Notes: a model not told the origin generated them from the sequence alone. Positions 1 through 64,000 are shown, numbered from the stretch's first letter. The stretch is 64,000 nucleotides of DNA from Oceaniferula marina (GCF_013391475.1 NZ_JACBAZ010000001.1:454377-518376), one strand, 5' to 3'. Made by a program: numbers and translations.

Positions 1-1075
1 TACTCATCGTGGGCGTTAAGTCATCATGAGGGTTGGTATCCCCTTGGTTTTCAATGAAATAGTTCGGCTTTTTCAGCTTTCCAATATCGTGGAAATAGGA
101 ACACACGCGACACATCGCCGCATTCGCTCCAATCTGCTCTGCCGCCGACTCCGACAGGGTCGCCACAACCATACTGTGATGATAGGTCCCCGGAGCCTCG
201 AGCTGTAACTGACGTAGCAGCTTGTGATTCAAATCGCTCAGCTCCAACCAGGAAATATCCGTCGTGATCGCAAATAAACTCTCAAAAATGGGCAAGAGCC
301 CACTGACGACCATGCCCGTCACAACGCCCCCCAATAAAGCTACCGCAATCTTCCCCCCCTCAACGGGAAGCGTGGAACTGACATACAATGCCTGCAATTG
401 TATTTTGTCGAATGACAAGGCCAAGAGCAAGGTAACTCCGCCCACATAAAGGCCCGCCCGCAACAAGGATCCACGACGACGCACGTTACGCGTCAAGGAG
501 ACCGCCATACCTCCGGCTGCCAGACTAATCACCAAAAAGCAAAAGATATCCTCCACAGGCATCAGCAAGGAGCCAAACAGGCTGACGATCATCGTGGAGA
601 ACACTCCCGATTGCCGCCCCAGCAAAACAGAGTGCACCATCGGAGCAAAGGCCAAAGGAGCCAACAGGAAACGGTAGTCCAGATCCCAACCGTTGGTATC
701 AATGAAATAGAACGTCGCCCGAACCAAAAGAAGATGAATGAGAATCCCCCCAAAGACCAAGGCCACTTTTCCATTTCGAACCTGAGAGCTGTGACGAATA
801 TGGAAAAAAAACACGGCAAGCGCAGCCAACACAAAACAAACCAACCCCCTGCGGATTTCATCATCACAAAAGAGAGTCTGCTCTCCAACGTAAAACCCGA
901 CAATCACACAGGAAAAAACGGCAAAAAGAGGGTAAATCAGCAGCTTAATCAGAATGCTTCTCTCCATGGAGTCCACTACCGCACTCTCACTCGCTGCCGT
1001 AGTTCGGCGTTTTTTGCCTGATGACATCCCTTTTTCAGCAAGGCGCCATCGTTTAAAAGCATCAATAAATCCCAT
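1..1075 (-). CDS. 7TM-HD family phosphodiesterase (PgpH-like), partial
   Basis: The gene runs off the left edge, so only the first 358 codons are seen. Translation from the ATG at 1075 gives a basic N-terminus, about seven hydrophobic segments, then a linker and the start of an HD domain with GTYHHSMVV and a later HDIGK motif. This order matches the 7TM-HD family, whose studied members (PgpH) hydrolyse c-di-AMP in the membrane. An in-frame stop lies a few codons upstream of this ATG and no other start intervenes. In typical PgpH a large extracellular domain follows TM1. Here only about a dozen residues separate the first two hydrophobic segments, so that sensor domain seems absent. The substrate is inferred from the family. 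The rest of the HD domain, with its remaining metal ligands, lies outside the window. Confidence 0.85.
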   Translation of the reverse strand, partial: MGFIDAFKRWRLAEKGMSSGKKRRTTAASESAVVDSMERSILIKLLIYPLFAVFSCVIVGFYVGEQTLFCDDEIRRGLVCFVLAALAVFFFHIRHSSQVRNGKVALVFGGILIHLLLVRATFYFIDTNGWDLDYRFLLAPLAFAPMVHSVLLGRQSGVFSTMIVSLFGSLLMPVEDIFCFLVISLAAGGMAVSLTRNVRRRGSLLRAGLYVGGVTLLLALSFDKIQLQALYVSSTLPVEGGKIAVALLGGVVTGMVVSGLLPIFESLFAITTDISWLELSDLNHKLLRQLQLEAPGTYHHSMVVATLSESAAEQIGANAAMCRVCSYFHDIGKLKKPNYFIENQGDTNPHDDLTPTMS

Positions 1076-1132
1076 AAATTGGTTTATTCTAGTAGGGTGA
1101 ACTTAGCGAAAGCTCCATCCGGTCTAGACGGA

Positions 1133-1157
1133 GAAAGGACGCTAATGCGTCCCTTTC
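1133..1157. repeat. Imperfect hairpin in the divergent intergenic region
   Basis: GAAAGGACGC (1133-1142), a TAAT loop and GCGTCCCTTTC (1147-1157) form a ten-base-pair stem with one bulged C. It lies between the divergent 7TM-HD and TetR-type genes. No T-tract follows it on the plus strand, so it is not a standard terminator. Its function is unknown. Confidence 0.35.
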
Positions 1158-1224
1158 GTAGGGCGGATTATATCCAAACCCGACTCCTTGGCAATATCCA
1201 ATGAGCCCTCCAACTCAATCGCGC

Positions 1225-1246
1225 ATTTCAAATGACCATTTGAAAT
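1225..1246. promoter_or_regulatory. Perfect 22-bp palindrome, candidate TetR operator
   Basis: ATTTCAAATG (1225-1234) and CATTTGAAAT (1237-1246) are perfect 10-bp inverted arms around a 2-bp centre. The site lies 39 bp upstream of the TetR-type start codon. TetR-family dimers usually bind a palindrome of about this length in front of their own operon. Autorepression of the regulator and control of the efflux genes downstream is therefore a reasonable inference. Confidence 0.6.
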
Positions 1247-1285
1247 AATCATTTACTTCCTGTGATCCAGTGCTAGCTTGCGCCC

Positions 1286-1957
1286 ATGTCCGAGTCAGGC
1301 AATCATCTTTCAGCAAGTGAATCCGAACAAAAACAGGCTTCTTCGACCAAAGAACAAGTCCTGAGCTGTGCGGTTCCACTGTTTGCTGAAAAAGGGTACC
1401 GGGACGTCACCTGTGCCGAAGTCAGCCGCGCGGCCGAAGCAAACATCGCGGCCATCAATTATCACTTTGGTAGCAAAGAGAATTTATACCGCCTCTCAAT
1501 GAGGAGAGCCTTCGAGCTGGCCAACAAAAAATACCCCTTCAACGCAGGTATTGATAAAGATTCGACACCTGAAGCTCAACTACTCGCCATGATGAGCGCC
1601 ATGATTCGACGTAATTTCGACGATGGCCCTGCCGGTTATCTTAACCGGATCATGGCTCACCAAGTGTCACGGCCAACAGCGCCTCACGCCCTTGTCATCG
1701 AGGAAATCTCCAATCTTCAAGGAAACCATCTCTCAGAAATTATCCGAAAGATCACGGGTGAACTATCTGAACCTTTTTTGCAACAGGCTAAGATGAATGT
1801 GGTTGCACTCTGTGTCTTCCCGCGCTGGGCCCCTGCAATGAAACAACACCTGTTCCCTGCTCCGCCCAGCGAGGAAGATCTGACACTCTGGGCGGAGCAT
1901 CAGCACCGATTTGCACTTGCCGGTTTACAAAGCCTGAAAATGACCGATCCATCTTAA
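1286..1957 (+). CDS. TetR family transcriptional regulator, CecR-like
   Basis: This 223-residue protein has an N-terminal TetR helix-turn-helix at about residues 20-70, including LFAEKGYRDVT and NYHFGSKENLY. The rest is an all-helical ligand-binding domain resembling the CecR (DUF1956) group, with conserved features such as FDDGPAGYLNRIM. CecR-type repressors control efflux genes. Here a membrane-fusion protein and an RND pump follow at 2005, and a perfect palindrome precedes the gene. I infer a local, drug- or metabolite-responsive repressor that controls itself and the pump. The inducer cannot be predicted. The ATG at 1286 leaves a short disordered leader before the helix-turn-helix. Confidence 0.88.
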   Translation: MSESGNHLSASESEQKQASSTKEQVLSCAVPLFAEKGYRDVTCAEVSRAAEANIAAINYHFGSKENLYRLSMRRAFELANKKYPFNAGIDKDSTPEAQLLAMMSAMIRRNFDDGPAGYLNRIMAHQVSRPTAPHALVIEEISNLQGNHLSEIIRKITGELSEPFLQQAKMNVVALCVFPRWAPAMKQHLFPAPPSEEDLTLWAEHQHRFALAGLQSLKMTDPS

Positions 1958-2004
1958 ACTCCGATTCCCCAAGCCCCCCTTTTTACTTTCGACTAATTGA
2001 TCTC

Positions 2005-3240
2005 ATGCACGCATTGAAAAAAATTCTTTCCCTGGGACTGATCCCTCTGGTTATCCTCGCATTAGGAGGATCGGTTGTCATTTATCTCATCAAAACCAAA
2101 CCGGAACCCAAACGCGCCATCCCTCCGCAAATCATCGCTCACGTTGAGGTGATCAACTCGCAAACCGACACGCATACTCCATGGATTGACACCTACGGGA
2201 CGGTTCGAAGTTACTATGAAACTGAAATTTCCAGTTTGGTTGCAGGTGAAATCGTCAGTATTTCACCACGATTTCAAACCGGTGAATCCGTGCGCAAAGG
2301 GGACGTTCTGGTGGAGATCAACACCGCAGACTACCTCGCTGCCATTGCCTTACAAAAAGCGAATATCGCCAAAGCCAAGGAAACCCTACTCACAGAGCAG
2401 GCTCGTGGCAGGATCGCCCGAAGCGATTGGCAGTCGAGTGGGCGCAAGCTCGAAGACGCCTCCCCATACACTCTGCGTGTCCCACAGCAAGAAGCTGCCC
2501 AGGCAGCCGTGGACTCCGCCGAAGCGGCTCTAGCCAAAGCGGAACTCGATCTGAAACGCACAAAAGTGACCGCTCCTTACGATGCCATTGTCCAGGAACG
2601 GCTCGCCAGCCCCGGATCCATCGTCGGTATTGCCACGCCACTGGGAAGGCTCATCGCAAGGGAAAAAGCTGAGGTTCGACTCCCCCTTACCCCGGATGAG
2701 GTCGTGCAGCTCAAGTTACCCCTTGCGTTCAGACTTCCCGAGGATGAAACCGTCGATCGGGAACGCCTGATCGATGTGACACTCTCATCACCTGCATACC
2801 CTGGGATTACCTGGCCGGGCGTCATCACTCGCACAGAAGCCAGCGTGGATGCAAAAAACCAAGTCATCTACGTTGTAGCAGAAATCAAAGCCCCCTTCGA
2901 CCCTCCGGGATCGCCATTACCTATCGGAACCTTCGTCAAAGCACGAATGCAAGGAAAAGACCTGCCGAACACAATCCGAGTGCCTGAGGCATCCATCATC
3001 AATGATCACTTTGTGTGGGTTGTCGATGGCGACTCCAAACTCAGAAGGCAAACCGTCAACCGACTCTATAGCTCCAATGGCATGGTCATCGCCAGTCTGC
3101 CTGAAAATGCCCCACCCACCCCGTATCACATCAGTGTCAGGCCACTGCCCAGTTTCAGAAACGGTCAAGAAGTCAAAGCTGAAACCAAAACCAGAGCGAG
3201 CGAATCCAGCACAGCAAACAACGACGACGTGACGCCATGA
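2005..3240 (+). CDS. RND efflux membrane-fusion protein (HlyD/AcrA family)
   Basis: The 411-residue protein has an N-terminal membrane anchor at about residues 8-30. A split lipoyl-like domain follows, with its first half around VAGEIVSISPRF and its second around RTKVTAPYDAIV. Between the halves is an Ala/Lys/Glu-rich helical hairpin of about 80 residues. A beta-barrel and C-terminal membrane-proximal domain complete the protein. This is the periplasmic adaptor that links an inner-membrane RND pump to an outer-membrane channel. It overlaps the pump gene by four bases (ATGA), so the two are translationally coupled. No TolC-like channel gene is next to it, so the channel must be encoded elsewhere. 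Confidence 0.92.
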   Translation: MHALKKILSLGLIPLVILALGGSVVIYLIKTKPEPKRAIPPQIIAHVEVINSQTDTHTPWIDTYGTVRSYYETEISSLVAGEIVSISPRFQTGESVRKGDVLVEINTADYLAAIALQKANIAKAKETLLTEQARGRIARSDWQSSGRKLEDASPYTLRVPQQEAAQAAVDSAEAALAKAELDLKRTKVTAPYDAIVQERLASPGSIVGIATPLGRLIAREKAEVRLPLTPDEVVQLKLPLAFRLPEDETVDRERLIDVTLSSPAYPGITWPGVITRTEASVDAKNQVIYVVAEIKAPFDPPGSPLPIGTFVKARMQGKDLPNTIRVPEASIINDHFVWVVDGDSKLRRQTVNRLYSSNGMVIASLPENAPPTPYHISVRPLPSFRNGQEVKAETKTRASESSTANNDDVTP

Positions 3241-6200
3241 AAGATGCGATCGAAAAAGACCATAAAATCATCGCATGGTTCGCCCACAATTCCGTGGTCG
3301 CCAATGTCCTACTGTTCGCCATCCTCGGCTTTGGCATCTGGACAGCGCTGAATGTCCGCAAAGAAGCGTTCCCATCATTCGACGCCAAAAGCGTCAATAT
3401 CGAAGTCCCCTTTCGAGGAGGAACACCCGAAGATGTCGAGCGTGGCGTCGTCCTCAAAATCGAAGAGAGCTTGAAAAATGTGGATGGCATTGAGCACATC
3501 CGCAGCACGAGCACGGAAACCAGTGCGACCATCGTCGTTCAAGCATACGAGGACTACGATCTGAGCAAGCTGCTCGACGACGTCAAAATCAAAGTCGACG
3601 CCATACCGACACTCCCTGAGCAGGCAGAGAAACCGATCATTTCTGAACGGAAACGTGAAAATTCCGTCATCTGGATTGAGGTTCATGGTGATGCCAGCGA
3701 GGAAGTGCTCAAAGAAACGGCCCGCGAACTCAGGGACGACTTGCTACTTGACCCCTCTATCAGCAAGGTTAATACCAGTGGAGCGCGCGATTATGAAATC
3801 TCGATTGAAGTTTCTGAAGACAAATTGCGAACCTACGGTCTGACTTTCGAGGAAGTCTCCCAAGCGGTTAGTGCGAACTCAATCGACCTGTCAGGCGGAG
3901 TAATCCGGAGCAACCGGGGTGACATTTCATTGCGAACCCGCTCTCAAGCCTACAATACCCGTGACTTTGCAGCTATCCCACTCAGAACCACGGAAGAAGG
4001 CACCCGCATCTACCTTCGCGACGTTGCCAGCATCCGGGACGGTTTTGTTGATCAGGACTTTCTCTCAGAATTTGAAACATCACCAACGGTCAGCCTGAAT
4101 ATTGTCAACGAAGGAAGCGACGATATCCTGAAGTCCCGCAAAGCAGCCGATGAGTTGGTTCAGCAATATCTGGAATCCAACAAGCTCCCCGAAGGCGTCA
4201 CCCTCACTCTCTGGAGCGACGAATCCAAAGTGATTCGTGCACGACTGATGTTATTGGCAAAAAATGGCATCCTTGGGGTTCTGCTGGTGATCGTTTGTCT
4301 GACGATGTTTCTTAACCTGCGTCTCGCTTTCTGGGTCTCACTCGGTATCCCGATTTCGCTCGCTGGAGCCGTCATTCTCTTCCCTCTGCCCGGTGTTGAC
4401 ATCTCTATCAATGTCCTCACCTCCTTCGCTTTCATTCTGGTTCTCGGAATTGTCGTGGATGATGCCATCGTCATTGGCGAAAGCGTCTACGCGGAAAAAG
4501 AAAAACAAATCGATTGTAAATCTGGGAATGCTCCATTCCGGGCAACCGTCCGAGGGGTGAGCAAGGTGATTGTGCCAGCCGTCTTCGGGGTGTTGACCAC
4601 CATCGCAGCCTTCTATCCATTGACTCAGGTTAGCGGACGTATGGGTAATGCCTTTGGCCAAATTGCCACCGGTGTGATCTTCTGCCTGATTTTTTCACTG
4701 ATTGAATCCAAACTCATTCTTCCCGCGCACCTCGCCCACATCGACGTTCACAAAAAGCCGACCAATGCCCTCACTCGCGCCTGGGCTAGGTTTCAAGGAA
4801 GTATCGCATCCAGTCTGAAATGGTTCATCCGGACGGTCTACCAGCGCTTTCTCAACTGGTTGATGCCACACCGCTACACCGTGACAGCTGCCTTTGTTGC
4901 TGTGTTTGTCATCGTTGTGGCTCTTCTGCCATCCAACCGACTTCGCTTTGTCTTTTTTCCAGACATCCAACGAGACAGTGCCTCAGCCATTCTAGAGCTG
5001 GAAGAAGGCTTGCCGGTCAGCTATTTGCATGAACAGGCCCGCCGCATCTCGGATGCTGCACACAGAACAGGAATGGAATTTGAATCCGAAACAGGACATA
5101 ACCCATTCAAGCACGTTCAGGTGCATTCAAAAAATAACACGCTGGCCACCATCGCCGTCGAACTGACCCCCTCGGAGTCGCGTAGTATATCCACCAACGA
5201 AATCGTCAATGCCTGGCGCAATAAAATCCGCGGCATCGCCGGGGCGAAATCACTCACCTTTTCCGGGAAAGCCGGGCCTCCCGGTGGAGCGCTCGATATC
5301 CAACTGCAAAGCGATAACCTGGACTCACTGAAATCCGCAGCCGAAGCCCTAAAAACAGAACTCAGCAGCTACAATGGTGTGTTTGATGTGCAGGACACCT
5401 TTAGTTCGGGACGACCCGAAATTCAAATCGAGGTAACGCCTGAAGGGGAAGCCGCCGGTTTTGATAAACGAGACTTGGCACTCAACCTCCGAGACGCCTT
5501 CTATGGTCGCGAAGCCCAGCGCGTGCAGCGTGGGCGCGACGAAGTTAAGGTGATGGTCCGCTACCCGATTGATGACCGAGGAAGTATTGATACGATGCGA
5601 GACATGCGGGTGCGCAGTCTCGACGGGACGACCGTTCCTTTTGGCATCGTTGCCGACACCCATTACGGTCAGGGCTTGTCAAAAATCGAGCGCTACGACG
5701 GCAAACGGATCGTTTCCGTTAAGGGAGATGTCGATAAAGATGTCACCTCCTCGGACGAAGTCCTGCTAAAGCTTCAAAAGGACTATTTCCCTGAACTTCT
5801 CAAACAACACCCGGACATCACCTTCAACCTCAGCGGAGAGGCTGAGCAACGGGCCAAATCCATGAAATCACTCTTCATCGGCTTCGGTGCGTCCATCATC
5901 TTGATCTACATTCTACTCGCCATACCGCTTAAAGCTTATGTCAAACCCCTCTTCATCATGTCGGTGATCCCCTTCGGCATCATCGGAGCTCTCGCCGGAC
6001 ACTATCTGGTGGGAATCCCCGTCAGTATTCTGTCCATCTTTGGTATTCTGGCACTCAGCGGCGTGGTGGTGAACGATTCTTTGGTGTTGGTGCACCGAAT
6101 CGATGATCTTCGGCCTCAGTATTCTTCATTGGAAGAAACGATCCATCAAGCTGGAGGAGAACGTTTCCGAGCCATTTTGTTGACCTCGGTGACCACCTTC

Positions 6201-6410
6201 GTCGGACTTACCCCACTGCTTGCCGAAACCGAGGTTCAGGCACAATTCCTCAAACCCATGGCCGTTTCTCTTGGATTTGGAGTGCTCTTTGCAACCTTCA
6301 TCACCTTGATCTTGCTTCCCATGCAGTTATTGATCGCACGAGACATCAAGCGAGGGTTCATTCACTCAGCGAACAGCTGGAAACGTCTCTTGGGACCGAA
6401 AGCCGATTGA
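3237..6410 (+). CDS. RND efflux transporter permease (AcrB/MexB-like)
   Basis: At 1057 residues the length is normal for an RND pump. One transmembrane helix near the N-terminus is followed by a large periplasmic porter domain, a bundle of helices, a second porter domain and a second bundle. The motif VVDDAIVIGES around residue 400 is the TM4 Asp-Asp pair used for proton relay. The equivalent position in the second half has SGVVVNDSLVL. The protein should export small molecules using the proton gradient, together with the adaptor encoded just upstream. It belongs to the broad group annotated as efflux RND transporter permease, and the substrate is not evident. It is the last gene of the TetR-controlled set. 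Confidence 0.93.
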   Translation: MKDAIEKDHKIIAWFAHNSVVANVLLFAILGFGIWTALNVRKEAFPSFDAKSVNIEVPFRGGTPEDVERGVVLKIEESLKNVDGIEHIRSTSTETSATIVVQAYEDYDLSKLLDDVKIKVDAIPTLPEQAEKPIISERKRENSVIWIEVHGDASEEVLKETARELRDDLLLDPSISKVNTSGARDYEISIEVSEDKLRTYGLTFEEVSQAVSANSIDLSGGVIRSNRGDISLRTRSQAYNTRDFAAIPLRTTEEGTRIYLRDVASIRDGFVDQDFLSEFETSPTVSLNIVNEGSDDILKSRKAADELVQQYLESNKLPEGVTLTLWSDESKVIRARLMLLAKNGILGVLLVIVCLTMFLNLRLAFWVSLGIPISLAGAVILFPLPGVDISINVLTSFAFILVLGIVVDDAIVIGESVYAEKEKQIDCKSGNAPFRATVRGVSKVIVPAVFGVLTTIAAFYPLTQVSGRMGNAFGQIATGVIFCLIFSLIESKLILPAHLAHIDVHKKPTNALTRAWARFQGSIASSLKWFIRTVYQRFLNWLMPHRYTVTAAFVAVFVIVVALLPSNRLRFVFFPDIQRDSASAILELEEGLPVSYLHEQARRISDAAHRTGMEFESETGHNPFKHVQVHSKNNTLATIAVELTPSESRSISTNEIVNAWRNKIRGIAGAKSLTFSGKAGPPGGALDIQLQSDNLDSLKSAAEALKTELSSYNGVFDVQDTFSSGRPEIQIEVTPEGEAAGFDKRDLALNLRDAFYGREAQRVQRGRDEVKVMVRYPIDDRGSIDTMRDMRVRSLDGTTVPFGIVADTHYGQGLSKIERYDGKRIVSVKGDVDKDVTSSDEVLLKLQKDYFPELLKQHPDITFNLSGEAEQRAKSMKSLFIGFGASIILIYILLAIPLKAYVKPLFIMSVIPFGIIGALAGHYLVGIPVSILSIFGILALSGVVVNDSLVLVHRIDDLRPQYSSLEETIHQAGGERFRAILLTSVTTFVGLTPLLAETEVQAQFLKPMAVSLGFGVLFATFITLILLPMQLLIARDIKRGFIHSANSWKRLLGPKAD

Positions 6411-6497
6411 GAAAACAGAAGAAAAAACGAAGACAGACAAGAAGCTTCACTCGGAAAACTCAACAAAAACAGCCAAAATCAAGGCTTTGAGTTTTGA

Positions 6498-6568
6498 TCT
6501 ATCCTCCGCTGCAGAGTTTGGATCCAACTGACTAATGGATCACGCCCTCTGCAGTCAGAGAAGATAGA
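6498..6568. repeat. Three-tier nested inverted repeat
   Basis: Three pairs of arms are nested: TCTATC/GATAGA (6498-6503 and 6563-6568), CTGCAGAG/CTCTGCAG (6509-6516 and 6547-6554) and GATCC/GGATC (6521-6525 and 6537-6541). The whole could fold as one 71-nt interrupted stem. It lies about 90 bp after the RND stop. There is no strong T-tract, so it could be a structured RNA, a terminator variant or a REP-like element. Confidence 0.5.
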
Positions 6569-6780
6569 CAACAACAATAAGTATACACTTACCTAGCCCA
6601 CTCGAAACCTTCCGGGGAATGGCCTCGCCCTATTCGAGATAGTTCGTAGCTAATTCACCCAACGGGTCTGAGCGGTGAAAGGAATTCCGGTGCGGATGAG
6701 CAACAACTCTCAAACCACACCCTTCCCTTCTGCTGTGACCCATATTTAGTATAATCCAGCCAATTATCCATAATTTTGGG

Positions 6781-6836
6781 ATTAACAGATCCGAATATGT
6801 GACGAACCTCTGGTATTGAGGGACGAATCTGTTAAT
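6781..6836. promoter_or_regulatory. 10-bp inverted repeat before the sensor kinase
   Basis: ATTAACAGAT (6781-6790) and ATCTGTTAAT (6827-6836) are perfect inverted arms separated by 36 bp. They end 12 bp before the ATG at 6849. LytTR-type regulators usually bind spaced 9-bp elements that contain GTT, and ATCTGTTAAT resembles such a half site, so autoregulation by the LytT-like partner is possible. The repeat spans the alternative TTG start at 6816 and argues for the ATG. Confidence 0.4.
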
Positions 6837-6848
6837 CTTCGTCCACGT

Positions 6849-8033
6849 ATGGAACGGTTCCTTAAAGCATTGCTGGTTGTATGTGCCTTTTTGCTGGCCT
6901 GGGTTCTGCTCACACTGGTGCTTACAGCCCAGCTCACCTACAGTGGAGCCCCCTGGACATCAGGTCTTCTCGTATCAGTTGAGCAGATGCTGCCATGGTT
7001 CATTGCCAGCCCATTACTGATCTATGTTTCTTACCGGTTCCCCATCCTTTATGACCGCTGGTGGCTGCATACCGCGCTTCACTCAGTGCTCTGCCTGCTC
7101 ATCATGGTTGGCATTGGCCGCACCCGGGAATTCATACTCGAAGAATGGCCCACCCTCATCCCGCCCGAATCGAGGGTGCCCCAAGCAGCCCCTGCCTCCT
7201 CAGCCGCTCACCCGGAGCCCATAGCTATCCCCGGCTCGTCCATTTCCTCCGCCTCCCTGCAAAATAATGAGGCGCCAATCAAATCTGACCATTGGCTCGA
7301 AAAAACCGGCGTTATCCGCTACGCGAGTCAAAGCTCTCCTCTGGGTATTCCGCTCTATGTGACGATTCTCTTCATTTTCAGTCTCACCCGCTACAGGGAT
7401 GAAATAAAAAAACGCGACCAGGAAGCACTCAAACTCGAATCCCAGCTGGTGCAAACGCAGCTCAACCTTCTCAGATCCCAATTGCAACCGCACTTCCTCT
7501 TCAACACCCTGAACACCATCAGCACGTTGATCCACACCAGCCCCGACAACGCTGACGCCATGGTCATCCAGCTCAGCAAGCTGCTACGCCGAACACTCGA
7601 CCAACGAAACGACAGCATGATCCCGCTTCAACAAGAGGTCGAAACCTTGAAAATTTATCTCGAGATTCAAGGGATGCGCTTCGGCGATCGCATGCAAGTG
7701 GATTACCTCATTGAGGACGATACCAAAAAAGTCGACGTCCCGCCGATGATCGTGCTTCCCTTGGTGGAAAATGCCGTCCGCTACGGCGTCGAGAAATCAA
7801 GTAAGGCAACGACGATCACCATCCGTTCCCACCTCGAGGGTAAACAGCTCCATCTCGACGTGATTGATGATGGCCCGGGCATCAACCCTGAAAACCAATC
7901 CGGGACAGGTGTCGGTCTCGGGAATACCCAGAGCCGACTCGAAACCCTCTACCCAGGTAAATCGGCCAGTGTCACCCTCATCGAACAAGAGGATCACGGT
8001 GTCATAGCCCATATCGAACTTCCCCTCCCATAA
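6849..8033 (+). CDS. LytS/AlgZ-type sensor histidine kinase
   Basis: The N-terminal half has about four hydrophobic segments with a Pro/Ala-rich extramembrane insert. The second half has the His_kinase (PF06580) motif QPHFLFNTLNTI with the phosphorylated His near residue 215, followed by an ATPase domain with PLVENAVRYGVE and DDGPGI. This is the sensor of a LytS/LytT-like pair, and the response regulator follows 8 bp downstream. I chose the ATG at 6849 (394 residues). An in-frame TTG at 6816 would add 11 residues but lies inside an inverted repeat. The signal sensed is unknown. In this family targets often concern the cell envelope or carbon sources. Confidence 0.88.
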   Translation: MERFLKALLVVCAFLLAWVLLTLVLTAQLTYSGAPWTSGLLVSVEQMLPWFIASPLLIYVSYRFPILYDRWWLHTALHSVLCLLIMVGIGRTREFILEEWPTLIPPESRVPQAAPASSAAHPEPIAIPGSSISSASLQNNEAPIKSDHWLEKTGVIRYASQSSPLGIPLYVTILFIFSLTRYRDEIKKRDQEALKLESQLVQTQLNLLRSQLQPHFLFNTLNTISTLIHTSPDNADAMVIQLSKLLRRTLDQRNDSMIPLQQEVETLKIYLEIQGMRFGDRMQVDYLIEDDTKKVDVPPMIVLPLVENAVRYGVEKSSKATTITIRSHLEGKQLHLDVIDDGPGINPENQSGTGVGLGNTQSRLETLYPGKSASVTLIEQEDHGVIAHIELPLP

Positions 8034-8041
8034 ACATCATC

Positions 8042-8794
8042 ATGAATTTAAAAATAGCCATCATCGATGACGAATCCATTGCCCGTGACCGCGTCAGGCG
8101 TTTTCTGGAAAGCCACATGACCAACATCCAGATCATTGGAGAAGCCGGCAATGGTATCCAAGGACTTGAAATCATCCGACAGCATCAACCGGACCTCATT
8201 TTTTTGGACATTCAAATGCCGGAAATGGATGGATTCGCGATGCTTGCAGAACTCCTTCCAGATGAGCGACCTTATGTGATCTTTACCACGGCCTACGACG
8301 AATATGCGATCAAGGCGTTCGAAATTCACGCCCTCGATTACCTGCTCAAGCCTTACACGAAGGAACGCTTTGACTCCGCACTTGAGCGCATGATAACGGT
8401 TTCACCTCAAAACGGGGGCATTCAGAAAAAACTTGAGTCACTTCTCGCGCAAGCCGCCCCCCCGAGTATTTCACGTCTGGTCATCAAAGATCAAGGCCGT
8501 GTCATGTTCGTCCCCCTTGACCAAATTGATTGGATCGAATCGGCAGGCAACTACGTTATTGTTCACACCCATGATAAGTCCCACATGATGAGAGAAACCA
8601 TGACCGAAATGGAGCGTAAACTTCCCGAGGTTGATTTTTTCAGGGTGAGCCGCTCAGCAATCGTCCGAGCCGATCAAATCATGGAATTGCGCACCGTCAG
8701 CAAATCTGAGAGTCAGGTGGTCCTGAACTCAAAAGCAAAGGTGAAAACAACTCTCCCTCTCAAAGAGCTTCAAGCCAAACTCAATCATCTGTAA
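8042..8794 (+). CDS. LytTR family response regulator
   Basis: The 250-residue protein has a receiver domain at residues 1-120. It shows the acidic pair DDE near the start, the phospho-acceptor Asp at about residue 56 in FLDIQMPEMDG, a conserved Thr in FTTAYDEYA and Lys in LLKPYTKE. A LytTR DNA-binding domain occupies about residues 148-250, with WIESAGNYVIVHT and FFRVSRSAIV. It is the cognate partner of the LytS-like kinase upstream, with an 8-bp gap. It probably binds paired 9-bp elements. The inverted repeat upstream of the kinase is one candidate target. No obvious effector gene is linked. Confidence 0.92.
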   Translation: MNLKIAIIDDESIARDRVRRFLESHMTNIQIIGEAGNGIQGLEIIRQHQPDLIFLDIQMPEMDGFAMLAELLPDERPYVIFTTAYDEYAIKAFEIHALDYLLKPYTKERFDSALERMITVSPQNGGIQKKLESLLAQAAPPSISRLVIKDQGRVMFVPLDQIDWIESAGNYVIVHTHDKSHMMRETMTEMERKLPEVDFFRVSRSAIVRADQIMELRTVSKSESQVVLNSKAKVKTTLPLKELQAKLNHL

Positions 8795-8846
8795 GGAGAT
8801 GGGCAGCCCTTGGTGCTGCAACAGCCACAGATTAGACCGAGGTGCT

Positions 8847-9722
8847 CTATGAGACCGACTGTCTGGCCGCCTTCACGGTGTTGGCGATCAACATGGCGAT
8901 GGTCATCGGCCCAACACCGCCCGGCACCGGAGTGATGGCGGCACACTTTGGAGCCACTTCGTCATAAGCAACATCCCCAACCAAACGATAGCCTCGTTTT
9001 GCGGAGGCATCCTCCACCCGGTTGATCCCGACATCAATCACCGTTGCCCCATCCTTGACCATGTCAGCCGTGACAAATTCAGGACGGCCAATGGCAGCTA
9101 CAATAATATCCGCCCGGCGACTGACTTCGGCCAAATCTTTAGTCCGCGAGTGAGCCACGGTTACCGTGGCATTTCCTTCCTTGCTCATCAGCAATAAGGC
9201 CATGGGTTTCCCCACAATCATACTGCGCCCGATGACCACGGCTTGGGCTCCGGAGGTCTCCACCCCCGCTTCTTTCAAAAGTCGCATACAACCGGCCGGA
9301 GTGCAGGGAACAAATCCCGAGGCGTCCTCCAGCGCCAACTTGGCAACGTTCTCAGGATGAAAACCATCCACATCCTTGGCTGGGTCAATGGCGCGAACAA
9401 TCGCCTCTTCATCGATGTGTGGGGGCGGCGGAGATTGAACCAAAATCCCATGAATAGCGGCATCCTCATTCAATTCCTCCACAACCGCTAAAACTTCCTC
9501 CTGACTGGCATCAGCCGGCAATTCAATTTTTCTGGAATGCAGCCCCAGTTCGGCACATTTCCTTACTTTGGAGCCCACATAGACTTTGGATGCCGGATCA
9601 TCACCGACCAAAACCACAGCCAAGCCCGGAGTAATTCCGCGATTCTTTAAGGTTTCAATTTCCTGACTGCACTCGTCGAGCACTTTGGCCGCTACCGTTT
9701 TTCCGTCGATGATCTTGCTCAT
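8847..9722 (-). CDS. folD: Bifunctional methylene-THF dehydrogenase / methenyl-THF cyclohydrolase
   Basis: This 291-residue protein has the FolD signatures: [14 protein letters not shown] with the catalytic Lys, [32 protein letters not shown] for NADP binding, and [14 protein letters not shown] near the C-terminus. It interconverts 5,10-methylene- and 10-formyl-tetrahydrofolate in the cytoplasm, feeding purine, thymidylate and formyl-Met synthesis. It is the last gene of a minus-strand run (secG, rhomboid, DUF374 acyltransferase, folD) with short gaps. Only 8 bp separate it from the acyltransferase. Confidence 0.96.
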
Positions 9723-9730
9723 GCTGATTA

Positions 9731-10411
9731 TTATTTACTGGAAGTTTCGGGGAAGTCGTCAATCCCTTCGTGAAGAGAACTCTCTACACCTTGTCGAACA
9801 GATTCAAAATCATTTTCATCTAACTTCGCCGGAATATGACACGGAGCTTCAATATGAATCGTCACCCGGCTGAACGGTTTCGGGATATGCAAGCGGTCCC
9901 AAGTTTTTAACCGCCAACTTGAGGAATAAGAAAATCTGACCGGATACAAAGGACAGGATGCCGATTGGGCCAGTTTGACCACTCCGGGCTCCATCACATA
10001 TCGAGGTCCACGGGGGCCGTCCGGCGTAACAAACACTTGGTCATTTTGTTTGAGTGCTCGCTTCAAAGCAATCAATGAAGCTACGGCCCTGCGGGAACTC
10101 GATCCACGAACGGACTTGACACCAAAGCAGGAAAGGAACGAGGCAATCACCGCTCCATCCTTACTGGCACTGGTCAAAGTGCTCGCGGGAATTTTTCCAA
10201 GAAATCGACTCAAGGCCAAAGGAGCCGTTAATAGATTACCATGCCAAAAAACCCAAACCCCGGGGATCCCAGGGCCAACCACTTGACGCGTCTCATGTGG
10301 ATCCTCAACCCGATAGCGCAGGGTCATCCCCAACAAACCAACCACGGATGCCGCCAGTTTGCCCGCGGCCAATTGCTTCCACGATCCTCGAATTTCCAAG
10401 CGCTTACTCAT
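9731..10411 (-). CDS. DUF374 lysophospholipid acyltransferase family protein
   Basis: The 226-residue protein has the DUF374 pattern: [11 protein letters not shown] near residue 55, [13 protein letters not shown], a GSSSRR motif and [15 protein letters not shown]. The family is related to LPLAT acyltransferases and to LpxL-type enzymes that act on lipid A or other membrane lipids. The H-x4-D core is not as clear as in PlsC. An N-terminal hydrophobic segment around [14 protein letters not shown] suggests membrane attachment. It sits between folD and a rhomboid protease in the same orientation. The substrate is not known for this family member. Confidence 0.82.
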
Positions 10412-10445
10412 ACGGCATCATTCCTCATCCAACTTCAATCGGCAG

Positions 10446-11696
10446 TTAACCTAGCATCTTCAGCACGGCCGTCAATGCTGCGACCAGAATCAAACAGCCG
10501 GCAACAAAACCTGCTATTTTATCACGGGTAATCGATTTAGGCCGGTGCATTGATGCCGACGGTGGAAAAACAACCGCAGCATACACCATGCCTGCTACCA
10601 ATCCCCCGACATGTGCCGCATTGTCGATGAAGCTCATCCCCAGCGTGCCAATCACCCCCATCAGAATCACCCCCGCAATCAACCTGCGTCTGGCCAACCG
10701 CGGAACCAGACTTCTATGCATCAGCTCAAAGACCATCAAAAAGCCCAATAGCCCCATGATTCCACCGGAAGCACCAACGGCAGGACGATCCGGATACCAC
10801 CAAAAGGAGGCATACCCGCCAACCCACATCGCCATAAAAAAGACAATCAACAAATGGGGCCAACGTGCCAGACACTCGGTTCGGCGACCCAGGTACATCA
10901 AGCCGGCGGCATTCATCAACAAATGCACTATATTCCCATGGAGAAAAGGAGTGGTCATCAATCGCCAGGTCTCCGTAGCATCTGGAAATGCCGCAAGGTA
11001 TTTTACGCCTTCTTGTTTTAACAAGCCAGCCCTCAGGATGGACAATTTAAGACCACCGCTTCCAGCTGCCCCCATATCCACGACCAACTGAACCACAGCA
11101 CAGACGGCTAAACAGGCCAACAAACCATAGGTTACCGGGATGCGCTGCCGATGCATCCAACTGTCAAACTGGGCATCCGGCAAATCTTCCGCCATATCGC
11201 GGTGCTTCATTTTTGCCAGATGCGTTTTGGTTTTCCAGCCTTCATACAATGGCAGCAAACCAAAAATGAGAAATAGAAGAGCGGCCACACCAGCCACCTG
11301 ACTTGAGTAAAGCGAGCTCCACTGCCCTCCGCTGTTCTGCCAGGCTGACCATAACGACCAGGCCATAACGGCGGCAAAAACGGCTCCCATCCGCAAGCCA
11401 TCGCTGAGATCCCGCTCTGCTGCAAGCTTGCGCCGAATGCGGATCGGCGTGTGCAAGGCTGCAACTTCCTCTGGAACAACCAAACGATCGTGTTCGGGAG
11501 TCCAAACCAAATCAATCCCCTCTCTGGAAGATCGCAGCTTGGATGCCAGGTCTTCCAGATCATCAGCCACATGCGCTCGACCTTTAGCATCAAAAAAGCC
11601 AAACCCAGATGTTGCGGGTTTGGCTGGAAAGGCATCCCTACGTGCCCATACAGGCAGAGTCTGGGATGCTCCTGATGTCTTGGACGATTGCCCCAC
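10446..11696 (-). CDS. Rhomboid family intramembrane serine protease
   Basis: The 416-residue protein has the rhomboid catalytic pair: Ser310 in GASGGIMG and His362 in AHVGGLVAG. The upstream NxxGLMYLG segment lines the oxyanion region. At least seven hydrophobic segments are visible from about residue 100 on. The first 100 residues are soluble and hydrophilic, with FGFFDAKGRAHVADD and LVWTPEHDRLVVP. They resemble a small cytoplasmic domain fused before the protease, which I do not recognise. Rhomboids cleave membrane proteins within the bilayer. Its substrates here are unknown. It is 9 bp downstream of secG. Confidence 0.9.
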   Translation of the reverse strand: MGQSSKTSGASQTLPVWARRDAFPAKPATSGFGFFDAKGRAHVADDLEDLASKLRSSREGIDLVWTPEHDRLVVPEEVAALHTPIRIRRKLAAERDLSDGLRMGAVFAAVMAWSLWSAWQNSGGQWSSLYSSQVAGVAALLFLIFGLLPLYEGWKTKTHLAKMKHRDMAEDLPDAQFDSWMHRQRIPVTYGLLACLAVCAVVQLVVDMGAAGSGGLKLSILRAGLLKQEGVKYLAAFPDATETWRLMTTPFLHGNIVHLLMNAAGLMYLGRRTECLARWPHLLIVFFMAMWVGGYASFWWYPDRPAVGASGGIMGLLGFLMVFELMHRSLVPRLARRRLIAGVILMGVIGTLGMSFIDNAAHVGGLVAGMVYAAVVFPPSASMHRPKSITRDKIAGFVAGCLILVAALTAVLKMLG

Positions 11697-11705
11697 GAAG
11701 ATGGA

Positions 11706-12233
11706 TTAGTTTCCTCCTTCTCCGGTCTCGGATGAAGCCGGAGTCTCTTCAGAACCGGTGGATGGTTCTTCGGTAGCCGTGTCCTTGTCCTCTGCAGGAA
11801 CGTCTTTGTTGTCTGTATCTTCAGCAGGAGCGCTCTCCTTGGAATCAGCATCCGGACTGCCAGGCATCACTACCGGAGCCTCAGGAGCTTCCGTTGGAAC
11901 ATTTGGCACAGTTTCAGCAGGAACGTCCTTCTCGGAAGTATCACTCATGTCAATCTGGGTGTTCTGACGCTTACCAATCAAGATGGCCAACACCAGGGTC
12001 ACCACAAAAAACAAGGTGCCAAGGTAAACGGTTCCTTTTTGCAAGACATCGGTCGTGCGTGCTCCAAACGCCTGGTCGGTCAGACCGGAACCAAAAGCGG
12101 CTCCAAGGCCTTCCTGCTTGGGGCGCTGCATCAGAACGACGAGTGCAAGCAACAAACAGATGATCACGTGGATCACCAGCAGAAGATTAATCGAGATGGT
12201 TAGCCAGTCAACGGCTGCAATTAAAGGTGTCAT
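11706..12233 (-). CDS. secG: Preprotein translocase subunit SecG with long acidic tail
   Basis: The first 85 residues are a normal SecG: a hydrophobic helix, then LMQRPKQEGLGAAFG and a second helix ending ILIGKR. SecG assists SecYE/SecA protein export. A tail of about 80 residues follows that is rich in Asp, Glu, Pro, Thr and Ser (for example PAEDTDNKDVPAEDKD) and has no hydrophobic part. In known SecG both ends face the periplasm, so the tail should be periplasmic. Tails of this kind are not part of the E. coli protein. The gene leads the secG-rhomboid-DUF374-folD run. Confidence 0.92.
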   Translation of the reverse strand: MTPLIAAVDWLTISINLLLVIHVIICLLLALVVLMQRPKQEGLGAAFGSGLTDQAFGARTTDVLQKGTVYLGTLFFVVTLVLAILIGKRQNTQIDMSDTSEKDVPAETVPNVPTEAPEAPVVMPGSPDADSKESAPAEDTDNKDVPAEDKDTATEEPSTGSEETPASSETGEGGN

Positions 12234-12314
12234 GGGCGCGGGAATATGGTGAACGGATGCCAGCTTGTAAAGACGCGATTTACGACTTTAGGCATCTTTT
12301 TTCTGATTTTCTCC

Positions 12315-12395
12315 CCTTTTCTATTCAGTTGGTGCGATTCATGCGGAATACTGACAGGCAAACAAACGCCTAGCAACCAACCAACTGAGAAAAGG
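12315..12395 (-). repeat. Interrupted inverted repeat between panD and secG
   Basis: On the plus strand CCTTTTCT, ATT and CAGTTGGT (12315-12333) face ACCAACTGAGAAAAGG (12380-12395). This gives 16 paired bases with a three-base bulge. An inner GGC/GCC pair is possible in the loop. It begins one base after the panD stop and ends about 80 bp before secG, both on the minus strand. It may act as a panD terminator or a structured secG leader. There is no T-tract directly after the stem. Confidence 0.4.
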
Positions 12396-12396
12396 C

Positions 12397-12741
12397 TTAA
12401 ATTTTACGAAGAATTTCGTTCTTTTCGTTACAAACTACCTTCAAAGGAACGATCGGTGTTTTAGAGAGAGCAAAGGCCATGATGGTAATCCGCTCTCCCG
12501 CCTTGATGACATGTGCCGCACCTCCATTCATAATGATGGTTCCGGTTCCCGGCTTCCCGGCCTGCGCATAGGTTTCGAGCCGACCGCCCTTGGATGCTGA
12601 AGTAACAAGGACCCGCTCGCCGTCGATTAAGCCGACAGCTTCCATCAGATCGGATGGGATTTCAATGCTGCCTTCATACTCGACATCAGCGATACTGACA
12701 CAGGCGCGGTGGATTTTAGATTTTAATAGCACGAGCTGCAT
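12397..12741 (-). CDS. panD: Aspartate 1-decarboxylase
   Basis: From the ATG at 12741 the protein has 114 residues and begins MQLVLLKSKIHRACV, as PanD usually does. The self-cleavage site is Gly24-Ser25 in YEGSIEIP. Cleavage there creates the pyruvoyl group that decarboxylates aspartate to beta-alanine for pantothenate and CoA. IIMNGGAAHVIKAGERITI is the conserved second half. A TTG at 12789 would add 16 residues unlike the family, so I reject it. The gene is divergent from ychF. CoA supply fits the acyl-CoA-rich metabolism seen later in the window, but no direct link is shown. Confidence 0.93.
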   Translation of the reverse strand: MQLVLLKSKIHRACVSIADVEYEGSIEIPSDLMEAVGLIDGERVLVTSASKGGRLETYAQAGKPGTGTIIMNGGAAHVIKAGERITIMAFALSKTPIVPLKVVCNEKNEILRKI

Positions 12742-12846
12742 GCCCGCAACCAAGCCCCGAACGGCCTGAAGGTCAAATTTCAAATTCAATAAAATCGTAA
12801 AAAATCACCATTGCAATTGTCAAAAATTCCCCTAGCGTCCCGCGCC

Positions 12847-13962
12847 ATGCTCAAGGCAGGAATTGTAGGACTCCCCAACGTCGGTAAATCAACCCTCTTC
12901 AATGCAGTCACCCGCACACGCAACGCGGAGGCTGCCAACTACCCGTTTTGCACCATCGACCCCAATGTCGGCGTCGTCACCGTGCCGGATGATCGCTTGG
13001 AAGTCTTGGGGGAAATCAACAGCACCCAGAAAATCATCCCCGCAGCTATCGAGTTTGTCGATATCGCCGGATTGGTCGAAGGCGCATCAGAAGGTGCCGG
13101 TCTCGGTAATAAGTTTCTGGCCAACATTCGTGAAGTCGACGCCATTGTGCAAGTTGTCCGCTGTTTTGAAAACGACGACATTATCCACGAACTCGGAACC
13201 GTCGATCCCCTGCGCGATATCGAAATCATCAACTCCGAGCTCATCTTGTCTGACATTGCCGCGATGGACAAACGGAAGGAGTCACGGACTAAAAAGGCCC
13301 GGGGTGGTGACAAAGAGGCAAAAAAGGAACTCGACCTGATTGAAAAGCTCCTGCCCCACCTCGATGCCGGAAACCCAGCCGTCACGCTCGAACTCAATGA
13401 TGATGAAAAGGAAACTCTGCGAGAGTTTTTCCTGCTGAGCTCGAAGCGCACAATTTTTGCCTGCAACGTGGCTGAAGACGAACTTGCCGATGCCCAGTCC
13501 AATCCCGACGGCCATGCCATGGTTAAAAAAGTGCGTGAATACGCCGCAGCCAGCCATGATGCCGAAGCCATTGTAATTTCTGCACGCATCGAGGAAGAAT
13601 TGATCGAGCTCTCCCCCGAAGAAGCCAATGAGTTTCTCACCGATATGGGAATCACGGATTCCGGTGTCTCTACTCTGATTCGTTCGGTCTACCACTTGCT
13701 CGGATTGCGGACCTACATCACCAGTGGGGAAAAGGAAACCCGGGCCTGGACAATCCACACTGGAGATAAGGCTCCTGCAGCAGCTGGAGTCATCCACGGT
13801 GATTTTGAACGTGGGTTTATCGCCGCCGAAGTCGTCGCCTACGAAGACCTGGTGGAGGCCGGCTCAAAATCAGCAGCCCGCGACGCAGGGAAACTGCGCA
13901 TCGAAGGCAAGGAATACGAAGTCAAGGACGGCGACGTCATCGAATTCCGCTTCAACGTCTGA
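12847..13962 (+). CDS. ychF: Redox-regulated ATPase YchF (Obg-like)
   Basis: From the ATG at 12847 the protein has 371 residues and starts MLKAGIVGLPNVGKST, the G1 motif. It continues with the YchF-typical NYPFCTIDPNVGVV and FVDIAGLVEGASEGAGLG (G3). A helical insertion and a C-terminal TGS domain follow, with FNV at the very end. YchF binds ATP rather than GTP and associates with ribosomes. A TTG start at 12811 would add 12 residues of atypical sequence. The gene stands alone, divergent from panD. Confidence 0.95.
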   Translation: MLKAGIVGLPNVGKSTLFNAVTRTRNAEAANYPFCTIDPNVGVVTVPDDRLEVLGEINSTQKIIPAAIEFVDIAGLVEGASEGAGLGNKFLANIREVDAIVQVVRCFENDDIIHELGTVDPLRDIEIINSELILSDIAAMDKRKESRTKKARGGDKEAKKELDLIEKLLPHLDAGNPAVTLELNDDEKETLREFFLLSSKRTIFACNVAEDELADAQSNPDGHAMVKKVREYAAASHDAEAIVISARIEEELIELSPEEANEFLTDMGITDSGVSTLIRSVYHLLGLRTYITSGEKETRAWTIHTGDKAPAAAGVIHGDFERGFIAAEVVAYEDLVEAGSKSAARDAGKLRIEGKEYEVKDGDVIEFRFNV

Positions 13963-14015
13963 TCCTGCTCGATCAGCCACCAGCCACCTCTTCATTTTTA
14001 CGAAAAAACCAACAA

Positions 14016-14036
14016 CCTGGGGGTTTTAACCCCAGG
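14016..14036. terminator. Hairpin after ychF
   Basis: CCTGGGG (14016-14022) and CCCCAGG (14030-14036) form a perfect GC-rich 7-bp stem with a 7-nt loop, 53 bp after the ychF stop. No T-run follows on the plus strand. On the minus strand T-rich sequence follows. It may weakly end ychF transcription. Confidence 0.4.
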
Positions 14037-14174
14037 AAAAGCATAAAACCACTTGATTTCCAGCATTAGAAGAGGTATCGGACACATCAAGCGCAGTCGC
14101 TAAACCTGCTTTAGCTCTTCGCAACCCCCGCATCTGAATCCAAGCCCCCCAGAACTTGTTTTCCTTTGCGAATC

Positions 14175-15158
14175 ATGCTCAAAATTTCCCATTTTTTCAT
14201 CGTCACCTGTGCGACAGCACTGCTTCTTGGCAATGCCGTTCAGGCTGCCAACGTGATGGCTGTCACCGGAAATCAGGGTGATGGCAATTTTGACCCTAAT
14301 TCGTTTTACGAAATCAACACCGACAATGGCCGCTCGACCAAGATTGGCAGCGCCACAGTCACGCCCAACCAATTAGCCTACGACGTCAGTAGTAACAACT
14401 ACTATTACATGGACCACAACGGTTCGAATTTTTACCGATTCGATATTACAAACGGCACCCAACACCTGATTGGAGACCTAATCGACGTCGGTATGCCGAG
14501 TGGAAAAACCGGCAGTGGTGGTGGTGACTTCTACAACGGACGATATTATTACACACCGGAAACAGGAACTGAAGGCCTCTATGTCATCAGTTTCAACGGC
14601 GATGGGTCCCAAATTGTCAGCCACACTCCGATTGCACCAAGCAACCTCAGCGACCATTCCGACCTCTTTGACGGATCAGGAAATGCAGGGCTCGGGGACT
14701 TTGGTGATTTTGCCATCGATAGTGACACAGGGCTAATGTACGGGAGCTCCAGAATGTCAAAAAATGGCCAATCTTACTATGCATTCTGGACCATTGATCT
14801 GACCGACCCTAATTACGAGATGGCCATGCTTAACGACAATATAAGTGATGTTTATCAAATGGCCTTTGACGAGAATAACGTGCTTTGGGCGAATCGCTGG
14901 AACAGCGGCGGAGACCTTTATGAGTTAAATAAATCTGACGGCACAATCTCTGACACGGCCACACTCAGGTATATTAACAGTAGAGGGCGGTGGAGAGCCG
15001 CCAACGGTGATTTCTATGACATGGCATCAACTGGGGTGCGCGAGGGTATTCCCGTTATTCCGGAGCCAAGCTCCTTCGCCTTCATGAGCACGGCAGCCTT
15101 CCTGTTTCTTCGCCGTCGACGCAAACCAGAGGCTGTGCTATACTCCACACTGCGATGA
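14175..15158 (+). CDS. PEP-CTERM sorting domain protein
   Basis: The 327-residue protein has a signal peptide (residues 1-24, ending GNAVQAA). A long extracellular part resembles a beta-propeller-like domain, with repeated Asp/Asn/Gly-rich strands such as FYEINTDNGRSTKIG and LYELNKSDGTI. It ends in a PEP-CTERM signal: IPEPSS, a hydrophobic stretch and RRRRK. Such proteins are cut by an exosortase and retained at the surface or matrix. Unusually, about ten residues follow the basic cluster. The ATG at 14175 gives a better signal peptide than the TTG at 14166. Its stop overlaps the next gene by four bases, so the two are coupled. The function beyond surface sorting is unknown. Confidence 0.8.
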   Translation: MLKISHFFIVTCATALLLGNAVQAANVMAVTGNQGDGNFDPNSFYEINTDNGRSTKIGSATVTPNQLAYDVSSNNYYYMDHNGSNFYRFDITNGTQHLIGDLIDVGMPSGKTGSGGGDFYNGRYYYTPETGTEGLYVISFNGDGSQIVSHTPIAPSNLSDHSDLFDGSGNAGLGDFGDFAIDSDTGLMYGSSRMSKNGQSYYAFWTIDLTDPNYEMAMLNDNISDVYQMAFDENNVLWANRWNSGGDLYELNKSDGTISDTATLRYINSRGRWRAANGDFYDMASTGVREGIPVIPEPSSFAFMSTAAFLFLRRRRKPEAVLYSTLR

Positions 15159-16258
15159 AACCCAATGAGGGCAAGGGCTGGCAAGGACTCAGCCGCGAGT
15201 TACGCCATTGGTCCTGGAAGCGACTCCGCCCCAAAATCAAACGGGCATCCGATGAAAAACGTCGAGAGCCCACGTTAAAGGATAGCCCGCCGGAACTCGA
15301 CAGCAAAGCAATCAGCCTCAAGGTTCACAAGCCTCCGCTGGGAATCACCAAAACCACACCCGCCCAAGTGGAGGAAATATTGGGTGATGAGGAAGAACCC
15401 GAGGATATCGAAGAAAAGTGGGGACTGATGGACCGCGTCAGAGACATCCCTATCGGATGGCAAATTCTCGGAATCCTTATTCTGGCTGGCATCATCACCC
15501 AATCGACCCGAATGATTGTCGAGGGACGGAAAAATAGAGAAAAAGCCATTACCATCAACACCTCCATCCTCGAACAAGACCAAGAGGAAATTCAATCCGT
15601 TGAACAAGCACTCCACCAGACCATCCGCTCCTATCTCGCAGCCGACTCCCTTGAAAAAAAGCTGAAGTGGAGCCGCTACCCTGAGCGCGTCAAGCCGATG
15701 ATGGAGCAATACTATCAAAACCATACATTCAAACCTCTCGATTTTGATCACATCAAATCGATCAATTTTGTCACGTTTTGGTCGCGCCCCTTTGTCCTGC
15801 TTACAGCCTACACGACGAGTGGGGACTCCGTCTTTATGACTGTCGAGCAAACAGGCAACACGGCATTCAAGGTCGACTGGGAAACTGATGTCTACTATTT
15901 GCCAATGGATTGGCAGTCATTTATCAAACAACGCCCGACACAATCGCTCAACATGCGAGTCCTCGTCAAACCTGACAACCACTACGCCTATCAATTCAGA
16001 GATGAAGAAAAATACGAATGCTTCAGGCTGGTAAGCCGTGACGACCACACCCCCGTCTACGGATATGTGGAACGAGGTAGCCCGGCCTGGAAGGATCTAC
16101 GCTACTTTTTCGAACTCCGAAAAAAATCAAGTAAGCAAGGCGAACCCCTCATTTTAACCCTGCGTTTCCCTGATACCAACAATCCCAAAACAGACAAAGG
16201 TGTAATGATTGAACGCTTTCTATCTAACAGGTGGCTTTATGTTGAACGCAAACCATAA
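15155..16258 (+). CDS. Unknown single-pass membrane protein
   Basis: I do not recognise this 367-residue protein. The first 95 residues are hydrophilic and very charged, with an acidic stretch LGDEEEPEDIEEKWG. One transmembrane helix follows at about residues 103-119 (ILGILILAGIITQ). The C-terminal 250 residues look periplasmic: a short helical region (SVEQALHQTIRSYLAA), then a mixed alpha/beta part with FEL, DVYYLPMDWQSF and a final MIERFLSNRWLYVE. It overlaps the PEP-CTERM gene by ATGA, which implies coupled translation and perhaps a shared role at the envelope. Confidence 0.75.
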   Translation: MKPNEGKGWQGLSRELRHWSWKRLRPKIKRASDEKRREPTLKDSPPELDSKAISLKVHKPPLGITKTTPAQVEEILGDEEEPEDIEEKWGLMDRVRDIPIGWQILGILILAGIITQSTRMIVEGRKNREKAITINTSILEQDQEEIQSVEQALHQTIRSYLAADSLEKKLKWSRYPERVKPMMEQYYQNHTFKPLDFDHIKSINFVTFWSRPFVLLTAYTTSGDSVFMTVEQTGNTAFKVDWETDVYYLPMDWQSFIKQRPTQSLNMRVLVKPDNHYAYQFRDEEKYECFRLVSRDDHTPVYGYVERGSPAWKDLRYFFELRKKSSKQGEPLILTLRFPDTNNPKTDKGVMIERFLSNRWLYVERKP

Positions 16259-16645
16259 GCTTTGAGCAAGCCTCGATCCATCAGAAGGTCTCAGTTCATT
16301 CTATGGGTTCGAGAAGCATAGGCACTATTTTTGCTTGAATGGGCGTTCATTTTTATAAACTCTGGTGTATTGGCACTTCCTCGGAACCTACACTCCCCGT
16401 GAATTCATGAAAAACGACCTGTTCCAAAACATCTTTCGTCACAGTCCTCAAATGTATTTCAACAGCAAATCAGTTAGCACCATCAAGGCTCTTCACCAGC
16501 AAGTCTTCACGCATCATGAAGGCGCCAGTCACCGCAGAATCACAAGGGAAAGAAAAAAACGAACCCCCTAAAAACGCTGCAATGCGTGACGAAATCGAGC
16601 ACACATCTGTTACGCGTCCCAACACTTCATCTCTACTATCCTACT
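16259..16645. other. 387-bp intergenic region before the decarboxylase
   Basis: The region contains a sigma-54-like promoter (16320-16336). A short open frame at 16365-16571 has no recognisable features and I do not call it a gene. Confidence 0.5.
16320..16336 (+). promoter_or_regulatory. Candidate sigma-54 promoter
   Basis: GGCAC at 16321-16325 and TTGC at 16331-16334 with a 5-bp spacer fit the -24/-12 consensus TGGCAC-N5-TTGC, with one mismatch (A for the first T). It points toward the phosphonopyruvate decarboxylase gene about 310 bp downstream. A chance match is possible. Confidence 0.35.
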
Positions 16646-17803
16646 ATGGAAGCGACCACCTTTCTCTCAGCCCTCAAACAACAGGGTTATACTCACTTCT
16701 CCGGGGTTCCCTGCTCTTTTTTAAAGCCCTTGATCAACGCTGTCATCAATGATCTGGATATCGACTACATCGGAGCCAGTAGTGAAGGAGAATCGATAGG
16801 TATCAGTCTGGGAGCACATTTGGCCGGTAAAAAAACGGTCAGCATCTGCCAGAATTCAGGTTTAGGTAACATGGTCAACCCTCTGACCTCACTCAACAAC
16901 CCTTTTAAAGTTCCCACTCTACTCATTACTACCCTGAGAGGTGAGCCTGGAACCCCTGACGAACCCCAGCACACTCTCATGGGGGAAATCACAGGCGAGT
17001 TACTGGACACCTTACGAATCCCCTGGCAATTTTTCCCAGACTCGGAAGAGGCTATCGCCAAAACACTCTCGAATGCTGAAGACGCTATCTCAAACGACAA
17101 TGCCCCCTACGCTTTGGTGCTTAAAAAAGGAACCTTATCTCCAACAAAACTTGAACCAAGCCGCCGACAAGCTTCCGTCCAGACCTATCATCTATCACAC
17201 CCCCCGTCTCATCAAGACAAGAGGCCAAGCCGAACCAAGGCCATCAACACGCTGCTCTCTCAATGCTCCGGAAATGAGGCGATCATCGCAACCACAGGAA
17301 AAACCGGGCGTGAACTCTTCACCCAGAACGATCGAGATGGAAACCTTTACGTTGTCGGAGGCATGGGAACAGCGAGTGCCATCGGTCTGGGGATTGCCAC
17401 CAGCCTCCCGAACCAAGCTGTCATCGTTTTAGATGGAGACGGAGCGGCACTCATGAAATTGGGAGCGCTCGCCACCATTGGTCACTATCAACCGGATAAT
17501 CTGCTTCATATCGTGCTCGACAACGAAAGCCATGATTCGACAGGAGGCCAAGCAACATCCTCCAGCACCGTGGATTTTGCCCAAATCGCCTCTGCATGCA
17601 ATTATCGGAATGTCTATCGTGCTGACAGCCTCGACCAATTGTCTGATTGTCTCGACGACAGCCGCCGCCGGCACGGCCCAAGTCTCATCCACCTGAAAAT
17701 CAAACCGGGCTCCCCGCCTAACCTAGGACGACCTAACATTCCACCCCATCAAGTCAAAGAGCGATTCATGCAGTTCCTGCAATCGAACAGATCAAGCTCA
17801 TAA
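16646..17803 (+). CDS. Phosphonopyruvate decarboxylase (TPP enzyme)
   Basis: The 385-residue protein has the two-domain layout of phosphonopyruvate/sulfopyruvate decarboxylases. The N-terminal pyrimidine-binding half carries FSGVPCSFLKPLINAVIN and a conserved Glu in SSEGES. The C-terminal half carries the thiamine diphosphate motif, from LDGDGAALMKLGALATIG to VLDNESHDSTGGQ. The enzyme converts phosphonopyruvate to phosphonoacetaldehyde, the step that pulls C-P bond formation forward. Its usual partner, PEP mutase, is not in this window, nor is an aminotransferase or a later phosphonate gene. Sulfopyruvate is an alternative substrate. The ATG at 16646 matches the family start. A GTG at 16586 would add 20 atypical residues. 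Confidence 0.82.
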   Translation: MEATTFLSALKQQGYTHFSGVPCSFLKPLINAVINDLDIDYIGASSEGESIGISLGAHLAGKKTVSICQNSGLGNMVNPLTSLNNPFKVPTLLITTLRGEPGTPDEPQHTLMGEITGELLDTLRIPWQFFPDSEEAIAKTLSNAEDAISNDNAPYALVLKKGTLSPTKLEPSRRQASVQTYHLSHPPSHQDKRPSRTKAINTLLSQCSGNEAIIATTGKTGRELFTQNDRDGNLYVVGGMGTASAIGLGIATSLPNQAVIVLDGDGAALMKLGALATIGHYQPDNLLHIVLDNESHDSTGGQATSSSTVDFAQIASACNYRNVYRADSLDQLSDCLDDSRRRHGPSLIHLKIKPGSPPNLGRPNIPPHQVKERFMQFLQSNRSSS

Positions 17804-17841
17804 GCTCCAATCGTCAGCATTCTAGTCGGAGGATTTCAGAA

Positions 17842-18453
17842 TCAAGGCATCTCAATTTTGGCAATCTCCTCCATGATCCGGTCGGATATCTTTTGGTAGC
17901 CATCGCGACCCTTCGCCTTGAGTTCTTCGGGAGTGAAGGTGATCGGATCACCGACAACAATGGTGATCGGGCAGAAGCTTACTTTTGCTGAGCCACGAGG
18001 CAGAGCTTCCCGGGCACCAAAAATCCTGACAGGCTGCACCGTCGCCTTGGTCTTGGCTACGATCAAACCAGTTCCAGCCTCAGCGGGTTGTAGACTACCA
18101 TCCAAGGTCCGCGAGCCTTCGGGGAAAATCACTACACGGTTTTTATTCCGTAGCAGCTTGATGATCGTTTTTAAACTGGTCATGTCCGGCCGTTCCTGGT
18201 CGACGGGAACCACATTCATTCTTGGAAACAACCAGGCTCCAAAACTGCGGAATAAGGTTTTCCTTGCCAAGAAATACACCGGATTTTCGTAGATAATCCC
18301 AACCAGAGGAGGGTCGATGAAACTCTCATGATTAGAGGCAATCAGAACCGGGCCGTCTTCGATCAATTTCTCTCGACCGACAACTCTCAAAGAGAAAAAA
18401 CAGATAAGTAGCTTTTTCCACAGCGTGTAATTAAACCAATAAATCGTTTTCAT
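17842..18453 (-). CDS. 1-acylglycerol-3-phosphate acyltransferase (PlsC family)
   Basis: The 203-residue protein has the LPLAT blocks in order: NHESFIDPPLVG (H-x4-D catalytic block), an arginine-containing block LFPRMNVVPVDQE, FPEGSRTLDGSL, and a proline-containing VQPVRIFG. It adds the second acyl chain to lysophosphatidic acid at the inner membrane, or acts on a related substrate. It follows aroA-cmk with a 34-bp gap. A cmk-plsC order is also seen in several other bacteria and supports co-transcription. It converges on the decarboxylase gene with 38 bp between the stops. Confidence 0.88.
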   Translation of the reverse strand: MKTIYWFNYTLWKKLLICFFSLRVVGREKLIEDGPVLIASNHESFIDPPLVGIIYENPVYFLARKTLFRSFGAWLFPRMNVVPVDQERPDMTSLKTIIKLLRNKNRVVIFPEGSRTLDGSLQPAEAGTGLIVAKTKATVQPVRIFGAREALPRGSAKVSFCPITIVVGDPITFTPEELKAKGRDGYQKISDRIMEEIAKIEMP

Positions 18454-18487
18454 GATCCTTCAATCAGACTGATAAATAAAATGCGCT

Positions 18488-20440
18488 CTATAAGCCTTTG
18501 CTTTTTAAAATCGACATCGCCTCGTCCACGACTTCTTCAATCGTCATTTCCGAGCTATCAATAACCGTGGCGCCTTCGGCAACAACCAAGGGTGATGTTT
18601 TCCGGCTGCTATCCTCCTTGTCGCGCTGACTAACGACATCGGCCAAGCCTTCGGCGGATCGACGGGCTAGACGCACTTCTTCGGAAGCATCAACATAGAG
18701 TTTGTATGGGGTATCAGGAAAAACAACCGAGCCAATGTCCCGCCCTTCCATCACCAGGCTTCCAAGCTCAAGGTAATCACGCTGTTTTTCCACAAGTAAC
18801 CGGCGAACCTCTGGGATGGCAGCAATCGCGGAAACCCGGGAATTGACCGCGTCCTCCCGCAGCGCGTCACCAGCATCAACACCATCCACAAGAATGATCG
18901 ATCCCCTGTCGCGAACACCACAGCGGAGGTCGATGCGATCCAACATGGCAATCACTCCCTCCGTATCGGAAGCGTCAATTCCGTGCTGGATACTCGCCCA
19001 AGCAATCGCCCGATACATCGCCCCTGTATTGATCATAATCAGACCAAGTTTCTCGGCCAGCCTGCGGGCGACCGTACTTTTTCCTGATGCCGCCGGACCA
19101 TCAATCGCAATCGCAAAATGAGGTTTCGGGTTCATCACTTTTTCCAAGTCATGCTGAAACCCGGGATAGGACGTATTGATAAAGTCCGTGTTGTGCACCA
19201 CCGTTTCACCCTCCGCAAACAAGCCGGCAATGATGAACGACATGGCAATCCGGTGGTCATCATAGCTTTCGAGTTCAGCGGCATGAAGTGGTCGACCTCC
19301 TGTAATTTCCATCCCATCGTCAAACTCTTCCACCTCAGCGCCCATGGCACGCAGGTTGGTTACGACGGTGGATATCCGGTCACTCTCCTTGACCCTGAGC
19401 TCACTGGCATTGCGAATCACCATACGCCCTTCGGCCAAGGCTCCGGCAACGGCTAGAACGGGAATCTCATCAATCAGATTCGGAACTTCTTCAGGTAAGA
19501 TCTCCGTCCCTTGCAAGGTTCCCCCGATTACCGTCAAGTCTCCGTATGGCTCGCCCGAGTCTTCTGAGATCATGTCGACTCTAATATCAGCCCCCATGCG
19601 AATCAAGACATCCACAACGGCTTTGCGCGTTGGGTTCAAACCTACCTTTTTAATCTTGAGCTCTGCCCCGGGCATGGCGGCAGCGGCAACCAACCAGAAA
19701 GCAGCCGAAGAAATATCACCGGGAATGTAGAGATCGTTAGCCATCGGAATTTGCCCCCCATGAACGGCGATCCGATGGCCATCAATTGTCGAATCAATTT
19801 GAAAATGGTCAAAGATGCGCTCGGTGTGGTCGCGGGTTTCAGCAGGTTGACGGACCGAAGTCTCATACTCGGCAAACAAGCCTGCCAACAATACCGCGCT
19901 CTTTACCTGGGCACTGGCCATTGGCATATCATAATGGATTGCCTGCAATCGTTCTGCGGACCCGCCAAGGATCATGGGAGCACATCCCTCTTTTTCGCCT
20001 GCAGCCTCAATCCTGGCCCCCATCATGGACAAGGGCGTCATGATACGCCCCATCGGCCGGGACTGTAGGGATTCATCCCCGGTCAGGGTCGATTGAAATG
20101 GCTGGGCTGCCAGAACACCGGCAAGCAAACGCATTCCGGTCCCCGAATTGCCACAGTCGATTTCCACATCAGGAGCATTCAGCTGCATCGCCTGTCCATA
20201 GATCCTTAGCGACGTCGGTCCATAGCCCTCTAAACGCTCCAGCACCTCATACTGAACACCCAAGCTGGCCATGGCCTCCAAGGTGCACAAGCAGTCTTCA
20301 CTCGGGAGATAATTGTCGATCTGAGTGACGCCGTCTGCGAGTCCGGCCATAATAGCGGCTCGGTGGGAGATGCTTTTGTCACCCGGCACTTCGATGACCG
20401 CGTTCAGACTCTTAATGGGTGTTACCTTGATGGAAGACAT
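18488..20440 (-). CDS. aroA-cmk: Fused EPSP synthase / cytidylate kinase
   Basis: This 650-residue protein joins two normally separate enzymes. Residues 1 to about 435 are EPSP synthase, with GDKSISHRAAIMAGLA, DCGNSGTGMRLLAG, LQSRPMGRIM and LRVKESDRIST. They join shikimate-3-phosphate and PEP for aromatic amino acids. From about residue 438 a complete cytidylate kinase begins, with the nucleotide loop DGPAASGKSTVARRLAEK, then NTGAMYRAIAW and VMEGRDIGSVVFPD. It phosphorylates CMP and dCMP. The linker is only a few residues (NPKPH). The reading frame is open throughout, so this is a true fusion and not an assembly artefact visible here. tyrA lies 35 bp upstream and plsC downstream, forming one operon. 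Confidence 0.94.
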   Translation of the reverse strand: MSSIKVTPIKSLNAVIEVPGDKSISHRAAIMAGLADGVTQIDNYLPSEDCLCTLEAMASLGVQYEVLERLEGYGPTSLRIYGQAMQLNAPDVEIDCGNSGTGMRLLAGVLAAQPFQSTLTGDESLQSRPMGRIMTPLSMMGARIEAAGEKEGCAPMILGGSAERLQAIHYDMPMASAQVKSAVLLAGLFAEYETSVRQPAETRDHTERIFDHFQIDSTIDGHRIAVHGGQIPMANDLYIPGDISSAAFWLVAAAAMPGAELKIKKVGLNPTRKAVVDVLIRMGADIRVDMISEDSGEPYGDLTVIGGTLQGTEILPEEVPNLIDEIPVLAVAGALAEGRMVIRNASELRVKESDRISTVVTNLRAMGAEVEEFDDGMEITGGRPLHAAELESYDDHRIAMSFIIAGLFAEGETVVHNTDFINTSYPGFQHDLEKVMNPKPHFAIAIDGPAASGKSTVARRLAEKLGLIMINTGAMYRAIAWASIQHGIDASDTEGVIAMLDRIDLRCGVRDRGSIILVDGVDAGDALREDAVNSRVSAIAAIPEVRRLLVEKQRDYLELGSLVMEGRDIGSVVFPDTPYKLYVDASEEVRLARRSAEGLADVVSQRDKEDSSRKTSPLVVAEGATVIDSSEMTIEEVVDEAMSILKSKGL

Positions 20441-20475
20441 AACAATAAAAAATAAAGGGGCCTCTGGAAAGATGG

Positions 20476-21333
20476 TTATTGTTCCTTTTTAGGAGGAAGT
20501 TGATCTCGCAGGTCCTTGGCTTGCTGCAGGAACGATGTGACAGCTTCTTCGCTCGATTGCTCCAACAAAGCAAGCATTTCACGCAAATGTTCAATACTCT
20601 CTTCAATCGGAGCTTTCAATGATTCCCGGTTTCTCAACATGATCTCAGCCCACATCCCCGGGTGTCCCGAGGCAACCCGGGTGGTGTCCCTCATGCCATT
20701 TCCCGCAAATTTACCGTAATCCGGGTCCTTCAGACCAACCATGGCACCTACCGATGCCAGCAAATGTGGTAAATGGCTAATCCGGGCCATCACTGCATCG
20801 TGATCCTCCGAAGATGTCAGGTAACAGCGACACCCAAGCACCAGCCAAAAATCTTTCAAGGCATCCACATCCGCCTCATCATGGCCAAAGTCATTGGTCA
20901 TCACACAGGCGGCTCCGTCAAACAAGCTCTCGCGTGCGGCCAACACCCCGGTTTGCTCAGACCCCGCCATCGGATGACTGCCAATGTATTTCGCTTCGCA
21001 ACGACGCACCAAAGCGTCCAAGGTCTCTCTGGGAGTCAATTTTACACTACCGACATCTGTGATGATCATCCCTTTGAGGGAGACGTCACGCGATACAGTT
21101 TCCAGGATTTGCAGCATGGCCCCGACTGGGGTCGAAAGAATCAATAAATCAGCGCCCTTTACAGCCTCAGTGAGACTCGTTGTGGCATGCTGGATTCCCA
21201 TACTCGCGGCCTCATCCACAGAGGCTTGCCTCCGTCCCCATAAGTAGACCTCGGTGTCTGGCAATCGTTTTTGCCCGGCCAAAGCCATCGACCCTCCCAA
21301 GAGCCCACTTCCTAATACGGCAATCTTTTTCAT
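20476..21333 (-). CDS. tyrA: Prephenate/arogenate dehydrogenase
   Basis: The 285-residue protein begins MKKIAVLGSGLLGGSMALAG, an NAD(P)-binding Rossmann motif. It has the TyrA-specific GSHPMAGSEQTG (substrate-binding His) and ISHLPHLLA. It performs oxidative decarboxylation of prephenate or arogenate toward tyrosine. There is no C-terminal ACT domain, so tyrosine feedback through such a domain is not expected. The ATG at 21333 is preferred over a TTG at 21342. It is the first gene of tyrA, aroA-cmk, plsC. Confidence 0.93.
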   Translation of the reverse strand: MKKIAVLGSGLLGGSMALAGQKRLPDTEVYLWGRRQASVDEAASMGIQHATTSLTEAVKGADLLILSTPVGAMLQILETVSRDVSLKGMIITDVGSVKLTPRETLDALVRRCEAKYIGSHPMAGSEQTGVLAARESLFDGAACVMTNDFGHDEADVDALKDFWLVLGCRCYLTSSEDHDAVMARISHLPHLLASVGAMVGLKDPDYGKFAGNGMRDTTRVASGHPGMWAEIMLRNRESLKAPIEESIEHLREMLALLEQSSEEAVTSFLQQAKDLRDQLPPKKEQ

Positions 21334-21438
21334 CCGCGACAATCGATGTCAGAATCACATATAAAAAACAAGAACCGACGCGCCAAACTTGCGACATCGG
21401 TTCCTGTGAAAATTCAACAGTGTAATGGTATCGGGAGC

Positions 21439-21882
21439 TTAAGGCACTCGGAACTTATGGGTCTCGTCAGGATCCTCAGGATCACGGCAAAGTTTTCCGG
21501 ATGCAATCCCTTTTACATCAACGATGTTATGGGTGTAAGGGTTAAATACAAAACCGGGCTTCCCAGGAACGGGTGACGCGGTCGGATAGTTTTTCTTGCC
21601 ATTGGTATTGGTCGGAGGAGTGGGAGACGTATTCCCATCAGAGCCTGGCGTTAACACGGTGCTATCCACTCCGGTTGGGTTTCCTGCGGCGTCGACCCCA
21701 GCCACACCATTTCCTTGTTGGCTTTGCTCAAGTATTTTCTGCTGTTCAGGCGTCAGTGTCGGTTGACCGCTCGGCGTTTGCGTCCCTGGATTGTTCGGAT
21801 GAGGCTTCGGATAAAACGGGCTACACGCTCCGACAAGGAGTGCCAACCCGAGGGGTAAAAATGCTTTGCTCTTTAAGTTCAT
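21439..21882 (-). CDS. Small Pro/Thr-rich lipoprotein
   Basis: From the ATG at 21882 the protein has 147 residues with a lipoprotein signal (LGLALLVGACSPF), so it should be lipidated at the Cys. The mature part is low-complexity and rich in Pro, Thr, Gly and Asn. A possible globular end is FVFNPYTHNIVDVKGIASGK followed by an Asp-rich RDPEDPDETHKF. The phrase VFNPYTHNIVDV resembles short lipoproteins of this phylum, but I know no function. It lies about 105 bp upstream of tyrA in the same orientation and could share its transcript. Confidence 0.75.
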   Translation of the reverse strand: MNLKSKAFLPLGLALLVGACSPFYPKPHPNNPGTQTPSGQPTLTPEQQKILEQSQQGNGVAGVDAAGNPTGVDSTVLTPGSDGNTSPTPPTNTNGKKNYPTASPVPGKPGFVFNPYTHNIVDVKGIASGKLCRDPEDPDETHKFRVP

Positions 21883-22298
21883 GGCTCGATCGAGTGATGG
21901 TATGCGGTTGGTCAATAATATGGATGATAGAGATGATTGCGTATCATTGCAAATGGGAGGTCTCCGTCAATCTGGGATTGAATCGAGGACTGCTTCCATA
22001 AGCTTAAACGACTGATATTCCCTGATTGTTTCAAAGAATCTACGCCAGCGCCCCTTCAAGGCTTGGCTTTGGCTTCTTTGATCCATCGGCGGGAAAAACA
22101 GCAGATGACGCATTTTCAACGCAATCGTCTGTTAAGTCAAGCCATGAGCAAGATTATTACACAGATTTTCTACTCTGCTCAACAATCAGCCTTGATTGTC
22201 AGCCGCGCTCCATTGATCTTTGACTTCGACATGATATGGCAGCTCCACACTCAAGCCCATCTTCAGTGATCACACCATAACCTCGCCGTTGTTACCCG
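21883..22298. other. 416-bp intergenic region between divergent lipoprotein and luxE-like genes
   Basis: I see no supported gene, strong hairpin or clear promoter pair here. It should contain promoters for both divergent units. Short open frames in it lack recognisable features. Confidence 0.5.
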
Positions 22299-23378
22299 AT
22301 GAATTGGAAGGAACAGAATCCCCCGCCCGACCCCTCTGCAAAAATTGCCGAGGCCATTGTTTCGGGGGCCCTTGATGACGAGAGCTTCAATCGGCGGGCT
22401 TTGGAACTGTTCGACTATCAATTTTCTCGCAACTTACCCTACCAGCGATACTGCGAGCATCTCGACGCACTCCCGGGAAAGGTTTCATTCTGGGGCGACA
22501 TCCCGGCGATCCCAACAGATGCCTTTAAACAACACGCGCATCCTCTCATCTGCCGACCGGACGGTAAGCACCATCCCTATTTTCAAACCTCGGGTACAAC
22601 CACAGACATCAAGGGGCGACACTATTTCCCATCCTTTGAGCTTTATGAGCAATCCATTCTTCGCTCATGGAAACTGGAATCCATCCCGCCCCCCCAACGG
22701 GCACTTTTCCTCGTTGCCCATCCCCAACAGGCTCCCCGGTCCTCGCTCTCCCATATGATGGGGGTTCTGGATCAGCAACATCAGGGAGGCGAAAAAACAT
22801 GGGGGCTCGAGGCATCAGGAGCATTAGATCTTCAATCCATCCAGTCCTGTATTGCCCACAGTGTCGACTCTCTGGCACCTCTCGCCATACTCGGGACAGC
22901 ACTTGCCTTTTTACACCTACTTGAATCCTGCACCATACCCGTTCAACTCCCCCCAGGAAGCTGGATCATGGAAACCGGAGGCTATAAGGGAAGTCAAAGA
23001 AGTCTGAGTAAACAAGAACTCTATCGGCGCTTGCAAAACCAATTTGGAATACCTCCAAAACTCATCGTCAACGAATATTCCATGACCGAATTGAGTAGCC
23101 AGTTTTACACCCGGGGACTGGAGAATGCACATCACGGCCCACCCTGGACACGCATCAGGGTCGTTGACCCCATAACAGGGATGGATGCCAGCAGCGGCAG
23201 CCCCGGCCACCTGGCCATTTATGATCTCGCCAACACCCAGTCGGTGCAAGCGATCCAAACCCAGGATTTGGCTGTTGCCCATGGCCCCCATTCCTTTTTT
23301 CTACTCGGCAGAGACCCGTCCGCCCTTCCCCGCGGGTGTTCACGCGGAGCAGACGCAACATTTTCATCCACACCATGA
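22299..23378 (+). CDS. LuxE-like acyl-protein synthetase
   Basis: The 359-residue protein has the LuxE/PF04443 core: IPAIPTDAFKQH, YFQTSGTTTDIKGRH (ATP-binding Thr/Ser/Gly-rich loop), HMMGVLDQ, ETGGYKG and LIVNEYSMTELSSQFY. Near the C-terminus the conserved RGCS holds the Cys that in luminous bacteria carries the fatty acyl group. LuxE activates a fatty acid as acyl-AMP and passes it to the reductase LuxC, giving a fatty aldehyde. The LuxC-like gene follows with a 4-bp overlap. No luciferase genes (luxA, luxB) are present, so the aldehyde must serve another purpose. Confidence 0.85.
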   Translation: MNWKEQNPPPDPSAKIAEAIVSGALDDESFNRRALELFDYQFSRNLPYQRYCEHLDALPGKVSFWGDIPAIPTDAFKQHAHPLICRPDGKHHPYFQTSGTTTDIKGRHYFPSFELYEQSILRSWKLESIPPPQRALFLVAHPQQAPRSSLSHMMGVLDQQHQGGEKTWGLEASGALDLQSIQSCIAHSVDSLAPLAILGTALAFLHLLESCTIPVQLPPGSWIMETGGYKGSQRSLSKQELYRRLQNQFGIPPKLIVNEYSMTELSSQFYTRGLENAHHGPPWTRIRVVDPITGMDASSGSPGHLAIYDLANTQSVQAIQTQDLAVAHGPHSFFLLGRDPSALPRGCSRGADATFSSTP

Positions 23379-24460
23379 CCACCGAGCTCCGAATCCAACT
23401 TCTTGCCCGGCATTGCCAGTCCCCGGAATTTCTCGGGACCTTTAGCCCCCAGGATTTAATAGCCTGGTTACAAGCCGAACTGGGGAATGCCACCGTGCTG
23501 GACCGATTTATCCCCCACGGGCCGATTCAGACCATGGCTATCGCCCCCAAACGACTACTCCACATCGTCAGTGGTAACAGCCCTCACGGAGCGATGCAGA
23601 GTGTCTTGCGCGGACTCTTGCTAGGGTCCATGAACGAGGTGAAATTACCGTCCGGCGGGCTCCCTGAGCTTAAACTCTGGGTTGATGCCTTTCCTGACGA
23701 ACTCCAACAACTTGTGAACCTACACGACGAGCTGCCCGACGCTCTATGGAAACAAGCCGACGCAGTCATCGCCATCGGTTCAGACACCAGCATTGAAGCG
23801 ATTCATGACAAATTAAGTCCATGGCAACGGTTTATTCCACACGGACACAAAGTCTCGATGGGTGTGGTTTACAGTGACTTCAAAACAGCAGCGGCTCGGG
23901 CCGCCCGTGATGTTTCACTTTTCAACCAGCGGGGGTGCCTGTCACCTCACGCCATCTACGTGGATGAAACCAAGCCGGGAGACAGGCAGCGCTTTGCCTC
24001 CTTGCTCGCAAAGGCCATGCAGAGCTTCAACTTAAACCATCCCCCTAGCCCCCTCAGCCTCTCCGAAGCCGGAGCCATACGCAATCTCAGGGAAACCTAT
24101 CGTTTTCTAGCCGCCAATGATCGAGACATCGAACTTCACGAAAGCAAGGCCTCACTCGATTGGACGGTCATCTCCGAGCCATCAATCACACTCAAACTTT
24201 CCTGCCTCAACCGATGCGTGTATGTCAAACCGCTGCCGCAGCAGCAGGAAGACAATATACATAAACTCATTGGAGACGAAGCCGCTCACCTCTCAACCGT
24301 CGCGATTCACCCATACTCCGATCAAACGGCAACCCACTGGGCAAACTCGCCAGCCAGCCGTATCTGCCCAATGGGAGAGAGTCAATCCCCCAGCCTGTTC
24401 TGGCACCACGACGGCTTCCCCCCATTGGCTTCCTTACTAAGCTGGAAAGATATCGGCTAA
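23375..24460 (+). CDS. LuxC-like acyl-CoA/acyl-protein reductase
   Basis: The 361-residue protein is an aldehyde-dehydrogenase-like LuxC (PF05893). It has LHIVSGNSPHGAMQSVLRGL in the N-terminal half and the catalytic Cys in FNQRGCLSPHAIYVDE. It reduces the activated fatty acyl group handed over by the LuxE partner, using NADPH. The start at 23375 gives an ATGA overlap with the luxE-like stop, which marks tight coupling. A second gene resembling IF-1 follows 32 bp later. Possible roles are wax or ether-lipid precursors, or aldehyde-based signals. The sequence does not decide. Confidence 0.85.
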   Translation: MTTELRIQLLARHCQSPEFLGTFSPQDLIAWLQAELGNATVLDRFIPHGPIQTMAIAPKRLLHIVSGNSPHGAMQSVLRGLLLGSMNEVKLPSGGLPELKLWVDAFPDELQQLVNLHDELPDALWKQADAVIAIGSDTSIEAIHDKLSPWQRFIPHGHKVSMGVVYSDFKTAAARAARDVSLFNQRGCLSPHAIYVDETKPGDRQRFASLLAKAMQSFNLNHPPSPLSLSEAGAIRNLRETYRFLAANDRDIELHESKASLDWTVISEPSITLKLSCLNRCVYVKPLPQQQEDNIHKLIGDEAAHLSTVAIHPYSDQTATHWANSPASRICPMGESQSPSLFWHHDGFPPLASLLSWKDIG

Positions 24461-24492
24461 ACCCTCTTCACTTCTTTCGTTTTTATAGAATC

Positions 24493-24741
24493 ATGTTTGA
24501 CCCACCTATCACAACAACAGGGACGATTAACGACACCTCCCGCAAACCCACCTATGATGTTACCCTGCCCAATGGAAAAATCATCATCGGACACCTACCT
24601 AAATCACAGGCACCTTTGCGCGAGGTGCTGCAATCCGGAGATGTCGTCAATCTGGAACTCACGCCATACGATCTGGAGAAAGCCAGAATCGTAGGCGTGG
24701 TTTCTTCCAGTGACGTCACCTCGGATCAGGCACCGGCCTGA
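24493..24741 (+). CDS. Divergent IF-1-like S1/OB-fold protein
   Basis: The 82-residue protein matches translation initiation factor IF-1 in its main pattern: G-x-I then YDVTLPNGKIIIGHL, a short loop, and SGDVVNLELTPYDLEKARIV, close to the family signature GDxVxVELSPYDLxxGRI. The middle loop (PKSQAPLREVL) and both ends differ from normal IF-1. It is either the organism's IF-1 in divergent form or a second, specialised paralogue. It follows the lux-like pair at 32 bp and may be co-transcribed. Its 3' end overlaps the convergent membrane gene by 16 bp. Confidence 0.75.
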   Translation: MFDPPITTTGTINDTSRKPTYDVTLPNGKIIIGHLPKSQAPLREVLQSGDVVNLELTPYDLEKARIVGVVSSSDVTSDQAPA

Positions 24742-25151
24742 GGTGAAGCTTCACCTTTATTCTCTCCCCACCCGGCATACACTGGGGGCTTCGGCAGTTG
24801 GGGTGTCTCGCGTCGACGTCCTAACTTCGAAAACAACCAAATGTTAAAGAAGTGCATCATTCCCAACACAAGCATCACAACGCCGAGTTTCGAACTAAGC
24901 GCCTCAAACACACCACTCAGGCCACTCACAGCCTCACTCATCTTCAGGTAGAGGGATACAAATCCCAGGTTCACAAGATAGAACCCGACAACCAGAAGGT
25001 GATTAATACTATCAGCCAGATCCTCGTCACCCTGAGTGCTTTTGACCAGAAAAACCCTGCCATTTTTGTGCAGTGTTTTTGCAACCCAGAATGTTAAAGG
25101 CAAAGCTATCAAGAGATAGCCGATATAGGTAATTACAGTTTCGTTCATCAT
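24726..25151 (-). CDS. Small integral membrane protein
   Basis: From the ATG at 25151 (another at 25148) the protein has about 141 residues with three hydrophobic helices: IGYLLIALPLTFWVA, HLLVVGFYLVNLGFVSLYL and LGVVMLVLGMMHFFNIWLF. The C-terminal 30 residues are hydrophilic and Pro/Gly-rich. I do not recognise a named family. It is third in a minus-strand group after a GbsR-type regulator and a DCC protein, so it is probably co-expressed with them. It overlaps the IF-1-like gene tail to tail. Confidence 0.75.
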   Translation of the reverse strand: MMNETVITYIGYLLIALPLTFWVAKTLHKNGRVFLVKSTQGDEDLADSINHLLVVGFYLVNLGFVSLYLKMSEAVSGLSGVFEALSSKLGVVMLVLGMMHFFNIWLFSKLGRRRETPQLPKPPVYAGWGENKGEASPQAGA

Positions 25152-25217
25152 TTTATTTGTTTTGGTTTTGTGTTCTCGCACAGACCTCTTGCCTGCGCAA
25201 AATTGCTTTACTCCGCC

Positions 25218-25727
25218 TTAGATCAGGCCATCGGGAATATCAGGACGTTTGATCTTCACTCTGGAGTTCTCATTGCCAACGAATCCAGGCACTTCACCCT
25301 GCTCGCCGATCCTGTGGCTGACTTCTGGTTCTCCGGCCTCTCGTCCAAAGAAAAAATCAGACAGGGCCAAGCGTTTCGAAGCCAAGAGTCCGGCTACACA
25401 CTTCGCCATCGGTAACAACCACGGTGATGCCAGACGCTTGCCCCAGTATCGATAATCACGGCAAGCATACAAACACACGGCCCATGCCCCAGCCCCCTGA
25501 ATAACCTCACCACGAGCCGTCCTCACAACCAACTCCAACTCAGGCCGCCAACAAGCTAATTCCGGAAAAATCAACATCGCCCGCTCAGACCGGTAATCAA
25601 TAAACTCAAACTCCACAAATCGATCCTGTGCCAATAACCAATCACGGAAACGCCTGCAAAAACCACAGCGCGCATCATAATATACCTCCAAAGGTGACAA
25701 AGGATCAGGAATGGTTGTTTTCTTCAT
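25218..25727 (-). CDS. DCC family thiol-disulfide oxidoreductase-like protein (DUF393)
   Basis: The 169-residue protein begins with the DCC signature: VYYDARCGFCRRFRDWLLAQ, where the CxxC sits where thioredoxin-fold proteins carry their redox pair. ELELVVRTARGEVIQGAGA and LLPMAKCVAG are also typical. The family is predicted to have a thioredoxin fold. No firm reaction is known. It lies 76 bp after a GbsR/MarR regulator and before a small membrane protein. The C-terminal 40 residues are hydrophilic and not part of the usual family core. Confidence 0.82.
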   Translation of the reverse strand: MKKTTIPDPLSPLEVYYDARCGFCRRFRDWLLAQDRFVEFEFIDYRSERAMLIFPELACWRPELELVVRTARGEVIQGAGAWAVCLYACRDYRYWGKRLASPWLLPMAKCVAGLLASKRLALSDFFFGREAGEPEVSHRIGEQGEVPGFVGNENSRVKIKRPDIPDGLI

Positions 25728-25803
25728 GATTGTAATTTCAGAAAATAGTGAAAGTTTTAATGCGCTCGATTTGGTTCTTAAGGTAAGTATTCGTCCGTGC
25801 TGC

Positions 25804-26337
25804 CTAGCTAAGTAATTTCGCTGCCAATTTCATGGCTGGACCGTAATGCAATTTGTCAATCTTCCCTCCCACATTGCGGGCAAAGCTGACAAAGGTCTCG
25901 AGCTCGCGAATTTGATTGCGGAACGCTTCCGCTCCCACGCCTTCGAGATCTTTGGTTTCCTCATGGCATCCACGTAAAAGCTCGAGCGCAGGGTCAATTT
26001 CACGCCGCTGACGTTCGCGTAGAATGATTGTAAAGATTTTCCAGACATCTTTCTCAGCCTCGAAAAATTCCTTTCTTTCCCCCCTGCGAACGAGAATGCG
26101 AACCAAGCCCCAATTCACGAGCTCTTTCAGGTTCGTATGCGCATTGCCACGACTGATTGTCAGATACTCCATGACTTCGTCAGTACTCAAGGCTTCAGGC
26201 ATGATCATCAACAAGGCATGAATCTGAGCCATTGTCCGATTGATCCCCCACTGACTCCCAAACGCTCCCCACTGGGAGATAAAATCATCCCGGATCTCAT
26301 CAAAGCATCTCGCCTCGCTGTCGGTGCTTGCATTCAT
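25804..26337 (-). CDS. GbsR/MarR family transcriptional regulator
   Basis: The 177-residue protein has a winged helix-turn-helix of the GbsR type: WGINRTMAQIHALLMIMPEALS, then TDEVMEYLTISRGNAHTNLKEL and WGLVRILVRRGERKEFF in the wing. The C-terminal half is helical and suited to dimerisation. Related proteins repress osmolyte (choline, ectoine) genes, but no such gene is next to it. A perfect 18-bp palindrome lies three bases in front of its ATG, which suggests autorepression. The DCC and membrane genes downstream are the likely co-regulated targets. Confidence 0.88.
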   Translation of the reverse strand: MNASTDSEARCFDEIRDDFISQWGAFGSQWGINRTMAQIHALLMIMPEALSTDEVMEYLTISRGNAHTNLKELVNWGLVRILVRRGERKEFFEAEKDVWKIFTIILRERQRREIDPALELLRGCHEETKDLEGVGAEAFRNQIRELETFVSFARNVGGKIDKLHYGPAMKLAAKLLS

Positions 26338-26340
26338 CGA

Positions 26341-26358
26341 TTTCAGTTATTACTGAAA
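26341..26358. promoter_or_regulatory. Perfect 18-bp palindrome, candidate GbsR/MarR operator
   Basis: TTTCAGT (26341-26347) and ACTGAAA (26352-26358) are perfect arms around TATT. The site starts 3 bp upstream of the regulator's ATG on the minus strand, so a bound dimer would cover the translation start region. MarR-type proteins bind palindromes of this size. Confidence 0.55.
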
Positions 26359-26672
26359 ATACAGTCATTAGCAAGCTTTTATTTGATTTATCGAGAAACC
26401 TGTGGGAGCCGCCCCCCAAGCACCGTAGAATGGGTTGATCTAGAGTTATTCCTCTAAGGGATGCAGTCGGATATCCTGGGCGAGAAGATGAGAAATCACG
26501 TCCATATAATCAATTTTGACAGTTCAAAAGACAGTTTTGCCATTCACATGCAGAAAAAATAGGATACATCTTTCCTGAGCAGCATGAACGTACAGATCAA
26601 ATCAGAGGAAAAATCAACCAAGGTACCCGGAAGAAACAGCCGGAATGATGATAAAATCTACGATTTGTGATG

Positions 26673-26678
26673 TATAAT
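26673..26678 (+). promoter_or_regulatory. Possible -10 box for the cluster
   Basis: TATAAT preceded by TG, about 120 bp before the start at 26800. No good -35 hexamer stands 17 bp upstream, so this is a weak call. Confidence 0.3.
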
Positions 26679-26799
26679 GCGCTGAGCCCAAGAGGTCACA
26701 CTCCGAATGGGCATGCGCCACCCCATTCCCTGAGGCCGCCTTGCCCCCCCCGCTCCCCTAAAGCTTTTCAAATACAACAACCTACTCTCATTCCGGATC

Positions 26800-29523
26800 A
26801 TGCGTTTTCACCTTCCTTTCATCGCCTTGCTCTGTTTTGCCCCTATCACCGCTGCGGAAATCAGCCTTTCATTGAATCAAAAGGAATGGAAAAACCAACC
26901 AACGGAAAAGCCCGCCCATTTCGACCGAGATGGCTTTCTACTTTTTGAAAAACAGCAACACATCCTTCTGGACCCCAAGTATAGTAAAAAGCTCCCCAAA
27001 GAGCGTCTGATGCTCAGAGCCAGAGTGCGGGTTGACCAGCCTAATCGCTGGGGAGGCATCCTCTCCTATTCACAAGACAACGGAAACTATGAACGGGGAT
27101 GGCTTCTAGGATTTACCCACGACCGTTTTACCTTCAAACTTTCTACTGGCAAAAGTTTTATCCAGGCTACGTCCCCGTTCCCCTTCATCCTTGGACAAAG
27201 CTATGATCTGGCCGCACGCTATGACGGCAAGGAAATGCAACTCTACGTTGATGGCGTTCTGGTGGCAAAAAACAAAGCTGCAGGGGCTATTGCCTACCCG
27301 GATATTCCAACACCTCTCGTAGTTGGCGCCTACAAAGATAAAGATGAATTCTACCCAATGCTCGGCAGAATTGAATCCCTGAGCATCGGTTCCAAACTCG
27401 CCGATACAAACCAAATCAAAAAAGAAGCCGCTGCCAACCAATACCCCTTTGCTGTCCGACCATCAATCAGCTTCCTCAAGGCGGGTGAAGCCCTCATCGA
27501 ATGGGAATCAAGCCACAGTGGCCCCTCAATGATCAATTTTGGAACCAGCCCGGAAATGGGAACCATCATCAAAAGTGAGTCGTCCACCACCAACCACAGC
27601 ATCGTCCTCAAACATTTGGAACCTTCCACCGTCTACCACTTCCGGATCGGAGTCATCCATCAAGGCAAGCGGATTCTCGCTCCTCCGATGAGCTTTGACA
27701 CGACCATGAACTACTTGCCGGCTCAGCTCCCTGCAAATGAAGCATTCAAAGCAAATGCCAAGACTCAGGCATTCGTGAATACCCTGGTCAAAAAACACGG
27801 GGCCCATTTCTCAGGACACGCACTGGTCCTCGGCGGAGTAGATGCCAGATTATCCTACGAACTGGCAAAAAATACCCGCCTGAAAGTCACCATCATCGAC
27901 CGCGATGCCGATCGGGTTCAGCAATTGCGACAAACACTCTATCAAGCCGGAGTCTATGGCTCTAGAATCGAAGTTCTACACGCACCAAACGATGATATCC
28001 CACTCGGAAGTTGTCTCGCCAATTTGATCGTTTCTGAACGTGCACTTGCGGGTGAAGTCCTGCCCTACCCGGAAGCCGAGTGCAAACGGCTCACCCGCCC
28101 GTCCGGAGGCCAAATCCTCACCCCCACTCTCAGCTACACCCGACCAAAGCTCCCCGGCAGCAGTGAGTGGACCCACCAGTATGGTGACTCGGAAAACCGA
28201 TCCTATATTCCGGACTCCCTCGCGGGGGCCCACACCCAGGAAGATTTTACGATCCAATGGATCGGTCGGCCCGGTGCCGATTTCGGTATCGACCGCCAAA
28301 ACCGAATTCCCGCCCCTCTCGCCGTCAACGGGCTGACGTTTCTTCAAGGGTTCAACCGTATGATCGGCCTGGATGCCTACAACGGGCAAGTCCTGTGGTC
28401 GAAGGAAATCCCGGACTTACGCCGCCTCAATGTCCCTCACGATTGCTCCAACTGGTGTGCAGACCAGAACAACATCTATTTTGCCTTGGCTGATCGAGCC
28501 TGGGTCATTGACGCAGCCAGTGGTGAACGCACCGCCAATTTGAAACTCACGCACAAGGAGCGGGATACCCACGACTGGGCATACATCGCCGTCAATGGAG
28601 ATGTCCTGATCGGCAGCACCGTGCCCAAGGGATCCCATTTCAAAGAGTTCTGGAATAAATCCAATTGGTTTGACCAAGTTGGAAACGAGAAATCGATCAC
28701 CCAAATTTGCAGTGATAAGGTTTTTGCCTACAAACAATCATCCCTGAAAGGCCTATGGGCCTACGGCAAGGGATTGATCATCAATTCGAGTATTACCCTC
28801 ACGAAAGATCAACTCTACTTTCTCGAAGCCAGACATCCGGATCTCAAAGTGCAAGGGGCCGGTCGGGTGTTTGATAATAAACTCTGGCTCGACACCTATG
28901 TCGTATGCCTGGATCCAAGCAACGGTCGTAAGCGCTGGGAAAAGAAAATCCCACCCTTTTCCCATGTTTCCGAACGCTCGGGTTTCATCCAAGCCATGCA
29001 CGGACAGGTCAGCGATGTCGGATATCTCATGGTCGCTTCCGAAGGCATTTTCGCCAATGGTAAATTTACAGGTAAAGGCCATTTCGTGGCTCACCAGTAT
29101 GATTCAAAGGGGACGGTCAAGTGGTCGGTTCATAGCCCTTGGCAGTCCAACAATCATGGAACCCACATCGCCCACCCCATCGTCTTCCCAGACAAAGTGT
29201 TCCTCCATCCATACGCCTATCAGATCGAGGATGGTAAAAAAATCGACACCCGGGTGACGAACATTTCCGGATGCCCGACTCCAGTGGGCTACCCCTCGGG
29301 ACTCATCTACCGATCATCCGGATCTGGAGCCACGAGAATCCTCTGTATCTGGTCGATTCAAAACCAAAAGAACACCGGCTGGAAACGCCTCAGGCCAAGC
29401 TGCTGGCTCAATTACCTCCCCTCCCAAGGAATGGTGATTATGTCCGAAGGCGGAGGAGGTTGTTCCTGTGGAGGGTGGATCGAAACCTCCGTCTCTCTCA
29501 TCCCTATCAAGCACACCCACTAA
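26800..29523 (+). CDS. Exported multidomain PQQ-like propeller protein with methyltransferase-like fold
   Basis: This 907-residue protein has a signal peptide (residues 1-18, ending PITAA). A LamG/concanavalin-like domain spans about 25-215 (LYVDGVLVAKNKA). An FN3-like domain spans about 225-305 (VYHFRIGVI). A Rossmann segment at about 340-425 resembles SAM-dependent methyltransferases (ALVLGGVDARLSYELAKN and TIIDRDADRV). A PQQ-like beta-propeller fills the rest, with MIGLDAYNGQVLWSKEIP and VVCLDPSNGRKRWEKK. The C-terminus has conserved-looking cysteines in SGCPTP, RPSCWLNY and EGGGGCSCGG. A methyltransferase fold in an exported protein is odd and may be only structural. It is the first gene of the ten-gene cluster, and its partner propeller follows 12 bp later. 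Confidence 0.8.
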   Translation: MRFHLPFIALLCFAPITAAEISLSLNQKEWKNQPTEKPAHFDRDGFLLFEKQQHILLDPKYSKKLPKERLMLRARVRVDQPNRWGGILSYSQDNGNYERGWLLGFTHDRFTFKLSTGKSFIQATSPFPFILGQSYDLAARYDGKEMQLYVDGVLVAKNKAAGAIAYPDIPTPLVVGAYKDKDEFYPMLGRIESLSIGSKLADTNQIKKEAAANQYPFAVRPSISFLKAGEALIEWESSHSGPSMINFGTSPEMGTIIKSESSTTNHSIVLKHLEPSTVYHFRIGVIHQGKRILAPPMSFDTTMNYLPAQLPANEAFKANAKTQAFVNTLVKKHGAHFSGHALVLGGVDARLSYELAKNTRLKVTIIDRDADRVQQLRQTLYQAGVYGSRIEVLHAPNDDIPLGSCLANLIVSERALAGEVLPYPEAECKRLTRPSGGQILTPTLSYTRPKLPGSSEWTHQYGDSENRSYIPDSLAGAHTQEDFTIQWIGRPGADFGIDRQNRIPAPLAVNGLTFLQGFNRMIGLDAYNGQVLWSKEIPDLRRLNVPHDCSNWCADQNNIYFALADRAWVIDAASGERTANLKLTHKERDTHDWAYIAVNGDVLIGSTVPKGSHFKEFWNKSNWFDQVGNEKSITQICSDKVFAYKQSSLKGLWAYGKGLIINSSITLTKDQLYFLEARHPDLKVQGAGRVFDNKLWLDTYVVCLDPSNGRKRWEKKIPPFSHVSERSGFIQAMHGQVSDVGYLMVASEGIFANGKFTGKGHFVAHQYDSKGTVKWSVHSPWQSNNHGTHIAHPIVFPDKVFLHPYAYQIEDGKKIDTRVTNISGCPTPVGYPSGLIYRSSGSGATRILCIWSIQNQKNTGWKRLRPSCWLNYLPSQGMVIMSEGGGGCSCGGWIETSVSLIPIKHTH

Positions 29524-29535
29524 CTCCATTTTTCC

Positions 29536-30981
29536 ATGTCGATTTCATCATTCAGTCTATTTCTCACCCTGACCGCCAGCTTGCTGCTTACTGGTCTGGC
29601 TGGTGCCAATGACGAGTCGTGGCCCAGTTACCGACACGATAATGCCCGCTCGGGAAAAGCTTCCTCCGATTTAAAACTGCCTCTCCGTTTGGCTTGGGAT
29701 AAACACAACGCCCCACCTCAACAAGCATGGACAGGACCGGCCAAATGGGACGCGTATGCCGGCAACGACGGCTTACAGTCGATGCGTAATTTTGACCCTT
29801 GTTACTTCACAACCAGTCAGGATGGCCACCTCTACTACGGCTCATCGTCCGACAACGCAGTGCACTGCCTCGACACCAAGACGGGTAAAGAACAATGGGT
29901 CTACTTCACCGAAGCGGCGGTGCGCTTTCCCCCCACCCTCTACAAACATCTCGCGCTGTTTGGTTCCGATGACGGCTATGTTTATGCGGTGCATGCCAAA
30001 TCAGGAAAGCTCGAATGGAAGTTCAAGGCATCGCCGGTGAGCAACAAAGAAGAACGAAGAGTCCCAAACAATGGTAAGTTTATTTCCCATTGGCCGGTCC
30101 GCACCTCCGTGATGATTCATCGTAACCTCGCCTACTTTGGGGGCTCTCTCCTTCCATGGAAAAAATCCTACCTCTGCGCCATCGATCCGGAAACCGGCAA
30201 ACAGGGCGAAAAGGGATTTATGTCCGAGCTTGATAATGTCACTCTACAGGGGGCCTTACTAGCCAGTCAGGACCGCATTTATGTTCCTCAAGGAAGAACC
30301 GTGCCCTTGGTTTTCTCCTCTGACAAGGGTGTGCGATTGGGAAAGGTTCCCCACGCCGGTGGAGTTTTTGCCATTCTCGACGAAGAAGGTCGCTTTTTCG
30401 CAGGGCCACAAAACCAACGCACTGCCACGGAAGAAGTGAGAGCCATCGACACGAAAAACAATGCCAGAGTCGCCACCTTTGGTAGTGCCAACCGACTCGT
30501 CGTCGCAGATAACATTGCCTACCTTCACTCGGATAAACAGCTTCAGGCATTCGATTTGAAAAAAAACGGCACCATCATGGCCGAGATCAACCAAATCCAA
30601 ACCCAGATCAATCAATCGAAACAGCAACTCAAACAAACACCCAAAACAAATCAAAATCGACGGGATTCGTTAAGCCTGACCATCCGGGAGCTGGAAGAGA
30701 AAATTAAACGTACTCGCAAACAAACCGACACCTGTTGGTTGTGGAAAAAAGACAGCCAGGTGCCACTCGACCTGATTGCCACCCCCAGCCATATTATTGC
30801 AGGTTATGATGGATCGATCTCCATCATCGACAGAACATCAGGCGAACCTGTCTGGTCGACATCGATTCAAGGTAAAGCGCACGGATTAACCATTGCCGAT
30901 GGCAAACTCTTTGTCTCCACCAATCTCGGCAGTATTCTTAGTTATGGAAGCAAAGAAACTCAAACCCCTCCCATCCCCTAA
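29536..30981 (+). CDS. Exported PQQ-like beta-propeller protein with coiled-coil insert
   Basis: The 481-residue protein has a signal peptide (residues 1-24) and PQQ/WD40-like repeats: AVHCLDTKTGKEQWVYF, YVYAVHAKSGKLEWKF, YLCAIDPETGKQG and SIIDRTSGEPVWSTSI. In quinoprotein enzymes such repeats bind PQQ, but catalytic dehydrogenase residues cannot be confirmed here, so a scaffold role is as likely. A charged, Gln/Lys-rich helical segment of about 60 residues (around residues 350-410) interrupts the propeller and should form a coiled coil. The N-terminus, WPSYRHDNARSGK, matches secreted PVC propeller proteins. It lies between the larger propeller gene and the cysteine-cluster protein, with a 4-bp gap to the latter. 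Confidence 0.82.
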   Translation: MSISSFSLFLTLTASLLLTGLAGANDESWPSYRHDNARSGKASSDLKLPLRLAWDKHNAPPQQAWTGPAKWDAYAGNDGLQSMRNFDPCYFTTSQDGHLYYGSSSDNAVHCLDTKTGKEQWVYFTEAAVRFPPTLYKHLALFGSDDGYVYAVHAKSGKLEWKFKASPVSNKEERRVPNNGKFISHWPVRTSVMIHRNLAYFGGSLLPWKKSYLCAIDPETGKQGEKGFMSELDNVTLQGALLASQDRIYVPQGRTVPLVFSSDKGVRLGKVPHAGGVFAILDEEGRFFAGPQNQRTATEEVRAIDTKNNARVATFGSANRLVVADNIAYLHSDKQLQAFDLKKNGTIMAEINQIQTQINQSKQQLKQTPKTNQNRRDSLSLTIRELEEKIKRTRKQTDTCWLWKKDSQVPLDLIATPSHIIAGYDGSISIIDRTSGEPVWSTSIQGKAHGLTIADGKLFVSTNLGSILSYGSKETQTPPIP

Positions 30982-30985
30982 GCCC

Positions 30986-32161
30986 ATGTGGAACACCACC
31001 CTACGCCTGCTTTTTCTGACCGCAATCCTAAGCCCATACGCATGGGCTTGTCAGGTTCCTGTGTTTCGCTACGCCCTGGAACGCTGGGAATCCGATACCT
31101 ATCAACTATTTCTCACGAGCCCCGGAGCACTCGACAAACCGCAAACCGAATGGGTCAAAGAGTTCCAACAAAAGCTCAAGCATACCAATCTCAAGCTCAA
31201 CATCATCGACACCTCACGCTTGTCCGAAGCCCAGCTCTGGCAACTCCCTGAAATTGACACCTCGGCAAAGGAAGCAAGACTTCAATTGTTCCGACCGAAC
31301 AATGAGCAACAAAGCAGCGGACAAACCAAACCTATTCTCAATACGGCCTTCAACGAGGTCAATTTAAACCATTTGATCGACTCTCCAGCCAGACGCCACA
31401 TCGTCGACCGTCTTCTGGAGGGTTCCTCCTGCGTCTGGCTCATCATCCACAACAACCAGGAAGCCAAAGCAAAAGAAATCCAATCGGAATTAAACACCCA
31501 CTTGCGAACGATTGAAAAGCAAATCAGCATTCCTGAGGGAATCATTGGCACCGCGGAAAGACACAAAATCAATGAAGATACGGATCTTGAGGATGTGCTC
31601 CGATCTCAGATCCCTCTTAAAATAGCCTTCTCATCGCACATCATTAACACCCAAACCCCTGAGGAAGCAGCCTTCGTAGCCCAACTGATTCATAGCTCTG
31701 GCTCTCATGCCACACTTCAAAGCGAACCGCTGGTCATTCCGGTCTTTGGCAGGGGGCGTAAACTTCCGGCCATGCCATCATCGATGCTAAGCTTGGAAAC
31801 CCTGCTGCGTGGATGCCAATACCTGTGCGGTGCCTGTTCTTGCCAAGTGAAAGAACAAAACCCAGGAGCCGACCTCATCATCAATGAGAACTGGTCCTCT
31901 CACCTCACCTCCGGTCTGGCCGTCATCGACAAAGAATTGCCACCGCTTGCAGGTGTCGGTGACCTCACAAAGAGTCATGGGAACACATCATCACCTGCTC
32001 CCAAACAGGATGCCGAACTAGGAAACGAGGATCAACCCAATGTCATTCATGCGGTCGAGGAACCGGCAAATCAAAGATTCCCCATCTGGATCACCCTGGC
32101 ATCTCTGTTTGCCATCATTACCCTCTGTTCCATACTCGCAGTCAAAAGGAAGGCATCTTAA
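30986..32161 (+). CDS. Membrane-anchored protein with a four-cysteine cluster
   Basis: From the ATG at 30986 the protein has 391 residues. It has a signal peptide, then WACQVPVFRYALERWESD, a motif I believe recurs in secreted proteins of this phylum. A large extracytoplasmic region follows. A cysteine cluster sits at Cys277, 281, 284 and 286 in CQYLCGACSCQVKEQNPGAD. One C-terminal helix (WITLASLFAIITL) before RK completes it, so it is anchored by its tail. The spacing suggests metal or thiol chemistry, but no named family is known to me. It directly precedes the FtsX-type permease and ATPase and may work with them. An earlier in-frame start at 30893 lies inside the previous gene and is unlikely. 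Confidence 0.75.
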   Translation: MWNTTLRLLFLTAILSPYAWACQVPVFRYALERWESDTYQLFLTSPGALDKPQTEWVKEFQQKLKHTNLKLNIIDTSRLSEAQLWQLPEIDTSAKEARLQLFRPNNEQQSSGQTKPILNTAFNEVNLNHLIDSPARRHIVDRLLEGSSCVWLIIHNNQEAKAKEIQSELNTHLRTIEKQISIPEGIIGTAERHKINEDTDLEDVLRSQIPLKIAFSSHIINTQTPEEAAFVAQLIHSSGSHATLQSEPLVIPVFGRGRKLPAMPSSMLSLETLLRGCQYLCGACSCQVKEQNPGADLIINENWSSHLTSGLAVIDKELPPLAGVGDLTKSHGNTSSPAPKQDAELGNEDQPNVIHAVEEPANQRFPIWITLASLFAIITLCSILAVKRKAS

Positions 32162-32209
32162 GACCTTTCTTACAAAACCATTCTCAGCCCATATATTTCA
32201 TCACACACC

Positions 32210-33442
32210 GTGAGCATCACCACTCTCATTTTCAAAGAACTCCGACACCGAATACTCGGAGCCTGCATTTCAGTTCTGACCATTACCATTGCCCTGACTT
32301 GTCTTGTCGCCTCAATGGAAGCCATGCGTAGCTACGACTTAAAAACAGAACAACAACTCGCAGAGCTTGACCAAAAAACAAAAGAAACCAACCAAAAGCT
32401 CAATGACCAGATCCGCAAAACCATGAAAGGGCTCGGGTTCAATGTGCATATCTATCCGGCGACACAACAATTGTCTGAAGTTTACGCCCAAGGTTACGCT
32501 TCGGAAACCATGCCCGAAGCATACGCCCAGACCTTGGCCGACTCTTCCATCGTCAGCATCAACCACCTCCTCCCCAGGCTGTCCCGCCGTATTCTTTGGA
32601 AAGAAAACAACACAGAAATCATGCTGATTGGTGTGGATGGACAAGTGCCTATCTCCCATCGGAATCCAACCAAGCCGATCATGCAACCCGTGCCACCAGG
32701 CAGCGCAGTGATCGGAGCTGAGCTGGCAAAACAATTCAAACTCAAGGTGCGGGAATCCATCACGATCAACCAGCAGTCGTTCACCATTCACCAAATTCAT
32801 CCACCACGTGGCACGATTGATGACATCACCATCTGGATTCCTTTGAAATCGGCCCAGAACATGCTGAACCTTCCTGGTAAAATCAACGCCATCCTGGCCC
32901 TCGGCTGCAATTGCACCAGCATTGATCGACTGGGGACAATCCGCAAGGAACTTAAGACCATCCTACCCAACACCCAGGTCATTGAAATTGAAAGCAAGGC
33001 CCTTGCCCGCGCCGAATCCAGAAACAAAGTCCGCGAGGAATCCGAACGAACTCGTCAAAACATCGTCACGAGCCGAAAACAAGGTCGCAGCGACCGACAA
33101 GCTTTTGTCACCTTGCTGACACCACTCATCCTGATTGCTTCTCTTGTTGGATTGTTTACTCTCTGCCTGTTTAATGTTCGTGATCGCCGACCAGAAATCG
33201 GTCTCCTCCTATCGATGGGAATACCCTCTAGCAAAATCTTTACTCTCTTTCTTGGTAGAGCTGCATTGATTGGATGTTCGGGAACTTTGATTACTCTGAC
33301 CATCATTTTTCTGCTGGATTACCCGCTTGACCACTACTGGGACTTGGCACTGCTAGCACCACTCCTTACGGTCCTGTCTGCATGGTTACCCACCCTGACG
33401 GCAGCCCGTCACGACCCATTGATCAGTTTAAAACAAGATTAA
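32210..33442 (+). CDS. FtsX/MacB-type ABC transporter permease
   Basis: The 410-residue protein has one N-terminal helix (ILGACISVLTITIALTCLVAS), a large extracytoplasmic domain of about 250 residues, then three C-terminal helices with the FtsX signature FNVRDRRPEIGLLLSMGIPSS. This layout is that of MacB/LolE-type permeases, which move or extract molecules at the periplasmic face (mechanotransmission) and do not pump across the membrane. Translation starts at a GTG (32210). The ATPase partner follows 13 bp later. A charged helical stretch in the periplasmic domain (SERTRQNIVTSRKQGRSD) is notable. Confidence 0.86.
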   Translation: MSITTLIFKELRHRILGACISVLTITIALTCLVASMEAMRSYDLKTEQQLAELDQKTKETNQKLNDQIRKTMKGLGFNVHIYPATQQLSEVYAQGYASETMPEAYAQTLADSSIVSINHLLPRLSRRILWKENNTEIMLIGVDGQVPISHRNPTKPIMQPVPPGSAVIGAELAKQFKLKVRESITINQQSFTIHQIHPPRGTIDDITIWIPLKSAQNMLNLPGKINAILALGCNCTSIDRLGTIRKELKTILPNTQVIEIESKALARAESRNKVREESERTRQNIVTSRKQGRSDRQAFVTLLTPLILIASLVGLFTLCLFNVRDRRPEIGLLLSMGIPSSKIFTLFLGRAALIGCSGTLITLTIIFLLDYPLDHYWDLALLAPLLTVLSAWLPTLTAARHDPLISLKQD

Positions 33443-33455
33443 TCCTCCTCAATCA

Positions 33456-34133
33456 ATGCATGCTATCAACACAAAAGAAATCACTCAGGTTTTCGACAAT
33501 GGAAACCACCGGGTGACGGCTGTCGACAAGGTCACACTCCAAATTCACCAAGGCGAACTGATTGCGATTACAGGCCGAAGCGGCAGTGGTAAATCCACCC
33601 TGCTCTATCAACTTGCAGGGCTGTTACATCCCAGCAGCGGCACCCTCCACTATGGAGAAAACCAGCCCTACAAACTCAGCACAAATAAACTTAATCAATT
33701 CCGAGCCGAACACATCGGCATGATCTATCCAGATTTCCGACTCCTGCCATATCTGAACGTCATCGAGAACATTCAATCCCCCTCATTGGCACTAAACATG
33801 ACGGACGACGAAGTGAAGCAACGCGCCCTCGATTTAATTTCCAGCTTCTCTTTGCAAGACCGGGTGAACCACTTGCCTTCAGCCCTAAGTTCGGGTGAGC
33901 AACAACGTGTCGCTCTGGCCAGAGCTTTATTCACCTCTCCATCAACGATCATTGCTGATGAGCCCACAGGCAATCTGGACGAAGCCAACAGCCACAAGCT
34001 GATCAGCACACTCAAAAATTACGCCGAACAAGGAAATGTTGTGATCATTGCCACCCACGACCCCTTGGTTATGAAAGCGGCCGACCGCCAACTGCAAATG
34101 AAGCAAGGTCAACTGAGCCAGGCACTTACCTAA
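33456..34133 (+). CDS. ABC transporter ATP-binding protein (LolD/MacB type)
   Basis: The 225-residue ATPase has Walker [11 protein letters not shown], the signature [16 protein letters not shown], Walker [13 protein letters not shown] and a switch His in [18 protein letters not shown] is the pattern of the LolD/MacB/FtsE group. It should power the FtsX-type permease encoded 13 bp upstream. The sequence at the Q-loop is [20 protein letters not shown]. Most relatives have a Gln here (IGFVFQ...). In this protein the position is Tyr-Pro, a small deviation worth checking. Confidence 0.9.
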
Positions 34134-34167
34134 ACCCACCTCACTCTAACTCAGCCCCATTTTAACC

Positions 34168-34440
34168 ATGCACATCCTACTACAAGGTCAACTCGGAGCA
34201 CTGACAAACTCGCCCATTATCGACTACCCGCTGGTTGAGGAAACCACCGTCGCCGACCTCATTCAGCAAATTTGCAAACGCCTACCTCAGGAAGCCCAAC
34301 AACTCATCCTTCACAGTGACGGTTCATTGCGCCAAAGCCTCTTTGTTGCAATCGATGACAACCACCTCAGGGACCTCAATACCCTGATCCCGCCGAACAC
34401 CAAAGAGCTGATACTCATGCCCCCGATGGCAGGAGGCTAA
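34168..34440 (+). CDS. MoaD/ThiS-like sulfur-carrier protein
   Basis: The 90-residue protein has a beta-grasp pattern: HILLQGQLGALT at the start, TVADLIQQICKRLPQEAQQLI in the middle and ELILMPPMAGG at the end. The terminal Gly-Gly is the site that in MoaD and ThiS is adenylated by an E1-like enzyme and then carries sulfur as thiocarboxylate. The end PPMAGG is closest to MoaD. An E1-like gene follows 33 bp downstream. Other molybdopterin or thiamin synthesis genes (moaE, moaA, thiG) are absent nearby, so a role other than standard cofactor synthesis is possible. Confidence 0.82.
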   Translation: MHILLQGQLGALTNSPIIDYPLVEETTVADLIQQICKRLPQEAQQLILHSDGSLRQSLFVAIDDNHLRDLNTLIPPNTKELILMPPMAGG

Positions 34441-34473
34441 GTCATGCATCACAACTCTCGATGAATCACCACC

Positions 34474-35244
34474 ATGCATCTCGACCCCACCGACCAATCC
34501 ATCTATTCATGGCAACTTGACGTCCCCGGACTCGGAGCCTCTGGCCAACAAATCTTGCGCAACACCACCGCACTGGTGTCCCGAGTCGGAGGCCTTGGGG
34601 GGCCGCTTGCCCAGTCACTGGCGGCAGCCGGGTTCGGAAAAATCATTCTCGCTCATGGAGGCCCCCTGCGGCCCGACGACTTAAACCGACAAATTCTCAT
34701 GACCCATGAAGGTTTGGGGAAAAACCGAGCCAAACAAGCAGCCGCCACCATTGAGCGTTTCACCCCTCGGGTTGAAACCATGGCCGTCGAATCCAACATC
34801 AATGAAACCAACGTCGAATCCCTGGTAAAACAAGCCGATATCGTTTTTTCCTGCGCCCCTCTCTTTGATGAGCGCTTACTCATGAACCGTGAAGCCATTC
34901 ACCAAAACAAACTCTTCGTCGACAGTGCCATGTTCAACCTCGAAGGACAGGTTCTGGCTGTCCGCCCCAACCAAAGCACCTGTCTCGCCTGCATCACTCC
35001 AACTCCCCCTGCAGGATGGAAACGGCGTTTCCCTGTGATTGGTGCCGTTTCAGCCTTAATTGCCCAATTGGGAGTCCTGGAAGGAATCAAACTACTTACA
35101 GGAATGGCTCCAGCAAACACCGACACGCTCCTGCATTTTTCAACGCAACAATCCACACTCAGAAAAATCAAACTCACCCGCAACCCGGAATGCCCCCACT
35201 GTGGAACACACACACACGAACAAAACACCGTTACCATTCCATGA
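34474..35244 (+). CDS. ThiF/MoeB/HesA-family E1-like protein with altered active site
   Basis: The 256-residue protein has the E1 fold markers: a Rossmann glycine turn (VGGLGGPLAQSLAAAGFG), the Arg-containing DDLNRQIL, zinc-binding pairs CLAC (170-173) and CPHC (240-243), and IGAVSALIAQLGVLEGIKLLTG. Aligned by eye with MoeB, several active-site positions differ: the usual acidic LxDxD strand end is LAHGG, and the metal-binding Asp in CTDN is replaced in CAPL (127-130). These changes suggest weak or different adenylation chemistry. It lies between the MoaD-like gene and the ModA-like fusion, overlapping the latter by four bases (ATGA). Confidence 0.82.
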   Translation: MHLDPTDQSIYSWQLDVPGLGASGQQILRNTTALVSRVGGLGGPLAQSLAAAGFGKIILAHGGPLRPDDLNRQILMTHEGLGKNRAKQAAATIERFTPRVETMAVESNINETNVESLVKQADIVFSCAPLFDERLLMNREAIHQNKLFVDSAMFNLEGQVLAVRPNQSTCLACITPTPPAGWKRRFPVIGAVSALIAQLGVLEGIKLLTGMAPANTDTLLHFSTQQSTLRKIKLTRNPECPHCGTHTHEQNTVTIP

Positions 35245-36758
35245 ACAAGATTACTTTACTCTTCACATTCCTCATCGGAACAATGGCCATCTGCCTCTGG
35301 GCACTCTGGCCCTCACAAAAAACAACATCGGATGATAAATCCCTCACGCTTTACTGCGCCGCCGGCCTGCAGAGTCCGGTTGAAGAAATCATCGAAGACT
35401 ATCACAAACTAACAGGCAGAACCGTCAAGGTCATTTACAACGGGTCGGGCGCCCTGTTATCGCAAATCAAGATTGCCCCGGGAGACCTCTATCTACCGGC
35501 AAACAACGAGTATATCCGTCAGGCTGAATCGATGGATCTCACCATGGAATCGATTCCTGCCGCGAGTATGACCGCAGTGCTCGTCGTCGCAAAGGACAAC
35601 CAGAATATTCAGGATTTGGATGATCTAACTCAAGAAGGTATTCGTATCTCCTTTGCCGATTCAACGGCAGCCATTGGTAAACATGTGCGTCAGGTGCTCA
35701 GTGAACATCAACTGCTCGCAGCCATTGAAAAAAACGTCACCGTGACAAAACCAACAGTGAACAACATCATCGAAGATGTAGCTCTGGGCAGCGTCGACGC
35801 AACGATAGCGTGGGATGCGGTTGCAAACCACAACCCGAAAGTCAAAACCATCCCCATCCCCATCTTCCATAACAAACCAAGGGTAGCGGAAATTGCGGTC
35901 CTCCGCTCCAGCAAGGAGGCAAGTGCCGCACTTCACTTCGCACGTTACCTCAGCGCAAAAGATCGAGGCTTAAAAACCTTTGCTCAACACGGGTTCCAAG
36001 TCAGTCCACAAGCAGACCTATGGAAAGACGTGCCGGAGATCCTTCTCTTTTCAGGTTCCATGTTAAGGCCCGCAATCCAAGATGGTTTAAGGGAATTTGA
36101 ACAACGTGAAGGTTGCCGAATTTCGACCGTTTACGAAGGCTGCGGAACCTTGGTCGCCCAAATGAAAGCCGGAGCACAACCCGAGTTCTATTTTTCCTGT
36201 GATGTCACTTTTCTGGACCAAGTCCAAGACCGCTTTGAACCCGGCACGGTGATCTCCCAAAACGAAATCATCCTCCTCGTGCCCAAAGGTAACCCGAAAA
36301 ACATCCGAACCCTCGACGACCTAAACAAAGCAAACCTTAAGGTAGGGGTTGCCCATCCGGTTAAAAGCGCCCTTGGCAAACTAACCCACGACATGCTCAA
36401 GGCCTCCAGCCACCTCAAACCACTTGAAGCATCAGGAAACATCATCATTCTTGCGAGCAAGGGCGATGAACTTGTTACCCAGATGCAGGCCGGAGCCCTC
36501 GATGCCGCATTGCTCTATCGAAGCAATGCCAAAGCCAGCGAAGCCATCACCAAACATTGCTCCATCATTTCCTTGAATCGAACTGACGCCATTGCAACCC
36601 AACCTTTTGCGATTGCCGTCAATGCCCAACACCCGCAAATGATGCGCAGGCTTGGTGCATACCTCTCCAACAAACAGGCCGAGCAACGGTTCAAACATTT
36701 CGGTTTCACCTGGAAAAAAGAGACTCACAATCGGAGTAACACACCAGCAAATCCATAA
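35241..36758 (+). CDS. Tandem-fused ModA-like substrate-binding protein
   Basis: The 505-residue protein has an N-terminal hydrophobic anchor or signal (LLFTFLIGTMAICLWALW), then two homologous type-2 binding domains. Domain 1 (about 34-265) contains LTLYCAAGLQSPVEEI and YNGSGALLSQI. Domain 2 (about 270-490) contains ILLFSGSMLRPAI and YEGCGTLVAQM. Both resemble ModA (SBP_bac_11), which binds molybdate or tungstate through Ser/Thr and backbone groups in these loops. Two lobes in one chain is unusual, as ModA normally has one. Whether both bind the same ligand is unclear. Cys replaces Ser in YEGCG. ModB- and ModC-like genes follow. Confidence 0.86.
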   Translation: MNKITLLFTFLIGTMAICLWALWPSQKTTSDDKSLTLYCAAGLQSPVEEIIEDYHKLTGRTVKVIYNGSGALLSQIKIAPGDLYLPANNEYIRQAESMDLTMESIPAASMTAVLVVAKDNQNIQDLDDLTQEGIRISFADSTAAIGKHVRQVLSEHQLLAAIEKNVTVTKPTVNNIIEDVALGSVDATIAWDAVANHNPKVKTIPIPIFHNKPRVAEIAVLRSSKEASAALHFARYLSAKDRGLKTFAQHGFQVSPQADLWKDVPEILLFSGSMLRPAIQDGLREFEQREGCRISTVYEGCGTLVAQMKAGAQPEFYFSCDVTFLDQVQDRFEPGTVISQNEIILLVPKGNPKNIRTLDDLNKANLKVGVAHPVKSALGKLTHDMLKASSHLKPLEASGNIIILASKGDELVTQMQAGALDAALLYRSNAKASEAITKHCSIISLNRTDAIATQPFAIAVNAQHPQMMRRLGAYLSNKQAEQRFKHFGFTWKKETHNRSNTPANP

Positions 36759-36839
36759 GATCCTCCTCAAGCGTCTACAAATCCCTTGTTAAATTCCTGT
36801 TCACGTCCAAAAGATTACCGCTAGAATCACGAAGCACAC

Positions 36840-37682
36840 ATGAGCGATTCACAGACCACCCCTCCGCATAAAAAAAACCGGAGAGTCAAATCCGACATCC
36901 CGTTTTTTCTCGGATTGTTCGGTTTTGCCGGGGTATACCTTGTGCTCATCCTGAGTTTGCTTGTCGCCAATGCGAGTTTCATCGATGCGGAAGCCATCCG
37001 CGAGGCCTTTACCAGTGAAGCCACACTCGGCTCATTGAAGCTCACCTTTCTTACCTGCACCATTTCCGCCATCCTCTCGCTCTTTGCAGCCATCCCAATC
37101 GCATACAGTCTTTCGCGCTTCACCTTCAAAGGCAAAACCTTCGTCGACACCCTGTTCGACATCCCCATCGTCCTCCCCCCACTCGTTGTTGGACTCAGCC
37201 TGTTGATTTTATTCAACAGGCTACCCGACCCCGACAACTCTCTCGAAAAATGGCTCAACCAACACGGCATTGCCATCACCTTTCACGTCCCTGCCATCAT
37301 TCTGGCCCAATTCACCGTTGCCGCCGCTTTCGCCGTGCGTAGCATGAAAAATACCTTCGATCAGATTTCGTCACGCACCGAAGACATTGCGCTCACGCTC
37401 GGTTGCAACCGATCCCAAGCCTTCTGGAAAGTCACCCTGCCTCAGGCCCATAAAGGGATCATTGCGGCCGGACTGCTAGCCTGGGCCCGTGCCCTTGGAG
37501 AATTTGGCCCCATCCTGGTATTTGCCGGAGCCACTCGCGGAAGAACCGAGGTCCTCGCCACTTCTGTGTTTTTAGAAATCAATATCGGCAACCTCGCGGG
37601 AGCTGCATCCATTTCCCTGGTCCTGATCACGCTGGCCATCCTTACCATTCTCACTGTCAGGCTCGCTGGAGACCGCCGCTAA
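36840..37682 (+). CDS. ModB-like ABC transporter permease
   Basis: The 280-residue protein has about six helices: FFLGLFGFAGVYLVLIL near the N-terminus, and IVLPPLVVGLSLLILF. The cytoplasmic EAA loop reads EDIALTLGCNRSQAFWKVTLPQ and is followed by GLLAWARALGEFGPILVFAG, which is typical of molybdate/tungstate/sulfate permeases. It should form the channel for the substrate delivered by the fused binding protein, driven by the ATPase 33 bp downstream. Compared with ModB it has an extra hydrophilic N-terminal stretch of about 22 residues. Confidence 0.9.
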   Translation: MSDSQTTPPHKKNRRVKSDIPFFLGLFGFAGVYLVLILSLLVANASFIDAEAIREAFTSEATLGSLKLTFLTCTISAILSLFAAIPIAYSLSRFTFKGKTFVDTLFDIPIVLPPLVVGLSLLILFNRLPDPDNSLEKWLNQHGIAITFHVPAIILAQFTVAAAFAVRSMKNTFDQISSRTEDIALTLGCNRSQAFWKVTLPQAHKGIIAAGLLAWARALGEFGPILVFAGATRGRTEVLATSVFLEINIGNLAGAASISLVLITLAILTILTVRLAGDRR

Positions 37683-37715
37683 AGCTCCCTTCGCCCAAGA
37701 CCAATCCATCCAAAC

Positions 37716-38366
37716 ATGCTCAAGGTCCACCAACTCGCAGTCCACGCCGGAAGTTTCGCTCTGGAAAACATTTCCTTTGAAGTCCCGACGGGTGCTTGTT
37801 TTTCACTGATGGGCCCCAGCGGCAGCGGGAAAACAACCCTAATGGAGGCCCTCTGCGGCTTACGCCACGTGGACTCCGGCACCATCCATCTTTCGGATAG
37901 AACGATTACCGATATGCGCCCCGGCGACCGCAACATCGCACTTGTCCCGCAGGACAACGCCCTCTTCCCGCATCTTACGATCCGACAGCATCTCAGTTTC
38001 GGGCCTCAAATCCGACGTTGGAGCAAAACGGACACCCGGAACCGCTGCAACGAACTCGCCGAGCAACTAGGACTCACGCAGTTACTCGACCGCTACCCGG
38101 CCAAACTTTCAGGAGGGGAAGCCAAACGGGTCGCCCTCGGGAGAGCTCTAGCCTCACGCCCCGACCTCCTATGTCTGGACGAAGCGCTTACCGGTCTGGA
38201 TGATGGAACCCACAACGAAGTGCTCAGCGCCTTGCAACAAACGATCTCTGACCACTCGGTGACCACCTTGCACATCACACATAATCGTAAAGAGGCTCAG
38301 GCACTCGCCTGCTCCATCATCGAAATGGATCAACTGAGATCACAGCCATCTCAGATCATCACCTGA
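37716..38366 (+). CDS. ModC-like ABC transporter ATP-binding protein
   Basis: The 216-residue ATPase has Walker A GPSGSGKTTLM, Q-loop VPQDNALFPHLTIRQHL, signature LSGGEAKRVALGRALA, Walker B LLCLDEALTGLD and the switch His in TLHITHNRKEA. The motifs are those of molybdate/tungstate/sulfate-type importers. E. coli ModC has an extra C-terminal TOBE (molybdate-sensing) domain of about 130 residues. It is missing here, so trans-inhibition by the ligand through TOBE is not expected. This is the last gene of the cluster. A 504-bp gap follows. Confidence 0.9.
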   Translation: MLKVHQLAVHAGSFALENISFEVPTGACFSLMGPSGSGKTTLMEALCGLRHVDSGTIHLSDRTITDMRPGDRNIALVPQDNALFPHLTIRQHLSFGPQIRRWSKTDTRNRCNELAEQLGLTQLLDRYPAKLSGGEAKRVALGRALASRPDLLCLDEALTGLDDGTHNEVLSALQQTISDHSVTTLHITHNRKEAQALACSIIEMDQLRSQPSQIIT

Positions 38367-38870
38367 TGAAACGTCATCACTCGGCGATGAATGCTGCCCC
38401 GCTGCCTGTCTGAAACTTCGGAGGCGTCCAGAGAGGATTCCGTAATTAAAGAAGACCAAAATGACTGCAGCCTCCCGAACGGGATAAAAACCTCACAAAT
38501 TTTTTCTAGCCATCCCCCATCCCACTAGGGCTCTGGAGCCTGAAGTCAAAATACGCTTAGCCCGAGGCAAGCTTTGGCTTGGCAAGTCACGTCTGGCTAC
38601 CTAGTGTGCTAGTCAATGTGAAGAAATCCTTGTGAGGATAACAAGCCTCAATAGAAAATCAGCCTCTAAACTTAAGTCTTAACCCCACATACTCTCCATA
38701 GAATTTGACCAGACAAGCACAAAATAGCCAAAATCGCAAAATATGCGCAGTCTCGGACGCTACTCGCAGAGCAAGTTATCAACAATCAGACTAGCTTGGC
38801 CACGCACTTCGAAAGAAAGCTCTTCACACTCTGATCCAACTCTCAAAATCAAACACCCCAATCTTCTATT
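38367..38870. other. 504-bp intergenic region before the propionate operon
   Basis: No gene or cobalamin riboswitch core is visible. A small perfect hairpin TGATGA-AACG-TCATCA (38364-38379) covers the stop of the preceding gene. A short GGCTC/GAGCC repeat lies near 38532. The operon promoter should be here, but no convincing -35/-10 pair stands out. Confidence 0.45.
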
Positions 38871-39272
38871 ATGATCACGAAAATCGACCACTTAGGAATC
38901 GCCGTCAAATCTCTGGATGATGCCATCCCATACTACGAAAACGTCCTCGGCCTCGAATGTGAAGGTCGGGAAGAAGTAGAATCGCAAAACGTGAAAACGG
39001 CCTTCTTTGCTGTCGGCGAGGTTCACGTTGAACTACTCGAGCCCACCTCTCCTGAAAGCCCGATTGCAAAATTCATCGAGAAGAACGGTGAAGGCATCCA
39101 CCACGTTGCCTTTGGAACCGATGACGTCATCAGCCAACTGGCACAAGCCAAGGACAACGGTGTCCGGGTTCTCCACGAAACACCGATCGATGGTGCTGGC
39201 AACAAACTGATTGCCTTCCTCCATCCCAAATCCACCGGCGGTGTTCTCACCGAGTTCTGTCAGCCCAAGTAA
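38871..39272 (+). CDS. mce: Methylmalonyl-CoA epimerase
   Basis: The 133-residue protein is a vicinal oxygen chelate enzyme: KIDHLGIAVKSLDDAIPYY, HVELLEPTSPESPIAKF, GEGIHHVAFGTDD and GGVLTEFCQPK. The two His and the Glu that hold the metal are in place (His of DHLG, His of IHHVAF, Glu of LTEF). It interconverts (R)- and (S)-methylmalonyl-CoA, linking the mutase to the decarboxylase encoded just downstream. It opens a long same-strand set for succinate-to-propionate conversion, with 44 bp before the next gene. Confidence 0.95.
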   Translation: MITKIDHLGIAVKSLDDAIPYYENVLGLECEGREEVESQNVKTAFFAVGEVHVELLEPTSPESPIAKFIEKNGEGIHHVAFGTDDVISQLAQAKDNGVRVLHETPIDGAGNKLIAFLHPKSTGGVLTEFCQPK

Positions 39273-39316
39273 ACCCCATTCGGTAATCACACTCTAATTC
39301 ACAACAATCTATCATT

Positions 39317-40870
39317 ATGGCCATCGAAAAAGAACTCATGGATAAACTCCAAGCCCGGAGGGACGAAGCCCTCCTCGGTGGAGGACAGGAACGCATCGAC
39401 AAACGTCATGCTAAAGGGCAAATGACTGCCCGCGAACGTCTCACCTCCTTTTTTGACGGAGGTGACTTTATTGAGTTCGGTATGCACGCCCACCACTCTT
39501 GCACCAACTTTGGTCTGGAGAAACGCAAGATGCCCGGTGACGGCGTCGTTTGTGCCACTGGAACAGTCGATGGCCGCCCAACAGCCGCATTTGCCCAGGA
39601 CTTCACCGTCGGTGGCGGTGCCGTAGGACGTATCCATGCCAAGAAAATCTGTGACTTGCTCGACTACGCTGTGAAAGCAGGGATGCCGGTCATCGGAATC
39701 AACGACTCGGGCGGAGCCCGGATTCAGGAAGGCATCGAAGCTCTCGCCGGATACGGTCAAGTCTTCTTCCGCAATGTGCTACTCTCCGGAGTGGTGCCCC
39801 AGATTTCTGTCATTTCCGGTCCATGCGCCGGTGGTGCAGCCTACTCACCGGCCCTGACCGACTTCCTGATCATGACCCGCAAGAATGCGAACATGTTCAT
39901 CTGCGGCCCCGACGTCATTAAAGCAGCCACCGGTCAGACGGCATCCCTTGACCAGTTCGCCAGCGCCGATGCACACGCCCAGGTCAGCGGAAACATCCAC
40001 TTGATTGCTGAAGACGACCAGCATGCAATCGATCTCAGTAAGCGCCTGCTCTCCTACCTGCCATCCAATAATGCAGCCGAGCCTCCTCATCAACTGAACG
40101 ATGAGATTGCCATTACCGAAGACCCTGAGATCAACGACCTCATTCCAGCGGATTCCAAAACACCACTGGACATGCAGAAGGTGATCGCCCGCATCGTCGA
40201 CCCGGGAAGCTGGTTTGAAATCATGCCTGACTTTGCACCAAACATGCTGGTTGGATTTGCTCGTATTGAAGGCCTTATCATTGGCGTCATTGCGAACCAA
40301 CCCATGGTGAAGGCTGGTTGCATCGACATCGATTCTTCCGACAAAGCTGCCCGTTTCATCCGGGTGTGCAACATTTACTCCATTCCGATCCTCTCGCTTG
40401 TTGACGTCCCCGGCTTCATGCCAGGCCTAGCACAGGAACGAGGCGGCATCATCCGTCACGGAGCAAAGATGCTCTTTGCCTGGGCATCAGGAACCGTACC
40501 AAAGATCACCTTGATCTGCCGCAAAGCATACGGTGGAGCCTATCTTGCCATGTGTCCAAGTGATCTCGGTGCCGACTTTGTTTTTGCATGGCCAACAGCC
40601 GAAATCGCCGTGATGGGTGCCCAAGGCGCCATGAAGGTTCTCTATCGGAAAGAACTCGCCGAAGCCGAAGATCCAGAAAAACTGGAATCCGAACTTCGCG
40701 CATCCTATTCCGAGAAATTCGCCTCCCCCTATCAAGCCGCAAGTAATGGTATGATCACCGATGTGATCGATCCGGCGCAGTCCAGATCAACACTTGCCCT
40801 TGCATTCCGTCAGATGATGGATAAACGTGAGAGCCGACCACCGAAAAAACACGGTAACATCCCACTCTAA
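39317..40870 (+). CDS. mmdA: Methylmalonyl-CoA decarboxylase alpha subunit (carboxyltransferase)
   Basis: The 517-residue protein is a biotin-dependent carboxyltransferase with two crotonase-like halves: GQMTARERLTSFFDGGDF, PVIGINDSGGARIQEG, GPCAGGAAYSPALTDF, and in the second half LVDVPGFMPGLAQERGGII and GGAYLAMCPSDLGADF. It removes CO2 from methylmalonyl-CoA and passes it to biotin on the carrier protein. A propionyl-CoA carboxylase beta subunit has the same fold. The adjacent OadG-, BCCP- and OadB-like genes and the absence of a biotin carboxylase favour the Na+-pumping decarboxylase. Confidence 0.93.
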   Translation: MAIEKELMDKLQARRDEALLGGGQERIDKRHAKGQMTARERLTSFFDGGDFIEFGMHAHHSCTNFGLEKRKMPGDGVVCATGTVDGRPTAAFAQDFTVGGGAVGRIHAKKICDLLDYAVKAGMPVIGINDSGGARIQEGIEALAGYGQVFFRNVLLSGVVPQISVISGPCAGGAAYSPALTDFLIMTRKNANMFICGPDVIKAATGQTASLDQFASADAHAQVSGNIHLIAEDDQHAIDLSKRLLSYLPSNNAAEPPHQLNDEIAITEDPEINDLIPADSKTPLDMQKVIARIVDPGSWFEIMPDFAPNMLVGFARIEGLIIGVIANQPMVKAGCIDIDSSDKAARFIRVCNIYSIPILSLVDVPGFMPGLAQERGGIIRHGAKMLFAWASGTVPKITLICRKAYGGAYLAMCPSDLGADFVFAWPTAEIAVMGAQGAMKVLYRKELAEAEDPEKLESELRASYSEKFASPYQAASNGMITDVIDPAQSRSTLALAFRQMMDKRESRPPKKHGNIPL

Positions 40871-40905
40871 TCATAATCTAATCATCTATTAACACTCCAT
40901 ACCTG

Positions 40906-41277
40906 ATGACTGTCATTCCCAATCTCCTCGCGAACGCTGCCGGTGAAAGTAAATCCCTGGCAGATGCAGCCCCCCACCTTCTCGGATTCTTTGTCGTTCT
41001 TGGAACCTTGGCAGCACTGCTCGGCCTGTGCACGCTGGTAAGTAAAATCCTGCAACGCTATCAACCCGAGCCCGCCGCCCCCAAGCCGGTGAGAAAGCCC
41101 GCAGCAGCAGCCAGCCCGGCGAGTGACAGCATTTCACCAGAAGTGGTGACCGTAATCGCGGCGGCCGTAGCCGCCGTGGCAGGAGACAAACAACGCATCA
41201 TTTCGATCAAACCGCAAAAATCATCCTGGAGTCAAGCCGGACGTCACCAACACCATACGTCCCACAATATCCGATAA
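40906..41277 (+). CDS. Sodium-pump decarboxylase gamma/delta subunit (OadG/MmdD family)
   Basis: The 123-residue protein has one N-terminal transmembrane helix (FFVVLGTLAALLGLCTLV). A Pro/Ala linker (PEPAAPKPVRKPAAAA) follows, then a conserved C-terminus: ISPEVVTVIAAAVAAVAG and SIKPQKSSWSQAGRHQHHTSH. The family anchors and assembles the Na+-translocating decarboxylase. The C-terminal end contacts the carboxyltransferase. It sits between the alpha subunit and the biotin carrier, as expected for mmd-type operons. Confidence 0.85.
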   Translation: MTVIPNLLANAAGESKSLADAAPHLLGFFVVLGTLAALLGLCTLVSKILQRYQPEPAAPKPVRKPAAAASPASDSISPEVVTVIAAAVAAVAGDKQRIISIKPQKSSWSQAGRHQHHTSHNIR

Positions 41278-41326
41278 ATCCATCCGACATCTGAAGAATC
41301 CAATCAATCATCCTATTTAAACCATC

Positions 41327-41701
41327 ATGAAACAACTCCGCATTACCGTAGAAGGAAAAACCTATGACGTCACTGTTGAAGTCACCGATGACGATGCCCC
41401 AGCCCAAGCAGCAGCCGCGGCCGCACCAGCCGCTGCCGCGCCAGCCGCGGCCGCACCAGTGACCGCACCACCCGTTGCCAAAGCAGCGGAAGGAGACGTC
41501 GTCAGCCCTCTGGCTGGAGTCGTACAAGCCATCGAAGTTGCAGCCGGAGCCTCCGTCAATGAAGGCGACCTCGTCATCACCCTCGAAGCCATGAAGATGT
41601 ATACATCCATCAACGCTCCGGGTGCAGGCACCGTGACCGCTATTCACGTCAACGTCGGTGACGCTGTCGATGAAGGGCAACCTCTGTATACCCTCGGATA
41701 A
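41327..41701 (+). CDS. Biotin carboxyl carrier protein of methylmalonyl-CoA decarboxylase
   Basis: The 124-residue protein has a short N-terminal strand region (RITVEGKTYDVTVEVTDDD). A flexible Ala/Pro linker of repeated PAAAA units follows, then a biotinyl domain with ITLEAMKMYTSINAP. Lys90 in EAMKM is the biotinylated residue. It carries CO2 from the alpha to the beta subunit. The linker length gives the swinging arm reach. It matches MmdC-type carriers in place and size. Confidence 0.93.
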   Translation: MKQLRITVEGKTYDVTVEVTDDDAPAQAAAAAAPAAAAPAAAAPVTAPPVAKAAEGDVVSPLAGVVQAIEVAAGASVNEGDLVITLEAMKMYTSINAPGAGTVTAIHVNVGDAVDEGQPLYTLG

Positions 41702-41793
41702 TCCGACTCCTGACCTCAAACCTCCTTTTTGACCCTGGCAGTCTGGCCAGGGTCACCCCGTTGATACTCATCCGAAACTAACACTCTTTTCTC

Positions 41794-42939
41794 ATGGAAG
41801 CACTTAATGAACTCTGGCAAGCAACCGGTTTTATCAATTTGGAATGGCAAATGATTGTGATGTGGGTCGTCGTGACGGCGCTCCTCTATCTTGCCATCGT
41901 TAAAAAATTTGAACCTCTTCTTTTGGTGCCCATCGCCATGGGAGCCCTCATCGGAAACCTCCCGCTCGACCTCTACGATGCCACAGGACATCTCAAAGAT
42001 GGAACCCTCTTCTACTACTTCAACCAAGGGGTCAAACTGGAGATTTTCCCTCCTCTCATCTTTATGGGAGTGGGAGCACTTACTGATTTTGGTCCGCTGA
42101 TTGCCAACCCCCGCACCCTTCTGTTGGGTGCTGCCGCCCAATTCGGCATTTTCTTCACTTTCTTCTGCGCCCCGATCTTCGGATTCGAACTCGAACAAGC
42201 AGCCGCTATCGGCATTATCGGAGGAGCTGACGGCCCTACTTCGATTTTCGTAGCAAACAGCCTGGCACCTGAGCTCCTCGGAGCCATCGCTGTAGCCGCT
42301 TACAGTTACATGGCCATGGTTCCGATGATCCAACCGCCAATCATGCGCGCTCTCACCAGCGAAAGCGAACGTAAGATCAAAATGAAAACACTGCGCCAGG
42401 TCAGCCAGCTCGAAAAAATGATCTTTGCCATTGTTGTCATGGTCTTCTGCCTGCTCGTGCTTCCTTCGTCTGCTCCGCTCATCGCCATGTTCTTCCTCGG
42501 CAACGTCCTTCGCGAAAGCAAGGTGACTGAACGTCTGGTCAAAGCTGCCCAAAACGAAATCATCAATATCATCACCATCTTCCTCGGTCTCTGTGTCGGT
42601 CTGAAAATGGGAGGTATCACCAGTGATGGAACCCACATGTTCCTGAACGGACAAACCTTGAGCATTCTCGCCCTCGGTATTGTCGCCTTCTGTATCGCCA
42701 CAGCTTCCGGAGTCCTCATGGCCAAGCTGATGAACGTCTTCAGTAAGAACAAAATCAACCCTCTCATCGGATCCGCCGGAGTTTCCGCAGTGCCCATGGC
42801 CGCCAGGGTATCCCAGGATGAAGGACAAAAAGCCGACCCGTCAAACTTCCTTCTCATGCATGCAATGGGACCTAACGTAGCCGGGGTCATCGGTAGCGCC
42901 CTCGCCGCTGGTTATTTCCTTGCCATGTTCGGAAACTAA
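41794..42939 (+). CDS. mmdB: Na+-translocating decarboxylase beta subunit (OadB/MmdB family)
   Basis: The 381-residue protein is very hydrophobic, with about nine to eleven helices. It has family signatures: [20 protein letters not shown] (Asp used in Na+ coupling), [19 protein letters not shown], and [19 protein letters not shown] in the second half. It decarboxylates carboxybiotin on the carrier and pumps Na+ out, storing energy from methylmalonyl-CoA decarboxylation. It completes the four-subunit complex with the three upstream genes. Confidence 0.95.
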
Positions 42940-43019
42940 CAAAGAACCACCTTTTTTTTAACTTGGCTCGGAGTCTCGAAAAAATTTCGACCCGAGCCTC
43001 TTTTTCACCACCATAAACC

Positions 43020-44507
43020 ATGAGCCATCCATTCCCAACTCTCACTGCCGAAGAAGCAGCCGAACTCATCCCCCACGACGCCAACATCGGCTTCAGCGGA
43101 TTCACCCCAGCCGGTGCAGCCAAAGCCGTTCCAACAGCTCTAGCCCAAAAGGCGGTTCGTGAACATGAGGCCGGACGCGACTTCAAAGTCGGAGTCCTCA
43201 CCGGAGCATCCACCGGAGCCTCACTCGATGGAGAACTTGCCAAGGCCGACGCCGTCAAGTTCCGTACCCCCTACCAGTCCAACCCGGACATGCGTAAAAG
43301 CATCAATGAAGGGCGGACCCGCTTCTTCGATATGCACCTCTCCCAGGTACAACAACAAGTCCGCTACGGATTTCTTGGCAATATCGACTATGCCGTGGTA
43401 GAAGCTGCTGATGTAGCCGCCGATGGCAAGGTGCTTCTCACTTCCAGCGTAGGAGCTACCCCCACCTACCTGAACAAGGCAGATAAAGTCATCATCGAGC
43501 TTAATAGCTACCACCCGAAACAACTGCTCGGGTTCCACGATATTTACGAACTTCGTGACCCACCTAACCGCCGCCCGATCCCCATCAGCAATGCTGAAGA
43601 CCGCATTGGTAGCCAGCGAGTCTGGGTGGACCCCAAGAAAATCGTTGGAGTGGTTGAAACCAACCGCCCGGATGAAATCGGAGGATTCACCCCTACTTCT
43701 GCAATCACCCAGAAGATCGGTGAGAATGTCGCCGAATTCCTCGCAGCTGAAATGGCCGCAGGTCGGGTGCCCTCAACCTTCCTCCCGATCCAGTCAGGTG
43801 TCGGCAACGTCGCCAATGCCGTACTAGGAGCCATGGGAGCGCACCCGGACATCCCCGTCTTCCAGCTCTACACCGAAGTCATTCAGGATTCTGTCATCGC
43901 CGGCATGAAAGAAGGCAATATCGGCTTTGCCTCCGGAGCGTCCCTAACAGTCTCGCCGGATGTCCTCCAGGACATCTATGCCAATCTGGAAAACTATCAG
44001 GGCAAGCTGCTTCTCCGCCCACAGGAAATTTCCAATAACCCTGAGATTGTGCGTCGACTCGGTATTATTTCGATCAATACCGCGCTCGAAACCGATATCT
44101 TCGGCAACGTCAACAGCACCCACGTGCTCGGCCAGAAGATGATGAACGGCATCGGTGGTTCCGGAGACTTCACCCGCAACGCCTATATTTCCATCTTCAC
44201 TTGCCCATCCACAGCCAAAGGAGGGGCGATTTCAGCCATTGCTCCGCTCTGCTCCCACATGGACCACAGCGAACACTCAGTCCAGGTTCTGATCACCGAA
44301 CAAGGGGTCGCCGACCTCCGCGGCAAAAACCCGGAAGAGCGAGCCATGAGCATCATCAACAACTGCGCAGCTCCTGAATACAAGGACCTACTGCTCAATT
44401 ACTACAACACAGCCAAATCCGGACACACCCGCCAGTCGCTCGATTCCGCATTTGCCTTCCACAAGGCATTCATGGAAACCGGCAACATGCAGGACGCCAA
44501 AATCTAA
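43020..44507 (+). CDS. Succinate/propionate CoA transferase (acetyl-CoA hydrolase/transferase family)
   Basis: The 495-residue protein has class I CoA-transferase features: GFSGFTPAGAAKAVPTALA, GASTGASLDG, and IQSGVGNVANAVLGAMG. The conserved catalytic Glu is in QLYTEVIQDSV. FASGASLTVS and LITEQGVADLRGKNPEERA follow. It resembles succinyl-CoA:acetate or :propionate transferases. In this operon it should move CoA from propionyl-CoA to succinate, releasing propionate and renewing succinyl-CoA for the mutase. It may accept acetate as well. The gene sits 23 bp before the mutase small subunit. Confidence 0.9.
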   Translation: MSHPFPTLTAEEAAELIPHDANIGFSGFTPAGAAKAVPTALAQKAVREHEAGRDFKVGVLTGASTGASLDGELAKADAVKFRTPYQSNPDMRKSINEGRTRFFDMHLSQVQQQVRYGFLGNIDYAVVEAADVAADGKVLLTSSVGATPTYLNKADKVIIELNSYHPKQLLGFHDIYELRDPPNRRPIPISNAEDRIGSQRVWVDPKKIVGVVETNRPDEIGGFTPTSAITQKIGENVAEFLAAEMAAGRVPSTFLPIQSGVGNVANAVLGAMGAHPDIPVFQLYTEVIQDSVIAGMKEGNIGFASGASLTVSPDVLQDIYANLENYQGKLLLRPQEISNNPEIVRRLGIISINTALETDIFGNVNSTHVLGQKMMNGIGGSGDFTRNAYISIFTCPSTAKGGAISAIAPLCSHMDHSEHSVQVLITEQGVADLRGKNPEERAMSIINNCAAPEYKDLLLNYYNTAKSGHTRQSLDSAFAFHKAFMETGNMQDAKI

Positions 44508-44530
44508 ATCACTTCCAACCACACTCCACC

Positions 44531-46635
44531 ATGAGCCAAGAACCACACAAAGAAGGCTTACTGGCAGAATTCCCGCCTCACACCTACGACCAATGGCACG
44601 AGGCAGCGGAAAAACTTCTCAAAGGTGCCCCCTTTGAGAAACTGCTTGTCAGTAAAACCTACGAAGACATCACGATCCAACCGATCTATCGTCAAGAGGA
44701 TATTGAAAACCTCGAACACCGCAAACACCTTCCCGGATCGGGTTCCCTCGTCCGTGGTAGCCAAAGCGGTGGATTCCTCAAGGCTGGCTGGGAAATTTCC
44801 CAGGAAATCAGCCCATGCATGCCACCCAAGTGGAACGAAGTTGCCCACCAAGGACTCAACGGCGGTCAGAGTGAACTCAATGTCGTTCTGAACAACGTGA
44901 CCTGCAATGGCTACGATATGGACCAGAGTGAGAAAACCACTTGCGGACTCGCCCTTGAAAATATGGAAGACATGGAAGTGGCACTCGATGGAGTAGCACT
45001 TGACTCCATCTCCACATTCTGGCGCTCCGGTGCCGGTTCCGTCCCTGTAGCTGCGCTCTTCTTTGCTGCTGCAAAAAAACAAGGTATCGACCTCAAGAAC
45101 CTTCGCGGGTGTTTTGAAATCGATCCCCTCGCCGAGTGTGCCCTGCAAAGCCACATGACCCAGAGCCTGCAGACACGCCTGATGCACATGGCCGCCCTGA
45201 CGAAGTTTGCGATCAAGAATGCACCCCAGGTTCAAACCATCTGCGTCCAAGGGAACGTCTACCACAACAGCGGAGCTTCCGCGACGCAGGAGCTCGCATA
45301 CATCATCGGCACCGCCGTCTATTACATCGAGAAGATGAAAAAACGCGGCATCGAACCTGCCGACACGCTCAAACACATGCGTGTCCAACTCTCTGTCGGA
45401 TCCGACTACTTCATGGAAATTGCCAAGATCCGTGCCACCCGCTGGCTCTGGAGTAAAATGGCCGAAGCCTATGGAGTTGAAAACGCCACAGTCTACATCC
45501 ACGCATCCACATCCAAGTGGAACAAAACGCGCTACGATGCCCACAGCAACATGCTCAGGGTCACCTCGGAGGCCTTTGCTGCCGTTGTTGCCGGAGTTGA
45601 TGCCCTGCACGTCGGCCCCTACGACGAAATCGCAGGCAAGAGCGACGAGTTTTCCCGCCGTATCGCCCGGAACATCCACATCATTCTACGTGAAGAATGT
45701 GGCCTTGACCAAGTCATTGATCCAGCCGGTGGTTCCAACTACATCGAATGGCTCACCGACCAGGTAGCGGGTAAAGCCTGGGAGATCTTCCAGCAAATCG
45801 AGAAAGACGGAGGCATGCTGCGCACGCTCGAATCCGGATCGGTTCAAAAAGATATCGAAGCGGTCTACCAGAAAAAACGGACCAACATCCGTCGGCGCAA
45901 AGATCGTATCGTTGGTGCCAACATGTATCCCGATCTTGGGAATGGCCCTCTGACCAAACAAGGGTGCGGCAAACAAAACGACCACGCTTGTGCTCTCAAA
46001 GCCGGCTCCGCTGCCAAGCGCAAGGACGTCGCAGCTATTGCTGACATCACACCTTCGATCGAAGCGGAGATGATTGAACAAGCTATCGCAGCTGCCGAGC
46101 AAGGAGCGACCGTTGGCCAAATCGGTGACGCCACCGACCTCCACGCCGGCCGGACCTTCAACATCAAGCAAGTTCCTCAACGCCGCGCCGCTGAGGAATT
46201 CGAAGCTCTGCGCGATGCCTCAGCTGAATTTGAAAGCAAGACCGGAGCCGCTCCGGTCATCCTTCAACTCAACATGGGACCATCCCGTCGTTATCGCCTG
46301 CGAGCCGACTGGACCGCAGCCTTCTTTGAAGCCGCTGGTTTCAATATCGAAGGCTCGACGGACTTTGATACCATCGATGATGCTGTTGCGGCCTTGCAGT
46401 CTACCAACACAAAGGTGGCAGTAATCACCTCGGATGACGCCAACTACGCCGAATGTGTGGTGCCTCTGGCTAAAGCAATCAAGCAAAGCCAACCCGAAAC
46501 CACTCTCATCGTGGCAGGCGCTGCTGGCTATCAGGAAGAAGCGTGGCGCGAAGCCGGAGTCGATGACTTCGTCAACGTCCGCGTCAATAACTACGAAATG
46601 AACCTCAAACTTTTGAAAGGAGCAGGAGTAATCGC

Positions 46636-46639
<4 letters not shown>
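44531..46639 (+). CDS. mutA: Methylmalonyl-CoA mutase small (beta) subunit
   Basis: The 702-residue protein is the smaller partner of the two-subunit mutase. It has the mutase TIM-barrel blocks ([57 protein letters not shown]). Its C-terminal cobalamin-like domain lacks the DxHxxG motif, so it does not bind B12 and is structural, as in known MutA. Residues around 465-500 include [17 protein letters not shown], a Cys-containing insert. It overlaps mutB by four bases (ATGA), which secures one-to-one synthesis. Confidence 0.93.
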
Positions 46640-48813
<2,174 letters not shown>

Positions 48814-48840
48814 TTCGCACTGTTCAACCACTCATCTCAA

Positions 48841-48870
48841 GGGGCGGGCCAATGGGCTCGCCCCTTTTTT
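48841..48870 (+). terminator. Rho-independent terminator after mutB
   Basis: GGGGCGGGCC (48841-48850), loop AATG and GGCTCGCCCC (48855-48864) form a ten-pair GC-rich stem with one G-T pair, followed by six T. It lies 27 bp after the mutB stop and closes the propionate operon. Confidence 0.93.
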
Positions 48871-48996
48871 CATACCTATTGATCACTCATCCCTTAGCAA
48901 GCTATCCAGATTTGAATATAAACAAAGATTCTATATAAACGGCAAAAATATAGTACAACGGAGCGTATTTGTCATCGATCTAAGCATTTTAATAAA

Positions 48997-51900
48997 ATGA
49001 AAACAAACAGCAGGCTATCTAGGGCATATTCACTCATTATCGCCAGTATTCTTTCCATCTGCTTCAACCTAACAGCATGGTCTGAGCAAAAAAACATCTT
49101 AGCGGACATCGACGCCCCCCTGCTCTTTACAAAACGTCACTCCTATAAAGGGATTCACATTTACGATGCTTTTTACAAGTGGCCTCCCGGAGGAGGCGGT
49201 ATCTATATCATCGACAACACCCATCAAGCTCCGTCGGAGTGGAAAGAGCGATGCCTCATAGGTGAAGGAAGCAAAGTCACGCTAGGTAAGGGGCTTTATA
49301 CTCATCCTGAATTATCTTGGGACGCAAAACGCCTGCTCTTCTGTTATAAAGGTGAGCCTCAAGGAAACACCTGCATTTATGAAATCAACATCGACGGCTC
49401 CGGCTTACGACAAATCACCAACCCTGAAAGCTGCGGCATCAGCTTCAAGGGAACAAATAAAAGAGCCGGAATGCACGACCTCGCGCCAGCCTACTTACCC
49501 GATGGCCGCATTGTCTTCCTATCTACCCGGGCTGCCGGACTGGTTCCATGCAATAATTCAGGAGTGACTTTGCTCCACGTAATGAATGCAGACGGGTCAG
49601 ATATCCACCCGATCTCCGTCAACTCGGAAAACGAATTCGATCCCTGCGTCTTGCCGGATGGCCGCATCATTTTCGGGAGATGGGAATATATCGATAAAAA
49701 TGCTCTGACCGTCCAATCACTATGGACCGTCCACCCGGATGGAAGCAATGAAACCGCTCTGTTTGGAAACAACATGACCTTCCCCGAGGCCTGTATCGAC
49801 CCTCGCCCGGTGCCAGGAAGCCACCTCATTGCGACAACTCTGTCCAAACACAACGCCGCGCCAAGAGGAACCGTCGCCTACATCGATCCCTTCAAAGGTA
49901 AAAACAACCCTGAGGCCATTTTCAATTTCATTACTCCCAGTAAACCAACCGAGGATCGAGGTAATTCCTGTGAGCCCTATCCACTCAACGAGCGATGCCT
50001 CCTGGCAAGTGGGCGCCCCAAGGGGCAAAAACGCAACGTGATTGAATTTCTTGATAAAAACGGCACACGGCAAACGCTGATCTCAGACCCATCGATTTGC
50101 TTGCACGACCCGATGCTGGTCAAAGCCCGGCCCACCCCCCGTATTCTCCCAACCTTGACAGACCGCAGCAAAAAGACAGGTCAGTTTTTCGTCCAAAATG
50201 TCTATGAAGGGTTAAAGGGAATTAAACCTGGTGAGGCCAAGTGGTTGAGGGTCGTTGAAGAAAGCTCGCGAGTGAGCCCTAGCCCGCTCAGCAAGACTCC
50301 ATACAACCAAACGTTCCTTGTCAGCGGTGCTTTGGCATTCGCCGCAAAAATCTATCATGGCATGGTTCCGATCAATGATGACGGATCCATTTACTTCGAA
50401 GCCCCATCAGGTCGGCTTCTCTACTTCCAGGTTCTCGACAAAGATAAACGCTTGATCCGCAGCATGCGCACCTTCATTCAAGCAGCACCAGGCGTCACAC
50501 GTTCCTGTATTGGTTGTCATGAAGATAAAAGCAATACCCCCTCGCTTGCTCAAGGTCGGTCAACGACCCTCCGGGGAAAAGCCGCCAAGCTTCAGGATGA
50601 ATCATGGGGGAGCGGGTACATGGATTACCCCAGCATGATTCAACCCATCTGGGACAAACATTGCATTGACTGCCACGGGGGAGAAAAAGGATTCGCAGGC
50701 CGGCTCGACCTCACAGGAGGATGGACAACTCATTTCAATAACAGCTACGAAAACCTGATCGACCGCAAGCACACTCAGTTGGTTGCCCACTATATTTCAG
50801 GTATTGATTCGATGAATGGAACAGCCCACTACTCGAACCAACTTTTCCCTCCCCGCTCACACGGTTCGGCAACGGCCCCATTGGCCAAGGTGGTCATGTC
50901 GGAGCACCATGGAGCCAAACTCAGTCAAAAGGAAAGAGATCTGGTGATGGCTTGGATCGACAGCAACGGCATCTATTACGGGAACTGGGATTATACGGAT
51001 CACGGCTACACGTCCAATGCAATCAACAATACCTACCAGAATCTAAGTAAGGCCATCCAAGCTGCTAAATGCACCCAATGCCATGAGAAAAGTGTCACCC
51101 GCGACTGGATCAACTTAAGCCACCCCGAACTTAGCCGCATACTAAGAGCGCCTCTAGCAAAAGGGCCGCAAGGCTATGGCTTGGCTCTATGCAAAGACAC
51201 CCGGGTCGACCCCTTAAGGAAGAGAATTACCTTGCTTCGCAGTGGCCGCTACGAACATGCGGTCAAACCGCTCAGCTATTTCCCCAAAAAGAAAATCCCC
51301 AAACTGAATGAAGAAGCTCCCTCGTACGTCAGTTTTAAAAACACCGATGATCCGTCTTACCAACAAATTTTAAACATCATCCATACGGGCAGACTTGAAG
51401 CCCTGAAGTCACCCCGCATCGACATGCCTGGAGCCGTCGCCATTGCCGGAGAAGACAGGATGCTGATTGAACCTGATGTTCCCGTATCCGCCCCACCCTT
51501 GCAGGCTGAATACCAAAGCCCGCAAGGACTGAGGCTCCACTGGAGCCGAACCGCAAAAAACATTGGGTTAAAAGCTGAAATCCATCGTAGTAACAAGCGG
51601 GCATTCACCCCGAATGAAGAGACGCTTATCGCCGAAACACTGACAAATCACCACATTGACCAGCATCCCAGAAACGCAAGTCCATACTACGCATTGGTGC
51701 TCAAAGACAAAGAAGGCAAACGAAGCAAACCAAGCTACATCGACACACAACAAATCCACCCAGAAATCCTTGTAGCCTCGAAGGGACTCGGGGCCATCAG
51801 GATAAAGAATGGCAAGGTCACTCAGACCTATAAAACTCCAGGGATCTGCCAGGATGCCTGGCAGCTTCTGGACGGCTCCGTCATTGCCTCAGGAAAATCG

Positions 51901-52593
51901 GGCTTACGAAAATACAAAGCTGACGGCTCCTTGTTGTTTGAATACCTCGCGACCAACAAACAAAGTGAAATTCATACATGTATGCCTCTGGCTGACAATC
52001 GAACACTGATTGCTGAAAGTGGCCCGGCTCGTATTATCGAACTCGACCACACAGGAAAACCACACAAAACCATCCCCGTAGATGCCATCAAATTGAAGCA
52101 CCCGCACAAACAGATGAGAGGCGTCAGGAAAACAAAAAGTGGAGATTACCATATTATTTCCACCTACGAGAAACGCCTGCTGATCCTCAACTCAAACGGC
52201 AGCCTCAAAAAAGAAATCAACCTGAAAAACCATCCGAGTCCAAAACCAACAGCCGCGCTGCATTCCATCGTGCCTCTCCCCCAACATCGCCAATTGATCG
52301 GAACCTCCTACGGCAGCTCATTTGTTATCCTAGACGAAAACCAAGGTGTCGAGTGGGAGTTGACACCTGAAGACGTGCCCGAACTGGGAATGAAGTATGC
52401 GGCAGGCGCCCATGTCCTTCCCAATGGCAACCTGATCTGCACAAGCTACAACAGTGACTACCCCATTTTCGAAATCACACCGGATAAACACATCGTCTGG
52501 AAAATCAAAGCCTCTTCGGAAATAGGGCAACCTCTGCATGTGCAAGCGGTTAAAGATCCGGGAAACCCAGCGAATTTTGAATTGCTGAAATAA
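48997..52593 (+). CDS. HzsA-like exported cytochrome c / propeller protein
   Basis: This 1198-residue protein has a signal peptide (residues 1-29). An N-terminal TolB-like propeller region contains LSWDAKRLLFCYKG, DGRIVFLSTRAAG and DGSDIHPISVNSENEFDPCVLPDGRI written here as separate blades. Three CxxCH heme c motifs follow at residues 504-508 (CIGCH), 556-560 (CIDCH) and 692-696 (CTQCH). An FN3-like part and a C-terminal propeller (about 930-1198) complete it. The layout resembles proteins named HzsA-related after the hydrazine synthase alpha subunit of anammox bacteria. No HzsB/C partners are here, so hydrazine synthesis is not implied. It lies after the mutB terminator in an AT-rich upstream setting and has its own promoter. 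Its function is unknown. Confidence 0.8.
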   Translation: MKTNSRLSRAYSLIIASILSICFNLTAWSEQKNILADIDAPLLFTKRHSYKGIHIYDAFYKWPPGGGGIYIIDNTHQAPSEWKERCLIGEGSKVTLGKGLYTHPELSWDAKRLLFCYKGEPQGNTCIYEINIDGSGLRQITNPESCGISFKGTNKRAGMHDLAPAYLPDGRIVFLSTRAAGLVPCNNSGVTLLHVMNADGSDIHPISVNSENEFDPCVLPDGRIIFGRWEYIDKNALTVQSLWTVHPDGSNETALFGNNMTFPEACIDPRPVPGSHLIATTLSKHNAAPRGTVAYIDPFKGKNNPEAIFNFITPSKPTEDRGNSCEPYPLNERCLLASGRPKGQKRNVIEFLDKNGTRQTLISDPSICLHDPMLVKARPTPRILPTLTDRSKKTGQFFVQNVYEGLKGIKPGEAKWLRVVEESSRVSPSPLSKTPYNQTFLVSGALAFAAKIYHGMVPINDDGSIYFEAPSGRLLYFQVLDKDKRLIRSMRTFIQAAPGVTRSCIGCHEDKSNTPSLAQGRSTTLRGKAAKLQDESWGSGYMDYPSMIQPIWDKHCIDCHGGEKGFAGRLDLTGGWTTHFNNSYENLIDRKHTQLVAHYISGIDSMNGTAHYSNQLFPPRSHGSATAPLAKVVMSEHHGAKLSQKERDLVMAWIDSNGIYYGNWDYTDHGYTSNAINNTYQNLSKAIQAAKCTQCHEKSVTRDWINLSHPELSRILRAPLAKGPQGYGLALCKDTRVDPLRKRITLLRSGRYEHAVKPLSYFPKKKIPKLNEEAPSYVSFKNTDDPSYQQILNIIHTGRLEALKSPRIDMPGAVAIAGEDRMLIEPDVPVSAPPLQAEYQSPQGLRLHWSRTAKNIGLKAEIHRSNKRAFTPNEETLIAETLTNHHIDQHPRNASPYYALVLKDKEGKRSKPSYIDTQQIHPEILVASKGLGAIRIKNGKVTQTYKTPGICQDAWQLLDGSVIASGKSGLRKYKADGSLLFEYLATNKQSEIHTCMPLADNRTLIAESGPARIIELDHTGKPHKTIPVDAIKLKHPHKQMRGVRKTKSGDYHIISTYEKRLLILNSNGSLKKEINLKNHPSPKPTAALHSIVPLPQHRQLIGTSYGSSFVILDENQGVEWELTPEDVPELGMKYAAGAHVLPNGNLICTSYNSDYPIFEITPDKHIVWKIKASSEIGQPLHVQAVKDPGNPANFELLK

Positions 52594-52777
52594 CGTACAT
52601 CCCTCTCCTTGCCAGTTCCTTGATCACCTGCTGTTGATCAACATGGTGATTGCTGGTCAACGGTGAATCCCCTCGCTGTTGAACCATACCATGAAACCCT
52701 GAGTGCGACCCCAATAGCTACCAACCCATCAACGGTATAATCTTGCATTTGACAAGCGAGACTTATAATCAGAGGGC

Positions 52778-53899
52778 ATGCCGCGAAAGATCAAACCAGA
52801 ATGGCAACCCGAAGACGCTGATGAACACCACCAGTATGCAGGATTTGTCGCCCCCGGAGTCAGCGGGGGCCACGACGGCATGCCCGGCCCCTCGCCATCA
52901 GCCCGCAGACGACCACTGAAAAAACGCCGAAAACTCAGCCTGGATGATTTTGAAAAAGGGATTCTGGATTCGAATATCAGTGTGCTTTCCCAAGCGATCA
53001 CCCTGGTCGAGAGCAATAACCCTGAACACGAAAAAACAGCTCAGGCACTACTCCAGCGCATTCTTCCTAAGTCAGGCACATCCATCCGCATCGGCATCAC
53101 CGGCGTGCCCGGTGCCGGGAAAAGCACCTTGATTGAAAACATGGGCTGTATGCTCTGTGAAATGGGCCACCGGGTTGCAATCCTCGCGGTGGACCCCTCA
53201 AGTAGCGTCACCGGTGGTAGCATTCTCGGAGATAAAACCCGGATGGAGAATCTGGTTAAACAACCCAACGCCTTTATCAGACCATCACCATCGGGTGGAT
53301 CCCTCGGAGGTGTCGGACGTAAAAGTCGGGAGACCATGCTGCTCTGTGAGGCTGCAGGCTACGACGTCATTCTTGTGGAAACCGTCGGCGTGGGGCAAAA
53401 CGAAGTGACAGTCCGTTCCATGGTTGATTTCTATCTTCTGATCATGCTCTCCGGTGCAGGCGACGAGTTGCAAGGGATGAAAAAGGGCGTGATTGAGATC
53501 GCAGATCTGTTAGCTGTCAATAAAGCCGACGGCAATAACATTCAGCCTGCGCGTCTAGCGGCTGCCGAATACGGGCGGGTTCTCGAGTTTCTCCAACCCG
53601 CCACCCAGGGATGGAAAACAAAAGCCACAACCTGCTCGGCCTTTGAGCGTCCTACGCTCGAAGATCTCTGGAAAATCATTCTGGAATTTGTCGAAACCAC
53701 CCACGCTTCCGGCGCGCACGACGGAAGGCGCAAGGACCAATCCATCCAATGGATGCACTCGATGATTGAGGAAGAACTGCGAAACCGCTTCCTCCGGAGT
53801 GAAAAAATTCAACAATTACTGCCCGATATTGAACATCAGGTTGCCAACAACACCCTGCCTGCGACGTCGGCGGTCTACCAAATCATGCAAGAAATTTGA
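52778..53899 (+). CDS. meaB: Methylmalonyl-CoA mutase-associated GTPase MeaB/ArgK
   Basis: The 373-residue protein has G-protein motifs: GITGVPGAGKSTLIE (P-loop), VDPSSSVTGGSILGDKTRM, RPSPSGGSLGGVGRKSRE, LVETVGVGQNE and NKAD. These are the MeaB/ArgK signatures. MeaB guards the mutase and gates cobalamin loading. Residues 1-60 form a hydrophilic extension with Pro/Gly/His-rich sequence that is longer than in most relatives. It is split from mutAB by the HzsA-like gene, though same-strand. It has about 180 bp of its own upstream sequence. Confidence 0.94.
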   Translation: MPRKIKPEWQPEDADEHHQYAGFVAPGVSGGHDGMPGPSPSARRRPLKKRRKLSLDDFEKGILDSNISVLSQAITLVESNNPEHEKTAQALLQRILPKSGTSIRIGITGVPGAGKSTLIENMGCMLCEMGHRVAILAVDPSSSVTGGSILGDKTRMENLVKQPNAFIRPSPSGGSLGGVGRKSRETMLLCEAAGYDVILVETVGVGQNEVTVRSMVDFYLLIMLSGAGDELQGMKKGVIEIADLLAVNKADGNNIQPARLAAAEYGRVLEFLQPATQGWKTKATTCSAFERPTLEDLWKIILEFVETTHASGAHDGRRKDQSIQWMHSMIEEELRNRFLRSEKIQQLLPDIEHQVANNTLPATSAVYQIMQEI

Positions 53900-54188
53900 T
53901 AGTGGCTTATCCTTTCCATGCTCGATTTATGAACTCGAATGTATCGGAGCGATGATGAGGTAAAACCAAGCTGTGACTGATTCAAAGATCCATATTTGAA
54001 CATTTCGGTCCATGAGGCGCTATTTTTTCTTTATCAACAGCTGTCGTTTTGTTCAAAATGAACCGTCGCATCTAGTTTGAGACGCTCTTCATTCCACAGT
54101 AACCCTTCTGAGTAAGAAGGAAACCATGTGGATCGAGTCAAATCCATCCGATCTCCCCTAGCCTTCACTCAACCTCTTTTATCCCACC

Positions 54189-54947
54189 ATGAATTCAATA
54201 AGCAAGCTTGCCGTATTTGGATCGTTGCTCGGACTCAGCCTGGCAAACCCAGTCAACGCAGCCATCACACTTGTCTCGGAAAGCTTTGACTATCCTGATG
54301 GCAATCTGGCTGGCAACAATACGGGAACCGGTTTTTCAGATGCCTGGGGAAGCGGAAATTTCACAGTCCTCAATGGTGCGGCCTATTCGAATCCTAATTC
54401 ATCTACTCAGAACAGCACACAAAACCGAAGCCTCAACGGATTTTCCGAAACAACATTCACACTTAGCCTCGACTACACGGTTGTGGCCAATGTCGAAGGC
54501 TCTTACGACTTTCATGTCGTCCTGCTCGACGATTCAGGACAAACCTTGTTCAGCCTCGGCAACCGAAACAACCAAGGTTCTACCGGGGAGTTCTATGTAG
54601 CAAGGCTCGGAACAAACAGCGCCGGGAACGCGCAAAGCGCATACAAACTGGGAGGATCAGAAACCTTCTCAGACACCATGACGGTTGATTTTTCCATTTC
54701 TGGCACGTCCGTCACTGCCAACCTGAGTTCGGTCGCGTTTCCCAGTATGAACACTGTACTCAACCGCTCAGACTTCGCGGCAGCGATTGATTTTACGTCC
54801 GGAGGCACACTCCGCATCGAAAAGAGCGGCCTCGACGGAATGCAAATCACCACCGACAACATTCTTATCACTGCGGTTCCCGAACCCAGTTCCTCGATTC
54901 TGATGGCTATGGCAGGATGCACGCTGCTTGTCCGACGCCGACGCTAA
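54189..54947 (+). CDS. PEP-CTERM sorting domain protein
   Basis: The 252-residue protein has a signal peptide (residues 1-24, ending NPVNAA). A jelly-roll-like domain follows, starting LVSESFDYPDGNLAG and with AWGSGNFTVLNG, a pattern common in secreted PVC proteins. It ends VPEPSSSILMAMAGCTLL followed by VRRRR, a PEP-CTERM signal. It should be processed by an exosortase and placed at the surface or in an extracellular matrix. The ligand is unknown. Unlike the two PEP-CTERM genes at 57134 and 58454, its upstream region lacks the shared 28-bp element. Confidence 0.82.
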   Translation: MNSISKLAVFGSLLGLSLANPVNAAITLVSESFDYPDGNLAGNNTGTGFSDAWGSGNFTVLNGAAYSNPNSSTQNSTQNRSLNGFSETTFTLSLDYTVVANVEGSYDFHVVLLDDSGQTLFSLGNRNNQGSTGEFYVARLGTNSAGNAQSAYKLGGSETFSDTMTVDFSISGTSVTANLSSVAFPSMNTVLNRSDFAAAIDFTSGGTLRIEKSGLDGMQITTDNILITAVPEPSSSILMAMAGCTLLVRRRR

Positions 54948-55015
54948 GCGCGGCTCAGCTGGACGGCGAAGACTCCAGAACTGAATCACATGCTTGCTGC
55001 ACGTTTCTAAACCAC

Positions 55016-55963
55016 TTATTTTCTTTTGAAAATGAGAACCGCACGATCATCATAACTGATATACCCCTTTTTAAGGCCTTTTGTGGCTGGTGTTTTGATT
55101 CGAAGAGGATCATTTTTGAGTAATTGCTTCAGCAACAGCTCATACTCTTTTACAGACGCGTTTTCAGGAATATTCAAGTATCCATCAGAGCTTAGCTCAA
55201 TAACTTTAGGGTTAACTTCAAATGTCCAGCTTTTGATTTTATCTTTGGGTATGTTAAAGCCATCAATCACCCAATATTGAAATGGCTCAATGGCATTGAT
55301 ATTGTTTTGATAATGTGACTGAGCTTTCAAAAGAGGCATCATATACTCTCTAGCAATGTCTTTCTCTTTGATTTCAGCATCTGATAGTTTTAGTTTTTTG
55401 ATTATATTGCTTCGTAGTTCACTACATATTTCATCAACCAATTTTTCTTCGTCATTATAAATGATGCCGTCTACCCTGGCTTTACAGTCACCTAAGGCAA
55501 CGAGCTCTCTGCTATTGAAGTTATACCAAATAAGGCTAGCAGAAGGACGGAATACAGGGTCATTTTTAAAATCAATGTCAGGATACTTGCTGTAGAATTT
55601 TTTGTATTCAGCGTTGATTCTATCCAATATATATTCCTTGTTTTTATTAGGCGGTATAGAGGTGAAAACTCTATGGATAATATCCCGGCTTATTCGCCCA
55701 CCTTTTTTCCCCTTATATTTTTCGCCTGACTTATCTGTGGCTCCATCAAAAACGGCCATGTAAGACCCGTTGTAGAAGAGACCATCTTCACATACGGCAT
55801 TCCACTCTTCACCTGCCCCTATTTTGGATTGAATGTGATATTCAATTGATCCTTGAGGGACGTCATCATTCACTACTTTGTCATATTGAAGATTTTCGTC
55901 AGCACAAAGATGAACCATGCTACACAGACTGAGCACATGAATTAAAGAACTTCTCGTTTTCAT
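55016..55963 (-). CDS. Exported PP2C-like phosphatase family protein
   Basis: The 315-residue protein has a signal peptide (residues 1-21) and PP2C-like blocks: YMAVFDGATDKSG near residue 70 (metal-binding Asp-Gly), GGRISRDII, ASLIWYNFNSRELVALGDCK, IELSSDGYLNIPENAS (second metal Asp) and a closing YISYDDRAVLIFK. The order fits a PPM-type Ser/Thr phosphatase, though the first metal region (WNAVCEDGLFYNG) is less clear. An exported PP2C-like enzyme is unusual, as these normally act in the cytoplasm. Base composition is visibly AT-rich compared with the neighbours. It follows a GDPD gene at 51 bp in the same orientation. Confidence 0.7.
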   Translation of the reverse strand: MKTRSSLIHVLSLCSMVHLCADENLQYDKVVNDDVPQGSIEYHIQSKIGAGEEWNAVCEDGLFYNGSYMAVFDGATDKSGEKYKGKKGGRISRDIIHRVFTSIPPNKNKEYILDRINAEYKKFYSKYPDIDFKNDPVFRPSASLIWYNFNSRELVALGDCKARVDGIIYNDEEKLVDEICSELRSNIIKKLKLSDAEIKEKDIAREYMMPLLKAQSHYQNNINAIEPFQYWVIDGFNIPKDKIKSWTFEVNPKVIELSSDGYLNIPENASVKEYELLLKQLLKNDPLRIKTPATKGLKKGYISYDDRAVLIFKRK

Positions 55964-56014
55964 TGAAGGTTTCGTCGTTGACTCGAAATCACACCATTGA
56001 GATGATGGTTAAAA

Positions 56015-56941
56015 TCAATGGCGGTCAATTGCTTTAAGATACTTGATAAGATCTTCTGCTTTATCGGTCATGATAATTGAAAAGCCTCTGTCTAATAATT
56101 CCCCCCAAACTTTTTCAGGAGCGACAGCTGTATTTCTATCAACAAACCCACCATAATTGCTTACCCTTAATGTGAGTGCCCAGGTTCTGATATTTAGTTT
56201 ATTGAGGGCCTCAATCATCTCCTTCGAAACCGCAGGGTGGTCTAAGCTATTAAAACCAATATCAAATGAAGATGATGAAAGTGTATCTATATGACTTTGA
56301 TAATACTCGATCCCATTGCTATTTTTTGGCCAAGCAAGTGTGCTTCTACCTTTCCGAAAATTGAAACGGGGAACGTAATGTATTTTAGGATATTTCTTCG
56401 TTATTTTTTCAGCCTCTTCAAGTGAGTATGACCCTCGGTATAAAATAATACTTTCACAGCCAACCTTCTTGATAACCGGCATACACTCTTCAATCGATAC
56501 CCCCTTTAAGTCCAGATCAACATAGATTTTATCTTTGCAGCAGCGAAGAGCCTCCTCAAGAGTGGGCACCCGCTCATCCATCAATTCACGTGTATGTTTT
56601 TTAAGGCGCAGAGATTGTATTTTTTCCAAAGTTAAACTCGAAACATTTCCTTTTCCATCCGTGGTTCTTCTTACATTAGAATCATGCATTAACACCAATT
56701 GACCATCCTTGGTTCGTCTAACATCAACTTCAACGGCATCTACCCCACCAGCGATGCAATCTTTAATGGAGGAAATTGAATTTTCTGGGTTGCTTTTATA
56801 GACCGCTCGATGAGAAACGACAAAAACATGCTGATCATATTTCGTAATATCTCGTGGTTTGGAATCACCTGCCACTAACGGAAGTGAAATACTCCAAAAT
56901 ACGGCGGCCACCATTACATTTTTAACTGTGTTACTTATCAT
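56015..56941 (-). CDS. Exported glycerophosphodiester phosphodiesterase family protein
   Basis: The 308-residue protein has a signal peptide (residues 1-25). The GDPD core follows: VSHRAVYKSNPENSISSI, GGVDAVEVDVRRTKDG, LMHDSNVRRTTDGKG and YVDLDLKGVSIEE. Catalytic His and Glu/Asp positions are kept, but the usual HRG is HRA. It would release glycerol-3-phosphate or a similar product from phosphodiesters in the periplasm. It is the upstream member of an AT-rich two-gene unit with the PP2C-like gene, which may point to transfer. Confidence 0.88.
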   Translation of the reverse strand: MISNTVKNVMVAAVFWSISLPLVAGDSKPRDITKYDQHVFVVSHRAVYKSNPENSISSIKDCIAGGVDAVEVDVRRTKDGQLVLMHDSNVRRTTDGKGNVSSLTLEKIQSLRLKKHTRELMDERVPTLEEALRCCKDKIYVDLDLKGVSIEECMPVIKKVGCESIILYRGSYSLEEAEKITKKYPKIHYVPRFNFRKGRSTLAWPKNSNGIEYYQSHIDTLSSSSFDIGFNSLDHPAVSKEMIEALNKLNIRTWALTLRVSNYGGFVDRNTAVAPEKVWGELLDRGFSIIMTDKAEDLIKYLKAIDRH

Positions 56942-57060
56942 ATCATTGTATTGAATTCATTATCACTACACCTAGAATAGAGGGGAAAGCATTACACGCT
57001 CGTTTCATCCACGACCAATCATCATGCCTTAAAACCATATACAAAATGCCCCGCAAACAA

Positions 57061-57085
57061 AACGCCTCGTTCCCAACGAGGCCTT
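57061..57085 (-). terminator. Terminator of the LamG PEP-CTERM gene
   Basis: On the minus strand GCCTCGTT, loop GGG and AACGAGGC form an 8-bp stem (57064-57082), followed by GTTTTGTTT. It lies about 50 bp after the stop of the gene at 57134-57961. Confidence 0.75.
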
Positions 57086-57133
57086 TGAACTCGTCATCAT
57101 TGCAACTCGAGGAACTCGGCGTTGTTATCTAGA

Positions 57134-57961
57134 TTATTTACTACGGCGCAGAATCAGGGCGATGCCGCCAAGTCCCAACAAGGCTGCGGAAGAGGGCTCT
57201 GGGACGGGCGCGTATTTGGCTGAGAGTTCGTTATGAATGGTATTAATTTCAGCATCAGTCATCGACGTATCGTAGATTCGGATCTCGGCAATATATCCAT
57301 TAGCCCAGTCTTTCGTTGAATCAGTGACATTTGAGAATGCTCCCAAATTCAAGCGGTCTAGATTAGCCGCATTAGCCGTAGTGCCGTGGGTTCCGGTTAG
57401 AATCGCTGATCCATCCAATTGCATAACCACCGCATTGGTTGCATTTTGCCCTGATACAATACTGAAAACATGATGATCCGAGTCAGCTGCGTCTCCACTA
57501 GTGTCGATGTTCGAACCATCACCAACACGCGTTCTCCAATCTGAGCCAGAGATCGCTAGACGTAACCGGTTGTCGCCAGAGTCGACTGTATTATTCTGAG
57601 CAGAAAGTAAATACCTCGTATTGGAATAAGAGACAAACTGCCCCACTACAAAAACAGTCATCTCCGCCGTATTCGGCGTTGTGCCGGCTAGCGACGTATC
57701 TTGTAAGAAATCATCAACGCCATCAAATAACACCGCAGCGTGACCACTTCCGTTGTAATTCGTTTCATAGCTTGGTGCCGTGCTTGCTGAAGCCCCACTT
57801 TCTAAACCAAAGACGTTACCGCTAGCTGAATCAGTCCAGGAGGTTACGTCAGCTCCTTGTGTTAATCCGAGATCATCGGCTGTGAGCTGTAGATATAAGG
57901 CCGCTTGAGAAGAAACGGTCACGGTTACCGCAAGGGCAGTTGATATTAGCTGTGTTTTCAT
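57134..57961 (-). CDS. LamG-domain PEP-CTERM protein
   Basis: From the ATG at 57961 the protein has 275 residues: a signal peptide (MKTQLISTALAVTVTVSSQA), a LamG/concanavalin-like domain (about 25-245; AVLFDGVDDFLQ, MTVFVVGQFV, NGYIAEIRIYDTSMTDAEI), then VPEPSSAALLGLGGIALI and LRRSK. The C-terminal DNA is nearly the same as in the gene at 58454, pointing to a copied sorting module. LamG domains often bind carbohydrate. An upstream start at 58021 would add 20 residues before a good signal peptide and is unlikely. A 28-bp element 91 bp upstream is shared with that gene. Confidence 0.86.
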   Translation of the reverse strand: MKTQLISTALAVTVTVSSQAALYLQLTADDLGLTQGADVTSWTDSASGNVFGLESGASASTAPSYETNYNGSGHAAVLFDGVDDFLQDTSLAGTTPNTAEMTVFVVGQFVSYSNTRYLLSAQNNTVDSGDNRLRLAISGSDWRTRVGDGSNIDTSGDAADSDHHVFSIVSGQNATNAVVMQLDGSAILTGTHGTTANAANLDRLNLGAFSNVTDSTKDWANGYIAEIRIYDTSMTDAEINTIHNELSAKYAPVPEPSSAALLGLGGIALILRRSK

Positions 57962-58051
57962 TTTAATAATTATGAATTCGATTATTTCGTTGAGTGGTTT
58001 CAACCATAAGGTCATCCGCATCAGATCAATCTACTGAGAAGTGACTTCACT

Positions 58052-58079
58052 ACTAATATCCCGATTCTCAAAACGTGAC
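58052..58079 (-). promoter_or_regulatory. Shared PEP-CTERM upstream element, copy A
   Basis: On the plus strand it reads ACTAATATCC, one variable base, GATTCT, one variable base, AAAACGTGAC. Copy B at 59278-59305 differs only at the two variable bases. It lies 91 bp before the ATG at 57961, compared with 93 bp for copy B. Matching distance and orientation suggest a promoter or activator site. Confidence 0.6.
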
Positions 58080-58374
58080 AAAAAATCACTCATCGGGAGA
58101 AAATTTTCAGGATTCCACAATTTACAAAAAAGCCCAAATGCTCACTCTTGATCATGCTGCTCACTGAGCCCCTAGCGTACAGGAGCGCTCCAGCCTCCGC
58201 ACGGTGAGTTGCCACTAACACAGCGTCGCGGCATCCGTCAAAAGTTAATGTTAGACAATCCTCCCCCCCCAAAGCTTCAAGGCTCAAGCAACCGTCAAAT
58301 ACAAATAAAAGGCCACTGCTGAACCATCTTAAACATGGATGGCATCATCTCATTTTCTAAATTTTCAGGCGCAA

Positions 58375-58404
58375 CAAAAAGCTCCCACTTTGAAGCGGGA
58401 GCTT
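58375..58404 (-). terminator. Terminator of the DNRLRE PEP-CTERM gene
   Basis: On the minus strand the stem GCTCCCGC / GTGGGAGC (58381-58402, one G-T pair) with a TTCAAA loop is followed by TTTTTGTTG. It lies about 50 bp after the stop of the gene at 58454-59185. Confidence 0.8.
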
Positions 58405-58453
58405 TGAACATGCAATTATCACACTGATCTAAAATCAGAAGTTACCATCTGAC

Positions 58454-59185
58454 TTATTTCCTGCGGCGCATAATCAGAGCGATGCCGCCAAGACCAAGCA
58501 AGGCCACGGAAGAAGGCTCTGGGACAGCCAAGCTCAACGTCGAGCCGCGACTTCCAGACCCAATGCCTACGTCTTCCTTTGTATACCAGTTCATCGTATT
58601 ATCATTGTCAGCAGAAGATAGATTGAACATGAAAGTAACAACATTTCCAGTGGTTAACTCCTTCGTAGCGTTCAAGAAACTCAAGAGGTCGGCATTGCCG
58701 GCACCAATATTGAACACTCCGCCATCAGCGGGTGATGCATTGAATGAAAGCAGCCCTGATGCGGATCCCGAGTAGAGATCATTCTCGTCCAAATGGTTTC
58801 CATGGCCGTTGCCAGCCGGGCGATCTGCACCTGTGAGGGTATCCTCACTCCAGTCATTGCCTGCAGCCGTGCCCTTGAGACCATAAAGAGTGAAGGCCGT
58901 GTTGTCGGGGATAGCGCCGCTCGTGCCGGCCGCAGTAAGGGTGAGTTGAGCACTTGTGATCGTTTGACCCGCGTAGGCCGAAAGGTCAAATTTGAGATAA
59001 CCTATCCGCACATGAACGCCTCCTCCAATATCATATTTATTGGTGATTATTGTTTCAGCGCCGTGGATAACCGTATCAACATTGTGTGAGTAGCTATCGT
59101 CAGTGGGAGTCAGCACAGTAGCTGCATTACTCAAAGAGGGCAACGCCAGCAGAGCCAACGTAGTGATGAGAGGTCTTTTGTTCAT
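58454..59185 (-). CDS. DNRLRE-domain PEP-CTERM protein
   Basis: The 243-residue protein has a signal peptide (residues 1-21, ending LSNAA). A DNRLRE-like domain follows (about 25-215), with PTDDSYSHNVDTVIHG, VRIGYLKFDLSAYAGQTI and SAQLTLTAAGTSG. It ends VPEPSSVALLGLGGIALI and MRRRK. DNRLRE domains are beta-rich modules in cell-wall and carbohydrate-linked proteins. The sorting module closely matches that of the gene at 57134. The upstream DNA has the shared 28-bp element (93 bp before the ATG) and a perfect 26-bp palindrome next to it. Confidence 0.87.
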   Translation of the reverse strand: MNKRPLITTLALLALPSLSNAATVLTPTDDSYSHNVDTVIHGAETIITNKYDIGGGVHVRIGYLKFDLSAYAGQTITSAQLTLTAAGTSGAIPDNTAFTLYGLKGTAAGNDWSEDTLTGADRPAGNGHGNHLDENDLYSGSASGLLSFNASPADGGVFNIGAGNADLLSFLNATKELTTGNVVTFMFNLSSADNDNTMNWYTKEDVGIGSGSRGSTLSLAVPEPSSVALLGLGGIALIMRRRK

Positions 59186-59241
59186 GTTATTTTAGTAGTG
59201 GTTGTAAGTTCATTTTATATGGCGAGGCAACCATGAGATAA

Positions 59242-59267
59242 GCCTCTGTAGACCAGTCTACAGAGGC
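59242..59267. promoter_or_regulatory. Perfect 26-bp palindrome in the DNRLRE gene leader
   Basis: GCCTCTGTAGAC (59242-59253) and GTCTACAGAGGC (59256-59267) are perfect 12-bp arms around CA. It lies about 57 bp before the ATG at 59185 and 10 bp downstream of the shared element, close to where transcription would start. It could be an operator or a 5' hairpin that stabilises the message. Confidence 0.6.
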
Positions 59268-59277
59268 CTTCTTATCT

Positions 59278-59305
59278 ACTAATATCCAGATTCTAAAAAC
59301 GTGAC
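59278..59305 (-). promoter_or_regulatory. Shared PEP-CTERM upstream element, copy B
   Basis: Identical to copy A (58052-58079) at 26 of 28 positions, in the same orientation, and 93 bp before the ATG at 59185. See copy A for the pattern. Confidence 0.6.
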
Positions 59306-59377
59306 GCTAATAATCACAAATAATGCCTCAGCCATCCCTGCAAAGACGACCGAGATCAGACAGCCCCCAAAGAATGC

Positions 59378-60286
59378 TTATAGAATAAAGGCATCCCAAG
59401 CACAACGATACACCTCGCTGCGTTGCACTTTGACCCCATGGCTCAAAGTCTCCCAATTGGCGACCTCCATCAAATCGAGTGTTCGCAAACCAATCAGGCC
59501 GGGTAATGCCGTGGCCATCCGTGTCCGACGGCCCGTTAACGATTGGGCATAGGCTTGTCCATCTTGCAAATACGCTCTCGCCCGTTCTCGCCATTGCTGA
59601 GAAGCATGCAACAAATCTTCGGTATCCTCTGGGTTCACCTTGGGCAGGTAACACCTTCCAACGTTTAAATCGTTCGGCAGGTCTCTCAGAATATTGATCA
59701 ACTGCAGGCCTTTGCCGTAATTCCTCCCCCACTCCATGAGCTGACCTGAATCAGCCGTAGAAAAAGAATCCAGGGTATGGCAGCCAATCTGTGTCCAGAA
59801 CTCACCAACACATCCAGCCACCATATAGCAATATTCCTCTAACTCTTCTCCCCCTGAGAAGCGAAAGCCCGCTTGCAATTCAAACCGCTCAATATCAAGC
59901 CGCTGTCCTCTTAAAATGTGCCCCATCACAGTGAGAACCGCTTGCTTTACAGAATCCGATTCCATTCCGTGCAACCACGACATCACCGCTTGCATGTGCG
60001 ACAGCAACACGTTTTCTCCTCGGTGCTGCTGCAATGGCATCACCTCTTTGGAGAGACGTTGATACCAGTCCTCGTCAGTCCCTCCTTGAACGAGCTCAGC
60101 CATTCGATTGAGCATGTCCAGGCGAAGCTCTGCAGGCAAGCTCTCCGTGTCTGCCAATGTGTCACTCGCCCGAGCCAAGAGATACCCCAGGCTCACTGGT
60201 TCGCGCATTGGCTTGGGAAGAATACGCATACTCAGGTAAAATGACCTCGATACGTCTTTAAGAATCTTTGTGTCTAATGCAGGCAT
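59378..60286 (-). CDS. Squalene/phytoene synthase family protein
   Basis: The 302-residue protein has both Asp-rich motifs of head-to-head prenyl synthases: YLLARASDTLAD near the N-terminus and INILRDLPNDLNVGRCYLP around residue 200, with YCYMVAGCVGEFWT between. It condenses two C15 or C20 diphosphates to squalene or phytoene (hopanoid, sterol or carotenoid precursors). It ends VYRCAWDAFIL. Which product is made cannot be decided. ispE follows immediately upstream on the same strand (21-bp gap), linking precursor supply and use. No carotenoid or hopanoid genes are nearby. Confidence 0.9.
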   Translation of the reverse strand: MPALDTKILKDVSRSFYLSMRILPKPMREPVSLGYLLARASDTLADTESLPAELRLDMLNRMAELVQGGTDEDWYQRLSKEVMPLQQHRGENVLLSHMQAVMSWLHGMESDSVKQAVLTVMGHILRGQRLDIERFELQAGFRFSGGEELEEYCYMVAGCVGEFWTQIGCHTLDSFSTADSGQLMEWGRNYGKGLQLINILRDLPNDLNVGRCYLPKVNPEDTEDLLHASQQWRERARAYLQDGQAYAQSLTGRRTRMATALPGLIGLRTLDLMEVANWETLSHGVKVQRSEVYRCAWDAFIL

Positions 60287-60307
60287 GGAACAATCATTCG
60301 GTTCCGT

Positions 60308-61150
60308 TCATCGGATCGTCACCATAGCACTCCACAGAGTCGGGTCGAGGCACTTTCTCGCACGATCCAGCAGCGACCCCGCCTGCCCCGAACTCAGAAA
60401 AGCCATCATGGTTGACCCCGAGCCACTCATCATCGCGGCGTCTACCTCCGCTTGCTCAAGCAGCCAGACTTTCATCTCCGCAAGAAAACGAAACTTCTCA
60501 AACACCGGTAGCTCCAGATCATTGACAATCTCACCCCACGGCAATTGCTGGGGAGCATACCCAACACCGGGCAAGGGTGACGCCCCCTTCCAGCGATTAT
60601 ACGCGTCCGGCGTATCGACCCCAAAGGCAGGTTTCAACAGCAAGATCTTCTGCCCGCTCAGTTCCGGACGATCCACCGGAGTCACGATCTCACCGCGACC
60701 TCCAATCAAACACGCCTGTTGATAAATAAAAAAAGGAACATCGGAGCCAATCTCGGCCCCCATCTCAGCCAAGGCATCTGGCGCCAGGCCGGAACCTTCA
60801 AGCTCATTTAGAGCAAGCAGGGCTGTCGCAGCATCACTACTACCACCTCCTAGCCCAGCCCCGTGAGGCACTTCCTTTTCCAAGCTCACTTTCCACCGAC
60901 ACTCTTTACCGCTGCGATCCTGAAAAAGTCGGACGGCTTTTGTCACCAGATTCGTCTCATCGACGGGGACACCTGAGGTATCACAGCATAAGCTGTAATG
61001 CTCTGATGAAGTGAAAATCAGACGGTCAGCCAGATCCAAAGGCACCATGAGGCTTTCCAAGTCATGAAATCCGTCACTCCGCTTACCCAAAATTTTAAGG
61101 GAGAGGTTGACCTTGGCCGGAGCCAGCCAATGGAGTTCGTGATTGGGCAT
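60308..61150 (-). CDS. ispE: 4-diphosphocytidyl-2-C-methyl-D-erythritol kinase
   Basis: The 280-residue GHMP kinase starts with LHWLAPAKVNLSLKILGKR and has the ATP loop VPHGAGLGGGSSDAATALLA, plus SGSGSTMMAFL near the C-terminus. It phosphorylates CDP-methylerythritol in the MEP route to isoprenoids. It precedes the squalene/phytoene synthase gene in the same direction. A HAD phosphatase gene lies 9 bp upstream. The three are probably one operon. Confidence 0.95.
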   Translation of the reverse strand: MPNHELHWLAPAKVNLSLKILGKRSDGFHDLESLMVPLDLADRLIFTSSEHYSLCCDTSGVPVDETNLVTKAVRLFQDRSGKECRWKVSLEKEVPHGAGLGGGSSDAATALLALNELEGSGLAPDALAEMGAEIGSDVPFFIYQQACLIGGRGEIVTPVDRPELSGQKILLLKPAFGVDTPDAYNRWKGASPLPGVGYAPQQLPWGEIVNDLELPVFEKFRFLAEMKVWLLEQAEVDAAMMSGSGSTMMAFLSSGQAGSLLDRARKCLDPTLWSAMVTIR

Positions 61151-61159
61151 AGACCGAGT

Positions 61160-61771
61160 CTAATGCATTTTTACGGGCGATGGAACACAAACCACCTGCA
61201 TGCCGGCTGATTGGGCAGCCATAATTCCAGGGGCCGCATCCTCAAGCACCAGACAGCGCTCAGGCGCAATTTCGAGTCGAGAGGCCGTTTCCAGAAAAAC
61301 ATCTGGTGCCGGCTTGCCGCATTTCACGTCGTTTGCCGTCACCACCTCATCGAAAAGGTCACTCAGGCCGGTGATTTGCAGCGTTTTTTCCACCACCATT
61401 CGAGTTCCTCCGGAGGCTACGGCCATGGGGAGTTTCCCTCGCAGGCTTTTGGCAAAGTCCACCACTTCTTCGTTGATCTCAACTTGATCGAGATTACTCA
61501 GAAAAGCGGCCCGTTTGTCGACACAAACGGCCTCGGCATCAAGATGCAACCCGCACTCACCATTGATTTCCTCAACGATATCTTTGGTAGGGCGTCCGCC
61601 CATGGCATAGAAAACATCTTCAGGAAACACATTTCCGGCATGATGTTTTGCCAAGGCGTCACACCATGCAGCAAAATGAACCGGCATTGAGTCAACCAAC
61701 GTGCCATCGAGATCGAAAATCACGGCATCATAACCGTCCTCTGGAATGTCAAGGGATGCGAATTGCGTCAT
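61160..61771 (-). CDS. HAD superfamily phosphatase (beta-phosphoglucomutase-like)
   Basis: The 203-residue protein has HAD motif I VIFDLDGTLVDSMPVH, motif II Ser/Thr region in MAVASGGTRMVVE, Lys in KCGKPAPDVFL and the acidic motif LVLEDAAPGIMAA. A helical cap between motifs I and II includes DVFYAMGGRPTKDIVEEI, which resembles the phosphoglucomutase/phosphatase subgroup. It acts on a small phosphorylated substrate, perhaps a sugar phosphate. It is 9 bp before ispE in the same run. Confidence 0.9.
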   Translation of the reverse strand: MTQFASLDIPEDGYDAVIFDLDGTLVDSMPVHFAAWCDALAKHHAGNVFPEDVFYAMGGRPTKDIVEEINGECGLHLDAEAVCVDKRAAFLSNLDQVEINEEVVDFAKSLRGKLPMAVASGGTRMVVEKTLQITGLSDLFDEVVTANDVKCGKPAPDVFLETASRLEIAPERCLVLEDAAPGIMAAQSAGMQVVCVPSPVKMH

Positions 61772-61828
61772 TGCGATTGCGATATGCCTCCTTCATCACC
61801 ATCTTGCAACAGCATAAATGATTCATTT

Positions 61829-61842
61829 TTGCCGATCGGCAA
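61829..61842. repeat. 14-bp perfect palindrome
   Basis: TTGCCGATCGGCAA, between the HAD gene and the uridylyltransferase gene, 58 bp before the HAD start on its upstream side. It may be an operator. No dedicated regulator gene is next to it. Confidence 0.35.
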
Positions 61843-61916
61843 TCGGAGACTAAGAATGAACCACTTACACCTTATCTTTTTTGAGGTGAATCCCTATTGC
61901 AAGTAGGCTAACAAAA

Positions 61917-63311
61917 TTAAAGAGTCACCTCTTCATCCGTATATTTGCCGCCGGCAACCCACTTGGTTTCGCCTGATTCATTGATAAAGCTTACATTCCC
62001 AACGATCGTGACACCGTCGGCAAAGCGAACCGGTCCTTGGACCGTCAATTTTCCAGCTTGAACAAGCGAGGGCATCCCCAGACCTTCCAAGCTATCGACC
62101 AACTTGTATTCGTCACTCAGATCAATCACGGGAGGTTTACCATCGCGTTCGGCGACCAGGGCAATACGGCCATCTTCTGTGCGTTCATAGGCGTCGGATC
62201 GCAGGGCAAAAAGATCGGATGTGGTTTTCACTGGAGCAAATCGAGATCGGGGCACGCAAATCGCACCGGATCCGGGGAACGATTCTATGGCTGCTCCCAT
62301 GGCTGTTTCGAGTTGATACACCTGTGTCGACTGTTTGTCACGGGGATCCACCGTCTTGGTGTTTTTGATCATCGGCAATGGAAGCACGCCATTTTCTTTT
62401 TCAAGCAACTCTTTCAATACATCCAAACGAATCCAGAGGCTGTTGGTATTAAAGTATTGATGTTTCGAAACATCCTGGAATTGCTCCAAATCTTCCTCTG
62501 GGCATTGGGCCACTTCACGCAGCAAAAGCTGCTCATCACTTGAGCGAACAGCAAGATGTCCCCCTTTTTTATCCGCTTCCGTGCGCCGGGTAGCTTCCAT
62601 CAAGAACGGTTTACCACTTTCCGCAAAGTAACGAAGCAAGTTGGCATCCAGAATGGCCCCCAAATTGTCTGAGTTCGATACAAATGCGTATTTCACCCCT
62701 CCGGCCAGTAGGGCATCAAGCCATCCACTTCCGGCCAACGCAGCGTAAAGATCACCATGTCCGGGTGGACACCATTCCAAAGAAGGGTTCTTTTCCCAAT
62801 CGACCGGCAACATCGAATTTACATCAATTTTGGGAATCTGATTCTGCATCATTTCGACGCTTTCGGCGCCAGCGAGATCATTCTCCTGATATGCCTCCAT
62901 GTGCTCCAAGGTATCCTCGGACGTACTAAAGCTGTTCATCAGCAAAAAGCGAACTTTGCCTCCCGTGGTTTCCCGTAAATGGAGGATCTGCTGCGCGATG
63001 ATATCAAGAAACGTGGTATCATCCTTCACAGGAAGTAGGCTTTTAGCTTTTTGAAGCCCCATGCTGGTCCCAAGGCCACCATTCAGCTTAATAACCACCG
63101 TCTGCTTTAACAGCTCGGGATCAAAAGCCTCACCGTCAACCGAGACATCCTCGAGCAAGGGCAAACTTTCACAAGGGCGAATGCTGTCCTCGGAAATCAA
63201 GCCACTTTCATTCAGGCAAAGTAGTTGATAGTTGCGTTCAAAGGCACGGATGGCAGCTTCACTCACAGAGGCAGCTTCCATCTTCTCTCTAAATGGGGAA
63301 AAATCACTCAT
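61917..63311 (-). CDS. UTP--glucose-1-phosphate uridylyltransferase (eukaryotic-type UDPGP family)
   Basis: From the ATG at 63311 the protein has 464 residues. It has the UDPGP nucleotide loop [46 protein letters not shown] and the sugar-binding LEATRR-like [19 protein letters not shown]-terminal beta-helix carries [18 protein letters not shown]. It makes UDP-glucose for polysaccharides, lipids and galactose use. The family is common in eukaryotes and found in scattered bacteria, distinct from GalU. A start at 63386 would add 25 atypical residues. It diverges from dnaX. Confidence 0.92.
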
Positions 63312-63524
63312 AAGACAAAAATTGATGAAACGACGGGGCGGATCGCGGAGCAGGCAATAACCTGCCCCCCTGCGGATTACAACCATAATCAGGTAACGGC
63401 TGCGGTCACACTGTGGGATGAAGCAATCTTCCGGAAACCCCTCCCTTTGCCCCGCCCCTCCAGCCGAAGAAATATTTCACAGTTTCGTATTTTCAAACCG
63501 CACATCTCGATTACCCTATCCCGC

Positions 63525-64000
63525 GTGAGCTACCAGGTCTTTGCCAGAAAATACCGTCCAAAAACATTCAATGATGTACTTGGACAGGATCATGTCATCT
63601 CAACCTTGCGCAATGCCATTGAGCGAAATCGGCTCGCCCATGCATGGCTCTTTGTCGGCCCGCGCGGAACCGGCAAAACGACCACCGCCCGGATTCTCGC
63701 CAAAGCCCTCAACTGCCCGGAAGGCCCCAGCGCTGATTTCGACCCGGAATCTCCACTCTGCCGGGAAATTGCGGAAGGCACATCCCTCGACGTCATGGAA
63801 ATCGACGGAGCTTCAAACAATGGAGTCGACAACGTTCGCGACCTCAGGGAAAATGTCCAGTTCACTCCAGCCCAGGGGAAATTTAAAATCTATTACATCG
63901 ATGAGGTTCACATGCTTTCCACCGCGGCCTTCAACGCCCTGCTGAAAACGCTCGAAGAACCACCGGAGCACGTCAAATTCATTTTTGCTACCACCGAACC
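63525..64000 (+). CDS. dnaX: DNA polymerase III gamma/tau subunit, 5' part
   Basis: The first 158 codons are present and the gene runs off the right edge. It starts at a GTG ([20 protein letters not shown]), with the P-loop [20 protein letters not shown] and Walker [26 protein letters not shown] and [19 protein letters not shown] follow. It loads the sliding clamp. The usual four-Cys zinc site shows only two cysteines (LNC and LCREI) around [13 protein letters not shown], so zinc may be lost. A C-terminal tau region cannot be judged. Confidence 0.95.

Follow-up and report, generated by a model that had tools for sequence, protein, structure and literature searches.

What do ten closely spaced genes of Oceaniferula marina, specifying two exported propellers, two ABC transporters and a MoaD/ThiF-type pair, accomplish together? 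The genes lie at positions 26800-38366 of a 64,000-nt window, the whole stretch of DNA analysed here, which belongs to contig C1 in a genome of 5.07 Mb. A first-pass annotation had viewed them as a candidate undescribed envelope system in which imported oxyanion or sulfur chemistry is joined to a redox or metal centre on the propellers. All ten ORFs were found at this place on the plus strand, with the following features.

g1, 26800..29523, plus strand: predicted exported client of 907 amino acids with signal peptide, LamG, FN3-like, Rossmann/methyltransferase-like and PQQ-like propeller domains
g1 four-Cys site, 29272..29490, plus strand: codons for residues 825-897 (GC...RLRPSCWL...GGGGCSCGGWIETS)
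g2, 29536..30981, plus strand: exported second propeller of 481 amino acids, without CxC; PQQ-like by Pfam/NCBIfam
g3, 30986..32161, plus strand: 391 amino acids, signal peptide, tandem thioredoxin-fold domains and C-terminal transmembrane helix; no Pfam/NCBIfam family
g4, 32210..33442, plus strand: FtsX/MacB-type permease (Pfam/NCBIfam) with C233xC235 in the extracytoplasmic domain
g5, 33456..34133, plus strand: LolD/MacB-type ABC ATPase (Pfam/NCBIfam)
g6, 34168..34440, plus strand: MoaD/ThiS-type sulfur carrier (Pfam/NCBIfam) with the C-terminus PPMAGG
g7, 34474..35244, plus strand: dedicated ThiF/MoeB-like adenylyltransferase (NCBIfam and subfamily profile)
g8, 35238..36758, plus strand: exported double ModA-like receptor with two SBP_bac_11 (ModA) domains in one chain (Pfam/NCBIfam)
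g9, 36840..37682, plus strand: ModB-like permease (Pfam/NCBIfam)
g10, 37716..38366, plus strand: ModC-like ATPase lacking the regulatory domain (Pfam/NCBIfam)

The families previously named for these genes agree with the Pfam and NCBIfam matches, g3 being the member without a family. From g1 to g10 the intergenic spacings are 12, 4, 48, 13, 34, 33, -7, 81 and 33 bp, computed with the corrected g8 start (ATG 35238) and with ATG 30986 as the start of g3, which is most likely the correct one rather than TTG 30893. A promoter and terminator scan yielded matches at chance numbers only.

Does the cluster exist as a unit beyond this genome? A search of 388 genomes of the phylum Verrucomicrobiota detected g3 in 43 of them, and 20 kb were extracted around 40 copies. 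In most of these neighbourhoods the FtsX and LolD genes come after g3, and genes encoding double ModA, ModB, ModC, ThiF, MoaD and propellers recur around it. The g3 alignment, used to scan 84,980 species genomes, retrieved 533 genome stretches containing g3 relatives, the best approximately 80 of which (79 loci) come from Verrucomicrobiota, Lentisphaerales, Kiritimatiellales and Planctomycetes. The proposal that the same gene order be sought in PVC genomes was borne out by two verrucomicrobial loci (L081 and L082) that carry all ten genes in the order and orientation of the window, with MoaD between LolD and ThiF; two others (L102 and L107) carry all ten in rearranged form, the second half being inverted. 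Akkermansiaceae loci read g1 g2 g3 g4 > < g10 g9 g8 g7 g5. Across 119 loci we counted 65 propeller, 61 FtsX, 56 LolD, 45 double ModA (ModA2) and 32 ThiF genes. An extra enzyme missing from the cluster was sought in the flanks and discarded, as these vary by genome (DNA polymerase I, sulfatases, a tonB receptor and others). RiPP formation or ubiquitin-like tagging was also rejected because no recurrent precursor, peptidase or E2-like gene is present near the cluster.

The same 388 genomes were searched with three profiles, representing the C-terminal part of the client propeller (A2), the double ModA (A3) and the dedicated ThiF subfamily (A6). The four-Cys propeller occurs in 23 genomes, 22 of which also have g3, while full-length double ModA and the dedicated ThiF subfamily occur in 21 genomes each, in both cases always together with g3. 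Against the background of 43/388 this corresponds to a hypergeometric p of about 1e-22, a value that ignores shared ancestry; it is the spread over many families and over unlinked genes, not the p-values, that supports the co-occurrence. Pairwise distances between the protein sequences are likewise correlated (r 0.82-0.99), as shared descent would also produce. Eight g3-positive genomes have none of the three other markers. Frequent separation of the genes, which the first-pass annotation had regarded as speaking against one system, is real in part: cluster genes are often located on separate contigs, as in the genome G029 with ThiF on contig C3 and g3 on C4, yet they still co-occur within the same genomes. 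Because several genomes carry the genes on other contigs, the association goes beyond mere linkage.

A reduced form is found outside Verrucomicrobiota. ModA2 is present in nine of the ten Planctomycetes or Lentisphaerales genomes that hold g1-g3 loci. In Planctomycetes whose genomes contain a g1-g2-g3 locus, the Cys-type double ModA is encoded at a different site, as part of a propeller-g3-ModA2-ModB-ModC locus, and CxC-type FtsX is absent. The minimum common set thus consists of propeller, g3 and ModA2-B-C, to which FtsX/LolD and MoaD/ThiF are additions in Verrucomicrobiota and Lentisphaerales. The cluster is a conserved unit scattered over Verrucomicrobiota, with its reduced form in Lentisphaerales and Planctomycetes. 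Synteny and genome-wide co-occurrence across PVC genomes uphold the view of one undescribed envelope system, and the ten genes almost certainly form a single functional entity.

The unifying feature of this system, missed by the earlier annotation, is a chain of conserved cysteines that runs through the propeller, g3, the FtsX permease and the double ModA. In g1, Cys825, Cys868, Cys888 and Cys890 (C-x42-C-x19-CxC) are invariant across 19 homologues (A4 alignment), and among 27 divergent propellers the four cysteines and one arginine are invariant down to 17% identity (A2 alignment). We see about an even chance that the propellers hold a thiol-ligated centre. The AlphaFold2 model of g1 (pLDDT 82) comprises LamG, FN3-like, Rossmann and propeller domains, with segment 884-895, which includes the CxC, modelled at low confidence. 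The methyltransferase-like domain has a weak, below-cut-off match to Pfam Methyltransf_25 (E 0.0016), and a fold search with the whole model returned common folds only (lectin-type jelly rolls for LamG, WD40-type propellers), which do not inform on function. g2 is the counterpart of the N-terminal half of fused propellers of approximately 1300 amino acids in other genomes. PQQ-dependent quinoprotein dehydrogenases were considered and rejected, as g1 and g2 score far below the cut-offs of TIGR03075, TIGR03074 and TIGR04528.

For g3, previously labelled a four-Cys membrane protein, the alignment points to three cysteines rather than four. Counted from the Met at 30986, Cys22 is conserved in 118, Cys284 in 122 and Cys286 in 121 of 122 sequences, and Lys289 in all 122; Cys22 is embedded in the motif AC-x-VPVFRYALERW. 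The AlphaFold2 model (pLDDT 84) resembles PDI-type tandem thioredoxin domains (ERp57 b-b'; Foldseek E 1e-5), and its residues 130-282 superimpose on thioredoxin with a VIA-align Z of 8.2 and an rmsd of 3.0 over 101 residues. Neither g3 nor its homologues match any family in Pfam or NCBIfam, and based on the predicted fold g3 would represent a new thioredoxin-fold family. The resemblance to ERp57 could also be read differently, namely that g3 acts as a PDI-like oxidoreductase in the folding of the propellers, within a metal-free thiol-disulfide or sulfur relay, a role for which CxC motifs might be redox active. This explanation appears very unlikely to us, given that the g3 homologue alignment contains CxxP and CxC motifs but no canonical CxxC and that the ModA2 cysteines lie in a receptor ligand pocket, next to Met and, in split forms, His. 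In the permease g4, C233 is conserved in 60 and C235 in 59 of 61 FtsX homologues, compared with a CxC in none of 11 other or partial FtsX-like ORFs of the same loci. Machines of the FtsX/LolD type use ATP to drive work outside the membrane.

What the system handles can best be approached through g8. Receptor, permease and ATPase of ModABC homology, assigned by Pfam and NCBIfam, are combined in one operon (g8-g10), and ModABC-type proteins import their ligands. g8 is the sole ModA-like protein found in the O. marina genome; by gene context, the remaining SBP_bac_11 matches belong to a Pst phosphate system and an iron-type receptor. Among 49 sequences, C40 is conserved in 45, C302 in 48 and C321 in 48, and position 275 is Met in 31 and Val in 17. 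Relative to a solved molybdate receptor, residue 302 of domain 2 falls on the second Ser of FASSSTL and 321 on the Ala of ISAD. Positions 275, 302 and 321, with Met/Val, Cys and Cys, align with Ser12, Ser39 and Ala58 of E. coli ModA, the last of which we take from the ModA structure to be an oxyanion-pocket position. Ser12 and Ser39 of the E. coli protein contact the bound anion (PMC8895017). In domain 1, a Gly occupies the Ser12 position, Ser70 and Ala88 are kept at the Ser39 and Ala58 positions, and C40 is present. An oxyanion pocket of the Ser12/Ser39 type is missing in domain 2 and mixed in domain 1.

Related receptors vary around the same theme. Where the receptor is divided between two genes, the product of one carries Cys in place of Ala9, Met in place of Ser12 and Cys-His at the Ala58 position; Cys and Met are retained despite one moved Cys, as would be expected of a metal pocket. 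In one protein (L039) the order of the two ModA domain types is reversed. A canonical ModA adjoining the cluster in locus L053 likewise shows Cys in place of Ala9 and retains the Ser12- and Ser39-position residues, so that C40 alone is not diagnostic. We infer that domain 2 of g8 serves as a soft-metal receptor with a Met/Cys/Cys pocket. Copper as the metal is conceivable, if doubtful.

A rival explanation retains molybdenum or tungsten. Domain 1 of ModA2 would bind molybdate or tungstate, MoaD/ThiF would supply sulfur for a special pterin or for a thiolated Mo/W species, and a Mo/W centre would end up in the propellers. The nearest transporter families are indeed those for molybdate and tungstate, domain 1 retains Ser70 and Ala88, and g8 is the only ModA available in this genome; domain 2, however, presents Met/Val-Cys-Cys at three oxyanion-pocket positions. 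As a client, an AOR-type tungsten enzyme drops out since the genome has no PF01314 match. ThiF-type enzymes adenylate the C-terminus of a carrier, leading to its thiocarboxylate. Homologues of MoaD/ThiS ending in GG are encoded beside ThiF in most loci outside Akkermansiaceae. The O. marina genome makes Moco (moaC/D/E, mobA and moeA-like genes are on contig C5) and possesses separate moaC/D/E, MoeB and ThiS, which argues for g6/g7 as a dedicated pair; moreover, the g7 subfamily differs from the genome's own MoeB. A link to molybdenum is suggested by moaC, which is present in 18/21 genomes with the dedicated ThiF versus 2/17 g3 genomes without it, and by the flanks of the cluster, which include canonical ModABC plus MoeB/MoeZ in family f28 and MoeB/MoeZ in f45 and f63.

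Conversely, moaC was not detected in three of the 21 dedicated-ThiF genomes and in four ModA2 genomes, a count based on a single marker in drafts that are 93-97% complete, and it is absent from 12 of the 22 propeller-bearing genomes tested. As dedicated ThiF and ModA2 persist without moaC, for example in G029 and G215, the product is not necessarily molybdopterin. Plain molybdate import feeding Moco is weakened by these data, and the explanation with a Mo/W centre on the propellers seems unlikely to us. The system may perform metal-sulfur chemistry rather than feed Moco, possibly sharing a molybdenum supply. Of the earlier proposal, the tie between import, sulfur activation and a propeller centre is supported by the cysteines conserved in propeller, g3, FtsX and ModA2, which such a centre would need, and by the occurrence of the dedicated ThiF only alongside g3 (21/21); a MoO4-type oxyanion receptor does not agree with the domain 2 pocket, nor with the ModA2 and ThiF genomes devoid of moaC.

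Taking these observations together, we propose that the cluster is probably responsible for assembling a metal or metal-sulfur centre and inserting it into the exported propellers. The double ModA g8 would capture a soft metal via the Met/Cys/Cys pocket of domain 2, Cu(I) being the simplest candidate, and ModB/ModC would import it. MoaD/ThiF would make a sulfur-donating thiocarboxylate, and FtsX/LolD, with the CxC on its outer domain, would carry the product through the membrane or extract it from there. Membrane-anchored g3 might then deliver the centre, through Cys22 and its CxC, to the C-C-CxC site of g1, with g2 as the working partner of g1. For the scheme in full, in which a thiolate-ligated metal, perhaps metal-sulfur, centre is made and delivered, we would put the chances slightly below even; which metal is involved and which way it moves are inferred here. 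Several points run counter to it. The CxC-FtsX step is not universal, being absent from Planctomycetes, the homologue alignment of ModB (g9) has no conserved Cys, Met or His column, and the cysteine clusters could be disulfides. Furthermore, a receptor and an importer imply inward movement, yet the client resides outside.

A further rival is a reverse flow, with propeller and g3 scavenging a thiophilic metal outside the cell and passing it to ModA2 for import, helped in envelope transfer by FtsX/LolD. An importer dependent on a binding protein would be its natural end point, thiols occur at every station, and what Planctomycetes unite in one locus is only propeller-g3-ModA2-B-C. We nevertheless judge it quite improbable, for it explains neither the dedicated MoaD/ThiF sulfur pair nor the large, multidomain, enzyme-like g1. 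Another point against the loading scheme is the association of moaC and canonical molybdenum genes with the cluster, for which copper alone does not account. It is tempting to speculate about a new heterometal-sulfur cofactor, e.g. of a Mo-S-Cu type, for which canonical ModABC would provide molybdate, ModA2-B-C Cu(I) and MoaD/ThiF sulfur, with assembly and export by CxC FtsX/LolD and insertion at the four-Cys site by g3, although we regard such a cofactor as a long shot.

If the loading scheme is true, hundreds of PVC-superphylum genomes encode a hitherto undescribed pathway by which a thiolate-bound metal centre is made and exported, a ModA receptor has been repurposed for soft metals, and a new thioredoxin-fold family takes part. 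The PQQ-like propellers abundant in PVC bacteria would then include a new class of secreted metalloproteins, and for a very large set of exported proteins that lack annotation there would be a functional hypothesis testable at the level of residues.

No description of the cluster was found in the family libraries or in the literature searched, which covered few subscription papers, so that one may exist elsewhere. Like LolCDE, MacAB and FtsEX, the cluster has an FtsX-type permease (g4) and a LolD-type ATPase (g5), but g4 bears an extracytoplasmic CxC and the partner g3 is neither of MacA nor of LolA type. The g8-g10 proteins are homologous to ModABC, WtpABC and TupABC (TIGR01256, TIGR01581 and WtpC-like matches) and differ by two receptor domains per chain, the Met/Val-Cys-Cys pocket of domain 2 and a ModC without regulatory domain. 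The GG end of g6 and the ThiF-fold adenylyltransferase g7 recall MoaD-MoeB and ThiS-ThiF, although g7 forms a separate subfamily confined, among the 388 genomes, to those with g3, some of them without moaC. The closest parallel in logic concerns N2O reductase, an exported beta-propeller enzyme. For its CuZ centre (4Cu with sulfide), NosL binds Cu(I), and the sulfide has been proposed to come from the ABC proteins NosDFY (PMC6530538). In both cases an ABC complex and a thiol-rich chaperone would load an exported propeller, with FtsX/LolD in place of NosDFY and g3 in place of NosL. No protein family is shared, and NosD, NosF, NosY and NosL are not among the listed Pfam/NCBIfam matches of the ten proteins. 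The client site, made of His in the known enzyme, is Cys-rich here, and a dedicated MoaD/ThiF pair and a ModABC-like importer are added. The cluster would thus, if the scheme is correct, contribute a second ABC machine to periplasmic metal-sulfur assembly, beside that of N2O reductase.

The genome that holds the window encodes, distant from the cluster, a further member of the Cys-bearing propeller family:

G000:C4:594230-595198 (locus L160, 4222-7179), - strand: second propeller of the Cys-bearing family, open frame of 986 aa

With this second propeller in the genome, the system may have more than one client. Only one genome, a draft that is 86% complete, has a four-Cys propeller yet no match to the thioredoxin-fold protein g3:

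G186:C165:2304-3191: four-Cys propeller without g3 match

This lone propeller points either to sequence missing from the draft or to a client without the system.

In family f28, the Cys-type cluster is immediately adjoined by canonical molybdate ModABC genes, with ModA and ModB sharing a single reading frame in L055:

L053 5881-8287: canonical molybdate ModABC
L055 11948-14547: canonical molybdate ModABC

Two gene sets, named by eye, flank the cluster in the window, one close upstream and one downstream, the latter including epimerase, biotin carrier and Na+-pump-like subunit; both are apparently unrelated to it:

22299-24460: putative pair of LuxE-like acyl-protein synthetase and LuxC-like acyl-CoA reductase
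38871-46000: putative methylmalonyl/propionyl-CoA decarboxylase set

The domain order of g1, the exported propeller of the cluster, differs from that of a planctomycete propeller, in which the methyltransferase-like domain is N-terminal and LamG C-terminal:

L178 3606-7490: planctomycete propeller, ~1300 aa
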